Shown: positions 1-64,000 of the stretch, piece by piece | How the letters are laid out: each line of letters opens with the position of its first letter | How positions within the stretch are numbered: the first letter of the stretch is position 1 | Source of the DNA: Akanthomyces muscarius | Lineage: Eukaryota; Ascomycota; Sordariomycetes; Hypocreales; Cordycipitaceae | NCBI RefSeq assembly: GCF_028009165.1 | Contig: NC_079244.1 | Span: 310,001 to 374,000 of the forward strand | Direction: 5' to 3' | Length of the DNA: 64,000 bases | Notes under the pieces: model-generated | Told to the model about the DNA's origin: nothing | Database searches by the model: none | What the model saw: the letters and a program-made list of their open reading frames with translations, nothing else | Program-made: the position numbers and the translations under genes

Positions 1-1883
1 AAGCAAAAGAACCAGGCGTTTTTGAGGCTTGCAAAAAAATAGACACCAGATCATTTTTCAGATAGCCTCGACCTAAAGTTGTCCAGGTGAGCCACACAGC
101 GCCAGTATGAGTTGGCGGCTTTCGTAGGTACAGTAGGTACTTAGGCAGAGTCTTTCAAGAGGTCTGGCTGCTCATTTAGCGACTTTGAACGTTGGCGCTA
201 TCCAGAACAATGTTCGCCACGCCCTACTGAGTACACAGGAAAGGATCCATTTTCCATTTTTATTTATTTATTTATTTATTTATTTGCCCCGGTAAGTTCC
301 AGCAGGGGGAGTGGGCGTCAACCCCACGAGACAAGAGTAGCAGACAGCCGACATTAGCCTGGGCCTTTGAGCTGTGGAGAAGTGGCTGACGGCCTCGGGG
401 ATAAATGACCGTGACTAACGTTAGTTTCGCACCAGTACCTTTGCAAGCGCAGCGAGGCTTGCCCGGGCGGTCGTCGTGCGCGAGAAGCGTCGGCCTTCCA
501 TTCCTAGAATAGCGACGGAGAATTTCGCCACGTCCCAGCCGATAATCGCCAGCTGGTCAACAACAAACTAGTTATACGGCTGGCAGTTAAAAAATGTGGC
601 GTTCAGTACTGGTCTAGAATTGTTACTAGCAGTTAACGTTAACTAGTTGACTAAAAATAAGATCATTGGCGTATCTATTACTCCGGGCGCGTCTATTACT
701 CCGAGTGACTGGAGCCCCATTCGGGTCAGTTGGGTCTCTTCCAGCTGGGGCTGCCTCAACCTGTTTACTTGTACGGGGTAGCGATGGCTGAATAAATTAA
801 TCAGCTGAGCTTGCCCGTCGCTTCGTTCCCGCCTGGTCAGGAGTGAACAGCCAACGACCAACTGGTAGCCTCTGTGGCGTTCTTGCCATGTGCAGGAAGT
901 GGACTGCAACATCCACTCTGCGTATTCCAAGTTAGCGGGCTGGGGCATGTACCCCAATGCCCCAGGAACTTTTGAATTCTTCATGCACTAGCGAAATGGG
1001 GGCGGTCCGTTCTGGCGGCGAGCAAAAACGGTTGGCCGTACCGACCAAACTGGTACTGGTACAATCCCTTTGACTGCGGAGGAGGAGCAAGGAGGTATTT
1101 TGCAAGGGTATTAACCAATCATATGCTATAAGAAACTAGGTACTTTGCATGGTAGTGATTGACCACTCAGGGGAAGTACCGCAGCGTAGGTAGCAACCAG
1201 GGTCTACTTCTGACAACACTCAGGCACAAGGATGAGACTGTATCTAGCAGCTCGTGGCCTTTTCTTAAGTGAGTTTTGTAGGCTCATTCCAAGTGCTAGG
1301 CGATTGCATTCATTAAACAATCATCTCCCATTTTGTATGGTCAGTCCCGCATTTTAATTTCGCAGGCTAGCCACCACTTTCATGAGACGGCTCCCCTTAG
1401 CAGGCCAGTTCACAAGACACGTTCCAGCTCGTCATGAGAGCAGAGAAAGAGTTCAAGCAGAACATCCCAGATGGAAATAGTTCTGGAAGTCTTGCTTGCT
1501 ACTTTTGCTATCGCGTGCTCCGAGCAGACTTTTCGGAGACGACCCAGCTCACAAGAGGTGGGGTGTATTTGTCTTTGTGTTCGTCTGCCTGCGTTCTTTT
1601 GTTCATCCCATTAAACTGCATATTCGGCCTTTTTTAATGGAAGCGATAGCGGCTTTACAAAGAGAAGTAAAGTCTAAAAGTTGGCGATTTCCTTGACATA
1701 GTATGGATGTGAGATAATCGATTGCTTAGCACCTCCAGACCCACAGTAGTGTTTTATTTGCGTCATCTACAGAGCCTGCCCGCTATCGAGTCTACCTCTC
1801 CATCCAACACCATCATCCGTTCCCATTGTCTGCCTCGCGCCGCCCCAAACGAGATCCAATTGGTCCCATTGCAATAAGAAGAA
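1..1883. other. Intergenic, no supported gene
   Basis: Only short overlapping frames without recognisable motifs occur here, on both strands (for example 643-984 minus and 1434-1637 plus). None has a family signature or convincing splice structure. The stretch just before 1884 is presumably the promoter and 5' leader of the next gene. A TTTA microsatellite lies at 257-285. Confidence 0.6.
257..285. repeat. (TTTA)n microsatellite
   Basis: About seven tandem TTTA units are read directly in the sequence, between a TTTTCCA flank and a GCCCC flank. Confidence 0.9.
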
Positions 1884-2636
1884 ATGGCGCGATCTCGCAA
1901 AACTCCCACGTCCGGCACGACGACAACACTGCCGCCCCTTTCGCAGCCCGACCGCTCCGGTGCCGGCGTCGACGAGCAGACGCTCTTCAAGATTGCCGAG
2001 CAGCGACAGCTCTTTCAACAAGCGGCCGCGCGCGAAAAGCAATCAACGGTGGCTGCGAAACAGGTCCGCGTTACCGACGGCGAGAACGACTCGAGCGACG
2101 ATGATGAGGACGACGAGGTCCCGACGCTGTCGCCCGGTGCGGAGCGTGTCCTCGAGGCCATGCTCTGGACTACATCTCTCGCCATGCTGCACTTTACGTT
2201 TGACGTGCTTGTGCAGCACCAATACGGCACCGAAATTATGTGGTGGCAGATCTGCCAGCGGGCCTTCAGTGCCTGGGCCGGTATGTTTTCATCGGCCCCG
2301 GCGCCTGTGTCCCAACATGGCTAACATTCTCTAGTATTTTTACTCCTATTTTACGCGCTACACCCTCGAAAATCCGATGAGACTCTTCTCCCCGGCCTCC
2401 CCGCGCGATACCAGTCCCCGCTGCGACAAGCCGTCTTCTTCACCATAAGTGTCGTCTCTGGGTGCTACCTCATCTATGTGACCAACATGAAGGGCTACCT
2501 CGCCACGCAGAAGCGCGCCCCGCCGCTCGGCTGTCTCTGGATCTGGGCCGTCATGGAGCTGGACTTGCCATGGGCGACGCTGAGCTTGGTCGTGGCATCG
2601 GCCTACATCTATTTGAAGGGATACAATGTGAAATAG
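1884..2636 (+). CDS. Conserved fungal membrane protein (DUF7719-like)
   Basis: Two exons, 1884-2280 and 2335-2636, joined across a 54-bp GTATGT...CTAG intron, give 232 residues and a TAG stop. The N-terminal half is polar, with an acidic Ser/Asp/Glu run near residues 70-80. Three or four hydrophobic segments follow (around residues 93-115, 130-140, 160-180 and 205-225). A conserved-looking stretch reads NMKGYLATQKRAPPLGCLW, followed by a DLPWA motif, which I associate with the fungal DUF7719 family. The function is unknown and an integral membrane location is inferred. The downstream gene is convergent with only 16 bp between the two stop codons. The intron call rests on frame continuity and motif restoration. 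Confidence 0.75.
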
Positions 2637-2652
2637 AGCTCCTTCTCAGATA

Positions 2653-3417
2653 CTATGGTCGATATCCTGGGCTCTCTACCGCTTTCATAGATTTCGACTC
2701 CAATCTGCGAATCGCAACCGCCTGCGCTGCAATCGCAGCTTTTAACGACTCGCCCGCTTCCGTCTCGTGGGCAGATACCCGTTCCTCTAGCGCCTGCAGC
2801 CTCGACGCAATCATACTCAGCTGCAGAAACTGCACACGCTCCGTCAGCGCCTCGCGCTGACGCACCAATTCCAGCGCCTTTGTCCGCACGCCCAGCCATG
2901 CCACCGCCACTGATGGCCGTCCACCGTGCCACGTCCCCGGGATCAGCGACCACGAGACACCGAACCCGCCGCTACTGGTCGGTTCTTCCGCGCGCGACTC
3001 CACGTCGTTGATCATATCAAGTAGCCGCTGCTCGAGATTCAGCAAATCCTCCATGACAAAGGCAAACATGTGCTGCTCCGCGCGTTGCGACGGCAGCGGC
3101 GGTGCGCGACCGAGTCCTGTGCGTCTCCGCCGCAGCCACTCGGCGCCGCTCTTCTCGTCCACGCTGCTCCGGTCTGTGTCTTGGTCCTCACTCGCACGGG
3201 ACGCTGCTTCTTGTGTGTTGACAAGGTATGAAAGCCACGTTGATTCTGTCTTGTACCATGATAGACTCGTCTTCACGCGCAGGTACTCGGTGCTGCTGGT
3301 TTGCAGGTACCGAAAGCGCGCATAGGCCGTCGCCGCCACGGCAAAGACAAACGTCAGTAGGCCGGCAATATTGGACGCAATGGAAAGTGGTGAGTCCTGG
3401 TCGCCATGTTGGTCCAT
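2653..3417 (-). CDS. Membrane-anchored coiled-coil hypothetical protein
   Basis: An open frame of 332 codons exists, but an internal ATG at 3417 starts a 254-residue protein more typical in composition. It has a short polar head, one hydrophobic segment (around residues 12-32), then a long Arg/Glu-rich helical region with likely coiled coil near residues 130-150 and at the C terminus (ERVSAHETEAGE region). No enzyme motif is visible. It looks like a single-pass protein with a helical cytosolic part. The longer frame back to 3651 is open and could include a real upstream exon, so the start is uncertain. It is convergent with the preceding gene. Confidence 0.55.
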   Translation of the reverse strand: MDQHGDQDSPLSIASNIAGLLTFVFAVAATAYARFRYLQTSSTEYLRVKTSLSWYKTESTWLSYLVNTQEAASRASEDQDTDRSSVDEKSGAEWLRRRRTGLGRAPPLPSQRAEQHMFAFVMEDLLNLEQRLLDMINDVESRAEEPTSSGGFGVSWSLIPGTWHGGRPSVAVAWLGVRTKALELVRQREALTERVQFLQLSMIASRLQALEERVSAHETEAGESLKAAIAAQAVAIRRLESKSMKAVESPGYRP

Positions 3418-4019
3418 TTCCTGTTCCTCGCTGCTCTGGCCTCTGGCGTCTTTCTCTGGACTGCGTTCGCCCTGGCTGTCATAGACACTTGCTTTTTGCT
3501 GGGATTCGCTACGCTCGGCTTGTTTCTTGGCCTCGCTTCGCTCAATTAGACAATAGAGATTAGATCTGCCACGTAGATTCTGAAGGTATGAGAGTGGAAC
3601 ATGTGGAAAAAAAGAGGAGAGATGCAGGTTGAGAGATGAGATGCACTTCATGTCAGATGTGGCGGAGCATTAGCGCGACACTGCACGTGCGGCTGAGGCA
3701 GATCCTTGCCAGGTGTACTTTATGTGCTGCTCATGTGCAAATATCTATAGATTCCAATTTCTTGGTAACCCCCAAAGACCAAACTCGGGACGCCTTTGCA
3801 ATCCTTGCTGTTCTCACGAGTCCATTCACGCTTTTGCTGATTGTACTGAATTTACTCTTCGATATACGTAGATTAAAACTGTATATAACTCCATACACTA
3901 TAGGGACATTATATTTTAGTTACATATTACACCAATAATAAACATTATTATTATCAGGAAGAGAGACATACGATTTAAAATTGCTAAGTGTTTTACTGTT
4001 TCTATATTATTAAACAAAA
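3418..4019. other. Intergenic, GC content falling towards the AT-rich block
   Basis: This is the upstream region of the minus-strand gene. From about 3900 the sequence becomes strongly AT-rich as it approaches the transposon block. No gene is supported. Confidence 0.5.
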
Positions 4020-4021
4020 TA

Positions 4022-4073
4022 CAACGTGGTTAATAAACAAGCGGCGCAGATAAGCGAGCAGCGCACCTCTACT
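4022..4073 (+). repeat. Left terminal inverted repeat of the outer Fot1-type element
   Basis: This is the reverse complement of 14067-14117 with about six transition differences. It contains two staggered copies of a GCG-rich motif with an ATAAGCGAG core. It keeps more G and C than the surrounding RIPed sequence. Confidence 0.8.
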
Positions 4074-4109
4074 ATAAAACACTAACTTTTATCTTTATAT
4101 TATAATTAC

Positions 4110-5284
4110 TTAATAATAACTTATAGATAATACTTCTATAGAAGGCAATATAATTCTTACCTTATCTGCTATTAAAAAGTCACTTAAATTAAGCATCTAT
4201 AAAATAGCGAAGATCTATAACGTCCCTATAATAACTATCTAATACTAATATAATAGCTAAAACTTATAATATAATTATACTACTAACTTAAAGAAGCTTC
4301 CTAATTTAGAAGAGAGAGTTATAGTAAAATATATTCTCTAGCTAGATTTATAAGGCCTTCCCTCTTAGTATATAAATATAGAAGATATAGTGAACTAACT
4401 ACTAGCTAAATATAGTAATAAATATATTAAAGTGTATTAGATAAAAAACCTTATATAATAATAACTAGAGCTTACTATATATTTTTAATAGAGATATAAT
4501 TACTAGAGGGCTAAATATAAAGATCTAACTATTATTTATAGTTAGTTTATACTTTTAGAGAATATAATTATAAAATATAGTATTATAGAGTCTAATATCT
4601 ATAACTTTAATAAGACTAGGTTTCTAATAGTGTCAGGGACCTCGAAGCTATATAGTGGATGCTAGGGATACTCGGCTACGGTCTGGTATTGCTTGATCTT
4701 TTTGATCTCTGTGGCCGAGTGGTTTACCTAGCGCCCCGGTTCCTCACAAATAGGCTTTATTATAATAGAAATAGTTATTATAAGCTCTAATTAGGTTAGA
4801 AAAGTAAAAATAGTATAGCCTAATAATAAAAAATAGGTTATTATAATTTAGGTGGTAAATTCTTAGAGCTTAATAGTGTTATTATATATTATAATAAAGG
4901 GCTAAAAATACCTTATATCTTAGTATAAAGATAAACACTTACTTTTAGATTAGTATATTAATATAAGCTTAAATAGCTAAATAATAAATAAAATTAGTAT
5001 AAATTAGATTAAGTATTTTAATAAATATATAAAAGATTAAAAAAAGGGTAGTTATTACCTCCTAATTCTAAATAGCTATAAAAGTTACTATTTAACTACT
5101 TTTAAGCTTTTTTACTAAAAGAAGAATATTATTACCCTCTAAATACTTATATATTCTTCCTATATACTCTAGCTTTTAGATATTAGCTATTTTAGTCTAC
5201 TTAAAAAGACTTATAGGTAATAAATTAAAGATCTTATAAAAGCTAGTATTATATATATTACTAAAAAAGACTTCTTCTATAAGG
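4110..5284 (+). pseudogene. RIP-destroyed Fot1/pogo transposase (DDE superfamily)
   Basis: With its many TAG/TAA codons (former CAG/CAA/CGA/TGG sites) ignored, the plus strand reads as a pogo-type transposase. An HTH/CENP-B-like region comes first (LSIYKIAKIYNVP, then LEERVIVKYIL, about 4180-4340). The first catalytic motif reads YNFNKTRFLI at 4597-4630, where the family has YNFDETGF, so both acidic residues were changed by G-to-A mutation. A C-terminal stretch from 5152 (YSSYIL-LLDISYFSLLKK) matches the family's HSSHLLQPLDVGCF...LKK segment. The frame resumes correctly if the 118-bp insertion at 4631 and one copy of its target duplication are ignored. It ends abruptly at the gypsy LTR at 5285. 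It is non-functional. Confidence 0.85.
4631..4748. mobile_element. 118-bp TG...CA insertion with 5-bp target-site duplication
   Basis: A GC-rich, un-RIPed island starts TGTCAGGGACC and ends GGTTCCTCACA. It is flanked by perfect AATAG repeats at 4626-4630 and 4749-4753. Its ends are imperfect inverted repeats (14 of 20 positions match). It sits inside the first catalytic motif of the transposase relic, and that reading frame is exactly restored when it is removed with one AATAG copy, which proves it is an insertion. TG...CA ends and a 5-bp duplication fit a solo LTR of a very small LTR element. An internal TGGCCGAGTGG matches a tRNA A box, so a tRNA-derived origin is the alternative. Confidence 0.8.
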
Positions 5285-5470
5285 TGCTATTATTAAAGAG
5301 CTTTAGTTACTAGATAATCCTTAGGTTTTTAGAGTAATAGTGGAATTATCACTACCTCCTTACTACTCCCTTATTAGCAGCCTATAGCTATATAGTAGCT
5401 TTTTCATATATAATACCTCTAGTTGCCTATAACCTCCTACTAACTAATATACCCTATAAGTACCCTAATA
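5285..5470 (-). repeat. 3' LTR of RIPed gypsy element (heavily mutated copy)
   Basis: This aligns without gaps over 186 bp to 13881-14066. Differences are almost all C-to-T and G-to-A, and nearly all of the mutated states are in this copy. Confidence 0.85.
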
Positions 5471-7926
5471 GGCTGCCCTTCCTTTTTACACGTTATCTTA
5501 ACGTAAAGCCTTCTCTCCTTCTACTTCCCTATATATATATAGCTAGTACGCTATTACTCTATACTACTTCTATCTTAGAGGTTTATCTCTTATATAGTTA
5601 TAAGGCTAGGGTTTATTTTATAATTTACTTTTCTTTTAGTAATATTATTACTATTTATATATTATTACTTATATATTATAGAGTTAAAGCTTCTTTATAG
5701 TAAGCCTATTATTTATTTAACTTAGTTTTAGTACCTTCTAGCCTCTTTTATAATAAACTTTATTTTATTTTTATATTATATACTATTTATCTTATATTAT
5801 AGTATTAGCTTATACTTTTACTATATACTTTATATATATATATAGTAACTTACCTTCTTATTATTACTTCCTTTTTATTTTTAAGTTTAGCTACCTTTTA
5901 CTTTTATTCTTATCTTCTTAGCTATCTTACTAGCCTTAATAAGCTCTTATAATAATAAATAGCTATTAAAGACTTAATTTCTTACTTCTTCTTTCCTTCT
6001 TCTTTTAATAACCTTAAATTATATATTTTAATATTATCTTTATATTTACTTTATATATTATTATCTTATTTATTACTAACTTAATTTTTAGATTACTAAG
6101 TTTAACTACCCTATTATTATTTTTTTATTTTTTTATATATTTACTTATTACTTAGTTTAGTAAAGTTATAACTAATTTATATATAAAATTAAATAACTTT
6201 TTTTTTTTTTAAAAAGAAATTATTATATAGGTTTATTACTTCCTTACTAAGTCCTTACTAACTTATTATAAGTCTACTATTCTTATTATAGCCCTCTTCC
6301 CTTTTATATAAGTCTATATAAGTTTAAAGTAGGTTTATAGCTAACTTACTACTTAATACTATATAGCTCTATATAAGTAAGAATAAAAAAGGTCTATATA
6401 TTATTAGCCTATAAGTACTTCCTTATTATATTATTTTTACTATTAACTTATATTAAAGTTAAGATACTAGGTACTACTACTATTTTAAGTAGCTTATTAA
6501 TAAGGGTGCCTTTTATTAATATCTATAAACTAATAGTAAGTACTCTTTTCCCTACTAGTTCCCTATAACCTAACTATAAGCTAGATAAGTTATAAAAATA
6601 TTTTTACTATTAAGATAGTAATAAACCTTATATTATACTTACTATAAGTAAGTAGTAAGTTTTTAACTTACTCTAAGCTGTCTATTATTATAGTAATTTA
6701 GTAAGTAGTTCCTTTTCTCCCTTCGCCCTTACTACTAACTTACTACTAAGGCCCTATTCTTAAGGGTCTTTTAATTTAAGCTTAGAAGGTATTAAGTTAT
6801 ACTAATAAGGTTATTATAACCTTATAGGGTCTAAAACGCTATACTAATACTACTATAAACTAAGGCGCTTATACTAATATTACTATATATATATAGATTT
6901 TCTATATAAGAATAGCTTACTATTAGGGCGTTATTACTACTATTATAGCTATAAGTTTACTACTTTCTTATAGTGTCTTTAAAGCTAACTTATATATAGG
7001 CAGATCTTAATATTAAAGTCCTATTAGTATTAGCCTTATTAGATTTTAGTTAGGATAATAAAGAGGAGGAGGAGGAGTAAGTATTATACCCTTATTATAT
7101 TATTACTAGCTTTTAGGTAAAAGTGTTTTTAAGAAAAGTAAAGTTTTAGTACTATAAGCTTAATTTAAGCTTAAACTATCTTTATAGTATATTTATAGTA
7201 ATAAATTTATTAATAAAAGTTACTATTTTTCCCTACTTCTCTTATACTTCTCCTTTATCTCTTCTACTCTATAAACTTAATTTATAGTTAGGGCTATAGC
7301 TTTAGCTTATACTTTTTAAGTAGTGTTAGATCTATAAAGTTACTATACTTAATTTAAGAGTTTTCTATATTATTATAACCCTCTTATTTTACTTTAAAGA
7401 GCCTTTATTTACTATTATATTTATACCTTATAATTTCTTTAACTATATACTTATTATTATTCTTAAATAAGGCTTATATATTTAGCGCTATACTCTTATA
7501 ATAATTATATAGTTTAAAGCTAGATATATTAAATATATTATAAATTCTTAAGCTTTAAGGTAGGTTTAGTTTATATACTTATTTAACTATCCTAATTACT
7601 AAGATAATCTAAAAAGGTCTTATATACTTCTCTATAAGTTTATAAGTAGGTTATATTAATTTTAGATTTTTTATTAATAGTAATACCTAGTCCCTTACCT
7701 TATATTCTTTAAGCTATTTTTTATTATTATAGTATCTTATATACTACTTATTAGCTTTTTATATATATTTTATAGTGTTTTTATATATAATAAGTATTTC
7801 TTTTATATATTCCTAGACTTATATATTACCTATATTTAAGATAGGTATTAAAAGGTAGGTAGGCGTATAGCTTAGTAGTAACTTTATAGGTATATTATAG
7901 ATTACTACTTACTAACTTATATTATA

Positions 7927-9787
7927 ACGTAGTTTATAAGCGAGTAGGCCACCTAAGCGAGTAGGCTACCTTCTAGGACCTTATAATAAAAAATATACTT
8001 TAATAAACTGAAATAAAATCTAGTTAATAAAAATTAATTATAATTATTTAAAGAAGTGATTTCTATTACCTTTTTATATGTCCTAGAATTATAGCTAATT
8101 TTATTGTAATTATTATAGCGCTAATAGTGTGGCTTAAGCTATATTAATAGACCTAGACTTTTAGACTTATTATATCTTCTTTTACCCTTCTCTTATAACT
8201 AAGTAGCTAAATTTTTACTAGCCTTTAGAGTAAGAGATCCTCTAGTCTATAAGCGTTTTTTTTTTATATATTAGTACTAAGAAAGTTATATATTTACTAC
8301 CTCTAGCTTATTAATTTATTCTTATATTAATACTATCTATTATATTACTTTTATTATATACTTTAATAACTAAGAGATATTTATAATAATTTCACTTAAA
8401 GAGCTACTCTAATAGATCCTTATCCTTTTTTTAATATATTTTATTTAAGATAGAGCCTTTATTAGGTTATTAGGGGTTTTTAGAAGTTAGGGAAGTTCTT
8501 AACTATTAGTAGTACTAGGAGGTAATAGAGTCTATAACTTTATATTAAGCTATAAAATAATATATTCTAGATTAAAAGGATAAATCCTAATACCTTAAAA
8601 ACTATTAAGGATATTTAATTTAGTTATAAAAGCTTTATATACTAAGTAAACTATAAGGAAAAATTCTTTCTTAGTAATATAGGTGACCTTAGTATATATT
8701 AGATTATTAATTATATTACTATATATACGTTTTAATAACTAAAAATAGGTAATATCTAATAGTCAGAGTATATATAATAAATAAGTAAGTATATATAATA
8801 TAATTATATTATTTACCTTATAATATAGTTTAAAATCTATAAAGTAATAGCTTTTATACCTATTAAGGATTAATAGCCTATATTTACTAATTCTTTTAGT
8901 CTTTATATATAGATTAAAATACTTAAACTATTCTAAGTACTTCTTATTTATAGTCTATCTATTTTTAGTAATAAAAATAGCTTAGTTATAAGGTAAGGGG
9001 CTATTTTTATACTAAGAGGAGAGGTAGGTTTTACCTATAATAATAATAAATAGAGGAATAATAATACTAGCTATACTAATATACTTTATTATTATCGCCT
9101 AAGTATAATTTCCTTATTATATTTTCTAACCTTTTTAATATCTTTCTATACCTATAATAACCGTTTTAAATAATATTTAGCCTATTATAAAGCCTGTCTT
9201 ATTAAAGTTATAAATCTCCCCCTTTTATATACTATATTTTATAATAGTGTTTTCTATAAGCTAAAACTAGTCTTAATATTACTTTAGATCTTTATATTAG
9301 ACTCTTTAATAGTTAATTTAATATAATAAATATATAATAAGTTCTAAGTATTACCTAATAAAGTTTATAGACTAGTACCTCCTAACTAGAATGTTATATT
9401 TAAGCTCTAATAGGCGGTTAGTTATAGCTTTTACGTTATATAGGTAAGACAGCTAAGATTATATATCTAGATTAAGAATATACTAAATAAAGAGATCTTC
9501 TTCTTTATTTATTAATTTTTAAGAGTATATTATTATATTAGTTTAGCTTAGTTATTCTTATTAATAATATATTAGTGTTATTTATAGTATATTATAGATA
9601 TAAGCTATACTTTAAAGTAATAGTATAAGGTCTTTTTTTAAAGCCTTAAGGGCGTTAATAATATCTTTTTTATTTAGAGTTAAAACTATTTTATCCTATT
9701 AAGTTAATAGAGTTTAAACACAGTTAATTAAAAAATAATATAAAGTGGCCTACTTATTTAGATAGCCCGCTCACTTATAAACTATAT
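7927..9787 (-). mobile_element. Second RIPed Fot1/pogo-type transposon nested in the gypsy element
   Basis: Inverted repeats begin ACGTAGTTTATAAG on the left (7927) and, on the opposite strand, ATATAGTTTATAAG at 9787, extending about 45 bp. TA dinucleotides flank both ends (7925-7926 and 9788-9789), the target duplication of the Tc1/mariner/pogo superfamily. On the minus strand, 9181-9218 reads EIYNFNKTGFIIG, the RIPed version of the first catalytic motif of Fot1 transposases. The rest is too mutated to read confidently. Its terminal repeats share the ATAAGCGAG motif with the outer element, which suggests related families. It lies between the gypsy pol core and the integrase tail. Confidence 0.8.
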
Positions 9788-11399
9788 TAAGTAAATTATA
9801 CTATAAATAGTTTTTTAACCTAATTAGTCTATTTAATATTATAAAATATATATAGGTAGTATTCTAATACCTAATTTATACGTTCTATTAGACTGTCTAT
9901 TTATAGGTAGAATATAACACTAAGTTGCCACTTATACGCTATAAGGTAGTAAAAGCTTCTCTAAAAGCTAGATATAAAGATACTACCTTAGTCTAAGATA
10001 ATACCTTTAGGTACTCTATATACTATAATAATTTTCTTATAGAAGATTTCTATAAGTCTATTACTAAATAGGTATATATTTATAGTAATATAAATATTAT
10101 ATTATATTACCTTATCTATTATTACTAGTATTATATTATATTTACTATATTACCTTTATTATTCTAGTAATTTAATAATAAGGTCTATTAATATTTCTTT
10201 AAATAGATAAGATAATAGTAGTAATAATATAAAAAGGCTATAAGGTTAATATATTCTAGGTTTTATTATTTAATATATATAATAGTGTTTTATATATATA
10301 TTAATATTATATCTTATTCCCTATTAGAAAAAAGATATAACTACTTTATATAGTATCTAGTAAATTCCCTAATATCTTATAGTAAGGTTATTATAGTATA
10401 GTTATAAGATCTCTACCCTCTCTCTAAGTAATATATAGATTCTCCCCTTATTTACTAAAAGGCCTACTATATTTACCACCTAGTAAACTCCCTAAATTCT
10501 TAGGTCTTCCTTATTACTATTATATAGTGCTTTCTTAGTTTATTTAATAAAGATATCTCCTTATTAGGCTACTAGTAGCTACTCTTATAGTGTTTTCTTA
10601 CTTAGTGTGTTATCTATATTATTACTACTTCTTTATAGCGCGTTCTTTAGCTACTTATTACTCTTAGCTATCTAAGTACTCCTTTAGTTTACCCTAATAT
10701 AGTAAATTTTTATATTATACCTATTATTCTTTATTTATATAAAATAGTTTAAAAATTATAATAATAGTTATTCTATATATAACTTATTTATATCTATTTT
10801 ATAGTTTACTTAATATAATAAAGTATCTATAAGGTTATACTTACCTAGTCTAAAAATAATTCTAAAGTTATATAGAGATAGTTTATCTATTACTACTACT
10901 TACTTATATAATAGTGTTTTCTTCTCTATAAGATAGCTATAGTTTAGGTAGTCTATAATAACGTTAATAGTTACTATTAGGTAGACTAGATAGTATCTCT
11001 ACTAGTAGAATACTACTAAAATTACTAATATCTCTATATTTAGTATTTAGTAATTTAGTTTAGCTCCTTATAACTTCCTTAATAAAAACACTATAAGATA
11101 TTAGTAAGTTCCTTATAATTATAATAATATTACTTTAATTATAAAGTCTAATATATCTATTTCTATATATATATAGGCTTTTAAATTGAACTATATAAGT
11201 ATAAACGCTTTCTTAAATAATAGCTTAAAGTACTAAAACGCCTATAATTTATAGATATTTAGTATAAATTTTACTAATACGCCTCTTTTTATTTTTTCTA
11301 TTAGAGGTACTATAATCTTACTAAAGTTCTTAATAAATTACCTATAGAAATTTATAAACCTTATAAATACCTAGATTTCTTTAATAGTAGTAGGTTATA

Positions 11400-11720
11400 A
11401 CTAGTTCGCTACTCTTTTAATATATTCTAAATCTATTTTAATTTTACCTAGTTTAATAATAAAGTTAAAGAATTTAACTATATTTATATTAAACTTACAC
11501 TTTTCTAAATTTAAAAATAGTCTAGCCTTATATAGCTTTATAAAGACCTAATAAATATACTATAAATAGTCTATAAGGTCCCTACTAAAAACTAAAATAT
11601 TATCTAAGTATATAATATAGATATAATTAATATCTTTATATAAGGTAGTATTAATATATTCTTAAAATAATATAGGCACTTTAGTTAGCTTAAATAGTAA
11701 TACTAAGTACTTAAAGTGTC
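11400..11720 (-). pseudogene. RIPed reverse transcriptase core of the gypsy element
   Basis: Reading the minus strand and ignoring stops, a LFKLTKVPILF-like stretch (family PFGLTNAPATF) is followed at 11581-11619 by YIIYLDNILVFSR. Here the catalytic YLDD has become YLDN. Then comes a LFLNLEKCKFNINIVKFF stretch, the expected fingers/palm segment after the active site. The order and spacing are those of Ty3/gypsy reverse transcriptases. Loss of the second catalytic aspartate and many stops make it inactive. Confidence 0.85.
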
Positions 11721-13880
11721 TAAATTAATAGTAAAATACTATCTTCTACTTATTACCCTTATAGATTCTTAGCTATCTATATATATCTTTTATATCTAAC
11801 TTAGTATAGAACTTAGTGCCTTATAGTTAATTAATTATTTCTATAATTAAAGGTAATAACGCCCTATTTTTCTTAGTAATTTAGTTAAAGCTATAATAAT
11901 TAATATATAAGTAGAGTTTTCCCCCCTTCTTTAATATAAATAAGATAAGAGTTCTTACTAAACTAGTAGATCTTCTAATCTATCCTTATTTTAGCCCTTT
12001 ATTAATAAAGTTATATAGCTTATATAACTCTCTTACTATAAGAGGGTAGATAGGTCCTTATAGTAACGTCTTACTATCTTCTAGTTTAATAGTATATATA
12101 GGCCTATATAATAGTAGTAACTTTATAGCTTTTTTAGGTAAAAAGAGCTCTATAAATTCCTAGTATTCTTATAATAACTTTATATATATTCCTTTTATAG
12201 TTATAATAGGTAGGTTTAACTAGCCTCTTACTAGTATTATCCTAAATTTAGTATTCTTTATAACCTTTTAAGCTCCTTTTAAGTTTAATACTATCTTAAT
12301 ATCTTTTATATTAATACTATAATTCTAATAGTCTAAGCTATTATAAATTAAAATATTTTATTCTCTAATTTATTACTAACTAAAAATAAAGTCCTTTAAA
12401 AATATTATAACTAAGAAAAGAACTTATATCTCTTTTTATATTTAAGATTATTTATAACTTATAATATTTTTATAACTTCCCTATTTACCTAAATTCCTTT
12501 TTTAGTTAAAAGATATATTAGTATAGTTAGTTTAAAGAAGCTATAAACTTCTAATTTTTTAACTATATACTTATTAATAATATTTAGATTACTCTTTATA
12601 TTAATTATTATTATTACTTTTTCTTAACTATATCTTATTTACACTTTTATTATAACTTTATATTAAAGGTAGATTTAATAATAGACCTTATCTTATTATA
12701 TCTCCTCTATATAATAGTTCTTAATTAGGCTATTATTTAGGTATATTATTATATTCTTACTCTAAGTTACCTATTTTATCTTAGTAATTTTTAACTAATC
12801 CTTATACTTATTAGTAGTATAACTTCCTCCTTTATAAATAGTATAATTATCTATAAAGTAGTTTCTTTATAAGTAGTTACCCTTATATTTAAAATATCTT
12901 ATAAAAAAGTCCTTACTAATATATAATATATCTATAATATTTTAGTTACTTTATAGCTTATTTTTATCTAATATAGTAAGTTAAGGCTTTAAGATTATCT
13001 TAGCTTATAAGGTTATATTTACTACTCTTTTAGTATTCTCTATATAAAACTCTAGCTCTTTTTATATTATAAGATTACTATTACTACTTATTACTATTTA
13101 AAGCTTATAACTAAGTCCCTTTAAAGCTATTATAATTTAGAAGCTAAAAGGTAAAAAATCTAGTAGCTTTATTATAGTATTCTCTATTTAATATAGATAC
13201 TTCCTTACTAGCTTATTAGTGTTATATTTATATCTTAAGAGGTTATAAGTTACTTACTATACCCTAATATTTTTATCTCTTAGTTCTTTTTTATACTAAA
13301 TATTAAAGTCTTTTTAAATAACTCCCCTATAAGTTCCCTATAAAGTTATAATAAAGTAATAGGCCTATTATATCTATACCTCTCCTTATAGACACTATAC
13401 TATATATATTACCCTATTAAGGTTATCTATATAGTCTTCTATATACGCCTAAAAGTGTATTTATAAGGTAACTATAAAGCTTATATACTCTTAAAATAAT
13501 TATCTAGTAAATACTATACTAAAAAGCTTTATTATTACTATATATTTCTTATAAATTAGTTCCTTTAAGAGGTTTTTTAATTCTAAAATTACTATAATTA
13601 GCTACCCTTTTACTAGCTACTTATAGTATACTACTAGTTATACTTATTTCTATTTTTTTACTACTTTTTAGATACTAACTTATATCTCCTTTACTATTAT
13701 TAAGCTAATAGCTATACTTACTATACTACCTAATAGGTTAGACTAAACTAGTAATATTATTTATTACACTCTTATAGTAGTCTCTCTACTTACTTATAGT
13801 AAGGTAATAATTTATTTAGTTATAGTACTATAAGTAGTTTAGTATCCTATATACTAGGTAGTAATAATAATCCTATAAAG

Positions 13881-14066
13881 TACTATCGTTAAAGAGTTTT
13901 AGTTACTAGATAATCTTTAGGTTTTTAGAGTAATAGTGGAATTATCGCTGCCTCCTCGCTACTCCCTCGTCGGCAGCCCGCAGCTATATAGTAGCTTCTT
14001 CGCACGTAATACCTCTGGTTGCCTATAACCTCCTACCAACCAACGTGCCCTGCGGGTGCCCTGACA
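13881..14066 (-). repeat. 5' LTR of RIPed gypsy element (much less mutated copy)
   Basis: This is the same 186 bp as 5285-5470, but most C and G positions are retained, particularly over the last 130 bp (for example GCTGCCTCCTCGCTACTCCC against ACTACCTCCTTACTACTCCC). It borders the right inverted repeat of the outer element directly. Confidence 0.85.
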
Positions 14067-14117
14067 GTAGAGGTACGCCGCTCGCTTATCTACGCCGCTC
14101 GTTTATCAACCATGTTA
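14067..14117 (-). repeat. Right terminal inverted repeat of the outer Fot1-type element
   Basis: This is the reverse complement of the left repeat at 4022-4073. It contains two tandem 17-bp units (14074-14090 and 14091-14107), TACGCCGCTCGCTTATC and TACGCCGCTCGTTTATC. Confidence 0.8.
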
Positions 14118-14415
14118 ACAAACTTAACTTATATCTATAATATATTTCCGCTACTTATTTAACTTTCTAATCAACCATTTAACGTAGTTAACAATTAAAG
14201 TAAGACCGGAGTATTACAAATGTTCTAAAGTTCTCACACTTTGGAGCAGCAATCGCCCCTCGGGCCTAAATGAGTCCTGCGCTGCAATGTGCATACCTCA
14301 TTTATATTCCACATAGTGGATGTGCGGGGCTTTCTTCTTCATCCACAATGTTCTTGCTGCATCCGCCATTAATTATTTTGATCTGGGTATTCTACACCTC
14401 ACCGTATCATAGAAA

Positions 14416-15339
14416 ATGTCGCGCAATGGTCCTAGCAATACCTCTGCCGATGACTCGCTCCGTCATAACCGCCGTGACTCCCAGGCTGGCAGAAGCAGAA
14501 CCGCCCTGGTGACTGGCGCGGGGCGAGGAATCGGGAGAGCGATCGCCATCGCCTTTGCTCATGCGGGCTACAATGTAGCCTGCGTCTCGCGAACCCGGTC
14601 CGAGGTGGAAAATGTTGCTGCCGTTATAAACCTGACTACGCCTTACGAGGCAGGGGCTTTCGTCTGCGATTGTTCAGATGCGAATGCCTTGCACACGCTT
14701 GTCCGCGACGTTCGGCGTTGGAATGATCGTCCTGTTCATGTGCTGGTCAACAATGCGGGGTGCGCCAGGGTCGAAGCTGTCGAGCACCAGTCCAGCATGA
14801 CTCCATGGCAGCGGATCATGGACACGAACCTCAATGGTCCCGTGGCTTTAATTTACCAACTTCTACCAGACATGCTCGCCCGTGAGTCTGGTGTATTGAT
14901 CAGTATCGGGAGCAGGAACGCTATCTACACTGTACCCTACATGTCTGCGTATTCTGTTTCCAAGACCGGGTTGTTTCGCTTTCACCAAAACCTACAGCGC
15001 GAAATCGGCGATCGTGGAGTAGCCAATTTCTTCGTGGTTCCAGGGCTAGTGGCATCATCTATACTAGAGCCAGAGGACGCCATAGATCGAGCTAGTGTTG
15101 ACGCGATCCCTGGTGTCCGAAGGACAGTTGAGTATCTCACGGGTGCCAAAATGGGCTCTGCTGAGCCGGTAGCCAATCTATGCGTGCGATTGGCACTGGA
15201 TGACTCCTTGCGGCTTCTTAGTGGCCGATTTGTTGACACGGAGGACAACTTGGAAACAATTCTGGAAGATTTGCGACAAGGTGAACAGAGCAGATGTGTC
15301 ACAGAAAATTTGTACATGATGAGAGTGGATAAACTATGA
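14416..15339 (+). CDS. Short-chain dehydrogenase/reductase
   Basis: A single-exon 307-residue protein. The classical SDR signatures are present in order: the NAD(P)-binding TGAGRGIG at residues 33-40, NNAG at 112-115, a serine near 163-166, and the catalytic Y179-x3-K183 in SAYSVSKTG. It should be a cytosolic NAD(P)H-dependent alcohol/ketone oxidoreductase. The substrate cannot be told from sequence. An N-terminal extension of about 25 polar residues precedes the Rossmann fold. The ATG at 14416 is the first in frame. The gene begins 300 bp from the edge of the RIPed transposon block and is convergent with the CmcJ-like oxygenase gene 65 bp downstream, hinting at a small metabolic gene pair. 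Confidence 0.9.
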   Translation: MSRNGPSNTSADDSLRHNRRDSQAGRSRTALVTGAGRGIGRAIAIAFAHAGYNVACVSRTRSEVENVAAVINLTTPYEAGAFVCDCSDANALHTLVRDVRRWNDRPVHVLVNNAGCARVEAVEHQSSMTPWQRIMDTNLNGPVALIYQLLPDMLARESGVLISIGSRNAIYTVPYMSAYSVSKTGLFRFHQNLQREIGDRGVANFFVVPGLVASSILEPEDAIDRASVDAIPGVRRTVEYLTGAKMGSAEPVANLCVRLALDDSLRLLSGRFVDTEDNLETILEDLRQGEQSRCVTENLYMMRVDKL

Positions 15340-15404
15340 CCTGCGCGACGCAAAAGCGTTGTCTTGCTACCTCAATGACAAGCCAATATGACTCAAACAT
15401 AGAG

Positions 15405-16534
15405 TTAACCCTTCGTAAATACCAACGCTCTTACCTCGATGCTCTCCCGCGGATTGTGGCTGGCGCCAACGTCTTGTGGGGGCAACGCAGTGTGCGGGCA
15501 GCCTAGACAACAGAAGTTGTGTAAGTGTCCGGCCGTAACGACACCTGAAAAAAAGAAGCCATATACACTTTGCCTTAGCGTCTGCTGAGGAATCAAACGT
15601 CTTGAATAGCAAGACTTCGTCTTTTGTTTGCTTATCGAGGTAATACCACCTGTGTGACGCGTGATACAGCGGGTAGTAGCTTTCCCCGATATAACCTCTG
15701 GTGACATGATCCACGGACACCAAGGACTCCGGCGGAACGCTACTTCCATCGCACACTGCTAGTGGAAAGTCTTCTACCGCAAATCGTAGCGGGCGCCAGA
15801 TACTATTCTCGAGTCAGCAGATGACAGAAGATGGAACGACGGCCCTATTTTTACTTGATGATGCGAACCCTCCCACGCAAAAGGTCATCAGCCCGATCAC
15901 CCATGTGATAACGGACCCGTTTTATAGCACCCAATCGACTCTGATCTATCAGAAATGTTAGAAAGAGGCAAGGTCTGACTGCTCTTCCCAGGAAGCTGAT
16001 TTACCGTTGTGCACTGCACAGACAGGGAGTAATACAGCACTCGTTGTGCCATGCTGGGCGTCCACACCCAGATCGTGTATGGTACGACTCTGGTCACTTG
16101 ACCGAAGCTATCGAAAGAAATGAGTTTCATGACGCGTGCTGCGATATCCGCTAAGAAATTGACATCATTACCCTCCAGTCAAAAATGACGACTTCGGCAG
16201 CGTCTCCCACAGCTTCTCCCAGAATCGACCTAATGGAAGCAAAGTAAAGTGATTCGATCCTCTCTCGGGTGAAAAGCTCCAGCTCCATGGTTTGCCGTCT
16301 GAACTCGAAACCATGGGTATCTAAGTTAAATTGTGACTCACGACCGCGAGCAGCTTGAATTCGTTGTTCTGGGCCTGCTTCCAGCTCGAAATTCTGCCGT
16401 TCTCGCCCTTGCGGTACTGAGAACAGCACCTCGTAAGGCTTTTCCGTCTTGAAAACATCTTGCCATCTGATATAGTTGAGCCTTGCAACCTGGTCAGATG
16501 CTTGACCGAGTTTGTCTTTATTGTCACCAGCCAT
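15405..16534 (-). CDS. CmcJ/AsaB-like hydroxylase/desaturase, five exons
   Basis: Exons on the minus strand are 16172-16534, 16005-16107, 15855-15945, 15567-15802 and 15405-15502, giving 296 residues with all phases consistent. The splices restore family hallmarks that are broken in the raw frames: LNYIRW near the N terminus, RGRESQF, FDWRLRSSD, VHNDQS, RVRYHMGDRADDLLRGRV, NIWRPL, CDGSSVPP, HRWYYL, DEVLLFK and a C-terminal NPRESIEVRALVF. These mark the fungal CmcJ/AsaB family, related to cephamycin CmcJ and aspergillic acid AsaB, acting in secondary metabolism. The product is unknown. The start at 16534 was chosen because upstream in-frame sequence lacks family features. It is convergent with the SDR gene. 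Confidence 0.85.
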
Positions 16535-16980
16535 GATTGGAAGGTATCGGTATGGATACCCGGCTTTCCTTGCATAGATAAAATCCAGCAAGAGAAAATA
16601 CTGTACTAAGTACGCGACCGGAGAGCAGGGGGGCCGCCTACAGAATGGTATCGCGCAGTCAACGTGAGTAATCACATGGTCACATGGTTCGTTGTCCGCG
16701 GGCTGCCTCTTGACGAGGGGGACAAGCCAGATATGTCTTCGTGCTTGCAAGCTCCCATCCCACAGCCGACGCATGTTTCACTACAAAGGGGAGCTGTATT
16801 GATATGAACACGTCATAGTGTGCTCAGTTTTTGACGGCCAAAGCAGCCACTTATGCAGCTGCTGCATATTTAGCCTAACAGCGGTGCCTAACAGCCTATG
16901 AAAGACGGCCTGGCTACGGTACATTATTCCCAGTGGCGAATCGGTCTCGCAGTGTGACGCTGCATGCTGAACTACGCATC
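16535..16980. other. Intergenic
   Basis: This is the upstream region of the CmcJ-like gene and the downstream flank of the small Cys-protein gene. An open frame continues upstream of 16534 to 16774, but its translation has no family features. No further gene is supported. Confidence 0.5.
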
Positions 16981-17193
16981 CTACGCAGTCAAGAATCCTG
17001 TGCAGCCGCAGTTTCCTTTGTCATCCTTCATCTTCCCGCAGATGTTACAGTACAAGTCATTTTCCAGCACAGGAACTATATGCTCGCTCTGACATGCCTC
17101 GTGGATGAAATCTTTCCATGGCTGCTTTCGTCCATTAGTCGACTCGATAAAATTGCCCTCCATGGCCAAGTCTTCCTCCTCAATACCAGTCAT
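16981..17193 (-). CDS. Small Cys-rich protein (70 aa), function unknown
   Basis: The 70-residue frame starts at the ATG at 17193. The C-terminal half has two cysteines in CNIC followed by CGC, a possible zinc-binding knuckle, and the N-terminal half is acidic. Support for a real gene comes from the layout. A TATAAAGG box lies about 200 bp upstream, followed by a pyrimidine-rich leader and an apparent leader intron (GTAAGATT at about 17287 to a CGCAG acceptor just before the ATG). I do not recognise the family. The frame is open further upstream, so a longer N terminus cannot be excluded. Confidence 0.4.
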   Translation of the reverse strand: MTGIEEEDLAMEGNFIESTNGRKQPWKDFIHEACQSEHIVPVLENDLYCNICGKMKDDKGNCGCTGFLTA

Positions 17194-17927
17194 GGCTGCG
17201 AACTGCGGCGTAAGAGAAGCAGGTGACTTAAGAGCGCTAGGCTTTGTTAGCTGTGCCCGAAAGTGAGTGTGAAACAGCAATCTTACAGCGAGATTAAAAA
17301 GGTCGATTTGGCCAATTTCGGAGATACAAGTGAAAAGAACTCTACTCGCTAGAAAGGAAGAAGGGCGAGGCGGGGTTGGAACTGTTCCTTTATACAGATT
17401 CTCAGCCAGGTGCACAAATATATAGCCGACAAAGCTCCAAGCCACTTCACATCAACCCAAAATTTCAGTAGGATTTATCAGCAGTATCGGGCATCAGAGG
17501 ATTCCAGGCGCATGATGTAAGAGCTGCGGCTGATAAACGACCCCACTGCTCTGCATATTACGCCACTATACCACTGTCTTTTGTAAGGACCTGTAGTTAA
17601 TAGCTAAATAGGGAAACACAAGAGTGTTTGGTATATCAACCAGAATATACCCAAACAAACAAGAATTATGTCAAATCTCCGAGGCATATTATCTGTACAT
17701 TACAATAATAAAGTACTCTCACTGTTGCCTCACGCCCTGCGGGCATAGAAAGTAGCAGCCCTGGATGGGAACGCCCTTCGTCTTTTTAACACCATCTGCT
17801 TGAGCACTCACGCTACGCGCCACTCATTGAAAGCAAGTACCAAGGCTTGATTGGTGTGTAATAGATTTTCTTTAACTCTCAGATAGCACGGGATGGTTAA
17901 ATAGGTGACATTGATTTCTTTCGTGCC
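17194..17927. other. Intergenic, includes promoter of the small Cys-protein gene
   Basis: The part up to about 17450 holds the TATA element and leader of the minus-strand small gene. From 17450 to 17927 I see no gene. The latter is the 3' flank of the beta-lactamase-like gene. Confidence 0.5.
17387..17394 (-). promoter_or_regulatory. TATA box (TATAAAGG) of the small Cys-protein gene
   Basis: On the minus strand TATAAAGG is followed by a C/T-rich leader (CCCCGCCTCGCCCTTCTTCC), the usual arrangement of a fungal core promoter. Confidence 0.4.
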
Positions 17928-19589
17928 TCAGAGCTCACCACTGCCGCAGCTACTTGCGCTGTCTTGCTTACACCTATCAGTGAATATAAGTTGCCCACCG
18001 CCCCATTTTAGAGCAATGGCATTGCCTTCGGTATTGAACTGAAACGCAACATTAAAATAACTCTGCTCCCATGCCGTAAATCTCGCTCGTCGAGCCTGCT
18101 CGTCGTAGCTGAGTGCCCACTCGAAAATGTCGTCATTAAGATGACGAAGCTCATATCTTTGGGTATCCTTTCCTTGAAATAAGACCTCCAAGACACCGGA
18201 ATTATCCTCGCGTTGCTCGATATGAACATAAAAGTTTCCAAGTGCATTGTAATAGTCGCCGCAATAAGCTGCTACCGGCCGGGGGATGACATCGTGGAAT
18301 TCTTTTCTAGTCTTTTCGAGTTCGGCCATCATAGTAGCGACCTTGCCGACCTTGCGTCGACGAGACTCCTTGGCGAGCTCCACATAGTCTTCACTGGACT
18401 CAAATCCATGAATAGCGGCTGCAATAACCTGTGCGATCCAGTCTGCAGCGTCGTTGAGAGGCATGGAATTGGTCAGCACGACGAATCCCGTTTCCGTTTC
18501 GGGAAAGAGGTAGATGGCGGAGTAATACCCTATCCCTGCGCCTTGATGGTAAAAAGTACGTATGGACTTGGTAGGTTCTTGGGGTCTGTTGATGTAGGGA
18601 AGCTCGTCCCACGGGAAGAGCTCTGCATTGTCACCTTGAAGCCCAACCACGCCTGGCAGGTGAGTTTCGATCCAGCCCATACCGTACGAGCCATAACTCT
18701 CCACAGATGTATCCAGTGGGATATGGCCTTGGAACAGCATATCTAAATTGCTCAGTGGACTGTACCGCGGGTCAATCTGCGACTGGAGCAAAGCTTGACA
18801 ATACTTGAGCATGTCATTGATGGTTGAATACATGCCACCGGCCGTTTCAAACAGGCTTCCTAAGAACGGAAAATTCCTAGGAAGACAGTAGGTAGTTGCA
18901 TTCTCGAGTGCGGTGTAGGCGTCGGCAAAGTCCGTGTGCTGATCCAGAATAGGTCTCATAGTAGTGTTGAAGAGGCCAAGAGGTAAGAGTATAGATTCGC
19001 GGATGTACTGGTGCGCAGGCTTACCAGAGAGCTTCTCAATGATTTTACCTGCCACACTGTACCCCCAATTGTTGTACAGCCACGATTGCCGCAAAGGCGC
19101 CGCAACATCAAGCTGCGACACAGTCGGAGCCACCTCGGACGGCTGGAGAAGAAACTCCATGTCGCCCTGCAGGGCAACAGACATGTCACCGGAAAGCCCA
19201 GTTCGATGCGAGAGAAAATCAACCAGAGACACATCACCGTTCAGGCCCGGTTGCTGTGGGTGATACTCTGGCCAGATATCTTGTAGTGGTGTCGTCCATG
19301 TCACAGACGGATGCTGGAGGAGAAGCTGGGCCAGGCTTGCGGCGACAAAACCTTTCGTCAGCGAGCCCAAACCGTACAGAGTGTCTGCCGTGGGCGAAAG
19401 CTGGTCCGCAACATTTCGATAGCCAATGTTCTCAAGGTATATAGTCTGGCCCTTGTGAATAACGCCAATCGAGGCTGCAGGGACACCGGAGATATTACAA
19501 ATGTCGCGGATGATAGGAAGCGCTGCGCTAAGACGTTGTGTGATAGTATTGGGCTTCATCTTGAAGTCTTTCTGGTCCTCCTGTGGCAT
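17928..19589 (-). CDS. Serine beta-lactamase-like hydrolase (class C/esterase family)
   Basis: An intronless frame of 553 residues from the first ATG (19589). The ATG at 19559 has a better context and would give 543. The penicillin-binding fold motifs are in order: S-x-x-K in GSLTK (about residues 76-79), Y-x-N as YNN (172-174), and a late HQGAG where KTG is expected. Such fungal proteins act as esterases, amidases or transesterases on diverse substrates rather than as resistance enzymes. A C-terminal beta-rich region after residue 440 (GDYYNALGNFYV) resembles the extra domain of many family members. No signal peptide is evident. It neighbours the SDR and CmcJ-like genes. Confidence 0.85.
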   Translation of the reverse strand: MPQEDQKDFKMKPNTITQRLSAALPIIRDICNISGVPAASIGVIHKGQTIYLENIGYRNVADQLSPTADTLYGLGSLTKGFVAASLAQLLLQHPSVTWTTPLQDIWPEYHPQQPGLNGDVSLVDFLSHRTGLSGDMSVALQGDMEFLLQPSEVAPTVSQLDVAAPLRQSWLYNNWGYSVAGKIIEKLSGKPAHQYIRESILLPLGLFNTTMRPILDQHTDFADAYTALENATTYCLPRNFPFLGSLFETAGGMYSTINDMLKYCQALLQSQIDPRYSPLSNLDMLFQGHIPLDTSVESYGSYGMGWIETHLPGVVGLQGDNAELFPWDELPYINRPQEPTKSIRTFYHQGAGIGYYSAIYLFPETETGFVVLTNSMPLNDAADWIAQVIAAAIHGFESSEDYVELAKESRRRKVGKVATMMAELEKTRKEFHDVIPRPVAAYCGDYYNALGNFYVHIEQREDNSGVLEVLFQGKDTQRYELRHLNDDIFEWALSYDEQARRARFTAWEQSYFNVAFQFNTEGNAIALKWGGGQLIFTDRCKQDSASSCGSGEL

Positions 19590-20540
19590 AAAGGAAAGAG
19601 GGCGCAACTGGTGTCGAGGGCTAAGCGTGGCGAAAAGAAGGGCGTGGGGGCTCAAACGAAAGCGTGTCTGACCTGGCTTCACAGATTGCCCGGCGACCTG
19701 CGTTTCAGCTCAGCCCGCTGCACCAGTAGCGTAATAGCTGCATATTAAAGATATTAATAGTATATTACTTTACTGTACATCAATCTTGAAGATGAGTTTC
19801 TACAAGAGATCTTATTTTATATAAAATAATATTCCCTTCTTGAACTAAAGTAAGATAGCATTAAATATTATTCATAAAAATAACATAATTATATACTCAA
19901 TAGTTATTACTCTTTTAAAATTAAATATATAGCTCTCTATAATACATTGCTAATTATTGGCTTAATAATTACAAGAGTCTTTACTTACGGACTGTTTATA
20001 TGATATTATTTCTACTATTTATACTTTACTGGTGTGATGTGTATGCTAATAGGGTAATTTGCTATGTACGACGCGGTCGCGTAGTAACTTTTTGACTGCA
20101 CTCATACGTCAGCTGAAATGCGCGGCCTGATCTGCCACTCTCAAGTGTGGCCGCAACGTGTCAGGTATCTATTAGGTAGGGGTACATTCCATTCATATGC
20201 CAGACATACCTTCTCTTACTAGTGCAATGATTTTCGTCACATTTGCTTTTAATCAGGCGGAAGAGCCGGCGTCATGCATGGTGATGTGGCTGACAGCATG
20301 TCGCTATCTTGCCCTCCTGACAAATCACATTCCTGCCTCGCGCCCCAGTCAGCCTCTCTGCTTCCGGCCTGTAGTACCTCCCCTCCCCAGGCAGCCATCG
20401 GCTCAGCTCCAGGAAGTGGACCGAGAAATATTCATCCTCCCGTCATACAGCAGTCAGGTTTAGTCTCGTTTACTAGTCTCGAGACGTTGCTCAAGAGGGA
20501 GAAGGCCTTCCACACCAGGCAAAGCGGAGCCTTGGCGGGC
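19590..20540. other. Intergenic with a short AT-rich relic
   Basis: About 19740-20050 is distinctly AT-rich and may be a small RIPed relic, but nothing in it can be identified. 20050-20540 is normal in composition and has no recognisable gene. It ends at the target duplication of the intact retrotransposon. Confidence 0.45.
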
Positions 20541-20545
20541 CAGTA

Positions 20546-20940
20546 TGTAACGATGGCTTATTTACTAAGTCACAGTAGGTCTGTTTCTTAGGAAGTGAGT
20601 CAGGCTGAGGCTACAGGGTAGCACGATCTTGAGCAGTAGGCGATAAACGGTCGTTAAGAGTAGAACTCTCAATAGTGAAACTATTGCTTAGATTGATCAA
20701 TAGAGATCTAAACTATCTAGACTAGCTGTGGCCTTTGGGCTCCTTAATATACTAGAACCAATCTCTATTGCTCGGTGATGCTCTCCTTGCTCAGTGTGCT
20801 CAGTGCTGAGCAGGCTGAGCAGACTGATCAAGGTGAGCAGTCACGTGACACTGCCCCTCTTTCCTAATCGGGCTTCCTAGCAGTTGCGTCACTTCCGCTG
20901 GCCGCCGTTCCGCCGGCCAGGCTTCTTTGCGTTTGTAACA
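20546..20940 (-). repeat. 3' LTR of the intact chromovirus
   Basis: Base-for-base identical to 26846-27240 when read through. It is bounded by TG...CA and preceded by the CAGTA duplication. Confidence 0.97.
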
Positions 20941-20957
20941 TAATACTCCTCCTCCAT
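20941..20957 (-). other. Polypurine tract
   Basis: On the element's sense strand ATGGAGGAGGAGTATTA lies immediately before the 3' LTR, the position of the plus-strand primer in LTR elements. Confidence 0.75.
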
Positions 20958-21056
20958 TGGTCTTGTCCTCAAGGCCGCTACAACAGGCCTCCGCACAGGT
21001 TTCAGCCGCCGGTGAGCAACTTCCCTCCTGCATCCTTTTTTCTTCATGGCTTGACC

Positions 21057-21608
21057 ATGTCTAACGCACGCGTTAGTAAATCCTATCGTTCCTCCACTCA
21101 GCGCCGCCACGATCTTATTTCTCGAATTGAAAAAGTCGGCCTTCAACTTTTCGACATGGGTCGATGTACACCTTGTCGGGAGAGGAACTCTCTTTGTTTT
21201 GTTCTGAAGGGGTACACGAAATGTTCGGCTTGTCTGAAGAAGCAAACCCCTCACTGCGATGGTAACTTCTCGACCGAGGAGTTCGACCATATCGAATCAC
21301 AGAAGGAGCGTCTTCGTCAGGAGGCGCAGCGCAAGCGTCAGGAGGTTGGCCGTCTTGCAGCCGCTGCTGCGGCGGCATACTCCGCCTTGGCTCAGGCACA
21401 ACAGGAGGAAATCAACATCGCGTCCAAGCTGGATCATTTCACAGAGACGCAGTCTCGTATGCTTCGTCAGGAGGCGCTGGCTTTGGACAGCCTAGACGAG
21501 CCTCCTGGGTCTATGATTGCTTTGGAGGATCCTAACTGGATGTGGGATGAGTCTCTGCTTTTCGGTGGAACTGCGCAAGCAGTTCCGAGCAGCCAGACAG
21601 GTTCTTGA
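21057..21608 (+). CDS. Antisense accessory ORF with Zn2Cys6-like motif, inside the retrotransposon
   Basis: A 183-residue frame on the strand opposite to gag-pol, starting at ATG 21057 (the frame is open a little further upstream, but without an ATG). Residues about 36-67 have C-x2-C-x6-C-x8-C-x2-C-x7-C, the spacing of fungal Zn2Cys6 binuclear clusters. A Glu/Arg/Ala-rich helix likely to form a coiled coil follows, then an acidic Trp-containing tail (DPNWMWDESLLF). It sits between the pol end and the 3' LTR, overlapping the last 77 bases of pol in antisense. The upstream LTR could serve as its promoter. An intact frame with ordered motifs suggests selection. Its function is unknown, and a role as a DNA-binding regulator is inference. 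Confidence 0.75.
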   Translation: MSNARVSKSYRSSTQRRHDLISRIEKVGLQLFDMGRCTPCRERNSLCFVLKGYTKCSACLKKQTPHCDGNFSTEEFDHIESQKERLRQEAQRKRQEVGRLAAAAAAAYSALAQAQQEEINIASKLDHFTETQSRMLRQEALALDSLDEPPGSMIALEDPNWMWDESLLFGGTAQAVPSSQTGS

Positions 21609-24600
21609 TTGGTTCCCAGGTGTTCTCGGAGTTAGGGTATTCCTTCCATTTAATGAGATATTCGCGTTTTTTGTGGTTTCCTCGTGCTCTGAGTACTTTC
21701 TCAATTTCGTATTCGTCGTTGTTTTCCACAACAATGTCTGTAGTGACTGTGATGTCATCTGGTGCTTTTTCCAGTAATGAGATATGGAATATGGGATGGA
21801 TTCTCATTCCATCGGGTAATGATAGTTCGTAGTTGGTGTTCGATATTTTTCGTTTGATAAGGAATGGTCCGATTTTCTTCCAGTCGAGTTTGTCGCTGGG
21901 TCGCTTTGTTTTGATGTTTTTGCGTATGAGGTAGACTTTATGTCCCTCCTCTAGGATTGGCGCTGGCAATCTCTTTTTGTCCGCATAGTGTTTCATACGG
22001 TTTTGTAAAAATATCCATTCTTGTTGCAGTTGTTTTTGTATTTCCGTGATTGTTGCTGCATGTGCTGTAGCTGCTGGTGCGTTGACATTCCGTGTCGCGT
22101 GTGTTGCGATCACAGGGTCGAATCCGTAATTCGCTTTGAATGGTGACATCTTCATGTTGTCGATTTCGGAGCTATTGTAAGCCCATTGTGCGAGTGGTAG
22201 CCACTCTACCCAATCATCTTGTTGGTGGTTGACATAGCTTCGTAGGTATTGTTCCAGTACTTGGTTCAGAATCTCAGTCTGACCATCTGACTGTGGGTGG
22301 AATGCCGTAGATAAGCTTTGCTTGATCTTCATTGTCTCCATGAGGCATTTCCAGAAGTTTGATGTGAACAATTTGTCGCGATCCGATATAAGTTTTGTTG
22401 GTAATCCGTGTTGAGCGATAACTGTTTTGAAAAACATGTACGCCAAGTCTTTGGTGTCGCTAGATTCCATGTAAGGAATATAGTAGGCATACTTTGTGAG
22501 TTTATCGACAATGACCAGGATACTGTCGTAGTGTACTCCTGTCATGGGTTCTTTGGACTTTGGTAGCTTGACGATGAAGTCCATGGTAACAGTTTGCCAT
22601 GCTCTTTCAGGTGGTGATATCGGTTGTAGTTCGCCGTAAGGTGCATGTCGTGCTGACTTTGCTTTGTTGCAAACGTCGCATTTTCTGATAATTTCTTGCA
22701 CAATCTTCCTGCTCTCAGGGAAGTCATATGATCTTCGTAGTCGACTAATTGTTTTTGCAACACCTTGGTGTCCATGTAGCGGGTGTGCGTGTATTTCTTC
22801 CACAAGCTGTTTTTGTAATACAGCTGGGACGTATAGTCGATCGTTGTAAAAGTAGTCATTTTCTTTCCGTGTGAGAAATGGGGTCGATCTCCAAGTGTCG
22901 GTTAGACGGTCTCCTTGGATTCTTGACTTGATTCTTCGCAGCCAGATGTCATCTGGTTGTACTTGCCAAGTCATGTTGATTTCTCGGGTGCCTAGTACAA
23001 GGTTCCCGTCCTTGGTTTGGCGTAGCAAGGGTGCATTGTCCACTTGCTGTTCTGTCTTCAAATCCTCTCTTCGGCTGAGCGCGTCTGCTCTTCCGTTTTC
23101 GGATCCTTTGCGATATATGATTTCGAAATCATAGTCTGTGAGGGTTTCGTACCATCTGATCTGTCGTTTGTTCAGATCTTTCGTAGTCGTAAAGGAGGTT
23201 AGGTTCTTGTGGTCGGTGTAGACCTTGATCTTATGATTCGCTCCTTTTAGGTAATGCTTCCATTCCTTGAAGGCTTCGATAATAGCCATAAGTTCTTTAT
23301 CGTGTATGCCGTAGTTCAATTCTGGTCCGTGGAGTTTCTTTGAGAAGAATGCGACTGGGTGAAGTCGGTCTTCGTTGTCTCGTTGTCCAAGTTGTCCGCC
23401 GAGTGCGTAGTCTGAAGCGTCGGTTTCAACTTCGAATGGTTTGTCGGGGTCGGCTGTAAGTAGAACTGGCTCATCTAGGATTTTCTCTTTTAGTTTCTGG
23501 AAGGCGTCGGCTTCCTTGTCTGTCCATTGGAATTCGTTATCCTTCTTCGTGAGGTTGGTAAGAGGAATGGTGATTTCTCCGAATCCGCGGATGAAGCGTC
23601 GATAGAAGTTTGCGAATCCGAGGAATCCTCTTACTTCTCTGATGTTGGTTGGCGTGGGCCAGTTCCGAACATCTTCGATTTTGGATGGACTCATCCTGAT
23701 TTGTCCTGGTGTAATTTCGTATCCTAGGAACTCGACTTTGTGTTGATGGAATTTGCTCTTAGCTACTTCAACGAGGAGCTGGTTGTCTTGTAGCGTCTGT
23801 AGTACTTCATGTACATGTTTCTTGTGTTCCTCAAGTGTGTTGGAGAATATGAGGATGTCGTCAAGATAGACAACAACGAATTTGTCGAGCTGTTTCCGTA
23901 AAACATTGTCGATCATGGTTTGGAATGTTGCGGGTGCGTTGGTGAGGCCGAATGGCATCACAAGATACTCGAAATGTCCTCTCGTGGTTCGAAAGGCGGT
24001 TTTCCACTCGTGACCTTTAGCCATACGAATCAGATTGTAAGCTCCTTTTAGGTCGAGGGTGGTAAACCACTTGGCTTGTCCAAGCTTGTCTCGTATCTCC
24101 GCAATGAGTGGTAACGGATATCGGTTCTTGATTGTGATCTTGTTAAGTTGCCGATAGTCGATGCATGGTCGTAGCTTTCCGTTTTTCTTTGGTACCCATA
24201 GGATTGGGTATCCTGCTGGGGATTCTGATGGTCGTATGTATCCCTTTTGTAGCATCTCGTCCAGATACTCCTTAAGAGCTTTGTCTTGTGCAGGGTTCTG
24301 GGGATATATCTTGTTGAACGTTGGTTCAGTACCGGGCTGGAGCTTGATCTCGTGGTCCCAGCGTGAATGCTCCGGTAGTCCTGTTTCTAGCTCTCCGCTG
24401 AACAGCTTGCTGTACTTTGAGTATTCCTCGGGAATCTCCGTTGTACTAGCTTTGGGCTCTCTGGCGATCACATATATTCCTAGAGGCCTGTCTTGATTCG
24501 ATTGAGGTGCTCCTTGTGAGCCGCTCTCATTGTCGTAATCGCATCCTGGTGGATCCCATTGGAGTTGGCCTGTTCTCCAGTTGACTCGGGGATTGCTCGC

Positions 24601-24894
24601 TCGCAACCAGGGTATCCCTAGTATAACATCGTGTTTTGAGATCACTGTGATGTCCAAGGTAACATGGTGTTTCGTGCCTTGTATATCGATCGGAAGTTGC
24701 GCTACTTCCATATCGACTACTCCTTGGCCGAATTTTACTGCATGTCCTTCCACAGTCGTGAGTCGGTAGGGCTCGTCTTTCATATTCCAAGGCAATCGTA
24801 ATTTGTTGACGAGATTCGGCGAGATAAAGTTTCCTTGTGCTCCGCTATCGATCATTGCCTGGATCTTTCTTCCCATGATCTTCATGGTAATCAT
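21532..24894 (-). CDS. pol: Ty3/gypsy Pol polyprotein with chromodomain
   Basis: A 1,120-codon intact frame. It runs in order: aspartic protease (DSGA at 16-19); reverse transcriptase with LDLKGAY near 280 and catalytic YLDD at 343-346; RNase H (ETDASDYALGG); integrase zinc region (HGHQG...CDVCNKA); integrase core with the DDE residues in TMDFIVKLP, SDRDKLF and the QSDGQTE region; and a C-terminal chromodomain ending around YLIKWKEYPNSENTWEP. RT-before-integrase order plus a chromodomain defines a chromovirus, in which the chromodomain targets integration to marked chromatin. The first ATG is at 24894, but the frame is open upstream across the gag stop, so it is probably made by -1 frameshifting. 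Confidence 0.97.
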   Translation of the reverse strand: MITMKIMGRKIQAMIDSGAQGNFISPNLVNKLRLPWNMKDEPYRLTTVEGHAVKFGQGVVDMEVAQLPIDIQGTKHHVTLDITVISKHDVILGIPWLRASNPRVNWRTGQLQWDPPGCDYDNESGSQGAPQSNQDRPLGIYVIAREPKASTTEIPEEYSKYSKLFSGELETGLPEHSRWDHEIKLQPGTEPTFNKIYPQNPAQDKALKEYLDEMLQKGYIRPSESPAGYPILWVPKKNGKLRPCIDYRQLNKITIKNRYPLPLIAEIRDKLGQAKWFTTLDLKGAYNLIRMAKGHEWKTAFRTTRGHFEYLVMPFGLTNAPATFQTMIDNVLRKQLDKFVVVYLDDILIFSNTLEEHKKHVHEVLQTLQDNQLLVEVAKSKFHQHKVEFLGYEITPGQIRMSPSKIEDVRNWPTPTNIREVRGFLGFANFYRRFIRGFGEITIPLTNLTKKDNEFQWTDKEADAFQKLKEKILDEPVLLTADPDKPFEVETDASDYALGGQLGQRDNEDRLHPVAFFSKKLHGPELNYGIHDKELMAIIEAFKEWKHYLKGANHKIKVYTDHKNLTSFTTTKDLNKRQIRWYETLTDYDFEIIYRKGSENGRADALSRREDLKTEQQVDNAPLLRQTKDGNLVLGTREINMTWQVQPDDIWLRRIKSRIQGDRLTDTWRSTPFLTRKENDYFYNDRLYVPAVLQKQLVEEIHAHPLHGHQGVAKTISRLRRSYDFPESRKIVQEIIRKCDVCNKAKSARHAPYGELQPISPPERAWQTVTMDFIVKLPKSKEPMTGVHYDSILVIVDKLTKYAYYIPYMESSDTKDLAYMFFKTVIAQHGLPTKLISDRDKLFTSNFWKCLMETMKIKQSLSTAFHPQSDGQTEILNQVLEQYLRSYVNHQQDDWVEWLPLAQWAYNSSEIDNMKMSPFKANYGFDPVIATHATRNVNAPAATAHAATITEIQKQLQQEWIFLQNRMKHYADKKRLPAPILEEGHKVYLIRKNIKTKRPSDKLDWKKIGPFLIKRKISNTNYELSLPDGMRIHPIFHISLLEKAPDDITVTTDIVVENNDEYEIEKVLRARGNHKKREYLIKWKEYPNSENTWEPIKNLSGCSELLAQFHRKAETHPTSS

Positions 24895-24945
24895 AAGGTG
24901 TGCGGTACTGCCGATGTCTGCAGTACATAGAGACCTGTCAGATCT

Positions 24946-24990
24946 CCGTCGAAGAGTCGGTCTTACTTGCAGCGACGGCTGTCTTTTCCC
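24946..24990 (-). promoter_or_regulatory. Probable -1 programmed frameshift signal (gag-pol)
   Basis: On the sense strand a GGGAAAA heptamer at 24984-24990 is in the gag frame as G GGA AAA, fitting the X XXY YYZ rule. A 5-nt spacer follows, then CCGTCG, which pairs perfectly with CGACGG at 24946-24951. After a -1 slip the frame is open into pol with no stop. This is read from sequence only. Confidence 0.6.
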
Positions 24991-26795
24991 GAATTCCTCT
25001 TTTGTTCGCGTTCCTTCTTTCGTAATTGTCGGTGGTAATCTTCCGATTGTTCGGAGCTTGGGCAGCGTTCTGTTTGCTTGCCGGCTATGTTGATCGAACT
25101 CGGACTAGGCGAGTTTCTCGTCATTACACGGTTTCCTCCATCCTCATAACGTGAGGTCATGGCTCGGATAGTGTATGCGTTTTCGTCCTCAACATAGTAA
25201 GTTGCGTCGTCGTTCTTCTTGAGAAGCAACGTGTTGGAGGTTCTTCTCCAAATTTTCCAGTGTCGGAGGTCTGTCTCCAAAAAGGGTCCTTGGCCCGTGT
25301 GCTGTGGCTTGGGGAACCATCTGTATTCAAGTTTCTTCCAGAGGTGTCTCTGGCATCCGTGGTGTGGGCAAGAGGCCCATGAAATCATGGCGTGTTCCCT
25401 GTGTGATATGCTTACGACAGGGTTTCGTCGGATATAGGCGGTACTCATTCCGATGGGTCGGTATAGTAATTCAACGAGCATCGCGGGATCTGTGATATCC
25501 GTGCCATGGATCACGACGGCTGTAGGTTCGGGGTCCCCTTCTTCCATTGATAGTGCACTGACGAGGTTGCTAGGTCCTTGAGGGTATGGAACACACGTGA
25601 AAGCGTCGGTCAGGTCGAGCCTGGTTGTATATGCTGGTGGCTGAGTGCCGTGTTCCCAATCTTCTTCCTCAGGTACCGGCTGGGTTCCGAAGTCCCAGTC
25701 TTCGTCCGAACTGGTGTCGTCTACTGAGCGGTGTTCGTCCGCTTCCAGGTATCGTTCAGTGTCAGAGACGTATTCTTCGCTGTTTGCCATACTAAGGTTT
25801 CGAGTAGGCAAATCTTCGCGGTTGGCCGCGTGGAGTTTTCGTCCTTCTCCAACGGGCTTCCATTGTTTCTTTTTGGGGGCGTGACATTTGTTCGCGAAAT
25901 GTCCGGTCTTACCACAATTGTAGCAAGTCTTCCCCTTCTCTTTATGTGCGGCGTCAAGTTCCATTGGTCCGGCGTGGTGTCCATACGCAGTGGAGGTTCG
26001 TCGGTTTTTGCTTGTATTGGGTTTGTTGAACCTTGCATAGTTGTTAAATTTTCGTCCACCCGTCTTTTCTTGACGTCGTTCATAGAGTCGGTTGTCCGCT
26101 TTAATGACTGTCTCGATGAAAGTGTCGAGCAGCTCGGGTCGTTCTTCTCGGTAGATGTCGTCTTTAACTTCTTCTTTGAGGCCTTGGTAGAAGATTTCGA
26201 TCAAAGCTTCCTGTCCCCAGTTGAGCTTGGCCGCGATCCGTTTGAACTCTCTTGCATAGTGAGCGGCGGATCCGGTTTGTCGGAGACGAGTAAGCTGTCG
26301 AGTAGCTTCCTTATGTTCATCGGGGTTTCCGAAAGCACTAAGGAGTCGGTCCTCAAAGGTTTCGTAATCCGAAAAGACGTGGACAACGTCTGCACCGGCT
26401 TCAGCGCCGTGCTTTAGGTATGCCCGCAGCGTAGGCTCCCACCATTCCATTGCTTTTCCGGTCAAGAGGTTTCCGATGCAGAGGATTCTGTCCTCAGCAG
26501 TGTTGAGTGTTTTGTCATTGACTCGGAGGTAAGCCTGGGCTTGGGTGAGGAAGTTCCTCACATCTCCCTTGTAACCATCGAATGGTTCGGGTTTGGGAAA
26601 CTTGGGTTTGTTTGCCTGGGCCCTTTCAGGCATCCCGGAGGCAGCAATTTGGTTCTCATGTTGTTCCATGGTTTCATGGAGGGCATTGGTACGAGAGAGA
26701 AGGCTTCGGTTCTGCTTCTCGAGCTCGGCAATCTTGGCCATGAGTTGCTGGATCTCCATTCCAGGGTTGGTGGTTCTTCCGCTTGCGGTAGACAT
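24963..26795 (-). CDS. gag: Gag protein of the chromovirus
   Basis: A 610-residue intact frame beginning at ATG 26795. The N terminus has a Leu/Gln-rich coiled coil (residues 15-50), then a retrotransposon Gag capsid-type region (KPEPFDGYKGDVRNFLTQAQ, WWEPTL, YREERP, up to about residue 250). One CCHC zinc knuckle follows (CYNCGKTGHFANKC, near 291-304). After the knuckle there is a long acidic and then basic tail, longer than in most Gag proteins. It packages element RNA into virus-like particles. The last codons contain the slippery heptamer that probably shifts a fraction of ribosomes into pol. Confidence 0.95.
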   Translation of the reverse strand: MSTASGRTTNPGMEIQQLMAKIAELEKQNRSLLSRTNALHETMEQHENQIAASGMPERAQANKPKFPKPEPFDGYKGDVRNFLTQAQAYLRVNDKTLNTAEDRILCIGNLLTGKAMEWWEPTLRAYLKHGAEAGADVVHVFSDYETFEDRLLSAFGNPDEHKEATRQLTRLRQTGSAAHYAREFKRIAAKLNWGQEALIEIFYQGLKEEVKDDIYREERPELLDTFIETVIKADNRLYERRQEKTGGRKFNNYARFNKPNTSKNRRTSTAYGHHAGPMELDAAHKEKGKTCYNCGKTGHFANKCHAPKKKQWKPVGEGRKLHAANREDLPTRNLSMANSEEYVSDTERYLEADEHRSVDDTSSDEDWDFGTQPVPEEEDWEHGTQPPAYTTRLDLTDAFTCVPYPQGPSNLVSALSMEEGDPEPTAVVIHGTDITDPAMLVELLYRPIGMSTAYIRRNPVVSISHREHAMISWASCPHHGCQRHLWKKLEYRWFPKPQHTGQGPFLETDLRHWKIWRRTSNTLLLKKNDDATYYVEDENAYTIRAMTSRYEDGGNRVMTRNSPSPSSINIAGKQTERCPSSEQSEDYHRQLRKKEREQKRNSGKDSRRCK

Positions 26796-26845
26796 GTTAG
26801 CTGCTCAAGGTTTCAGGGTAACTCACTGAACAGGATTGATCAAAA

Positions 26846-27240
26846 TGTAACGATGGCTTATTTACTAAGTCACAGTAGGTCTGTTTCTTAGGAAGTGAGT
26901 CAGGCTGAGGCTACAGGGTAGCACGATCTTGAGCAGTAGGCGATAAACGGTCGTTAAGAGTAGAACTCTCAATAGTGAAACTATTGCTTAGATTGATCAA
27001 TAGAGATCTAAACTATCTAGACTAGCTGTGGCCTTTGGGCTCCTTAATATACTAGAACCAATCTCTATTGCTCGGTGATGCTCTCCTTGCTCAGTGTGCT
27101 CAGTGCTGAGCAGGCTGAGCAGACTGATCAAGGTGAGCAGTCACGTGACACTGCCCCTCTTTCCTAATCGGGCTTCCTAGCAGTTGCGTCACTTCCGCTG
27201 GCCGCCGTTCCGCCGGCCAGGCTTCTTTGCGTTTGTAACA
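26846..27240 (-). repeat. 5' LTR of the intact chromovirus
   Basis: Identical to the other LTR and followed by the CAGTA duplication. On the sense strand a TATATTAA box lies at 27044-27051, a plausible core promoter for the genomic transcript. Confidence 0.97.
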
Positions 27241-27536
27241 CAGTAGTTCCCGCGATCGAGATGGTGGGTTGCGGGGTAGCAACTAAATACGGCGCGCTGT
27301 GCCCAGTCCCATTCATAGCCGAAGTGTCTAATTACCAATGGTTAGTGGAGGGTAGACAAAGAGGTGTCTTCAAGGATAAGCTCAGCTACTAGGCGGAGTT
27401 ACCACACCTCTTTTCCTGATTGCAGCTCCTTATTAGTACTCCCGCCTTGTCCAGTATTATATTCCATATTTTATCGTCATTTTGACCACGGTACATTTTG
27501 ACCGCAGTACTCAATCTGGGCCAGCTATTTTTCCTC

Positions 27537-30500
27537 ATGGGCAAGGCGTCTGCTTCGTCTCCGACCACCGCGAGCGTAGTATCAGCTACTTGGGCACAGG
27601 CGGCCACTTCGGCTTTCCAAAAACTCGACAAACATAAGCTGCGAGGTTTAGTGGTCAGAAATACTTTCAACTCCTACAATGATGCTCAGAGATTCCTCGA
27701 ATCGTTCCAAGCGCGGCAGGGGGCCAGGAAAAGCACTCGGCGACTGCATAAACTCCGACCTCTATTCCAGCATCTTCGCACTTTCAGTATCGCAATAGGG
27801 ATCTTTTGTCAAACCAACCCGGAAATCTCATGTCTCGTTCGTTTTATGGTCGCCATGTAACAAAAGATCGGTTGTAATTGACATGCAATACACAGGTTTG
27901 GGGAACACTGACCGTGGTCCTGGATGTAAGTGGTTGGTCATCGCATTAGAGCTATGCCCTCGCTAATTTATCGCCAATCTTTAGGCTGCTTCGGCATTTT
28001 CGCACACTTTGGACCGAATTCTGGATATGTATGATCAATTGCACAGGGCAATGCCTCGCTTTGAAGAGTACATGGAGCTTTTTCCTCGACGAACTCGTCT
28101 CCAACAAGCCTTGCATACAATATACCTCGCTTATTTAGACTTTGCAATCTCTGCGGTCATTTTCTTTAAGCATAGTGTCTTCTGTGAGTAATCTGATCAA
28201 AATTCCCCACTTTCCTCGGAGGCCTACAACTCAAGAGGAGTTTACTAATGCCTGTTGTCGTGGCGACCTAGATCACATGGTATTGAGTTTCATCAAGTTT
28301 GGTTCACTGAAAGCCAAGTTCGACTCGGTCCTAGGCAAGATACAGTCGGCGACCAAGGACTTCGAGGACGAGGCAACCCTGGCATATGCGCTCTCGACTA
28401 CCGCCGCGCTGCGAGAACTGCATCATATGCTGCCTGAGATGAAAATAACTCCGAGACAATCCGACGGTGCTTTCTCCGTCCCTTGGTCGCGTAATCCACG
28501 TTTCTTTGAGGCTGCGAATGAAATCAGCCAGCTTTATGCGTTTGTCTGCCCAAGTGCGGAAGAACAGAGGTCATGTGCCATCCATGGGATGCCTGGCGTC
28601 GGCAAGACTCAGACAGCACTTGAGGCTGCATTTCGCTATAAAGAAAAATTTCAGTTCATCTTCTGGGTGCCAGCGCAAAGTGAGACTGGCCTAGCGGAAG
28701 CATTCTCGGGTATTTCAAGAAGTGTCGGCACCCCATCCGCCACCCAGAGGTCCGCTGACCTCTCGCTGCTTGTTGAGGAGGCTCGCTCGTGGCTCTGCCA
28801 GAGTACGTACGATACAATAGCAGCGTATTTACTCAAAAGTACTAACACTCTTTGCATATGCATTTTGGTTGCTTATCTTCGATAACGTGGAGGCGGGAAA
28901 TCTCATCGATCGGTATTGGCCTCCTTGCAGTCACGGGTCTGTCATTCTTACAACACAAGACCGGGAGATGGGGCATCGGGCAAGATCGCAATTGTTTCTT
29001 CGACCATTAACAATGGAACAGGGGTCAAAACTCCTGCGCTACTACCTTCCTGAGAGCCAGGCTTCCTCCAGATCAGCGGATAGTCTCTGTTGTCGACTGT
29101 CAGCGGAAGTGCAAGGCCTTCCATTACTTCTTGTTGGAGTCGCCGGCCATATAGTCGATTCGAGTCTCAGTCTTTCAGAAACTTTGGATGATCTCAGGGA
29201 GTCGTGGACAAACAGCAACAACATCATCGAGAATATTAGCCCCGAATCAGCCACATTCCAATACCAGCGACCGATCCACACTGCTTTCAACATGTCTCTG
29301 AGCAGACTGAACCCTGCTGCTAGGAATGTTCTCCGTATTATGAGCATGCTGTCGCCGGTCGGAATCTTAGAGGAGATTGTATGCTCGGATCTAGAAGAAC
29401 ATTCACTAAGCTTCCTGGGATACCAGAACAAGCCAAGGTAACGTTGCGCAAGTATATCTTAAGGAACTATTGATGCTGATTGATGTAGATTTCGTCGCGA
29501 GATCAGAAGTCAACTTGTAGCTCGTCATCTGATTGAGATCCACGAGTCTGATCCCGGGCCTACATTGTACCGACTTCATCGACAGATCCAGTGGAAGATG
29601 CTCATGGATCTCAAAGAAGACATTACAGCGCAGCAAAAGGTATTCCATCAAGCCGTCGCTCTCATAGTAAAGGTGTTTCCTCCATTATCCGAGTATATGA
29701 CGCCCATGACTCGAGAATGGGGGTCTTACAGCAAGGCCATTGGCCATGTCATCCAGCTGCACAAGGTTTACGTCTCGTCCACCCAGGCAGAAAATCCAAT
29801 TCGAGCCGATATTTCTTTCGCCACATTACTTGCGAGTGCCGGGAACTACCTATATGAGATCAACATTGCTGAATCAGCCATCGCCCTGCTGGCAACGTCG
29901 GCAGACATCTGCCATAAACTTCGCGCTGGCAACTTAGAGTCCCCTAGTAACACCCTGCAAGTTTCCAAGCCACCTATCAACGAGATTCTGAAGCTTGAAG
30001 CCACTGCTATGACAATACAGTGGGGACTGTTGTCGAGGAATGCTGGTCTGAGTGGCGCTCAGACGGCAATGGCCTATATTAGCACAGTGCTGCAGCTTCG
30101 GGAGGAGCATTCTTGGATGAATTTGACCGCCGAGGAGCGATTTTGGAGCGATCTTCTTCTTTCTAATGCCTACAACGATGTTGCCTGCCAGATGATAAAT
30201 ATGCACCGCTATGCTGAAGCGGAAGACTTGCTCAGACGTTCATTGAGTCTCAAAGATACGCTCTCAAAAGCGCAGCATGTCCCCCCATTCGAATTTGCCG
30301 AATCGCGGAACAACCTAGCCTGGACTCATCTTGGACAAGGCCGAATCAAAGAGGCACTGCAACAAAGCTCGCAAGCAGTACAGCTGATCGATACCGCAGA
30401 CGGCGATGCGAACGACCACACACGATTCACATTCTGCTTCGGGGCATGTGTTTTCTGGGCTGGGCAGCTTGAAGAAGCACTAGAGGTTTTTGGAAACGTT

Positions 30501-30961
30501 TATCGCTGCCGAGTCAACACTCTTAGCAAATCAGCATGGGTCTCTCGTGACGCAGCGTACGCTGTCGCGCTACTGCTCTTCCAGCTAGGGCGAACTAGCG
30601 AAGCAAAGTGAGTGAACCTGAGCATGAGCGCTGCGTTTGGTGTAACTAACTATAGTAAAGAGAGGCTGTTGAATTATGCTTCACAGACCAGAGTAGTGGC
30701 TTATGGCCAGAGGAATGCATGGCGAGAGCCAGGTATCTTGACTCCCTGATTTGTGATACATTAGGTCGTGCAGATACGACTACACAAAGCAGACTCGAGG
30801 CAAAATCAACCTTACGGCAACTATTGGCGAGTTCGTGTCAAGCTGAGAAAGTTGCCAATCTGCTTTCTCTTGGTGAGGATGAGAATTTCTTGCATTTTTT
30901 CGATATACTTGTACCTTTTGAGGCCGGTCGATTTCCCTTGTGTCCACGCGAATTGAGGTAG
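27537..30961 (+). CDS. NLR-type STAND protein (DUF7708-like, NB-ARC, TPR)
   Basis: Hand-built exons are 27537-27836, 27896-27925, 27985-28183, 28272-28802, about 28861-29437, 29489-30607 and 30661-30961, about 1,018 residues with consistent phases. The N-terminal helical region resembles DUF7708 (SCLVWGTL, RFEEYMELF). NB-ARC follows, with Walker A GMPGVGKT, Walker B LLIFDNVE and the SVILTTQD sensor. The C-terminal 350 residues contain helical repeats of TPR type. Such fungal NLRs act in non-self recognition and programmed cell death. The intron before Walker B has a GTACGT donor and a TACTAAC branch point but no AG at the expected acceptor, so the gene may be impaired. The retrotransposon lies 290 bp upstream. 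Confidence 0.8.
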
Positions 30962-32137
30962 ATAGATCTTCTCTCGCAAGCCTTAAATTGTCATTTGCTC
31001 CCTTCATTAGCGTACCACGTCAGCACACCCTTGGTTAGTCGACTGTCCAGGAGCCGTTTACCTATTAACGAGGGATGCTCACATAATACTGCATTCTCGA
31101 GACGGCACATTCCTGCTTGCAGTTGGGGTATTTCATTTCCGCACCATCGCTTCGCACGGAGATCTTTTTTTTCCCTTTCAGTTTCATTGTAATTGCCTAT
31201 TTGGTGATTTTGCCCCCCGTCTTAGCGCCGCCGCCGCCTTAAAACTTCTAGGCGGTGTAGGCATCACTAATAAACGTCTGTGACTACAAGCCATTGGCAT
31301 TGACCCAAGTAGATGCACCTTGCGTACCTAACAACGCGGCACTACCTACAGTGGATTGTAGGTACCTAGTTAACGAGTACCTGCTGCCACTACCTAGGTA
31401 GGTACGTAACCCCCAAACAGCTGTTTAGAGACATAGCTTGCAATTGTTAGACTGAGCGGGCGGCGTAATCCATGCCCCCGGGGCGCCATAGTGGTCGCCT
31501 TCAGCGTTGGCGCCACAGGCAAGCAGGCTGCATTAATGGAAAGCTCAAGGGAACAGAACCAGATGAACGAAATTGGGCAATGAAAGGTACGTAATATGCA
31601 TACCCAAATGGAAAAAGGTATAAACACCAGTGTTTTTACCATTTGAAGTATTGCTGCCGCCCACTCCAGTGCATGCGCGCAACAGCGGACCTCTTGCCTC
31701 ATTGTTTCGGCCACTGTTCCAGTAGCTAGCTCACTAGCGGCGACTAATAAACAGTGAATCTCGCAGGCTAGTAGTTATTCACTGGCAACCCATGCCATGG
31801 TTAGCACGCGAGCATCTCCGTCGGCCAGTGCTACAGTGTGCACTGTATTACAGGTACTAAATACGCGCGTAAGCTGTCATTAACTACTATAATGAAAACA
31901 AGTTCTCAATTATTTGCCATCTTTCAAGGTAGATCTTGATAAATGGATGTTAACCATACTACTTTTGGAAGTTTGAAATTGACATCAATCATGCTGATTG
32001 GACCCCGGGATTCGGCGGCTTATGGCACTGCGTTCAAATCCCCCTGTTGCCCGTCAGGGAAAATCCCGAATTTGTCAAAGCTTCACTCCAGACTCCTTAA
32101 AGAGTATTAGCTTCATGGTAAACAGGTACTTCGCGGA
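30962..32137. other. Intergenic
   Basis: The 3' flanks of the NLR gene and of the minus-strand regulator gene. Short TACCTAGGTAGGTAC-like palindromic runs occur near 31350-31405. No coding frame with recognisable content is present. Confidence 0.5.
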
Positions 32138-34024
32138 TCATACCCAACAAATCATATCAGTGTCAATCCATTCCTTCATCTGAGCCCAGTCTTCCAGCAA
32201 GCTGTCAAACTGGAAGCCTGGGCTCCTTGGTGCGGCGTTTCCAGCACTTGCCTGTGTCCTGATCGAGGAATTAGCCAAAGTATTTCCCCAGCGCATCGGA
32301 CAAACAAACTGTAAATGGGCAAGTATTCTATGCGCCCGAGCACAAATGTTACTTCGCCCGGAAAGTGCCTGCATTCGGCGCGTCAGGCCCTCAATCTCCT
32401 CGCGGCAAGTGTCTAGCTCGAGGTCCCGATCATGTGTCGACAACGGGTCTTGGAGGCAAGAATTCAGTGCCACAGCCGCATGCAGCGCCTTCAGACTCGT
32501 CACCCCGCTCAGCAGCCAGAGATAATTCCGGAGCAGCGGCTTCTCGTATATCTGCCGGTGCATCGATAGCAGCTCCCCGCTGGAGCTAATACATCTTGCC
32601 CGCGAGGCTGGACGAAAGGAAGAAGTCTTGGAGTGATGGAAGGGCCGATGTATGAGGAGATATAGATGGTGCGCGTATGTTTGCAAGACGCACCAGTACG
32701 CGTAGCTTGTAGAGTCCAACACGCTCGGAGAGCCGTCCACCATGAACGTCGCATCCCAGTGAGCCTGCTCGGCGGCGATGGCGGCGTCAAACTTGTGCAG
32801 CATGTTTGGGTCTAGTTGTGAAGGCCCTGATATGTGCTGGCAGATGTGCGTCGAGAGCCGAAACAGCCGAACCTTGCACATCATGACCGACATTTGCGTA
32901 TACCCGCCGCCCACGCACGGCTGCGCGACACCCTGCTCGGTAATGTCTCCATCGTTGACATCTGCTGGCAGCGACGCTTTGATGGTCAGCAGATAGGAGA
33001 AATCCACGTCGCGGAATAATATGCCCTGGTACGTGTGCAGCGTCAGCAGGCCAGCCCAGCATCGTCGCCGCCTTTCCGTCTCGACGGGGCCAAGGTTCTT
33101 GTCCATGTTGCATCGCAGCGCAATGCCGATATTCAGCGCCATGCCGAGCAACGCCCACCCCTGATGCACCGTTTCATTGTGTGAAAAGCTGTAAATGACC
33201 ATGAGCAGCGCCTCAAACGTGCTAAATTTGTGCCGCACAAAAAAGTCATCCCGTAAGAGACACGCCATGGCCGTCTGGAGAAGACGACGCGAGGCAGACA
33301 CGGTCACAGAAGGCCCCGCGGACTCTTCCGACGAAAAGGACGACAGCCGAGGATCGCTCTCGTCCATGGTGCTTAGCGCGAGCGAGCACAGTGAGAAGAG
33401 TAGTGCTAGCCAGGACAGATCCGTGTCGTGGGGGCTTTGCAGGAACGCCCGGTACTGTTTTTGGAACGTCGGTCCGTGGAGGATCGGAAAGAGTGGGAAT
33501 ATGTAGTTGAAGAAGTGCGAGATGAGGTAGTCGCAGCAGGATCGTGGAGGCAGGTTGTCAATGATTTCCTCGAGAGACATGCGCGGCGCAATAGACAGTG
33601 GCGAAAACGTATCATGAGCCTCATATTCCGGGGTCGGTCTCTCTAGGACAGTTTCCCATTGTGCATGTAAAGATGTCCGGTCCGTTGCTGGTGTCGCTCC
33701 TAGCTGCAATGGCGGCACATTGACCGAGTTCTGCCTCGACCCGACGACATCCGATGCGCCGCCCAGCCCGTTTGCCGCTCGGGGCGCCCGCCGAATCGAT
33801 GCATTCTGAGTAGAGTATGCTGAAGTGGGCGTGCTGGAAGAAGAAGATCCGTAGCCACAGTCGCCTTCTCGGCCGCGACGCGTACATGCGCCGCAGGGCT
33901 GTTGGCGATCGCATTTCAGCTTGGATCGGCGACACTCGTCGCAGCTCACAGGTCGGCGCTTTCGGCGCTGGGAGCTTGCAGCTCGCTGCAAGGGCGCGTT
34001 ACCTGCAGATCCGCGATCGTGCAT
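32138..34024 (-). CDS. Zn2Cys6 transcription factor with fungal-specific TF domain
   Basis: An intronless frame of 628 residues. A basic stretch (SQRRKRRPVS) precedes the binuclear zinc cluster CDECRRSKLKCDRQQPCGAC followed by a sixth cysteine eight residues on (residues 28-56). The middle region carries the fungal-specific transcription factor domain (SLEEIIDNLPPRSCCDYLISHFFNYIFPLFPILH, then the QGWALLGMALNIGIALR segment). It is a nuclear DNA-binding regulator of the GAL4 type. The target genes are unknown. It is divergent from the adjacent MFS transporter gene with about 750 bp between starts, a common arrangement for a local regulator and its target. Confidence 0.95.
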   Translation of the reverse strand: MHDRGSAGNAPLQRAASSQRRKRRPVSCDECRRSKLKCDRQQPCGACTRRGREGDCGYGSSSSSTPTSAYSTQNASIRRAPRAANGLGGASDVVGSRQNSVNVPPLQLGATPATDRTSLHAQWETVLERPTPEYEAHDTFSPLSIAPRMSLEEIIDNLPPRSCCDYLISHFFNYIFPLFPILHGPTFQKQYRAFLQSPHDTDLSWLALLFSLCSLALSTMDESDPRLSSFSSEESAGPSVTVSASRRLLQTAMACLLRDDFFVRHKFSTFEALLMVIYSFSHNETVHQGWALLGMALNIGIALRCNMDKNLGPVETERRRRCWAGLLTLHTYQGILFRDVDFSYLLTIKASLPADVNDGDITEQGVAQPCVGGGYTQMSVMMCKVRLFRLSTHICQHISGPSQLDPNMLHKFDAAIAAEQAHWDATFMVDGSPSVLDSTSYAYWCVLQTYAHHLYLLIHRPFHHSKTSSFRPASRARCISSSGELLSMHRQIYEKPLLRNYLWLLSGVTSLKALHAAVALNSCLQDPLSTHDRDLELDTCREEIEGLTRRMQALSGRSNICARAHRILAHLQFVCPMRWGNTLANSSIRTQASAGNAAPRSPGFQFDSLLEDWAQMKEWIDTDMICWV

Positions 34025-34777
34025 TTGTCTTTCTTATCAATAAGCTTGTTGTCGTTTCCGAGACCAAGTCCGGGATGTGTAATTGTCTCGTCGGAGAAAG
34101 GTGAGAGCCTAGGCTGCCATCGGAGTTTGTGGTGAGCGCTGATCGGAGAAAAGTCAAAAGCGGATCTAACGACGATTCACGGTGGGACTGGCGACTTCGG
34201 AGACCGCGATATCGAGGCTTTTTTTTATTGTAATTCATTTTAAAGGCTCTGGTTTCGAAAAAGTGAGTCATGGAAGGACTGCATAGCTTTATTGGAGTTT
34301 CGCGATACGACTCTTAAGTTCACCATAGTTTCGAGTATAGCATCCTGATCGGGTCACGCCGAACTCAGCCAGTCAACTTAGAACATGGTCAGAAAGGAAG
34401 GACGATGATAAGCAGTGACTTGTTCCTTCCATTAGGACAATTTCGATAAGCATATTTGCTCATAATTAAACATCAAATATACCGAGCGAGAGCCGGGCAT
34501 TTACCTCGTCGCTCGGAGCGCGGCGGCCGTGATCGGGATTACTTTGATCGGAGATGCCCAGTAAAGTTAGGTCCGTTGATTTCCGATCTGAATATGACCC
34601 AGCCCAACAGCACATTGATACAACTACTTTTATTTTTGCATCATAAAAATGGGACACTTGCGTATCAATCACTCTAGTGTAATATATATAATACCATCCG
34701 TAGGCCTGTTTCTCTCTTCTTATTGCTGGTTACATTTCAACTTTGCCGTCAACTTCTCGCATTCCCTCGAGGACGCA
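34025..34777. other. Divergent intergenic region between regulator and transporter
   Basis: The shared upstream region of the Zn2Cys6 gene and the MFS gene. It should contain both promoters. CGG-rich triplets occur near 34500-34550 (CGGAGCGCGGCGGCCGTGAT), which could be Zn2Cys6 sites, but no definite inverted CGG pair is claimed. Confidence 0.4.
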
Positions 34778-36483
34778 ATGGAGGCCTATTTCCAGTATCA
34801 ACGAGTTCGGCAATCTGTCCACCGGCATCTACCGCAGGAAAAGGACGGTGCCAGCTTATCCGACATAGCAGCGCTGCCCCCGGATGCAGAGCCAGAGTCC
34901 AATCGCGGCGTCCTCGGCCAGTCCACTGCTACAGAACCGACCGCTGCCGACAATGTCATTGTCGTGGGCTGGGACGGACCCGACGATCCATTGAACCCAG
35001 TCAACCAAAGCACAGGGAGCAAGATCTGCATGACGCTGCTCGTCTCGCTGATTGCCCTCGCCGTCACGGCCGCGTCCGCTATTGATGCGTGTGGTGTGCG
35101 CGAGTACAGCCAGTATTTCCACGTATCCGAAGTCGTTGGCTCGCTGGCCACAGGTAAGCCACCATCTCTCCACTATCGTTCGAAACGCGCAACAGTAAAA
35201 TTGACTTTTGTCGCGCAAATAACAGGTCTTTTTCTAATCGGCTTCGGCTGCGGATCCCTGCTCTCCGGGCCCTTCTCCGAGACCTTCGGTCGCAACGCCA
35301 TCTACTCGACAACCATGCTCTTGTATCTCATCTTCATCATGGCATCTGGCCTCGCGCCCAACCTCGCAAGCCACTTGGTCTTTCGCTTCATCTCCGGCTT
35401 CTTCGCATCCACGCCTCTCAGCTGCGCCGGCGGCACCGTGGCCGACCTGTGGAGTCCGCTCGAAAAGACCTGGGCCTTTCCGCTCTACGCGATACCCGCG
35501 TTTGTCGGGCCCATGGTCGGTCAGCTCATCGGGGCCTACATACCAAGCACACTCGGCTGGCGCTGGCTGGAGTGGATCATGCTCATCCTGGGCGGCGCGG
35601 TCCTGGTCGCCGTGCTCCTGTTCCAGCCCGAGACGTACGGGAACATGATTCTCTACTGGAAAGCGTCGATCCTCCGCAAGGAAACGGGCGATGAGCGGTA
35701 TCGCGCGCCGATCGAACTGAAGCGGGAGAATCTTGGGCAGCGTCTGAAAGTGGCTGTTTGTCGGCCCTTTGCCATGTTTTACTCGGAGCCGATCCTCATT
35801 CTGATATCTCTCTACTTGACCATCATCTACATTGTGCTGTTTACGTTTTTGGAGGGCTATACCTATGTGTTTGGTGAGACTTACAGCTTATCTGAGGGTC
35901 TAACGAGCATCTGCTGGGCTGGTATGCTCGTAGGCAATTTTCTCGTGGTTGGCCTGGTGCCGGTTGTGTACTCCTGGACTGCAAAGGCCTGTTCGCAAAG
36001 CCCATCGTCCACCATTGTCCCAGAGATTCGGCTATGGTACACAATGCTTGGGGGCGCAGTTGCAGTGCCAATCAGCCTCTTCTGGATGGGCTGGACCAGC
36101 AAGGTAAGTTGTATCAACACCAATTAGATGCGGAAATACTGACCATGATCTTGTTCTAGTCACATATCTCGATTTGGTCTCCACTGATTGCTTCCGTTCT
36201 TTTTGGCTTTGGCATCACCACGATCTTCATCGTTTCATACATGTATCTCATCGATGCTTACGGCACATTCTCGGCTTCGGCGCTCGGGTTTCTAGTACTT
36301 ACGAGATACGTGGTTGCTGGCGGCGTTACCGTTGCTGGCGGCCCAATTTACCAGTCTCTCGGAGTGCCGTACACTTTGACGATTCTGGGGTCCATAAGCG
36401 CGGTCATGGCTGTCGTGCCGTACTTGCTATATGTTTACGGGCCGAATATCAGGGAGAAAAGCAAGTATGCAGTGCACATTTGA
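34778..36483 (+). CDS. MFS multidrug/polyamine-type transporter (DHA1-like)
   Basis: Three exons, 34778-35153, 35226-36103 and 36160-36483, give 525 residues with exact phase. The cytosolic N terminus (about 80 residues) ends in VGWDGPDDPLNP, a hallmark of fungal DHA1 (Tpo1-like) carriers. About twelve membrane segments follow. The loop between TM2 and TM3 reads SGPFSETFGRN and TM5 carries a GPMVGQLIGAY motif C-like segment. It is a plasma-membrane proton-driven exporter of small molecules. The frame is open upstream to an ATG at 34649, but 34778 gives the usual N terminus. The neighbouring divergent regulator is a candidate controller. Confidence 0.92.
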
Positions 36484-36821
36484 GAATAACAACTTCAAGC
36501 TGGGGAAAAAAGGCCGCGGAATGGAAGTTGCGATATAGAGAAAAGCATCATAATCATAATTAGATATTTAGAACAAATCCACTCTTTCCATACACTTTTC
36601 TCCTGTCGTACGGCATAAGAAAATGTACTGCTCCCCGGTCGTCAAGGGTTCTTGACAAGAAATGATGCTTGCCTGTACATGAAGGGTATACGAACGCAGA
36701 GGCATTTCAGCATTTAGTCCCAGTTCAATGAAAGCGACAAGAATTCCTTTGATAGCCATAATGCGCGAATTGTTCTGAAAGAGACATTTCTCAGCATGAT
36801 ACAGGAACTGGCCTCGGACCT

Positions 36822-37110
36822 ATCTACCTGATGATTAATGCTCTCGACGGGTGCAGAACGGATGTAGACAGGCTGCTGGACTTTGCAAGTCGGAAATATG
36901 GCGCTGAGTCTTGGGTGAATGATGGTCACCTGTCGGCCATGGCCTGAGATTGAGAGCCTGCTTCGCAAGGTCAACTACAAGACGCCCTTCTCATTTGAAA
37001 TGAATGCAGAGTTTATTTCTGAAGCGGTAGCACTATTTACAAAATACAAAGTGGACAAGCTAGCACAAGAGAATGGTTATGATCTAGATGTCTGCGACAC
37101 TGTCCTTGAT
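36822..37110 (+). pseudogene. NACHT-domain NLR relic with frameshift
   Basis: 36822-36918 reads IYLMINALDGCRTDVDRLLDF, the Walker B segment of fungal NACHT proteins (family IDALDEC), with the first Asp changed to Asn and Glu to Gly. The next part of the domain (VTCRPWPEIESLL, then FEMNAEFISEAVALF, YKVDKLAQENGYD) is in another frame from 36919 onwards. Neither the P loop nor the following WVALV segment is present. It is therefore a truncated, frameshifted piece of an NLR gene, the second NLR locus within 10 kb. Confidence 0.75.
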
Positions 37111-37906
37111 CACCCCCGAACCGCTCAGAGCATATCTTTCTGTGGAAGGGAGGTCAAAAAGTACCGCGCCGCGGGCGTGGATACGACTTGGCTCGACGAC
37201 CGGGTCACATACAACGGCAAGCGGTCTTGTCAGACTCCCGCACAATATCCGGCGCACGAGGCATCCATTATTCGCGATAGGTTTGGCATCGGACTGCAGA
37301 GTAGAGAGTACCTGATCTGCAGCCTGTCCGAACGGGATGGTCTCGTGCCTTGTGAATAATGCAGGAATCAATGGCGGGACATGCTTTCTCCCCCCGGGAA
37401 ACCGAGGGTGGCAGCATAGACGGGATGCTGGCCATGGGGAAAGAAACCCTGTCATCAGCAAGAACATCTATACTCCTTCTATTGAGCTTAGCAATACGTT
37501 GTTCAAGTAAAACGGGTCAATATGAAAACACAGAACCGGTGATTACAGCAGCAAGGGAAGCCTGCACAGTGCAAAGGCCGGGATAAGCCCCGTTCCTGTG
37601 TCACCTCAAGCATGGTTGTTCAATGCTCGTCGTCACTAGTGTTATTAATATTCTAGATCGTTACAAGCACATGTACATCAAAGACGCCCACACAGAGGAA
37701 AATGCCATGCAAATCATAAAATTAGCTTGCCAAAAAAAGATCAAGTAATATAGAAACATGAAATAACATTTCAGAAATCTAGTATATGCAGTATATGTAT
37801 GCCGCGCCGTAAAGTAATAAAAGTTAAACATGCATGTTTCGCTGGTAAAAAAATGAATATGAGTATATAGACTTGGCAACATGGCTAGTCGTCAACATCA
37901 ACATCA
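37111..37906. other. Intergenic
   Basis: The open frame following the NACHT relic (to 37359) has no recognised motif. 37620-37880 is AT-rich 3' flank of the Nha1 gene. No gene is supported. Confidence 0.5.
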
Positions 37907-40856
37907 TCAACGTCTGCTCGGCTCGGCAAAGCGAATCCCGCGACGCGCGGGCGGCACGCGCTCGCCACCTTCGTCGTCCGAGTCGCTGTCGGCGTCGCTG
38001 TCGCCCATGCCGAGGGCAGCCTCGCGACGGCGTCGCTCCGCCGGTGTCTCGCCGGCATCGCCTTGGGCGGCCGTGCTGCCGCTGCGTTCGCCTTGCTGGC
38101 TGAGGACGGCGAGACGGCGGCGTCTTTCGACGGGCGTCTCGCGCTGGTCGTCTTGCTCGCTCTTCGGGAGCGGTGACGGTGAAGGCCGCGTCTCCTTGAC
38201 TGCGGGACGACCGCGGGTGCTTGATTCTTCCGAGGGCTTCGAGCGGTCACTGCTGTCGGCGCGCGTCTCGACAATCTGCGGCACGCTGGGGCGGGTCGTG
38301 GGCGGCACAAACTTGGGGTTGCGTTTGGCAACTTCCTTGATCGGCCGGGAGGCGGTTGACTGCTCGGCAACGTCTTTGCGCGTACTGGTGTCCAGCTTCT
38401 GCACCTCCTTGATAAAGTCCTCCTTGTTCATGCGTCGACCAACGCCGCCAATGGTGAAGCGAATATTGTGGTCGTCGTCGGTGCTTTCCGTCTTTTTGCC
38501 GGGCGCGGTGCCAGTCATGCGACGGACGGCAGTCCACCTGGGTCGAACGGGTGCGGGCTCGTCTTCCCCAGCCTTGCCCTCTTCAGCGGCGGCCTGAGGG
38601 TTCTTTTCGTTCTGTCGTGCCAGTGCGCCGAGGCCGAGATACTTGAGACTCGAGCCTAACACGGCACTAGATTCTTGGCTGGATTTGGACGATGGGAGCT
38701 GGAATGTCTTGACAACTTCGCCGTCTGCGTCTTCGACAATAATCTACGAAGGTTAGCTTCAAATAGGGGATTGGACATGGCCATGCACATACCTGGTTAC
38801 CAAACTGGTAAGCGTGAGCAGGTTCGTGGCTTCGAGGCTGCTTTGATTTGTCTTTGCGCTTCTCGACCTCTTGGCTGTACATGTCGTTGAAGCGGCGACG
38901 CAAACCACCCAGCGACCAGCCTGCATCTTCTCCAGACTGAGCAGAGGGGCCGGGTTCCGCGGGAGACTCCTTCTCGGGGCTCGGAACGGCATCCAGTTCG
39001 ACCGAGTCAATGACTTCACCCTGCTGGTCTTCGAAAACGAGATGGTGGCCTTCTTCGTAAATGTTGACGCGTTGCGGAGAGTTGGGGCTCTCGTCGGCGT
39101 CATGGTGGTCGCGCTCATCGTGGAGCTGCTCTGACTTCTCGTTGTTGTCGTTGAGAGTCGAGTCGGTGGTGGGCTGACTAGTGTTGGCCTGCTCATCAGT
39201 GGGAGACATGGACTGTCGGTTGGGGAAAATGGCCGATTGGGAGACGGGGCCACCGGGACCAATGCCGTCGTCCCACTTCTTGTGCTTCCGCTTGCGAGAG
39301 ACGAGGGAGGAGGTGCGGCTGCCGGGTCGGCTCTGGTCCTCCTCTTTCTGGCGACGGAGGAAGCCACCGGGCGGCGCGAGAGTACCGGCGGGATACTGGG
39401 GATCCTTGAGATCGAAAGAGGCTTCGGACATGGTCTTGGCCTGGGAGCGAGATTGCGACGAGATTCGGGGCAGTCGGTTCATCCAAGAAGGGCCATCCTC
39501 GGGGGCGGCAGTGTAGGACATGGTGAGAGACAGTGTGTTGATGCGCTTGCCGAGGGTGAATACGGCGACGGAAGAGCCGTGAATCAGGATAGAGGAGATG
39601 ACGAGGAAAGTCACAATGGGCCAGACGAGGTAGATTAACGCATAGTTTTCCGAGTCCGGATCTGGCATCTGCGACAGGGGGACGGGTTCCCCGTGTTCGA
39701 GCTCGGCGCGGGCGAGAATGGCGACAAAGATGGCGCCGACGCCAATCGGGCCGAAATGGCCAGCGAATAGCGCCTCTCGCCAATTTCGCACGTCGGGTAT
39801 TAGAGGTTTTAGAGCGAGCATGATGGGAATGCGGCGGAAGAGCAGGACAAAAATGGCAATAACGACGAGGCGCCAGGCGGTGAGGCCAAAGTAGCCAGAG
39901 TTGTACTGCTCCCAGGGAATGATGGTGCCAAAGTAGACAAAATAGGCCAAATTTATCAGCAAATCAATAACGTTGGACACGTGGGACTCCTCGGTCTTTT
40001 CGCCGAACCAACCGTCGTTGGAGAAGCCGACACCGGCGGCGAAACCGACGAGCAAGTCGTCGACGCCAAGGATGCTACCCGAGCCGGCGCAAAAGAGGGC
40101 AACGACAAAGTAGAAGACGAGAAAACTCTCGCGGTCGATGAGGTCGTACTTTTCGGCAAAACGGATGCCATGGCGAGCAATGTAGCCAATCATGAAACCG
40201 AAGACGGCACCAAAGATGCATTCGTAGAGGATGACGTAGACAATGAAGTGAAAAGTGACCTCGCCTGCGTCGCGGTGGTACTGGATGAGGTAGAGTGCGA
40301 GGTAGATGAAGGGAAAGGCCATGCCGTCGTTGCAGCCGGACTCGGCGGAGAGGAGATCTCGGAGATGCTTCGGGACGCGCTTGGCGAACTTACCCTTGCC
40401 AACAACGGAGGAAGCGAGAACGGGATCGGTGGCGGTGACGCAGGCGGCGACGACGAGAGATTCGAGCCAGGAGAGGACGGGGACCATCCACCAGATGAAG
40501 AGGGAGGTCATGAGCCAGCCGACGGTCATGACGGGGAGGAGGAGGAAGATGACGGACTTCCAGTGGCGCTCCATGTAGTACTTGGGCAGTTCGACGCCGA
40601 CGGCGAAGCACTGGACGACGAGGACGATGCGGGAGAATTCAACGGTGACAATGTCGACGGAGCCCCATTCGTTGGGGTTGATGAGGTTGGCGGCATGGGG
40701 ACCGAAGATGACGCCGCAGAGGGTGGCGACGGTGGCCTCGCCAATGTACATGCGCTCCTTGATGAAGGAGGAGCAGAGCATGAAGAGGGAGGTGAAGCCG
40801 CCGAGGATGATGTAGACCAAGTGCGGCTTGGTGATGTCGAGGTGTTCCCAGGCCAT
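37907..40856 (-). CDS. nha1: Plasma-membrane Na+(K+)/H+ antiporter Nha1
   Basis: Two exons, 38793-40856 and 37907-38743, separated by a 49-bp intron, give 966 residues. The start MAWEHLDITKPH at 40856 matches the family. The frame is open 214 codons upstream but contains no ATG. About twelve membrane segments follow, including ATDPVLASSVVGKGKFA and the AESGCNDGMAFPF motif with the conserved Asp cluster needed for transport. A long hydrophilic C terminus carries the family's conserved blocks. It exports Na+, Li+ and K+ in exchange for protons, maintaining ion and pH homeostasis. The intron lies in the tail, in the block around IIVEDADGEVVKTF. The tail ends with an RRGIRFAEPSRR motif. Confidence 0.95.
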
Positions 40857-43800
40857 GGTGGCGGGATATGGGCGCCGTCGTGGGCAGCCGCGTCGCGGGG
40901 AGGATGAGTCGACGGTAAAGATGCGATCCAATGAGCGATTGAATTTGTCGTGTTTCGAGCAAGGACTAGACGGCCGTCGCGGAAGCAGAGCAGAGAATGC
41001 GCGTCGCGAATCAGGTAGTCGAGCAAAAGGGCTTGGCCAGAGCACCCCAGTCAACAGAACGAGAGCCAACGGGGCAGTTCGCGGGAGACATGCGACGAGA
41101 AAGAGGCCGAGTCGGAGGGGGAGTGAAACCGAGTCGTGGCGAAGAAGCCTCGATTTGTGTATATACCCAAAACTGCGGAAAACAATGAAAGATGTGAAGG
41201 AGGAGAAGAAGAAGAGGAAGAAGATCAAATCGGGGCGACAGCCGGAGGAACAAGGGAAGAGATGGAAAACTAGGTCGAGATTGCAGCCAAGCCAAAAAGC
41301 GCTGACTGGTGGAGACGGGGGAAAAAGATAATTTTTTGGTGGCGGCGAAATCGAGGCTTGAGGGGCGGTGGGCGGCGTGTGTTGGGTGTGTGATGATGGC
41401 GCGAAGAGAGAGGTTTTGGAGGATGACGTGCCGAGGACCGGCGACGCGCCAGGGTCGTTAGGACCGGAGGATCGGAAGGGTGAGAGGAGTTTGCTCAAGG
41501 GAAATGGTTGATTGAGTTATGAATACATCTGGGTATCGTATTGAAAGGAAGTGTTGGAGAGGGAAGAGGAGGAATTAGCCGTGCCAAGAATATCGAGAGA
41601 GAAAATAGAAGGAAAAATAAAAATAAAATAAAATGTTGCCATTCGAGAAGAGAAAGTGGCATGCCAATCAGAATCAACATGGTTGTTCAAAAGAAGTGGT
41701 CCCGCTTCGGTGCCTGGAAGAGACAACTGCAGCAGTTGCAGCAGCTACCTAGCCACTAGCGCAGCTCACAGCCAAACAGTTGCGTCAGCGAGGAGCCACA
41801 GCGGTCCTTGTTCCAGCATCTCCGGCGGGGCCAGCGTCTCCACAGCTCCAACGCAGGCCCTTGTTCCAGCAGACTCATCATCCATTATTGCCGCTGTTAT
41901 TCGCTGAGGCTTCCACTGGGCCCCCCGTAATTACAGTGCTTGCATCGCCGGCAGGCTTGGTCTCGACTGAACTGTGGCCATCGTATCCCCAGCTAGCACA
42001 TCTTGGCTGCTCACGTCTCACTGTCGCATTACCAGTATTGAATAGACTTTCTGCTACGGAGCACCATGACTGTGCTGGTACTCGATCATTGTCATCGTCG
42101 GCCTGTTGCAGATTCCTTACCCGTCGTCGTCTGCGTGGCCTCGTTGTCTCACTCCCAGAGACACAGCCGCAGCCTTGTCCGCTGACGCACAACTACTGCA
42201 CTGCAGCCGCTGTAGCACCCTCCACCACATGGACGTCACATATTGCAATACATTATATTCCCAGGCCAGGACCTGCCGCCTGCTTGCTGCTTGCTGCTTG
42301 CTACACGACTAATGCTTCTCCCGCTTTTCGCCGCTCGGCTAGCGCACTGAGTAGCTAGCTCAATGCAAGAATCCTCAGTTGACCCCCGCGGAAAAGGAAT
42401 AAATTTTCATGGCGTCGCCGACTCGGTACTATCCAGTACGAACCCGCCACCAACTTTGCTCCGCTGCGCCAACTTTATGCTTATTCTGCTCCGGGCAGTG
42501 GATCTACCACAATTTTGCACAGAATCGCGACCTCATCGCGTAGTTTGCTCGATTGGATACATCCTTATATATGAATCTGCATCTACATCTAAATCTAAAT
42601 ATCAGCCCTCATCTAACGGTAGTCTTGGCTTCACCCATTTTATCCCGATTTTTCTCTCGGCATCCAACGTCTCGCCAAGTACCAAGAACTCCATCCCGCG
42701 GTCAAGCTCCTCCCCAGGCTACATAACACCCAGTTTATTCCTAGCCTCCACCCTCACCTGCTTGGCGCACCCATCCCAAGCGGATCGACATGTCCCCATG
42801 CAGCTTCTCTCATCATGTGCGCCGCCCGCCCTCATTTCCTTGCTGTTCGTACTTTCATCGTGCAGAATTCTGCTCATGCCTTCATGCTGCGCAGAGGGTG
42901 CAAAACTTCCAACGCGCGAACCAGCCCTGGAGCTCGGGCGAATCCGCCGTGGCCGAGACACCACTTAAAACAGTTCGTCCCAGCGGTTCGGTCATTCGTC
43001 GCAGATCCCGATCAGTTATTTCCTCTCCCCAGACGTCCACGCTGCAATATCATTTTGGCGCACCACCAGAGCCCAGATCATCTCTTCTCTCCCGCGTGCC
43101 GCCATGATCGGCATGACAGCCTGGCAAACTTCTTCAGCTCGTCTTGGCGCCGACATCGCACCCGGGCCTCATGCAGGCGTATGCAGACCGACAGTGCCAA
43201 TCACCTAGAAAGAAAATGTAGTGAGAGGCCTTCGCTGTGGTGGCACGCTCCGTATGTCGCTCAGCTTCCGGCCGGCGTAGTGGGGCCGGGTCAGTGCTTC
43301 CTTTGACCGGCATCCGACATGAATGTCGTCCCGCAGCAAGAGCTCCGTCCTCTACATGAATTATAGTGAACGGGAATGTTTCACTTTACCCGGTTAAAAC
43401 AAAAATCCACATGCTCTGGGGTCTCGCGGACTCTATCGGTCAAGAGGCAAAAACCACCGCAACAGCACGGCAGCCATCACGCTTAAATGGACGCAAAGCA
43501 CCCTCAACGCCCTCATCTATTGCGCTACCCGGCCAGTTGGCTGTGTGACCGCCATTGCTCGACATGCCAGTCTACCCTAGACCGAACCACCGCGTGTAAC
43601 GGGTTCCTGTACTGTTACGCCAACTGGCAAAAGACTGTGCGTGAATCTCAGTACGAGCATTAATCTCGGTACGAGCATCGACCAGGAATCCAACTGTGAC
43701 TTATGTAGCTGTTTGTTGCATTGCAAAGCCGAGGGTATCTTCTTGTTAAACGACACGTTTGTTTTGGCCGTCGATCACAACAGCGATCGATTTTGGAAAA

Positions 43801-43972
43801 ATCACAAAAATAGTATTAGCTCTCAGCAAGTACGATGCACCGCTCATACGATACTACAACGAACACCGCTAGCTATATCCGTCTCCCCAAACCCAAGTTT
43901 CAGCCGTGTCCAAACGCCGTGTCCAAACGCCGTGCGAGAGCTTCTTTTCCAACCAGGGTGCAGATATAGAAA
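40857..43972. other. Long intergenic region
   Basis: 40857-41500 is the likely 5' leader and promoter of nha1. 41500-43972 contains several frames up to 200 codons, but none with recognisable motifs. Around 42620-42960 the minus strand has a coding-like stretch (EFLVLGETLDAERKIGIKW) next to a possible short intron, which I could not extend into a gene. Confidence 0.45.
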
Positions 43973-44776
43973 TTACATCAGACCAGTTACAAATAAAATT
44001 AAGAAAAGACTCAAGACACATGGGCCCAGTCTACTTGAATAATTGGGGACGTTTGCAAACGGATCTCCTGCCCCAGCTTCTGGATTCCGTGTGGGCTTCG
44101 CCGTCTTTGTTGTAGAAGTACTGCTGCTGCTCGACGTAGAACTCTCAGCAGCCGTGGTGGTTTCTTGCGAAGAAGTTGACGCTGCAGAGCTTGTTTCCGT
44201 GTCCGTTTGTGAACCTGTCTCCGTACTCGAGTTTGAATCGGTCGGTGTCGAGCTGACCGTCGTTTGTGTCGTTTGTGTCGTTGTCGGTATCGTCGTCAAT
44301 GTAGACGTCAGTGTAGTCGTCGACGTCGTGAGAGTGTAAAAAGGCGTCTCTGAAGACGTACTCAAGGAAGGCGGAATAGTGACAGTGGTCGAGCTCGCAG
44401 ATGTCGATGAGCGCGTCGGCCGAGGCTGTGCACGAGTCGTCGTCTGTTTTGGCGGCTCACTCTTACAGAGTGCATTCACCAGATTTCCCCTCTGCGCCTC
44501 CCATATCAGCGAGTTTGGCTGGGCATCGACCGTATCGCACGATGCCCGAATGTTGATTTCCACGCGCTGCAGTGCCCGTTGGCAGTTTGGCGAGCACTGT
44601 CCGCTGGTGAAGTCGCTAATATCGCATCCGTTGATGGGTGTGTTGTACGCAAAGATGCAGCTGAGCGGCACCGCGAATGAAGTTATCATTTCGACTGCGG
44701 AGAGTGTGAGAACCATGCTCTGCGCGTTGGCGGCCAGAAATGCCATGGCGCTGGCGTAGGCGCCCACCCATCTCAT
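43973..44776 (-). CDS. Secreted Ser/Thr-rich protein with GPI-type C terminus
   Basis: A 267-residue single exon. A hydrophobic N terminus (AMAFLAANAQS) is a probable signal peptide. Residues 40-105 form a Cys-containing domain (C40, GCDISDF, QCSPNC, SCDTVD, LC). Residues 110-235 are almost entirely Ser/Thr/Pro/Glu, the pattern of a heavily O-mannosylated stalk. The last 20 residues are hydrophobic (VLSLFLILFVTG), after a small-residue NYSS stretch, typical of a GPI-anchor signal. It is likely a cell-wall or membrane-anchored surface protein. The Cys domain is a pattern I have seen in hypocrealean secreted proteins, but I cannot name it. Confidence 0.75.
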   Translation of the reverse strand: MRWVGAYASAMAFLAANAQSMVLTLSAVEMITSFAVPLSCIFAYNTPINGCDISDFTSGQCSPNCQRALQRVEINIRASCDTVDAQPNSLIWEAQRGNLVNALCKSEPPKQTTTRAQPRPTRSSTSASSTTVTIPPSLSTSSETPFYTLTTSTTTLTSTLTTIPTTTQTTQTTVSSTPTDSNSSTETGSQTDTETSSAASTSSQETTTAAESSTSSSSSTSTTKTAKPTRNPEAGAGDPFANVPNYSSRLGPCVLSLFLILFVTGLM

Positions 44777-46589
44777 CGTGTCGTTGGCTCGATCGTACAG
44801 TGGTGAATTGTTTGCAGGTCGGACAGAAATAACAAATTTGTCCAGACATCAGTGTGCGGCATAAATTTGTTTACTGAATCACAGGATTCGATGACGAAAT
44901 CTCCGGACCGGATATTCAGTGACGAAACCGCTATAGTTCGTGGACGCCGACTCGAAACGGTGGCGGTTACAGAAGCGTAGATGTGCACACAAGGAAGGTA
45001 TCGCGCCCGGAGTGAGCGTTGGCCGTCCAGAAAAGTTTTCTGTTTCGACTGATGGTTAGTTCGAGGCAGATATATTAAACGGATACGCGTGGTAGAAATT
45101 ATCACTACCTGGCTTTTGATCACCGTTCTTAGCCGCCCATGTGAGTGTGGAGGTACGCGCGCGCCGTTGCCGTACAACAGCAGCGAATCAGTAATGAGAG
45201 GGAGGGTGAATTCAGTATCACTGATTCTGCGGAGATGTGATGGCGGAAGGAAAATGCTTTGTAAAAGACTGGAGGAAGCGACAAATTAAAATACAGTCGA
45301 CCGAGGCCAGCTCGCGTGCTAGAGTCCAGCGACCGGCCAAGGCGGCAAGAGCGCTGTACTAGGAGGATGAAACAGTGTACAAGCCAACCTTGGGCTCCGT
45401 CTTTCATGGCCACCCAAAACGTATTTGCAAAACTCTCAACATGCACGTATCTGCCAATGGATAGCGATGCGGCCGTACGACCAGCCCCTGGCCTCGCATA
45501 GGATGCCATGGACGGGTACAGGCGTCCGGACCATGGCGCCCGCAATGCACGTATCGAAGGCATCCCCAGAACTGGACATCGGCTGACAGACGGAGCGAGG
45601 CGCAGACTGATTGGAGCGTAAAGTCTGAATGCAGAGCCGGGCATATTCCGCGTGTCGAAAACGAAACAGCCTGGTGTTTGAGAATGGCCGAGGTGCGTCG
45701 AGAATGAGTGGCTGTCATTGGTCGAGTTGGCGCTGGGAGAGGCTCCGACAGGTGGCGGCGTGATAGGGCTATGGGAGCTAAAAATGGAGCTGAAAATGTA
45801 ACTGCGATCTGGGGTATTCTTCTCCGGAGTATTTGCCAGCCGAGGTGGTTGCTCTAATGGATCGCTGGGTGCCTTGTTCTTGAAGAGTCATCAAGTACAG
45901 AACTGATCACTGTACTCCACAACCACTTGCCATCTGCAGGCCCTATAGCTAGCAAAACACGCCGAGTTGCTCTTGCAAGCATGCCGCACACATAAACGTG
46001 CGTCCAATGGCAAGGAAAAGAAGGGACTCCCTTCACCCTTCGTGAGCAGACTTTACTCTGGTTTCGATGCATCAAAATGATCAGTAGCGAAACTGCCCTG
46101 ATGCTGTGTTGCCTGCCTCGGATGCACAACAGCGATCGGCCTGGCTGTTAGTGTAGTCACCCTAAATTATAACTGCTTCAGTTGCAGCCTCGTTTACGTA
46201 CTGGGTTTGTCAGGCCGATCTTCCCTGCCGAACAACGAATCGCTATCCGGACTTCCATTTTCGGGCGGCGGTTTCACCTATTTGTGGATGCGCTGAGCGC
46301 TCCTCACTAGTAGTCCCGGAGTTTATTCGAGGTACTTAAACTTATTACTTGCGCCTTATAAGCGCTTTGCGAGCAAAGACACAGCACTTGTGTTGTCCAT
46401 TCAACAACTTGACCAGGCTGGAGATGAAATGCGACAGCCTCAGCCAGCGAATACGGCATGGCGCGAGTCAGCTTGACTCGCAAGGCTAGAGCCCGCGCCA
46501 CAGCCCCTGACTGAGGCCACGGATTCACGACAACTAATTCCTCTGAATTCACTTCATGCGGCTACTCACGGCCTATCTCTCTGGGCGGC
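44777..46589. other. Intergenic
   Basis: Only unsupported frames (such as 45129-45644 minus) without motifs. The start includes the promoter of the GPI-type protein gene. Confidence 0.5.
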
Positions 46590-46880
46590 ATGCGTCTCTT
46601 GGAATATGACGGTGTTGGGGGAATGAGACTAACTGGGGAATGCATCACCCCGAATATTCCTCCATATGCAATTCTCTCGCATACATGGGGCAAGGCTACG
46701 GACGAGGTCAGCTGCGCGGGGTTGGAGGCTGGCCGTGGTTTCGACAGACTTGGATACCGAGCAATCATGTTTTGCGCGCAGTAGGCCTTCGCCGACGGCT
46801 TGCGATACTGTTGGGTGGTTGTCAGAACAGCCCGTGGGGAAGCAGCTCGGAATTCACTTCATGGGCAAATATATGAGATC
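46590..46880 (+). pseudogene. HET-domain gene relic (N-terminal part)
   Basis: The frame begins MRLLEYDGVGG and continues to NIPPYAILSHTWG, the opening of the fungal heterokaryon-incompatibility (HET) domain. The GYRAIMFCAQ segment equals the GY.KI.FC..QA helix of the family. An in-frame TAG at 46785 interrupts it. Reading past it gives FADGLRYCWV, the next HET block (DGL.Y.WVDTCCIDK), after which the IDK motif is not found in frame. The remaining two-thirds of a HET protein is absent. It is a truncated remnant of a non-self recognition gene. Confidence 0.75.
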
Positions 46881-48035
46881 GGATATCGGGTAATACATGC
46901 TCCTCGACCTCTTTACATCGGTTATAGATAACAACCTATGTTATCGCGTACTGTGTGCAAGAGGCAAGGGCCGCGGTACCCAACAGGAGCTGATCATCGC
47001 ATCGACGAGCTTCAACAAAAACTGTTTACAGCGGAGAGCGGAAGCAGCCTGCCTGTTCGTAGATGAAGGCCGCTAATATTTTGGTAGTGCCAAATGCCGA
47101 TCCGGCGCCCGCTAGCACAAGTTGGCTGCAGCGCCTGATGCCACTGGAGCAAGTCTGACATCACCGTCTGCAGCCACAACTGCCATGCTGTCCGGGTCAT
47201 GTACATATTGCTTCAATGTCCCGAATGTGCGACCCCGGAATTGAATCATTGTGCTGCAGGGGACACTGTCTGCACCGCGTTGTGCCAAACGATAGCCGTG
47301 CACAGCACCCGCCATGGCTCTCAACCGGCGATGCCGCAGCGTCAAGTGTCCGCCCGCGGCCCCAGTCGGCTCTTTGTCCGCCGGGGGAAGTCTAAGTTGC
47401 AGTGACTGTCAAGTTACGAGGACTTGATCCTACAATGTTGCAGCGCTCCCGCCAGATTAACTCTCCCGGCAAGCTTCATTGTTGGGCTGGCCTTTGTCGA
47501 ACGAGACCACGTCGAAGTCGATGCCCAGCAGCAACAGCAGGGCACGCGCACCATTATTTAGGGGCGTGTGCCACAAAGCCGCCATTGTGCACTCCCGTCA
47601 GTGTGCTCATGGCTCGTATCCGCCGCTTCCCCGTCTCCCGGGACGCCAGAGGGCATGATACCCCCCAATAGTCCAGTAACGTAAGCCAACAAGGCAGAGG
47701 GTCTCTCTGGCTTCGGCGACACAGCTTTCAGCTGTCGAGGAACTATTTATTGGCCATCTCCACCTATGCCCCAATCTCACCAGTCTCGTGCGACCTCAGA
47801 TGCGAGCAGCAGCTGGCATTGTCTGTTGATTCACTGTGGCGGGGTTGCATGGCGCTGGCTGGCGCACTCGGCATAAATATAGACGTGACATGGGAAGCCA
47901 GGAGATGCCAGGCTCTACGTCTATTTTGATGCCACCGCCGCAGCCATCATCACGCCGACAACTACAAGTCCCCCGTTTCTGCGTTGCCCCGTCGAGCCAC
48001 GGCAGCATCTCGTCCCTGCACCTGGCCGCACCAGC
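46881..48035. other. Intergenic
   Basis: No supported gene. The last 300 bp are upstream of the CaaX-box protein gene and include pyrimidine-rich stretches near the likely transcription start. Confidence 0.5.
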
Positions 48036-48608
48036 ATGTCCGCGGCCGAGGCGCAAGAGACGCTGCGGAAGTTGACGTCACCCGACCCCGGAATCCAGCT
48101 GCATCTCGACGTCAACGCCCTCTACGTTATCCTGAGCACGCAGAGCGCCAACAATGCCTGCCACTGGGCGCTGTACCTCCACATCGGGCCGCGGCTCGGC
48201 TGGGTCTTCCACATCACCAACATGGGCTGCGTGAGCTGGGAGTACCGCTGCGACGAGGCCACAGAGATGACCTGCTCGGCGACGGCCGTGTCCGCCGTCA
48301 AAATCGCAGACATGACGCCCGAGATGCACGAGGCGCTGCGCCAGCGCATCGGCCTCGACAGCAGGCCGGCCGTCAAACTGCAAGACACGGAGCAGTTTGG
48401 CCCCCTCACCTGCCGCACCTGGCTGCTCCAGGCCCCCTACGAGCTGGACAACGAAGGGTACATTAGTGTGCTGCCCGGGTATTCCGTCAAGGACGTGGGC
48501 GAGGAGGCGTCGTCGCTGGCCTCCACCAACCAGTACCTGCTGGAGAAGAAGATGGCCAAGATGTCGGAGCTGCGCAAGGAAATGAACAGTGCCTGCTGCG
48601 CGCTGTAA
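48036..48608 (+). CDS. Conserved fungal protein with C-terminal CaaX box
   Basis: A single-exon 190-residue protein with no signal peptide or membrane segment. The central block NALYVILSTQSANNACHWAL...WVFHITN resembles small fungal proteins annotated as DUF6914 (HWALL..., then a ..WHV.N pattern), but this is a tentative memory-based match. The C terminus is CCAL, a CaaX motif with Leu at X, predicting geranylgeranylation and membrane association. The preceding helix (LLEKKMAKMSELRKEMNSA) is basic and amphipathic, which would support membrane binding. Codon use is GC-rich and typical of an expressed gene. Confidence 0.75.
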   Translation: MSAAEAQETLRKLTSPDPGIQLHLDVNALYVILSTQSANNACHWALYLHIGPRLGWVFHITNMGCVSWEYRCDEATEMTCSATAVSAVKIADMTPEMHEALRQRIGLDSRPAVKLQDTEQFGPLTCRTWLLQAPYELDNEGYISVLPGYSVKDVGEEASSLASTNQYLLEKKMAKMSELRKEMNSACCAL

Positions 48609-48963
48609 GAATTCTATCGCGCATGGTGGTGGTTTGCGCAAGTAAAAACGGTGCGCGCGCCGGCTGCGCTGGGGGTATCGTGCCTGGCTACTGCAGGCAG
48701 GTGCTGTAGCTTCAGCTTCAGCTGTGCCTGGCCGTGCCTACAGGCGCATGTCCACGCACCCTAGCCGAATGATGCGTTGAAAAAGACTTTCGATTTTGCT
48801 GCACGGCCTCCGTGCGTGCTCATACATAATAATTTAATATCTACTTTGCTCGCTGGCTCGACTGCTTCAGATGTAAATATCGTATCCATCACGTGGAGGT
48901 TGGGTATCTGCCTCCCTCTGTCTAGCGGCACCCCGTCACTTCCTCGCTTGCGACCTGCACACA
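48609..48963. other. Intergenic
   Basis: A short spacer between two plus-strand genes. Nothing is identified in it. Confidence 0.5.
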
Positions 48964-50806
48964 ATGAGCCTGCTGGCAGACAGAGCCAAAACGATAATTG
49001 CCTCGTCTAAGCTATCGCCTGTCGAGAAGAACATTCTTGACCAGACATTTCTTGTAGCCTCTTGTGACGCGGAGACTGCGGCCTGTGAAATTCTCCGACG
49101 CGTCGAGCAAGATGGCGTGCCACTGGAGGAGGCGCTCCGGGGGTTGAAGCATGACTGGTATAGGATCTTGGAGCTTTGTGCGTCCAGCAGTGTTTCCAAG
49201 ACTATTTTCGGAGACTAACTGTCGATGATAGTATCGGAACGAGTGAAAATTGATGGCGAACTTCAACAAAAGCTATTCTTGCGCGAGAACGGCCAGTGCT
49301 GCTTGACTGGCGCCGTGCCACCAGGCACAAAAGCACAGCCATTGCACATCATATCGCCAGCACTGCACAAACTGTGGCTAAACCAGCAAGACCACAACTC
49401 TGTTTTGAGCTGCTTGGAGGCTTTTATCACCCCGAGGAATGCCGATACACTGCGGCAGATCCTTGGTGATGCCTCTCTACGCAGCCAACTCGAAAACGCT
49501 ATGTTGCTAAGCCCGACAGTCGGGCAAGCTTTCTGGAAACGGGATATATGGCTAGCAGAGTCGACAAAAACCTCCAAGTCTGACCAAGCTCATGAAGCAT
49601 TTCAAAGGCAGGAACAGCATGTTCGTGCAGCGGATACACCCTTCATCATATGTGCTAATAAGCCGCCTAGTATGCGGTGATCGGCTTCGCTTCTGAAGAT
49701 GACCTGCTGGGCGACGATATAGGCGATGGCGTCCAACTTTTCGAATGCTCCATGGTCACAGATAATTCAGACCTATTGCCAGTCCCCAACCCGGTTTTAC
49801 TCAAGATCCACACCTGCTTTGCAAAGGCGACCGAGGCAAACGATATTGACCGGGAAGTGGCCAAGCCTTGGCCGCCAGCCCTTTCGCATTGTTTGTCACC
49901 AACTCGAACGCCATTATGTGATCTTTCTACTAACGCCGCAGCCTAGTATATTGGAATCGCAGATGGCAGCTTCGATTTCGACAAGCCTGGCATTTTGTCC
50001 CTGCCTTCATTCGTCGCTGGGGTTACAGACAGCTCATCTACCGCGGGCAGCAGAGCACCATTTCCGAAATAGTATACAGCCTTCCGCTGGGCCTGTACGC
50101 TAAATTTTGCGGCGATGCTGACGGTGAGCCGGCCGCGCTCAAACTTTTGGAGACATATTCTCCGTCGGTTCCATCGCCACTCTTCGTGGACCTTATGCCT
50201 CTTGTTGCCAACGGCAAGCCATGGCTCATCATGACCGGCTTACCAGGCCAGCGCGTCGACGAGGTCATTCACAGAATGTCATACCCAGAGCGACACCAGC
50301 TCGCCGACGATCTCGGTGCTGCGATGAGTGCCTACCGAAAAATACCTAACAAATCCAAGTTTCTCGTTGCAAGCGCGTCGGGCGGTCGTCTCCAGGACCC
50401 ACGCGCTTCCTCCAACGGCTGTGGGCCTTATCAGTCCGAGGCGCAGTTCAACAAGCAGATCGCACGTGGATGCATAGAGAATCTGGCGCATGAATTCCCT
50501 CAAGCACATTCTCAGGAGCACCTCATCGCTTTCACACATGCGGATCTTTTCCCGTCAAATATTCTCGTGGATGCTGGGAGACTTTCAGGAATCGTCGACT
50601 GGCAATTTGCCGGATTCTACCCAGCCTACTGGGAGTACACTAAAGCAATGCGCTCAGTGAGACACGCTGAACACTACCAAGCTATTTTTCGGCGTATCTT
50701 TGGGACCGAATTCGAGGAAGAACTGGAGGTTGAAGAGTATCTGTCCGGCTACTTTCCAATATGGGGACCAAAGGAGCCAGTGCCTGAGGAAGGCGGCCCG
50801 TTGTGA
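48964..50806 (+). CDS. APH-type phosphotransferase-like protein with HNH-like N-terminal module
   Basis: Four exons, 48964-49177, 49232-49620, 49671-49890 and 49947-50806, give 560 residues with exact phase at every join. The C-terminal 290 residues are an aminoglycoside phosphotransferase/choline-kinase fold: a nucleotide-loop region (YSLPLGLYAKF), a hinge (WLIMTGLPG), the catalytic loop HADLFPSNILV and the metal-binding IVDWQFAG. These fungal proteins are common and their substrates unknown. The N-terminal part has RENGQCCLTG...PLHIISPA, resembling the CCITG...HIIP start of HNH-type modules in fungal proteins, but without visible nuclease residues. Introns 1-3 are 54, 50 and 56 bp. Confidence 0.8.
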
Positions 50807-51556
50807 CAGGTCAGCAAGTGTTGCGCGTATACGACTGTGCCCACAGACCCCATGCTGCAAACACAAAGTCTGCAAATAGAGATCGTAATCAGCCGCAGAG
50901 CGAAATATCTATTTCAACCACGTTCGGCATCAATCGAAAAGCAGATGAATTTCAATTTTACTACTTCACCTTCTTTAGCTGGTGGCTGTGAGCGACGCGC
51001 AATCACGGCAATTTGAGCCTCAGCTCGGCGCGCTGGATTCACAAACTCCGACAGCCTCGTTTGCTCGCCGGTCTAAAACGGCAGGTGGTAACTAAGCCAT
51101 GTCAGCCGTGACTCAATCGCACAGTGCTGAGCTGACCAGTCAGGAGTTCGAACTGGCGAGCCTTGTCGGCATTGCTCCAGTGGCTAGTGAGTGCTAGCGA
51201 TGGCAGCGCCGTTGGTAGGAATTTTAGCCAGTAAATTATGACTCCAGTGTGCATTTGCAAACCGAATCCAGACCACGCTACCCACCCCGGGAAGAGTCAC
51301 TCTCAGCCGCAGCACTTGTCATTCAGAGCCTCGTCCCCCACTCTCGGGCGATTACTACTTTATTCAGTTTCCGGCTTTCTTTCTATTCCTCCCTCTTTCG
51401 ACTATTAATGAGATTCTCAGCTTATCAAATTCAATCCCTTCCGCTCTACACGCTCCAGTACTCACAACTGCCAAGCTTACCCCACGGCAGCATCATATTG
51501 GCTAAATCCAAAGGTTTACTGCCTCAGGCGCGTGGGCCACGAACGGACCCTTCATT
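50807..51556. other. Intergenic
   Basis: Upstream region of the ABC transporter gene. CT-rich runs near 51340-51480 (for example TTTCTATTCCTCCCTCTTTCG) suggest a transcription start region. Confidence 0.45.
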
Positions 51557-54500
51557 ATGGACACAATTTACGCGTACAGCAATCGCGCCGCTTTTCAGGA
51601 GTTGTTTAGCAATACCAACGACGGTACGAGTCGGTAAGAACTGAATGTGCACAAATGTGCTACTGAACTATTAGTAACTGGGACCTAGCGACCCTGCCTG
51701 GATCCAAAGTCTCAGTGCCCTTGGACGGCATGGGTCTATCCAAGTCGCCATAACTTCTGCATCGATTCTATGGACAGTTGTATGGACAGTCAAGATCCGC
51801 CATGAAGGCTCGGGCAAAGCTGTTCCGCATAAACCGAGTGGGATTCTCGTCTATGAAGCCCTTGGCCATATCCTTCGCGGACTAACTCTGACACTTTTCA
51901 TTATTGCTTGCAGCCAGGATGGGACAGAATGGCCCAATGCCGTGGCCGCCGGATACATGTTTCTACTCGGCCTGTTTCGAATCATTGTGCGGGGAAGAAC
52001 GAGGCCAATGCTTCTTCACCAGATAGCCTTTGTTTCTATCTCTCTTCTGGTTCTGACCGCCGCAGCCGATTTACTGCCCCTCATCGTCTTGAAGTCGAAC
52101 TATCGACCGGATCTTATAACGTCCCTAGCAATTGCGTCGCTAGCTTCCACACTACTGTTTCAAGGATTCTCGCCCCGCGAATGGCAAGCTCCACGAGCCG
52201 GTGTCGACGTCCCAGAAGGCTTCACCGCTGAACCGTCGGACGAAGAAACCCGCAGTTGGATAAACGAAAACATCACTTTTGCACACATCGATACACTTAT
52301 TTACAAGAGTTGGAAGAGCAAAATCGGTATGGATGACATGCCGAAGATTCCCTGGCACTACAACCCGGAGCTTTTGCGCCGTGGATTTTCTACTGCGCGA
52401 AAAGACAAGAAAACGACCGGTCGAGCCATTGTTGCTTTGCTATGGCCTCAGATCCTGCAGTCTGTGGTGTTCGGAATTACCTACCCCCTCTTCGAGCTAT
52501 GTGGTGCCCTCAGCCTGTACCAAATCCTCGAATACATCCGAAATCCGGAGGCCGCGACATTGCAGCCATACCTGTGGCTGATTGTCATGTTTGGCGGTCG
52601 CTTGATGCAAAGTGTTCTTCTGCAGAAATTCATATCGATCACTCGAAAGTTGGCTATGTATTGCAAAATCATGCTAACGGGCGAGGTCTTCCATGCTGCC
52701 CTGAGCTCACGCGAGTTGAGCGGCAATATTCTCAAAGATGCCGAGAAGAAAGAGGACGGGGCCAGTGAGTCGAGAGAGGGCACAGCAGCAGGAATGCTTG
52801 AGAATCTCATATCAACGGACATGAACACGATACAGTTTCTACGCGTTTTCCTCATGGCAGTTGTGCAGATTCCCGCATCCATCTTGGCCGTGGTCGGGCT
52901 ATACAACGTCATCGGTTGGCCCATGTTTGCTGGCCTTTTCATCGTTTTCTTGAGTGCGCCAATTGCAGGATACATCATGGGACACATGCTGCGCTTCGAA
53001 GAGAAACTCAAAACGCTCCAAGACGTCCGTGTCTCATTGTTGTCTGAGTATCTACGGTCCATCAAGGCGATCAAGTATTTCGGCTGGGAAGACTCCATTG
53101 TTGACAGAATCCGAGGAATTCGTGCAAATGAGCAGCAGCAGAACTGGTACATTTCAATGTGCTGGGTCGCGTTCTCGCAGGTGACATCCTTCATGCCCAT
53201 TTGTTCCATGCTGGCGATGTTTGGTCTCTATGTTGGCGTTCTAAAGCTGCCAATGACCGCTTCCGTCGCCTACACGACTGTCACACTGTTCGATTCTGTC
53301 CGAAATAACCTTGATTTCATTTCCTCCGTGATTCTGGAACTGCCGAGAATCTTGGTTTGTTTGCGCCGTTTCGATCGCTTTTTCGCCGCTCTCGACCCTC
53401 TCGACCGTTATCCAGAAGGACCTGTACGAATTGACAATGCGACTTTCCGTCGTGTTAGGACAGCAAATTTCTGTTTATCGAACATTACGATTGACTTTGT
53501 TGAAAATGGATTAAATACCATCACGGGTATCAGCGGTAGTGGAAAGACAACGCTATTACTGGCGCTACTGGGGGAGACGATCAAGGAAGCTGGCAGCGTA
53601 ACTCGGCCTAGGGACGCAGCGTTTGCATCGCAGACCTCTTGGCTACAGGCACAGTCCATACGCCAAAATATCCTTTTTACTTTGGCATACGACGAGAAAC
53701 GTTACAGCAGTGTTGTCAAAGCATGTTGTCTCGACGTCGACTTTCGCGAAATGTCTAATGGAGACGAGACACAGGTCGGCGAGAATGGTGCTGCACTTTC
53801 TGGTGGACAGCGTGCAAGGATAGCCTTGGCCAGAGCGCTTTATTGCTTTGCCCCACTGCTAATTCTCGATGACATTTTCTCGGCACTTGATGCCAAAACC
53901 ACTGTTTTGCTGTGGAATCGCGTTTTCTGCTCTGATCTAGTCGAGAACAGGACTGTCATTCTCGTCACACAAGTAAACTGGGTTATTGGCGAAGCTGACT
54001 TGGCGATTACTCTTGAAGACGGCTCGATCAAGTCTGCCGATCAAAATATCGGGCATGTTCGTGTGCCCCAAGCTTTACCCGCAACCTCTGGTGAAGACCT
54101 GGACAATGCGGCGATGGCGGAGGAAACTGAGCAATCCTCGAAACTGGCCGAAACTGAGAAATCAAACTTGATCGACGAGGAGGTGGAAAAGAGTGGTGTA
54201 CTTGGAGGCTTTCCTGGTAAGTTCTTTTTTAAGTCAGCTGGTCAACTTTGGCTGATTATAGTTTCAAACAGTGCTGCAGTACCTGATGCATTTCGGTGGC
54301 CCGGTGGTCGTCATAATGACCATGGCTGTTATGCTGGCGCAAACAGTGGCTGAACTGATTAAGAACTATTGGCTGTCAGTTTGGGTCGACCATGATGAAG
54401 GAGATGTATCGGCTACCGCTGCTTTTTACCTCTCAATTTTTGTGGCACTGAGCGTCGCCTCGGAGACAATTGACGCAATCTGCTTCTGGACGTTCATCAG

Positions 54501-56210
54501 AGGCGCATGGTACGCCGCTAGAACGCTACACGAAAGAATGGTTCACGCCTTGTTCAACGTCTCTCTGGCATGGTACACTGAGCACCCTGTGGGCAGAGTC
54601 ATCAATCGTCTATCTGGGGACATTGAAACCCTGGACCAGCAAGTTATTGGCACAGTTTTTGTTACCGTCCGTGCAATTATCTTGTCAGTAATGATGCTTA
54701 GCGCGATTACTTTGATTCTCCCAATCTTCATGGGTCCAACGGTGGTGCTTGCTGCGCTCGGTATTCTTGTGGGGGTGGTGTACAACCAGAATGCCATCTT
54801 CCTCAAGCAATTGGTCTCCGCTAGCCAGTCACCTATTCTTTCTAGTTTTTCGGAAGGACTCAACGGAATGGCCGTGATTCGTGCAACCTCATCATTGCCG
54901 AGCCTGTTCTCCGAACAGCTGGGACGGCTTCTTTCCACCTCGGCTGAGGCAGGTGTCTCACAAATCGATGCTGACCAGTGGATCAAGTTTCGAATGAACA
55001 CAATTTCGGGATTGATTAACGTCTGTGCTGCGTTTCTCGCCATTTGGGAGAGCGACAGATTGTCCGCTGGAGTTGTCGGATTTTGTCTGTCGCAAGCATC
55101 GGAAATTAGCTCCGCCATCTTGATGCTCGTGTTTCAAGTGAGCGAGCTGAATCTGCAAATGCAAACTGTAAGAAAGCGATATATCACTTCTCAGAAGTTT
55201 ACTAATACGGTGTATTCTAGTTCCACCGCGTCCGAGAGTATGGCCAGTTGCCACCGGAGGAAGAATCGCTGAGCGAAAGCAAGGTCGTCGAGCAAGACGA
55301 TCCAGCACCACTAGTCATCCCCCCTAACTGGCCTGCCACTGGTGCAGTTGAATTTCAGGATGTCACCGTGCGCTACGATGTCGATGGGCCAGATGTTCTG
55401 AAAAATATCAACCTGCGATTCAATGCTGGTGAACGTGTGGCGGTTGTTGGGAGAACCGGCAGCGGCAAGAGTACTGTGAGCGCGCCCAGTTTCGGTCACC
55501 TTGTTGGCATCACTAATGTTGAAAATTAATAGCTCGTTCTCTCCATGCTCCGTTTTACAAATATTGTATCCGGAAAGATCCTGTACGATGGTGTCGACAT
55601 AACCAATCTTTCGTATAAAGAGCTCCGCCAGGCCATTTCCATGATCCCTCAGGAGTCACAGCTGTTCCAGGGAACACTCGCAGAAAATCTTGACCCGACC
55701 GGAACAATTTCCAAAGATGTTCTGCAAAAGGCTCTCGACGTCTGCCAATCCATTGCTGCGATCAGAGCGACCCGACAGCATTCTGCGACTTCGTCCGAAG
55801 ATGGTGAAGGCAGTACCGACACCGCTGAAGGACTCACGCTCGAGACGCATGTCAAAGCCAAGGGTGAAAACTTTTCCCACGGCCAGCGCCAAGTTCTCTC
55901 GCTGTGCCGCATTCTGGCACGACAGTCAAAGCTGATGCTCCTCGATGAGGCGACTTCAAACATGGACGCAGAGACGGACGCGGGTATTCAAAGGGTATTG
56001 CGCGATGCAGCAGCCGAGGGTGAAGGGCGCTGTCTCGTTACTATTGCCCACCGTCTCAAGAGTATCGCCGATTATGATAGGGTGGTGGTCATGGGCTCTG
56101 GCGAGGTCCTGGAAGTGGGTAGTCCGCAGGAGCTGATGGAGAGGAAGGGCAGCTACTATGACTTGGTGATGCATGATCGCGACTCGAGCTCGACTGAGGG
56201 CAGTGGGTAG
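51557..56210 (+). CDS. ABC transporter, ABCC (MRP) type full-length
   Basis: Five exons, 51557-51633, 51689-54216, 54272-55167, 55221-55475 and 55533-56210, give 1,477 residues with matching phases. Layout is TMD0-like N terminus, TMD1, NBD1, TMD2, NBD2. NBD1 has Walker A GISGSGKTTL, signature LSGGQRARIA and Walker B LLILDDIFSALD. Its catalytic Glu is Asp and the switch His is Gln (LVTQ), typical of a degenerate ABCC first site. NBD2 has GRTGSGKST, FSHGQRQVLSL, LMLLDEATSNMD and the His of IAHR, a competent site. An intron splits the codons just after Walker A of NBD2. It is likely a vacuolar or plasma-membrane exporter of conjugates or toxic metabolites. It is convergent with a secreted-protein gene. 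Confidence 0.93.
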
Positions 56211-56458
56211 CTTGTTTGCCGATTTGCTGAACGCCACTCATTGGATATAGACATTGGTGCACGCGAATTCGTCGAGGAAGCCTAGACATATGAAACCAAT
56301 CACCTCTTCTTGATATTCGATATGTATAACTTGTATCTACTATGTAATGTGCAAATTCTCTTCTCATGTTTTCCCATAAACCTACAGAGAACAAATCTGG
56401 CAGTGGCTCGCTGCTGCCAACTTCTGTACTAGACCAAGGGGTCGTATGAATGCACCGC

Positions 56459-57013
56459 TTAGAAGCAGTTGGCCTTGACGCCGGCAATTCCAAGCAACTC
56501 GGCGCTGAGACTGACAAGTGCCTGGCCACCAGCCTTGAGCTTCTCCGCCTTGGTGGTCGCGCCGAGCATGAGCTGCACGGCCTTCTTGACACCGCCCAGA
56601 GCCTCAATGTACTTCTTGATGCGAGCAATCTTGGCCACGGGAATGGCCGTGGAGCCAATCGCCCACATGACGGAGCCGACGCACTTGGTAACCTTCCAAA
56701 AGTCACGGGCCTCGAGGGCGAAATCGGCGTCGGTGTCGGCGGCCAGCTCGGCGCCGGGGCTACGGTAGTTGTTCTCGACGAACCACTCGTTGGCAGCCTC
56801 CTCGCCGGCAGCGAGGACGTCGTCGGGGATGGAGGCAATGGCGTTGAAGGTGTAGGCGAGGGCGGGGGCAAAGTCCTCAGTGAAGTTGTAGTTGCCGGCG
56901 GCGACTTCAAAGTTTTGGTTAGCCTCGAGGGCGCGAACCTCGAAGGGGGTGGCGGCGACAGCGGCGAAGGCGCTGGGCAAAAGACCAGTGAAGGCGAGAA
57001 GAGAGAACTTCAT
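56459..57013 (-). CDS. Small secreted protein, lysine-rich helical C terminus
   Basis: 184 residues. The N terminus MKFSLLAFTGLLPSAFA is a clear signal peptide. The mature part begins with an acidic segment, followed by DFWKVTKCVGSVMWAIGSTAIPVAKIARIKKYI and GGVKKAVQLMLGATTK, a hydrophobic, glycine- and lysine-rich amphipathic region. It ends NCF. Two cysteines only (the KC of KCVGS and the final C) could form one disulfide joining the helical region to the C terminus. Similar proteins occur in many ascomycetes without known function. A membrane-active role is inferred from composition only. It is convergent with the ABC transporter, with 250 bp between stops. Confidence 0.8.
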   Translation of the reverse strand: MKFSLLAFTGLLPSAFAAVAATPFEVRALEANQNFEVAAGNYNFTEDFAPALAYTFNAIASIPDDVLAAGEEAANEWFVENNYRSPGAELAADTDADFALEARDFWKVTKCVGSVMWAIGSTAIPVAKIARIKKYIEALGGVKKAVQLMLGATTKAEKLKAGGQALVSLSAELLGIAGVKANCF

Positions 57014-58609
57014 ATTGAAATCTGAACGAGAAATAGATTTTATTAAAGGAAAAGAATGACCCTGAAGTTGCTTGGTGGGAGCGGTGGTGCCAACGGTGTA
57101 AGTCGGTGATGATGATTTAAATCTAAGAGTTCAATCCAAAGGTGAGGAATCGCACGACTATATACTCATAAACTTGATAGATGAGGCATTATATTCTCTC
57201 ACCATATCATCTGGAAGCTGAGACCAGACGAAGCCGAATCTGCCTATTCGTGTTCAGCTTTGCCGATCCCAAGCGAGGCTAAAACAAGCTTATTACGGAG
57301 CCGTTGAAGCTTCACCACCTCCACCACTCCACTGCCCCCGTCCAGGCTGAACACTGTGCACTGTCGATCCAGGGTAAAGCTGAAGAAGTCGCGTGGAAAT
57401 CTGCGGGGAGCATTGCAAAAACAGGAAATAGTCATCTTACGCCAAGAAGAATAGTTGCCCTGAAGCCCCATCATGGATGAATACGATGTGAACGACGCCC
57501 CGTCGACGGATTGCAAAAGAAGAAGGTGCTTCGGGGACGCCACTGACCTGATCAATATTTTCTGACGTAGCCATCTTCCTGCCGCTGCCGAGATGAGGAA
57601 GCAGATACTTGGAGAACTGACTCGAAGATAAGAGAGCTGGTTGAGTAGGCCGATTCAGTGCAACAATTATCGCTTGTAGAATTAGAGTGTGCCTGCGAAC
57701 GTTACCCGGCATAGGGCTGCCGGCGGGTGCTGAGCCGCGTATTTCCATGTTAAGGCCCATCTTGGCTGAACGGCTGAGATGGGTCGCCCTGAAGGAGCCT
57801 TGTGGAAGTGGAGGGGTCGGGAGGTGCAGTTATCCGTATTACCATGGCGAACTGTAGTAAAAGGATTTCTTGAAACAGCGCTTAGCCTTTTATTGAAAGG
57901 TCAATGGTTAAAGTAAGAGCCTGCAGGGTTGTTGTCTACTGGTAGAGCGGTTGCTCTTGGCGCCTACAACGAAGAGACGTGGCGTCCAGTTGCGAGCTCC
58001 GGCCAAGATGACGAGCCGCCAAGCGCATAAGGAAAAAGTTCAAACGTAACAAAATGCGCATGAAGACAAGGTAGGATCTTTCTCGTGAAAGAAAGAAACA
58101 GGCTATACGTCCGCTATGGTACCTGTTGGGCCGTTCCGTGGCCACTTTGCCGGCCATTGCCCACATATCGGACGCAATTCAGCCTAGGGGCCAGATCCCC
58201 CTTTCTGTTGCAGACAAACTATCTCGAGGCGACCTAGAAATGGACTTCGCAGCCCGGGCGCTTAAACTTTCGGCTTGCTCTTTGTCAATCAAAGAGTGCC
58301 CTATGAGGGGGAAGTCGGTGCAGGGCGCAAGAGCCAATGACAGCCCGTCCCGACCAACCTGGGCGCTTAAATCTGAAACAGCTTTGTTGTTAACCACCCC
58401 TCCAATTATTTGGGCAGCGTTGGTTGAGTGAACTTTTCCTTCTTTGCAATCCTTCATGTATTGATTGCTTCTATCTTTTCGACATTATTGTCTTGAATCT
58501 ACCCCGAAGTCGAAATATCCCGAATCCTGGCGAGGGCGAAGTCTACACAGGAGGCAAACAATAGCTGTGCCACTCACCATATACAAGGACCTAGGTCCCG
58601 GTGTTCACC
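57014..58609. other. Intergenic
   Basis: No supported gene. Frames such as 57437-57760 minus lack motifs. A tRNA-like A box near 57942 was examined and not accepted. Confidence 0.45.
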
Positions 58610-59760
58610 ATGTTGCACAATTCAAGGCGCGCAAAGGCGAACCTCATCGCATCTTTGTGCCTCTTGATCTTTGCACAACCTGGCGCCTCCGACGACTGGA
58701 CCGCCGAGTTTGTGTTCCCGGCCACGACAGGCTACGTGATGCACAACATGGACGTCATGGAAGTCAGCTACAAGTCCAACTACCCCAACGCCAGCTTGTG
58801 GTGTTTCTGTTACAACGGCAAAGAGGACCCTGCAAATTTGGTCATTAGTACGTGCAGACATTCCCCAAACCAAACCAGGCCCGTTGCTAATCATTTTGCA
58901 CTTCACCATCAACAGTGGGCGTGTACAAAAACGCAAAGCCCCTCGACGGATACCAGGACTTTCAATTCGACGCAAATTTCGCATCCGACTTTTGCTGGTA
59001 CAACCTGCGCAACCTGGATAATGAGGAAAAGGGATTGAACGGGGTGCGCTTCTCGTACGACTGGAAGACGCGAGACAAGCCATCGACCTTGAAGGCAGGC
59101 AGCAAGCCCGAGATGACGGCAGCGCCGAGCACCACGGCCGATGCGCCCGCGTCCACATCCGCCACGGCGACTTCGGCCCCTCCTGCGTCCTCGGCCGCAC
59201 CGTCGGGCTCGTCTTCAGGTGCCCCGGCGGGTTCGTCGTCGGGCGCATCCGCAGCACCAACGACGGCTGGACCAGGCTCAAACTCAGCGACGCAGACCGG
59301 CGGTGGCGGCTCACAAGCAACCGGAGGCTCCGATTCTTCGTCCGCCTCGCCAAAAAAGGGCTCAGACACGGACAGTAGCAGCACCACCACCAAACCTACA
59401 GCGGGAGAATCTGGCTCACCGCCATTAAACAACTCGACAGTGCCGCTCATTGGCAATGGCACAACGGGCGGCGGCGAGAGCAACTACGGCGCCGCGTCGC
59501 CTGCTCTCAGTAGCGGCGTCATCGCTGGCATCGCTGTTGGCGCGGTGCTCGGCGTGCTGGGCATCTTGGGTTTTTTGGGCGCGCTGTGGCTCGTCAAGCG
59601 CCACAGGAAGGGCACGCTGGCCCGGCAGAGCCGCATGCAGGAGCGCGAATCCAAGAGCGCCGCGTTCGGGACGTATGGCAGGTTTGAGGTAGATGGCAAG
59701 TCATTGCCCGGGGAGCTGTGCGGTGATAACAAGCCTGGTTTGGTGGAGCTACCCGGTTAG
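58610..59760 (+). CDS. Single-pass Ser/Thr-rich membrane protein (wall-sensor-like)
   Basis: Two exons, 58610-58847 and 58916-59760, give 360 residues. A signal peptide (ANLIASLCLLIFAQPGAS) is followed by an extracellular domain of about 100 residues with WCFCYNG and FCWYNLR cysteines. Then comes a 150-residue Ser/Ala/Thr/Gly-rich stalk. A membrane segment follows (VIAGIAVGAVLGVLGILGFLGALWLV, residues about 275-300), flanked by a basic KRHRKG stop-transfer. The short cytosolic tail contains YGRFEVDGKSLPGEL. The layout is that of fungal wall-stress or surface sensors, and the family is otherwise unnamed to me. The splice joins VI to MGVYKN in frame. Confidence 0.85.
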
Positions 59761-62700
59761 TTGGCGCTGAGAAAGCTGGGAGGCTGGTTGTATGAAATAT
59801 CGACCTATGGGCCGAGGTAGTATTTTCTCTCTTTGGTGTACAAAAAGTAATAATGAGGCCATTTACTTCCATTTGGGAGGGTGGGGGGACTCTGTACTTG
59901 TGATAGGCCCCTCTCATCTTCCAATAATCTATCTTCGGCGAGCAGCGGAGTGTTCTTGGGCATTGATTGCATCGCCACACTTATGACGAGTCCTGTCCAG
60001 GCTAGAGCCGCGTGACCAAGACACGATTTGGCGAACGCGGATCTCCACGAGTGCGCAGCTATTTCGGAAAGCGCGGAATTGCCATCAACTAACACGGCGT
60101 TGGTATTTTTCTGCGAGTGCTAACGTAGCCGATAGCCGGTGTTAGTGTGGCAGTGAGGCTGTCGACCGGCTTCCGAGATCTCCGCGTCCAGCACGTTGCC
60201 CCTGCCGATTAATCCACATCCTTTTGCAATCAGGTGATGCCGTCGGTGAAGCAAGCACCATAAGGGTAATCCCGGTAGTATCCTGCTCTGTCTTGGACTC
60301 TTTTCCCGAATTGTTCCAAAGAATGTCCCAGAGCAGAGTTCTGGGAATTATTTCAGCTTATAATAGGCGACGTGGGTTGCCTATTCTAAGCACCTTTTGC
60401 TGAGTCTTTTTCAATTCGCCAACATCCTTACGTGATGCCTGAATAGACTGCGCACTTCGGGGCGGGTATTACGAAAGGAGCTCGTCACTGTTTACTTCAA
60501 ATTCCGTAAAATGGAATTGATAGAAATTGAATCTTTTGAATTAACACCACTAGTAATGTAAAATTGAACTCCTGCGAGCACTAGATAGAGCATGGTCATA
60601 ACTGTGAGTGAGCTCTCCCGCTTTCCACGTTGTCGCCAAGAAACCTTGCCTCACTTACACACGAACAGCCTCCACAAAGTGTCCCACGCGGCGGCGACGA
60701 CAGATATATCGATGAGGATCATGGAGAATGACAATGAGTATCTAATAGTAACTCGTCTCTGTCGATGCCTCCGCAGATGTCCTCCATCACCTGATGTGGT
60801 CGGTGGCCGCATCCCGTTCCGTCCCGGAGCCTTCCTTGTCGCTGACCAGTTCGGACATGGTCCGAGTTCGCTCTACCCAACATTCCTGGAACAACAAGCG
60901 TCCATCTCTGTGCTTGGCGAGGGCCGCGTTCAGAGCCTCTGCAGGGTACGTATTGCTCATCTTGTGTCGGCGAACTCGGGCTAGGCCGCTCTCTGGGGTC
61001 CCGCACACGTGCTCTTTCGGGGCCTCAGGCTTTTGCTAAGGGTACGCGAATGAGACGACTCGCCGACTGGCATTAACGTTAAAGAGAGCTTCTCCGCTAG
61101 GATAGGGAGTACACCATTTTGTGAATTTGACTCCGCCTTCGGGATAGCTTTCTTGTGCGGCAGCCCAGCCCTTGCCGGAAGCGATGCCGCCACCTGCGCT
61201 ACTCTTCCGGAATTTGCGCCGATCAGCCACGGAAACGACACTAGGAACATCTGTTTCTAACCATGTGTATTGCCTGTCAACGTAAAGGCCAGGGTTTCGC
61301 TCCACACAAGGCTGTCGCCGGTCCCGATCATAAAACGCCTTTTTCTCCGTCTCAATGCTCTCAATTCCAGTCAACAAATTCCATATTCATTGTTCTACAA
61401 ACTTACCATCAAATAATGTATTGAGACATTTTTAATGCCGAGTTGGATGACAAAGAGGCGCAGCTGTCACAAAGTACCGCTTGAGCAAGTTACGAGCGCC
61501 ACGCCAAGCACCACATATGCGCTGAGGGTTAATAGCCGACGGAAACCCAGGGTCAAAATCATGGGAATTATGTTTCGAGCCGGATTATGACTCCTGCACA
61601 CCCTATTCCCTATCTTGTATAGTTTTACAGTAGTTCTCAATGACTATAATAGGATACAGAGGTGCACATTGGAGAATTGAGGCAATTGCCGACGATACGA
61701 GAGTTCTCCGAGGCTATTGAACGAAGGATACTAGATGCTCAAGCCTGTCATCATGAGGGAGTCAAAGCGCGAAGGAACTACCGGAATTTTAACGCAAGGA
61801 TAATTGGCGTATGATGAGTATATGAAGTAAATCCAGCCACTGTTGTGGCGCCGATATATTGCTATGCTTACCACGCGGGTTATCATCACTGCTTGACGAC
61901 CAACTTTGAACTCGACTAAAATGATTTCCTATGACTACCAGAGAACATGCGAAAGCAGACGCCTTCAGCGAACTGTAGACCAAAAACTACACGCCGAGTG
62001 AATTAAGCGAATTCGGCGAACAGAATATTGCTACGAAGTACTTGTGGAACAATCTAATGGGGTATTACCAAGGATGCTTACAAGTTAGTCACATGGCTGC
62101 GGCCCTAGACTGGATTAGTTGGAACTGATGTGAGAACTGGAAGAAGCTGGAAAATAGGAAAAAAGAGCAGACCAGATTACTGCGCCTCTCGGAGCAATCT
62201 GGTATTCGACGCAGTCGTTCATATTCCAGCCCTGTCCTGGTGGATAATCCAAGATATAGCTGCGCGGTCACCTACCTGCTCGGCCCCTTGGCCACTTGGC
62301 GTGGGCTTGGTAACTACAGATATGTTTTAGCGAAATAAGTTATTGGGGAGTTCTGGGCACAATTGTTGCTGTGTTAGGAGGTTCGTTTCAATAAAGTGAC
62401 GAAATTTTAATGACCAAGGTTTCCCAAGGCACAACCGGGCTACCCTCTCTTACAGGCATTCACGCTATTTGACTATGCACACCTCTAGAACTTCATGCTC
62501 CCTCAGCAAACCTATAATAGAGGAATTTATAGTTTACAATGGCGGAAACAACTCTCACCTGCCATTTTCGGCAATATCCAAGACGCCAAAAATAACTCTA
62601 AGCACAGGCTCCGGCACTTGTTTGGGAGCAGGGCGGGACCCTCGGGGAGCTAGAGCCCAGACGCCCTGACGCAACTCGCTGCTCATTCCGGAGTACGATA

Positions 62701-62965
62701 TACGGGAAGCTGGTACGAGAATATTGAAAAAATAGTTCAACAGTAATGTGAAGAATATCTCTGCTTTCCAGTTTAGCCGTGTGCGCCCAACTTGTTCCAG
62801 CAAAGACTTATAAAGGGACGACTTCCTCATCGTTTGAGAACCCTCTTCTCTACCCTCAAGCAAACTTACACCTTCATCTCTCAAGCAAGAGTCCGTCTTC
62901 TTTTCCTATTATGTAGGATTTCCAACTCATATCCCTTTATCATCAAGATCTTTACATCTGCGAAA
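59761..62965. other. Long intergenic region
   Basis: 3.2 kb without a supported gene. A 113-codon minus-strand frame at 61036-61377 (WCTPYPSG, ending FAYP) and overlapping frames at 60719-61008 look mildly protein-like, but lack ATG starts in good context or known motifs. They may be relics. Confidence 0.45.
62808..62817 (+). promoter_or_regulatory. TATA box upstream of the Cry-like gene
   Basis: TTATAAAGGG lies about 150 bp before the ATG at 62966, followed by CT-rich leader sequence (CTCTTCTCTACCCTCAAGC). This arrangement is typical of a fungal promoter. Confidence 0.5.
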
Positions 62966-64000
62966 ATGAAGATTGATTCTGATGCCGCCCTCGGTTACGC
63001 AAACGCTGCGCTCACTGCTGCTAAAGGTGGCGTGAACTTGGATATCAAGGATAGCAACGCCATATTCCAATACATTTTCTCCATCTTTTCCATCGGCGCT
63101 GGCCTTGTTCCTGTCGTTGGACCTCTGTTTGGAACAATTGTCGGGCTTATCGGCCAAGTTGCATTTCCCAAGACAACCGATCCCAATGCCGTCTGGAACA
63201 GCCTCCGCGAGAACGTTGAGAATCTGATTGGTGCAAAGATCCAAATCAATCAGATTCATATCTTTAAAAACAAGATTGATGGCTTTGCCTCAAACATGCA
63301 GGCCTTCACCCGTGTCTGGAACGACCATGAGAAGGCCACCGGAGACTCCAAAGCAAAGCAGGCCGAAACTCTACGCACGCATCACATTGCCTTTCTAGCC
63401 GTGCTGCGGGCTGGGATCCCAGAATTCCAGAATGAGGACGCTTCCGTGCCCTCTCTTCCGTTGTTCGCCCAGGCTGCCAACATCCATCTCACGCTGCTCG
63501 CCGATGGCATCAGGCACGGGGCAGAGTGGGGATTCACCCCGGACTATGTCAACAACAGTCTGCAGCGCGAGTTCGGCGAGCTGACTGGATCTGTCAAGGA
63601 GAGCCGAGCTCTGGACGCAAAGTATCGTCGAGAGGATAAATCGAACCTGGAACTACTTCAAGACGCCATCAATGTCGGCGAGGAGGCAGGCTGGCCTGCG
63701 GAACTGCTTGACCGTGGAAAGTCGCACACGAGATTCTGGCTAAGCCAACAGCCCTGTCCAAACGAGCTGTCATCAACTATCCTACCTACGCAAACGATAC
63801 CTACGAGAAGGGCCGAAAGCTGGTCAAGCCTTACAAGCTTGGAAACTACCACGGTAAAGGCGTGAGTGAAGCACTGCAGTTCAATGCCCTCTCCGACTAC
63901 GACTCGACAATGATAAAGAGCGTGCTCACCTATGCTGAATTCTGGCCCTACCTTACCGGCAAGATGGAGATGCCCGACTCGGCCAAGAATGCGCTGGATC
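62966..64000 (+). CDS. Fungal Cry-like protein (delta-endotoxin domain I family), partial, with frame break
   Basis: From ATG 62966 an all-helical protein begins with a hydrophobic helix (SIFSIGAGLVPVVGP). Later it carries a PLFAQAANIHLTLL block followed by a WGF motif, the central-helix signature of bacterial Cry toxin domain I (Endotoxin_N). Bacterial domain I inserts into gut membranes and forms pores. Fungal homologues are known, probably by transfer from bacteria, and their role is not established. The first frame ends at 63865, but protein-like sequence resumes in another frame from about 63715 and stays open to 64000. This is consistent with a single-base indel or a sequencing error. 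There is no plausible intron there. The 3' end is outside the window. No signal peptide is visible. Confidence 0.8.

Follow-up and report, generated by a model that had tools for sequence, protein, structure and literature searches.

A putative antisense accessory gene for a zinc-cluster-like protein between pol and the 3′ LTR of a Ty3/gypsy chromovirus in Akanthomyces muscarius

The window analyzed here, a 64,000-nucleotide stretch of contig C4 in the 36.2-Mb, 12-contig genome of Akanthomyces muscarius, contains a complete Ty3/gypsy chromovirus on the minus strand (Table 1). The element has the LTRs, reverse transcriptase (RT), RNase H, integrase, and C-terminal chromodomain that characterize this class. 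Pol scored 5e-40 for RVT_1, 4e-17 for Chromo, and 2e-15 for Integrase_H2C2 (the integrase zinc-binding domain) against Pfam, with the rve core under its cut-off. Beside the element are ORFs at 14416-15339 (+) and 17928-19682 (−) that resemble, judged by eye, a short-chain dehydrogenase and a beta-lactamase-type hydrolase, in that order. Near this GC-normal, intact element is an AT-rich block (4001-14000, GC 21-25%) that holds degraded gypsy pol pieces (7339-7740 and 9793-10203) in a pattern such as RIP leaves.

Table 1. Features of the chromovirus and its antisense frame, in window coordinates.
Feature	Position	Strand	Remarks
Target-site duplication	20541-20545, repeated at 27241-27245		5 bp, CAGTA
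3′ LTR	20546-20940	−	395 nt
CGG/CCG triplets	20895-20916		six, two overlapping, near outer U3 edge of LTR; candidate binding site, lead only
Leader	20941-21056	+	3′ LTR edge to aORF ATG
Pyrimidine box in leader	21018-21029	+	39 nt before ATG
Antisense accessory ORF (aORF)	21057-21608	+	183 aa, ATG start, stop included
Zinc-cluster-like region	21165-21257	+	residues 37-67, C-x2-C-x6-C-x8-C-x2-C-x7-C
Long helix	21273-21497	+	residues 73-147, coiled-coil-like (predicted)
Acidic tail with Trp/Phe	21498-21605	+	residues 148-183, low-confidence prediction
pol ORF	21532-24894	−	C-terminal chromodomain at about 21559-21711
gag ORF	24963-26795	−	CCHC zinc knuckle
5′ LTR	26846-27240	−	395 nt, identical to 3′ LTR

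On the strand opposite to gag and pol, the aORF starts 116 nt from the edge of the 3′ LTR and ends 77 nt inside pol. The first-pass annotation had placed an intact 183-codon antisense frame opposite pol in the 3′ region. Frame, ATG, and antisense orientation are all present as described, but the frame does not lie mainly opposite pol: most of it occupies the 475-nt gap that separates the pol stop from the 3′ LTR, and the overlap covers 21532-21608 only. With just 77 of 552 nt shared, a by-product of pol is ruled out.

The encoded protein runs from a basic N-terminus through the zinc cluster and the long helix to an acidic aromatic tail, and both termini keep their character in nearly all full-length family members. 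The probable coiled coil and the acidic, Trp-rich tail that had been read from the translation are borne out by the predicted helix and by a net charge of −7 with two Trp across residues 140 to 183. The protein has cysteines at 37, 40, 47, 56, 59, and 67 and no others, and these have the GAL4-type spacing originally claimed. A general form of this spacing (C-x2-C-x6-C-x5..12-C-x2-C-x6..8-C) was found in the window protein and in 40 of the 42 alignment rows that span the region (see below); the six-frame translation of the window (121,936 residues) contains it twice, and 0 of 100,000 shuffles of the aORF protein have it. The second occurrence in the window (33848-33946, −) belongs to a Zn2Cys6 transcription-factor ORF: it matches PF00172 (Zn_clus) and lies in an open frame of 631 aa.

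A search with the window protein recovered 18 relatives at E up to 0.01 from 82 candidates, and a profile search gave 52 homologues from 7997 scored candidates, with lengths of 74 to 203 aa and 36 to 88% identity to the window protein in the alignment. Two homologues bear fungus names, Beauveria bassiana (88% identical) and Pochonia; many of the others are located on short contigs. Scans of viral and prokaryote contigs gave 40 and 84 stretches matched by pattern, among which no relative was confirmed. The alignment comprises 53 rows including the window, and 42 rows span all six cysteine positions. All six cysteines are retained in 40 of these, spaced 2-6-8-2-7 (35 rows), 2-6-8-2-6 (four rows), or 2-6-8-2-8 (one row), while in the two exceptions Y stands in place of cysteine once (P0044) and three times (P0051). 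The 11 rows outside this count lack the cluster in part or whole; among them, Y likewise occupies one or two of the cysteine positions present in P0040, P0047, and P0048. In a first alignment of 19 rows, the 16 invariant columns all fell in the long helix, partly because two of those rows lack the zinc region; in the 53-row alignment, the best-kept columns lie in both the zinc region and the helix.

Selection at the DNA level was assessed by a single, small-sample stand-in for dN/dS, the distribution of non-RIP differences from L060, a RIP-degraded element of the same genome. These differences fell at codon positions 1, 2, and 3 in numbers of 1, 2, and 9 for the aORF (p 0.0037, limited to the part that does not overlap pol and read against a degraded reference) and, in a similar pattern, 2, 2, and 14 for pol (p 0.00015); the aORF alignment with L060 has one gap column. 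Unconserved cysteines and neutral substitution, two outcomes that the first-pass annotation had named as counting against its proposal, are thus contradicted by 40 of 42 spanning rows and by 9 of 12 differences at third positions, respectively. A run of 183 codons was reached in 4 of 2000 Markov-simulated regions of 700 nt, and frame length by itself is not overwhelming evidence against chance. Rather, the frame is beyond chance because of its 52 homologous proteins and the third-position bias. We conclude from these comparisons that this fungal chromovirus carries the aORF as a genuine accessory gene.

The Zn2Cys6-like outline proposed for the protein is tentatively matched by its predicted fold, which is Zn2Cys6-like with weak scores: all rows listed in the structure-based comparison (VIA) are Zn2Cys6 DNA-binding domains, at low scores. 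At E up to 10, the Pfam Zn_clus profile (PF00172) failed to match any of the 40 members with six cysteines, and comparison with this profile gave about 20% probability with half of the domain covered. An ordinary host Zn_clus gene was ruled out by this lack of a profile match. The Pfam matches listed for the 40 six-cysteine rows were all under cut-offs, being mostly coiled-coil families with stray zinc-ribbon noise, and those of four family proteins to NCBIfam were likewise all under cut-offs. Among PDB sequences the matches were chiefly coiled coils; HAP1 came up at E 1.5 with the window protein as query and not with the family profile, and BFVD gave three hits, all at E above 3. The PROSITE-like Zn2Cys6 pattern expects basic residues in the first loop, which were present in 0 of 53 rows; a basic CxxCxKK..CDG-like pattern was found instead in the second half of the cluster in 37 of 53 rows. 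This second half resembled both Zn_clus halves above chance (fractions 0.033 and 0.025, in four comparisons, uncorrected), with raw scores of 7.0 against the first half and 2.5 against the second, while the first half matched neither (0.88 and 0.70). As a weak lead, the halves of the cluster may be ordered differently from those of Zn_clus, the basic, CDG-bearing one coming second.

A search of the genome found at least 12 aORF copies besides the degraded one: that of the window, one on C7 with clean target duplications (CAAGG), and arrays of six units at the end of C1 and four at the end of C4. The head-to-tail arrays (C1:7420175-7450776 and C4:4832115-4856708, L009-L012) have a period of 6299 nt; their LTR-internal-LTR units are near-identical to the window's element, neighbors share an LTR, and both run to or off contig ends, such that they are either real terminal arrays or an assembly effect. 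The copies sampled match the window's exactly for up to 6.7 kb save for a single one-nucleotide length difference, which lies in the aORF; the first C1 unit is also internally deleted, with a few differences next to the deletion. The same frame break was present in all 11 other near-identical copies found (11 of 12). Since the homologues read in frame through the break site, the open state in the window is probably ancestral, although this argument is weakened because predicted-protein databases favor open frames. Homologous elements without an intact frame, a further outcome raised against the proposal, therefore do exist, but divergence among these copies is near zero. With 11 of 12 copies frameshifted, the aORF is not needed in cis for recent amplification; its product may be supplied in trans, or the gene may be dispensable. 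The one-nucleotide difference may also be an assembly error in a short run.

Of the 52 matches listed in a genome search for pol, many are degraded and contain dozens of stops. We sampled 18 four-kb stretches around the stronger degraded matches, the remaining ones being mostly weaker. RIP converts TGY to TAY; we therefore allowed C or Y at each position of a 2-6-8-2-6 motif. Fifteen of the 18 loci have the motif, with 16 occurrences in total, as L045 has two that overlap. Every occurrence is antisense and no more than 700 nt beyond the pol match, and none lies on the sense strand or elsewhere in the 18 stretches. Linkers of 4 to 7 or 9 to 13 in place of 8 gave no occurrence in the antisense gap of the 18 loci. 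In L045, cysteine persists at four of the six positions. Of the three loci missing the full motif, L057 has a similar frame that departs from the motif at one position, the pol match of L059 ends early, and no such frame was seen in L056. The antisense position past pol thus recurs, by motif, in sister elements of this genome, and as an aORF-3R the window's frame combines placement between pol and the 3′ LTR with conservation as a protein.

By eye the loci form four groups: L060, which is window-like; L045, L046, L049, L052, L054, L055, L061, and L062; L050 and L053 with L057; and L047, L048, L051, and L058. Because copies within a group are related, the 15 loci represent about four independent cases. 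With the L045 frame as query, tblastn found L053 at 1.6e-6 and the L047 group weakly (0.03-0.09), with L050 and L057 not among the matches listed, and no intact relative of this frame was found at E 0.01 (degraded query). Residue sharing in the zinc region exceeds that of permutations when L045 is paired with L050 and with L048 (0 and 0.002), while the window type has no clear residue sharing with these loci (0.53, 0.058, and 0.85). Outside the cysteine spacing, no residue similarity was found between window-type and L045/L048-type frames, and a family HMM search of the 18 loci was convincing for L060 only. Common descent of the window-type and L045/L048-type frames is suggested by their place and spacing.

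Sequence signals were also found between the LTR and the frame. Upstream of the frame, a pyrimidine box (AACTTCCCTCC-like, RIP-tolerant) is present in the window, L060, seven of eight L045-group loci, L050, L053, and L057, and in none of the loci of the L047 group. A three-codon upstream frame (ATG GCT TGA, 21046-21054, +) ends two bases before the aORF ATG, making translational control possible. Within the LTR, six CGG/CCG triplets fall within 25 nt, a density reached in 0 of 2000 shuffles and in 5 of 162 equal-size tiles of the window, two of which are this element's LTRs.

We favor, at a probability of roughly 55%, the reading that the aORF is an accessory gene whose zinc-cluster protein binds DNA and regulates the element in trans. 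Transcription would probably proceed inward from an antisense promoter in the U3/leader region of the 3′ LTR. The product, with its basic N-terminus, Zn2Cys6-type cluster, and acidic aromatic tail, would be a nuclear, zinc-binding protein, probably dimerized through the long helix. We propose the LTR as its target in trans because of the CGG/CCG cluster there, CGG triplets being the usual Zn2Cys6 target. In the simplest form, the dimer would bind CGG-rich sites in U3, and LTR transcription would be raised or tuned as a result. Tail and helix are consistent with a dimeric activator; against a simple activator are the lack of a Zn_clus match, the missing basic loop, and the frameshift in 11 of 12 copies.

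The missing DNA-contacting loop and the unmatched Zn_clus profile, together with the confinement of the first alignment's invariant columns to the helix (two of 19 rows having no zinc region), would also fit a zinc-cluster, coiled-coil accessory factor that has no role in regulating transcription, one that binds nucleic acid or chromatin and aids particle assembly, nuclear import, integration, or escape from silencing. We consider this somewhat unlikely, given the basic N-terminus and acidic aromatic tail of nearly all full-length members and the exclusively DNA-binding domains among the structural rows listed (VIA). It is quite improbable that the antisense transcript itself regulates, through double-stranded RNA, silencing, or interference, with the protein secondary: the arrangement adjoins an LTR, 11 of 12 copies lost the frame while retaining the DNA, and antisense RNA roles are discussed for plant elements in PMC7264820, but protein identity of 36 to 88%, fixed cysteine spacing, and third-position bias all point to the protein. 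The genome is rich in Zn2Cys6 genes (150 scored matches among 355 candidates), and one might have been captured as cargo benefiting the host; we give this very little credence, since the family is no more than weakly similar to 25 of the Zn_clus domains encoded there and other element groups have a comparable frame in the corresponding position. That the frame arose opposite pol by chance, at a length that 4 of 2000 simulations did reach, has a negligible probability against the 77-nt overlap, the 52 homologues, the constant cysteine spacing, and the third-position bias.

The trans-acting regulator that we favor would join a known class of genes. An antisense gene of fungal Boty elements, brtn, was reportedly described by Zhao et al. 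in 2011 (Virology), and the earlier claim of an undescribed system was too strong for this reason. Later papers describe brtn in Boty-like Ty3/gypsy elements of Botrytis cinerea (PMC8365987, PMC7264820, PMC4227169, PMC5987419). Boty is likewise a fungal element with a gag-pol bearing a chromodomain (PMC4227169), in another host, and BRTN is likened here by description rather than by sequence comparison. According to PMC7264820, Grande, RIRE2, Retand, PvRetro13, and the Boty elements of Botrytis and Sclerotinia likewise have antisense ORFs located between pol and the 3′ LTR, with their role in plants and Botrytis described as open. The plant frames (Grande gene23, RIRE2, Retand, PvRetro13) resemble the aORF in place, orientation, and presence in most copies of a family, and a nuclear or DNA-binding role has been suggested for them (PMC7264820, PMC11963269); DNA binding is predicted for Retand antisense ORFs that carry the TRP28 domain (PMC11963269). 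They differ in belonging to other protein families (TRP28, SMC-like), and the word "zinc" is absent from the main text of PMC7264820 and PMC11963269. Retand, unlike the window's element, is not a chromovirus.

HBZ of HTLV-1 is likewise an antisense-encoded nuclear protein of a retroelement; it is a bZIP rather than a zinc-cluster protein and belongs to a human retrovirus, and we claim no homology. It is mentioned in PMC11963269. The aORF protein resembles HAP1, PUT3, LAC9, Leu3, and Pho7 in cysteine spacing, in the order of zinc cluster then helix, and, tentatively, in predicted fold (at low scores), and differs from Zn2Cys6 transcription factors in its lack of a Zn_clus match and of a first-half basic loop, its 183-aa length, and its location in a retrotransposon. 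In the literature covered, mostly titles and the starts of abstracts with little from subscription journals, we found no further account of an antisense zinc-cluster gene carried by a fungal element. Antisense accessory genes being known already (Boty brtn, Grande, Retand), the aORF would add a zinc-cluster version. More tentatively, and with some doubt, the chromoviruses of this lineage may have had from an early stage their own antisense zinc-cluster transcription factor acting in trans on LTRs, in an HBZ-like arrangement, with copies that lost it living off an intact sister copy. The conserved architecture of zinc cluster, helix, and acidic tail makes the regulator idea directly testable, and the near-identical copies that differ by one aORF frameshift provide a natural comparison between elements with and without the gene.
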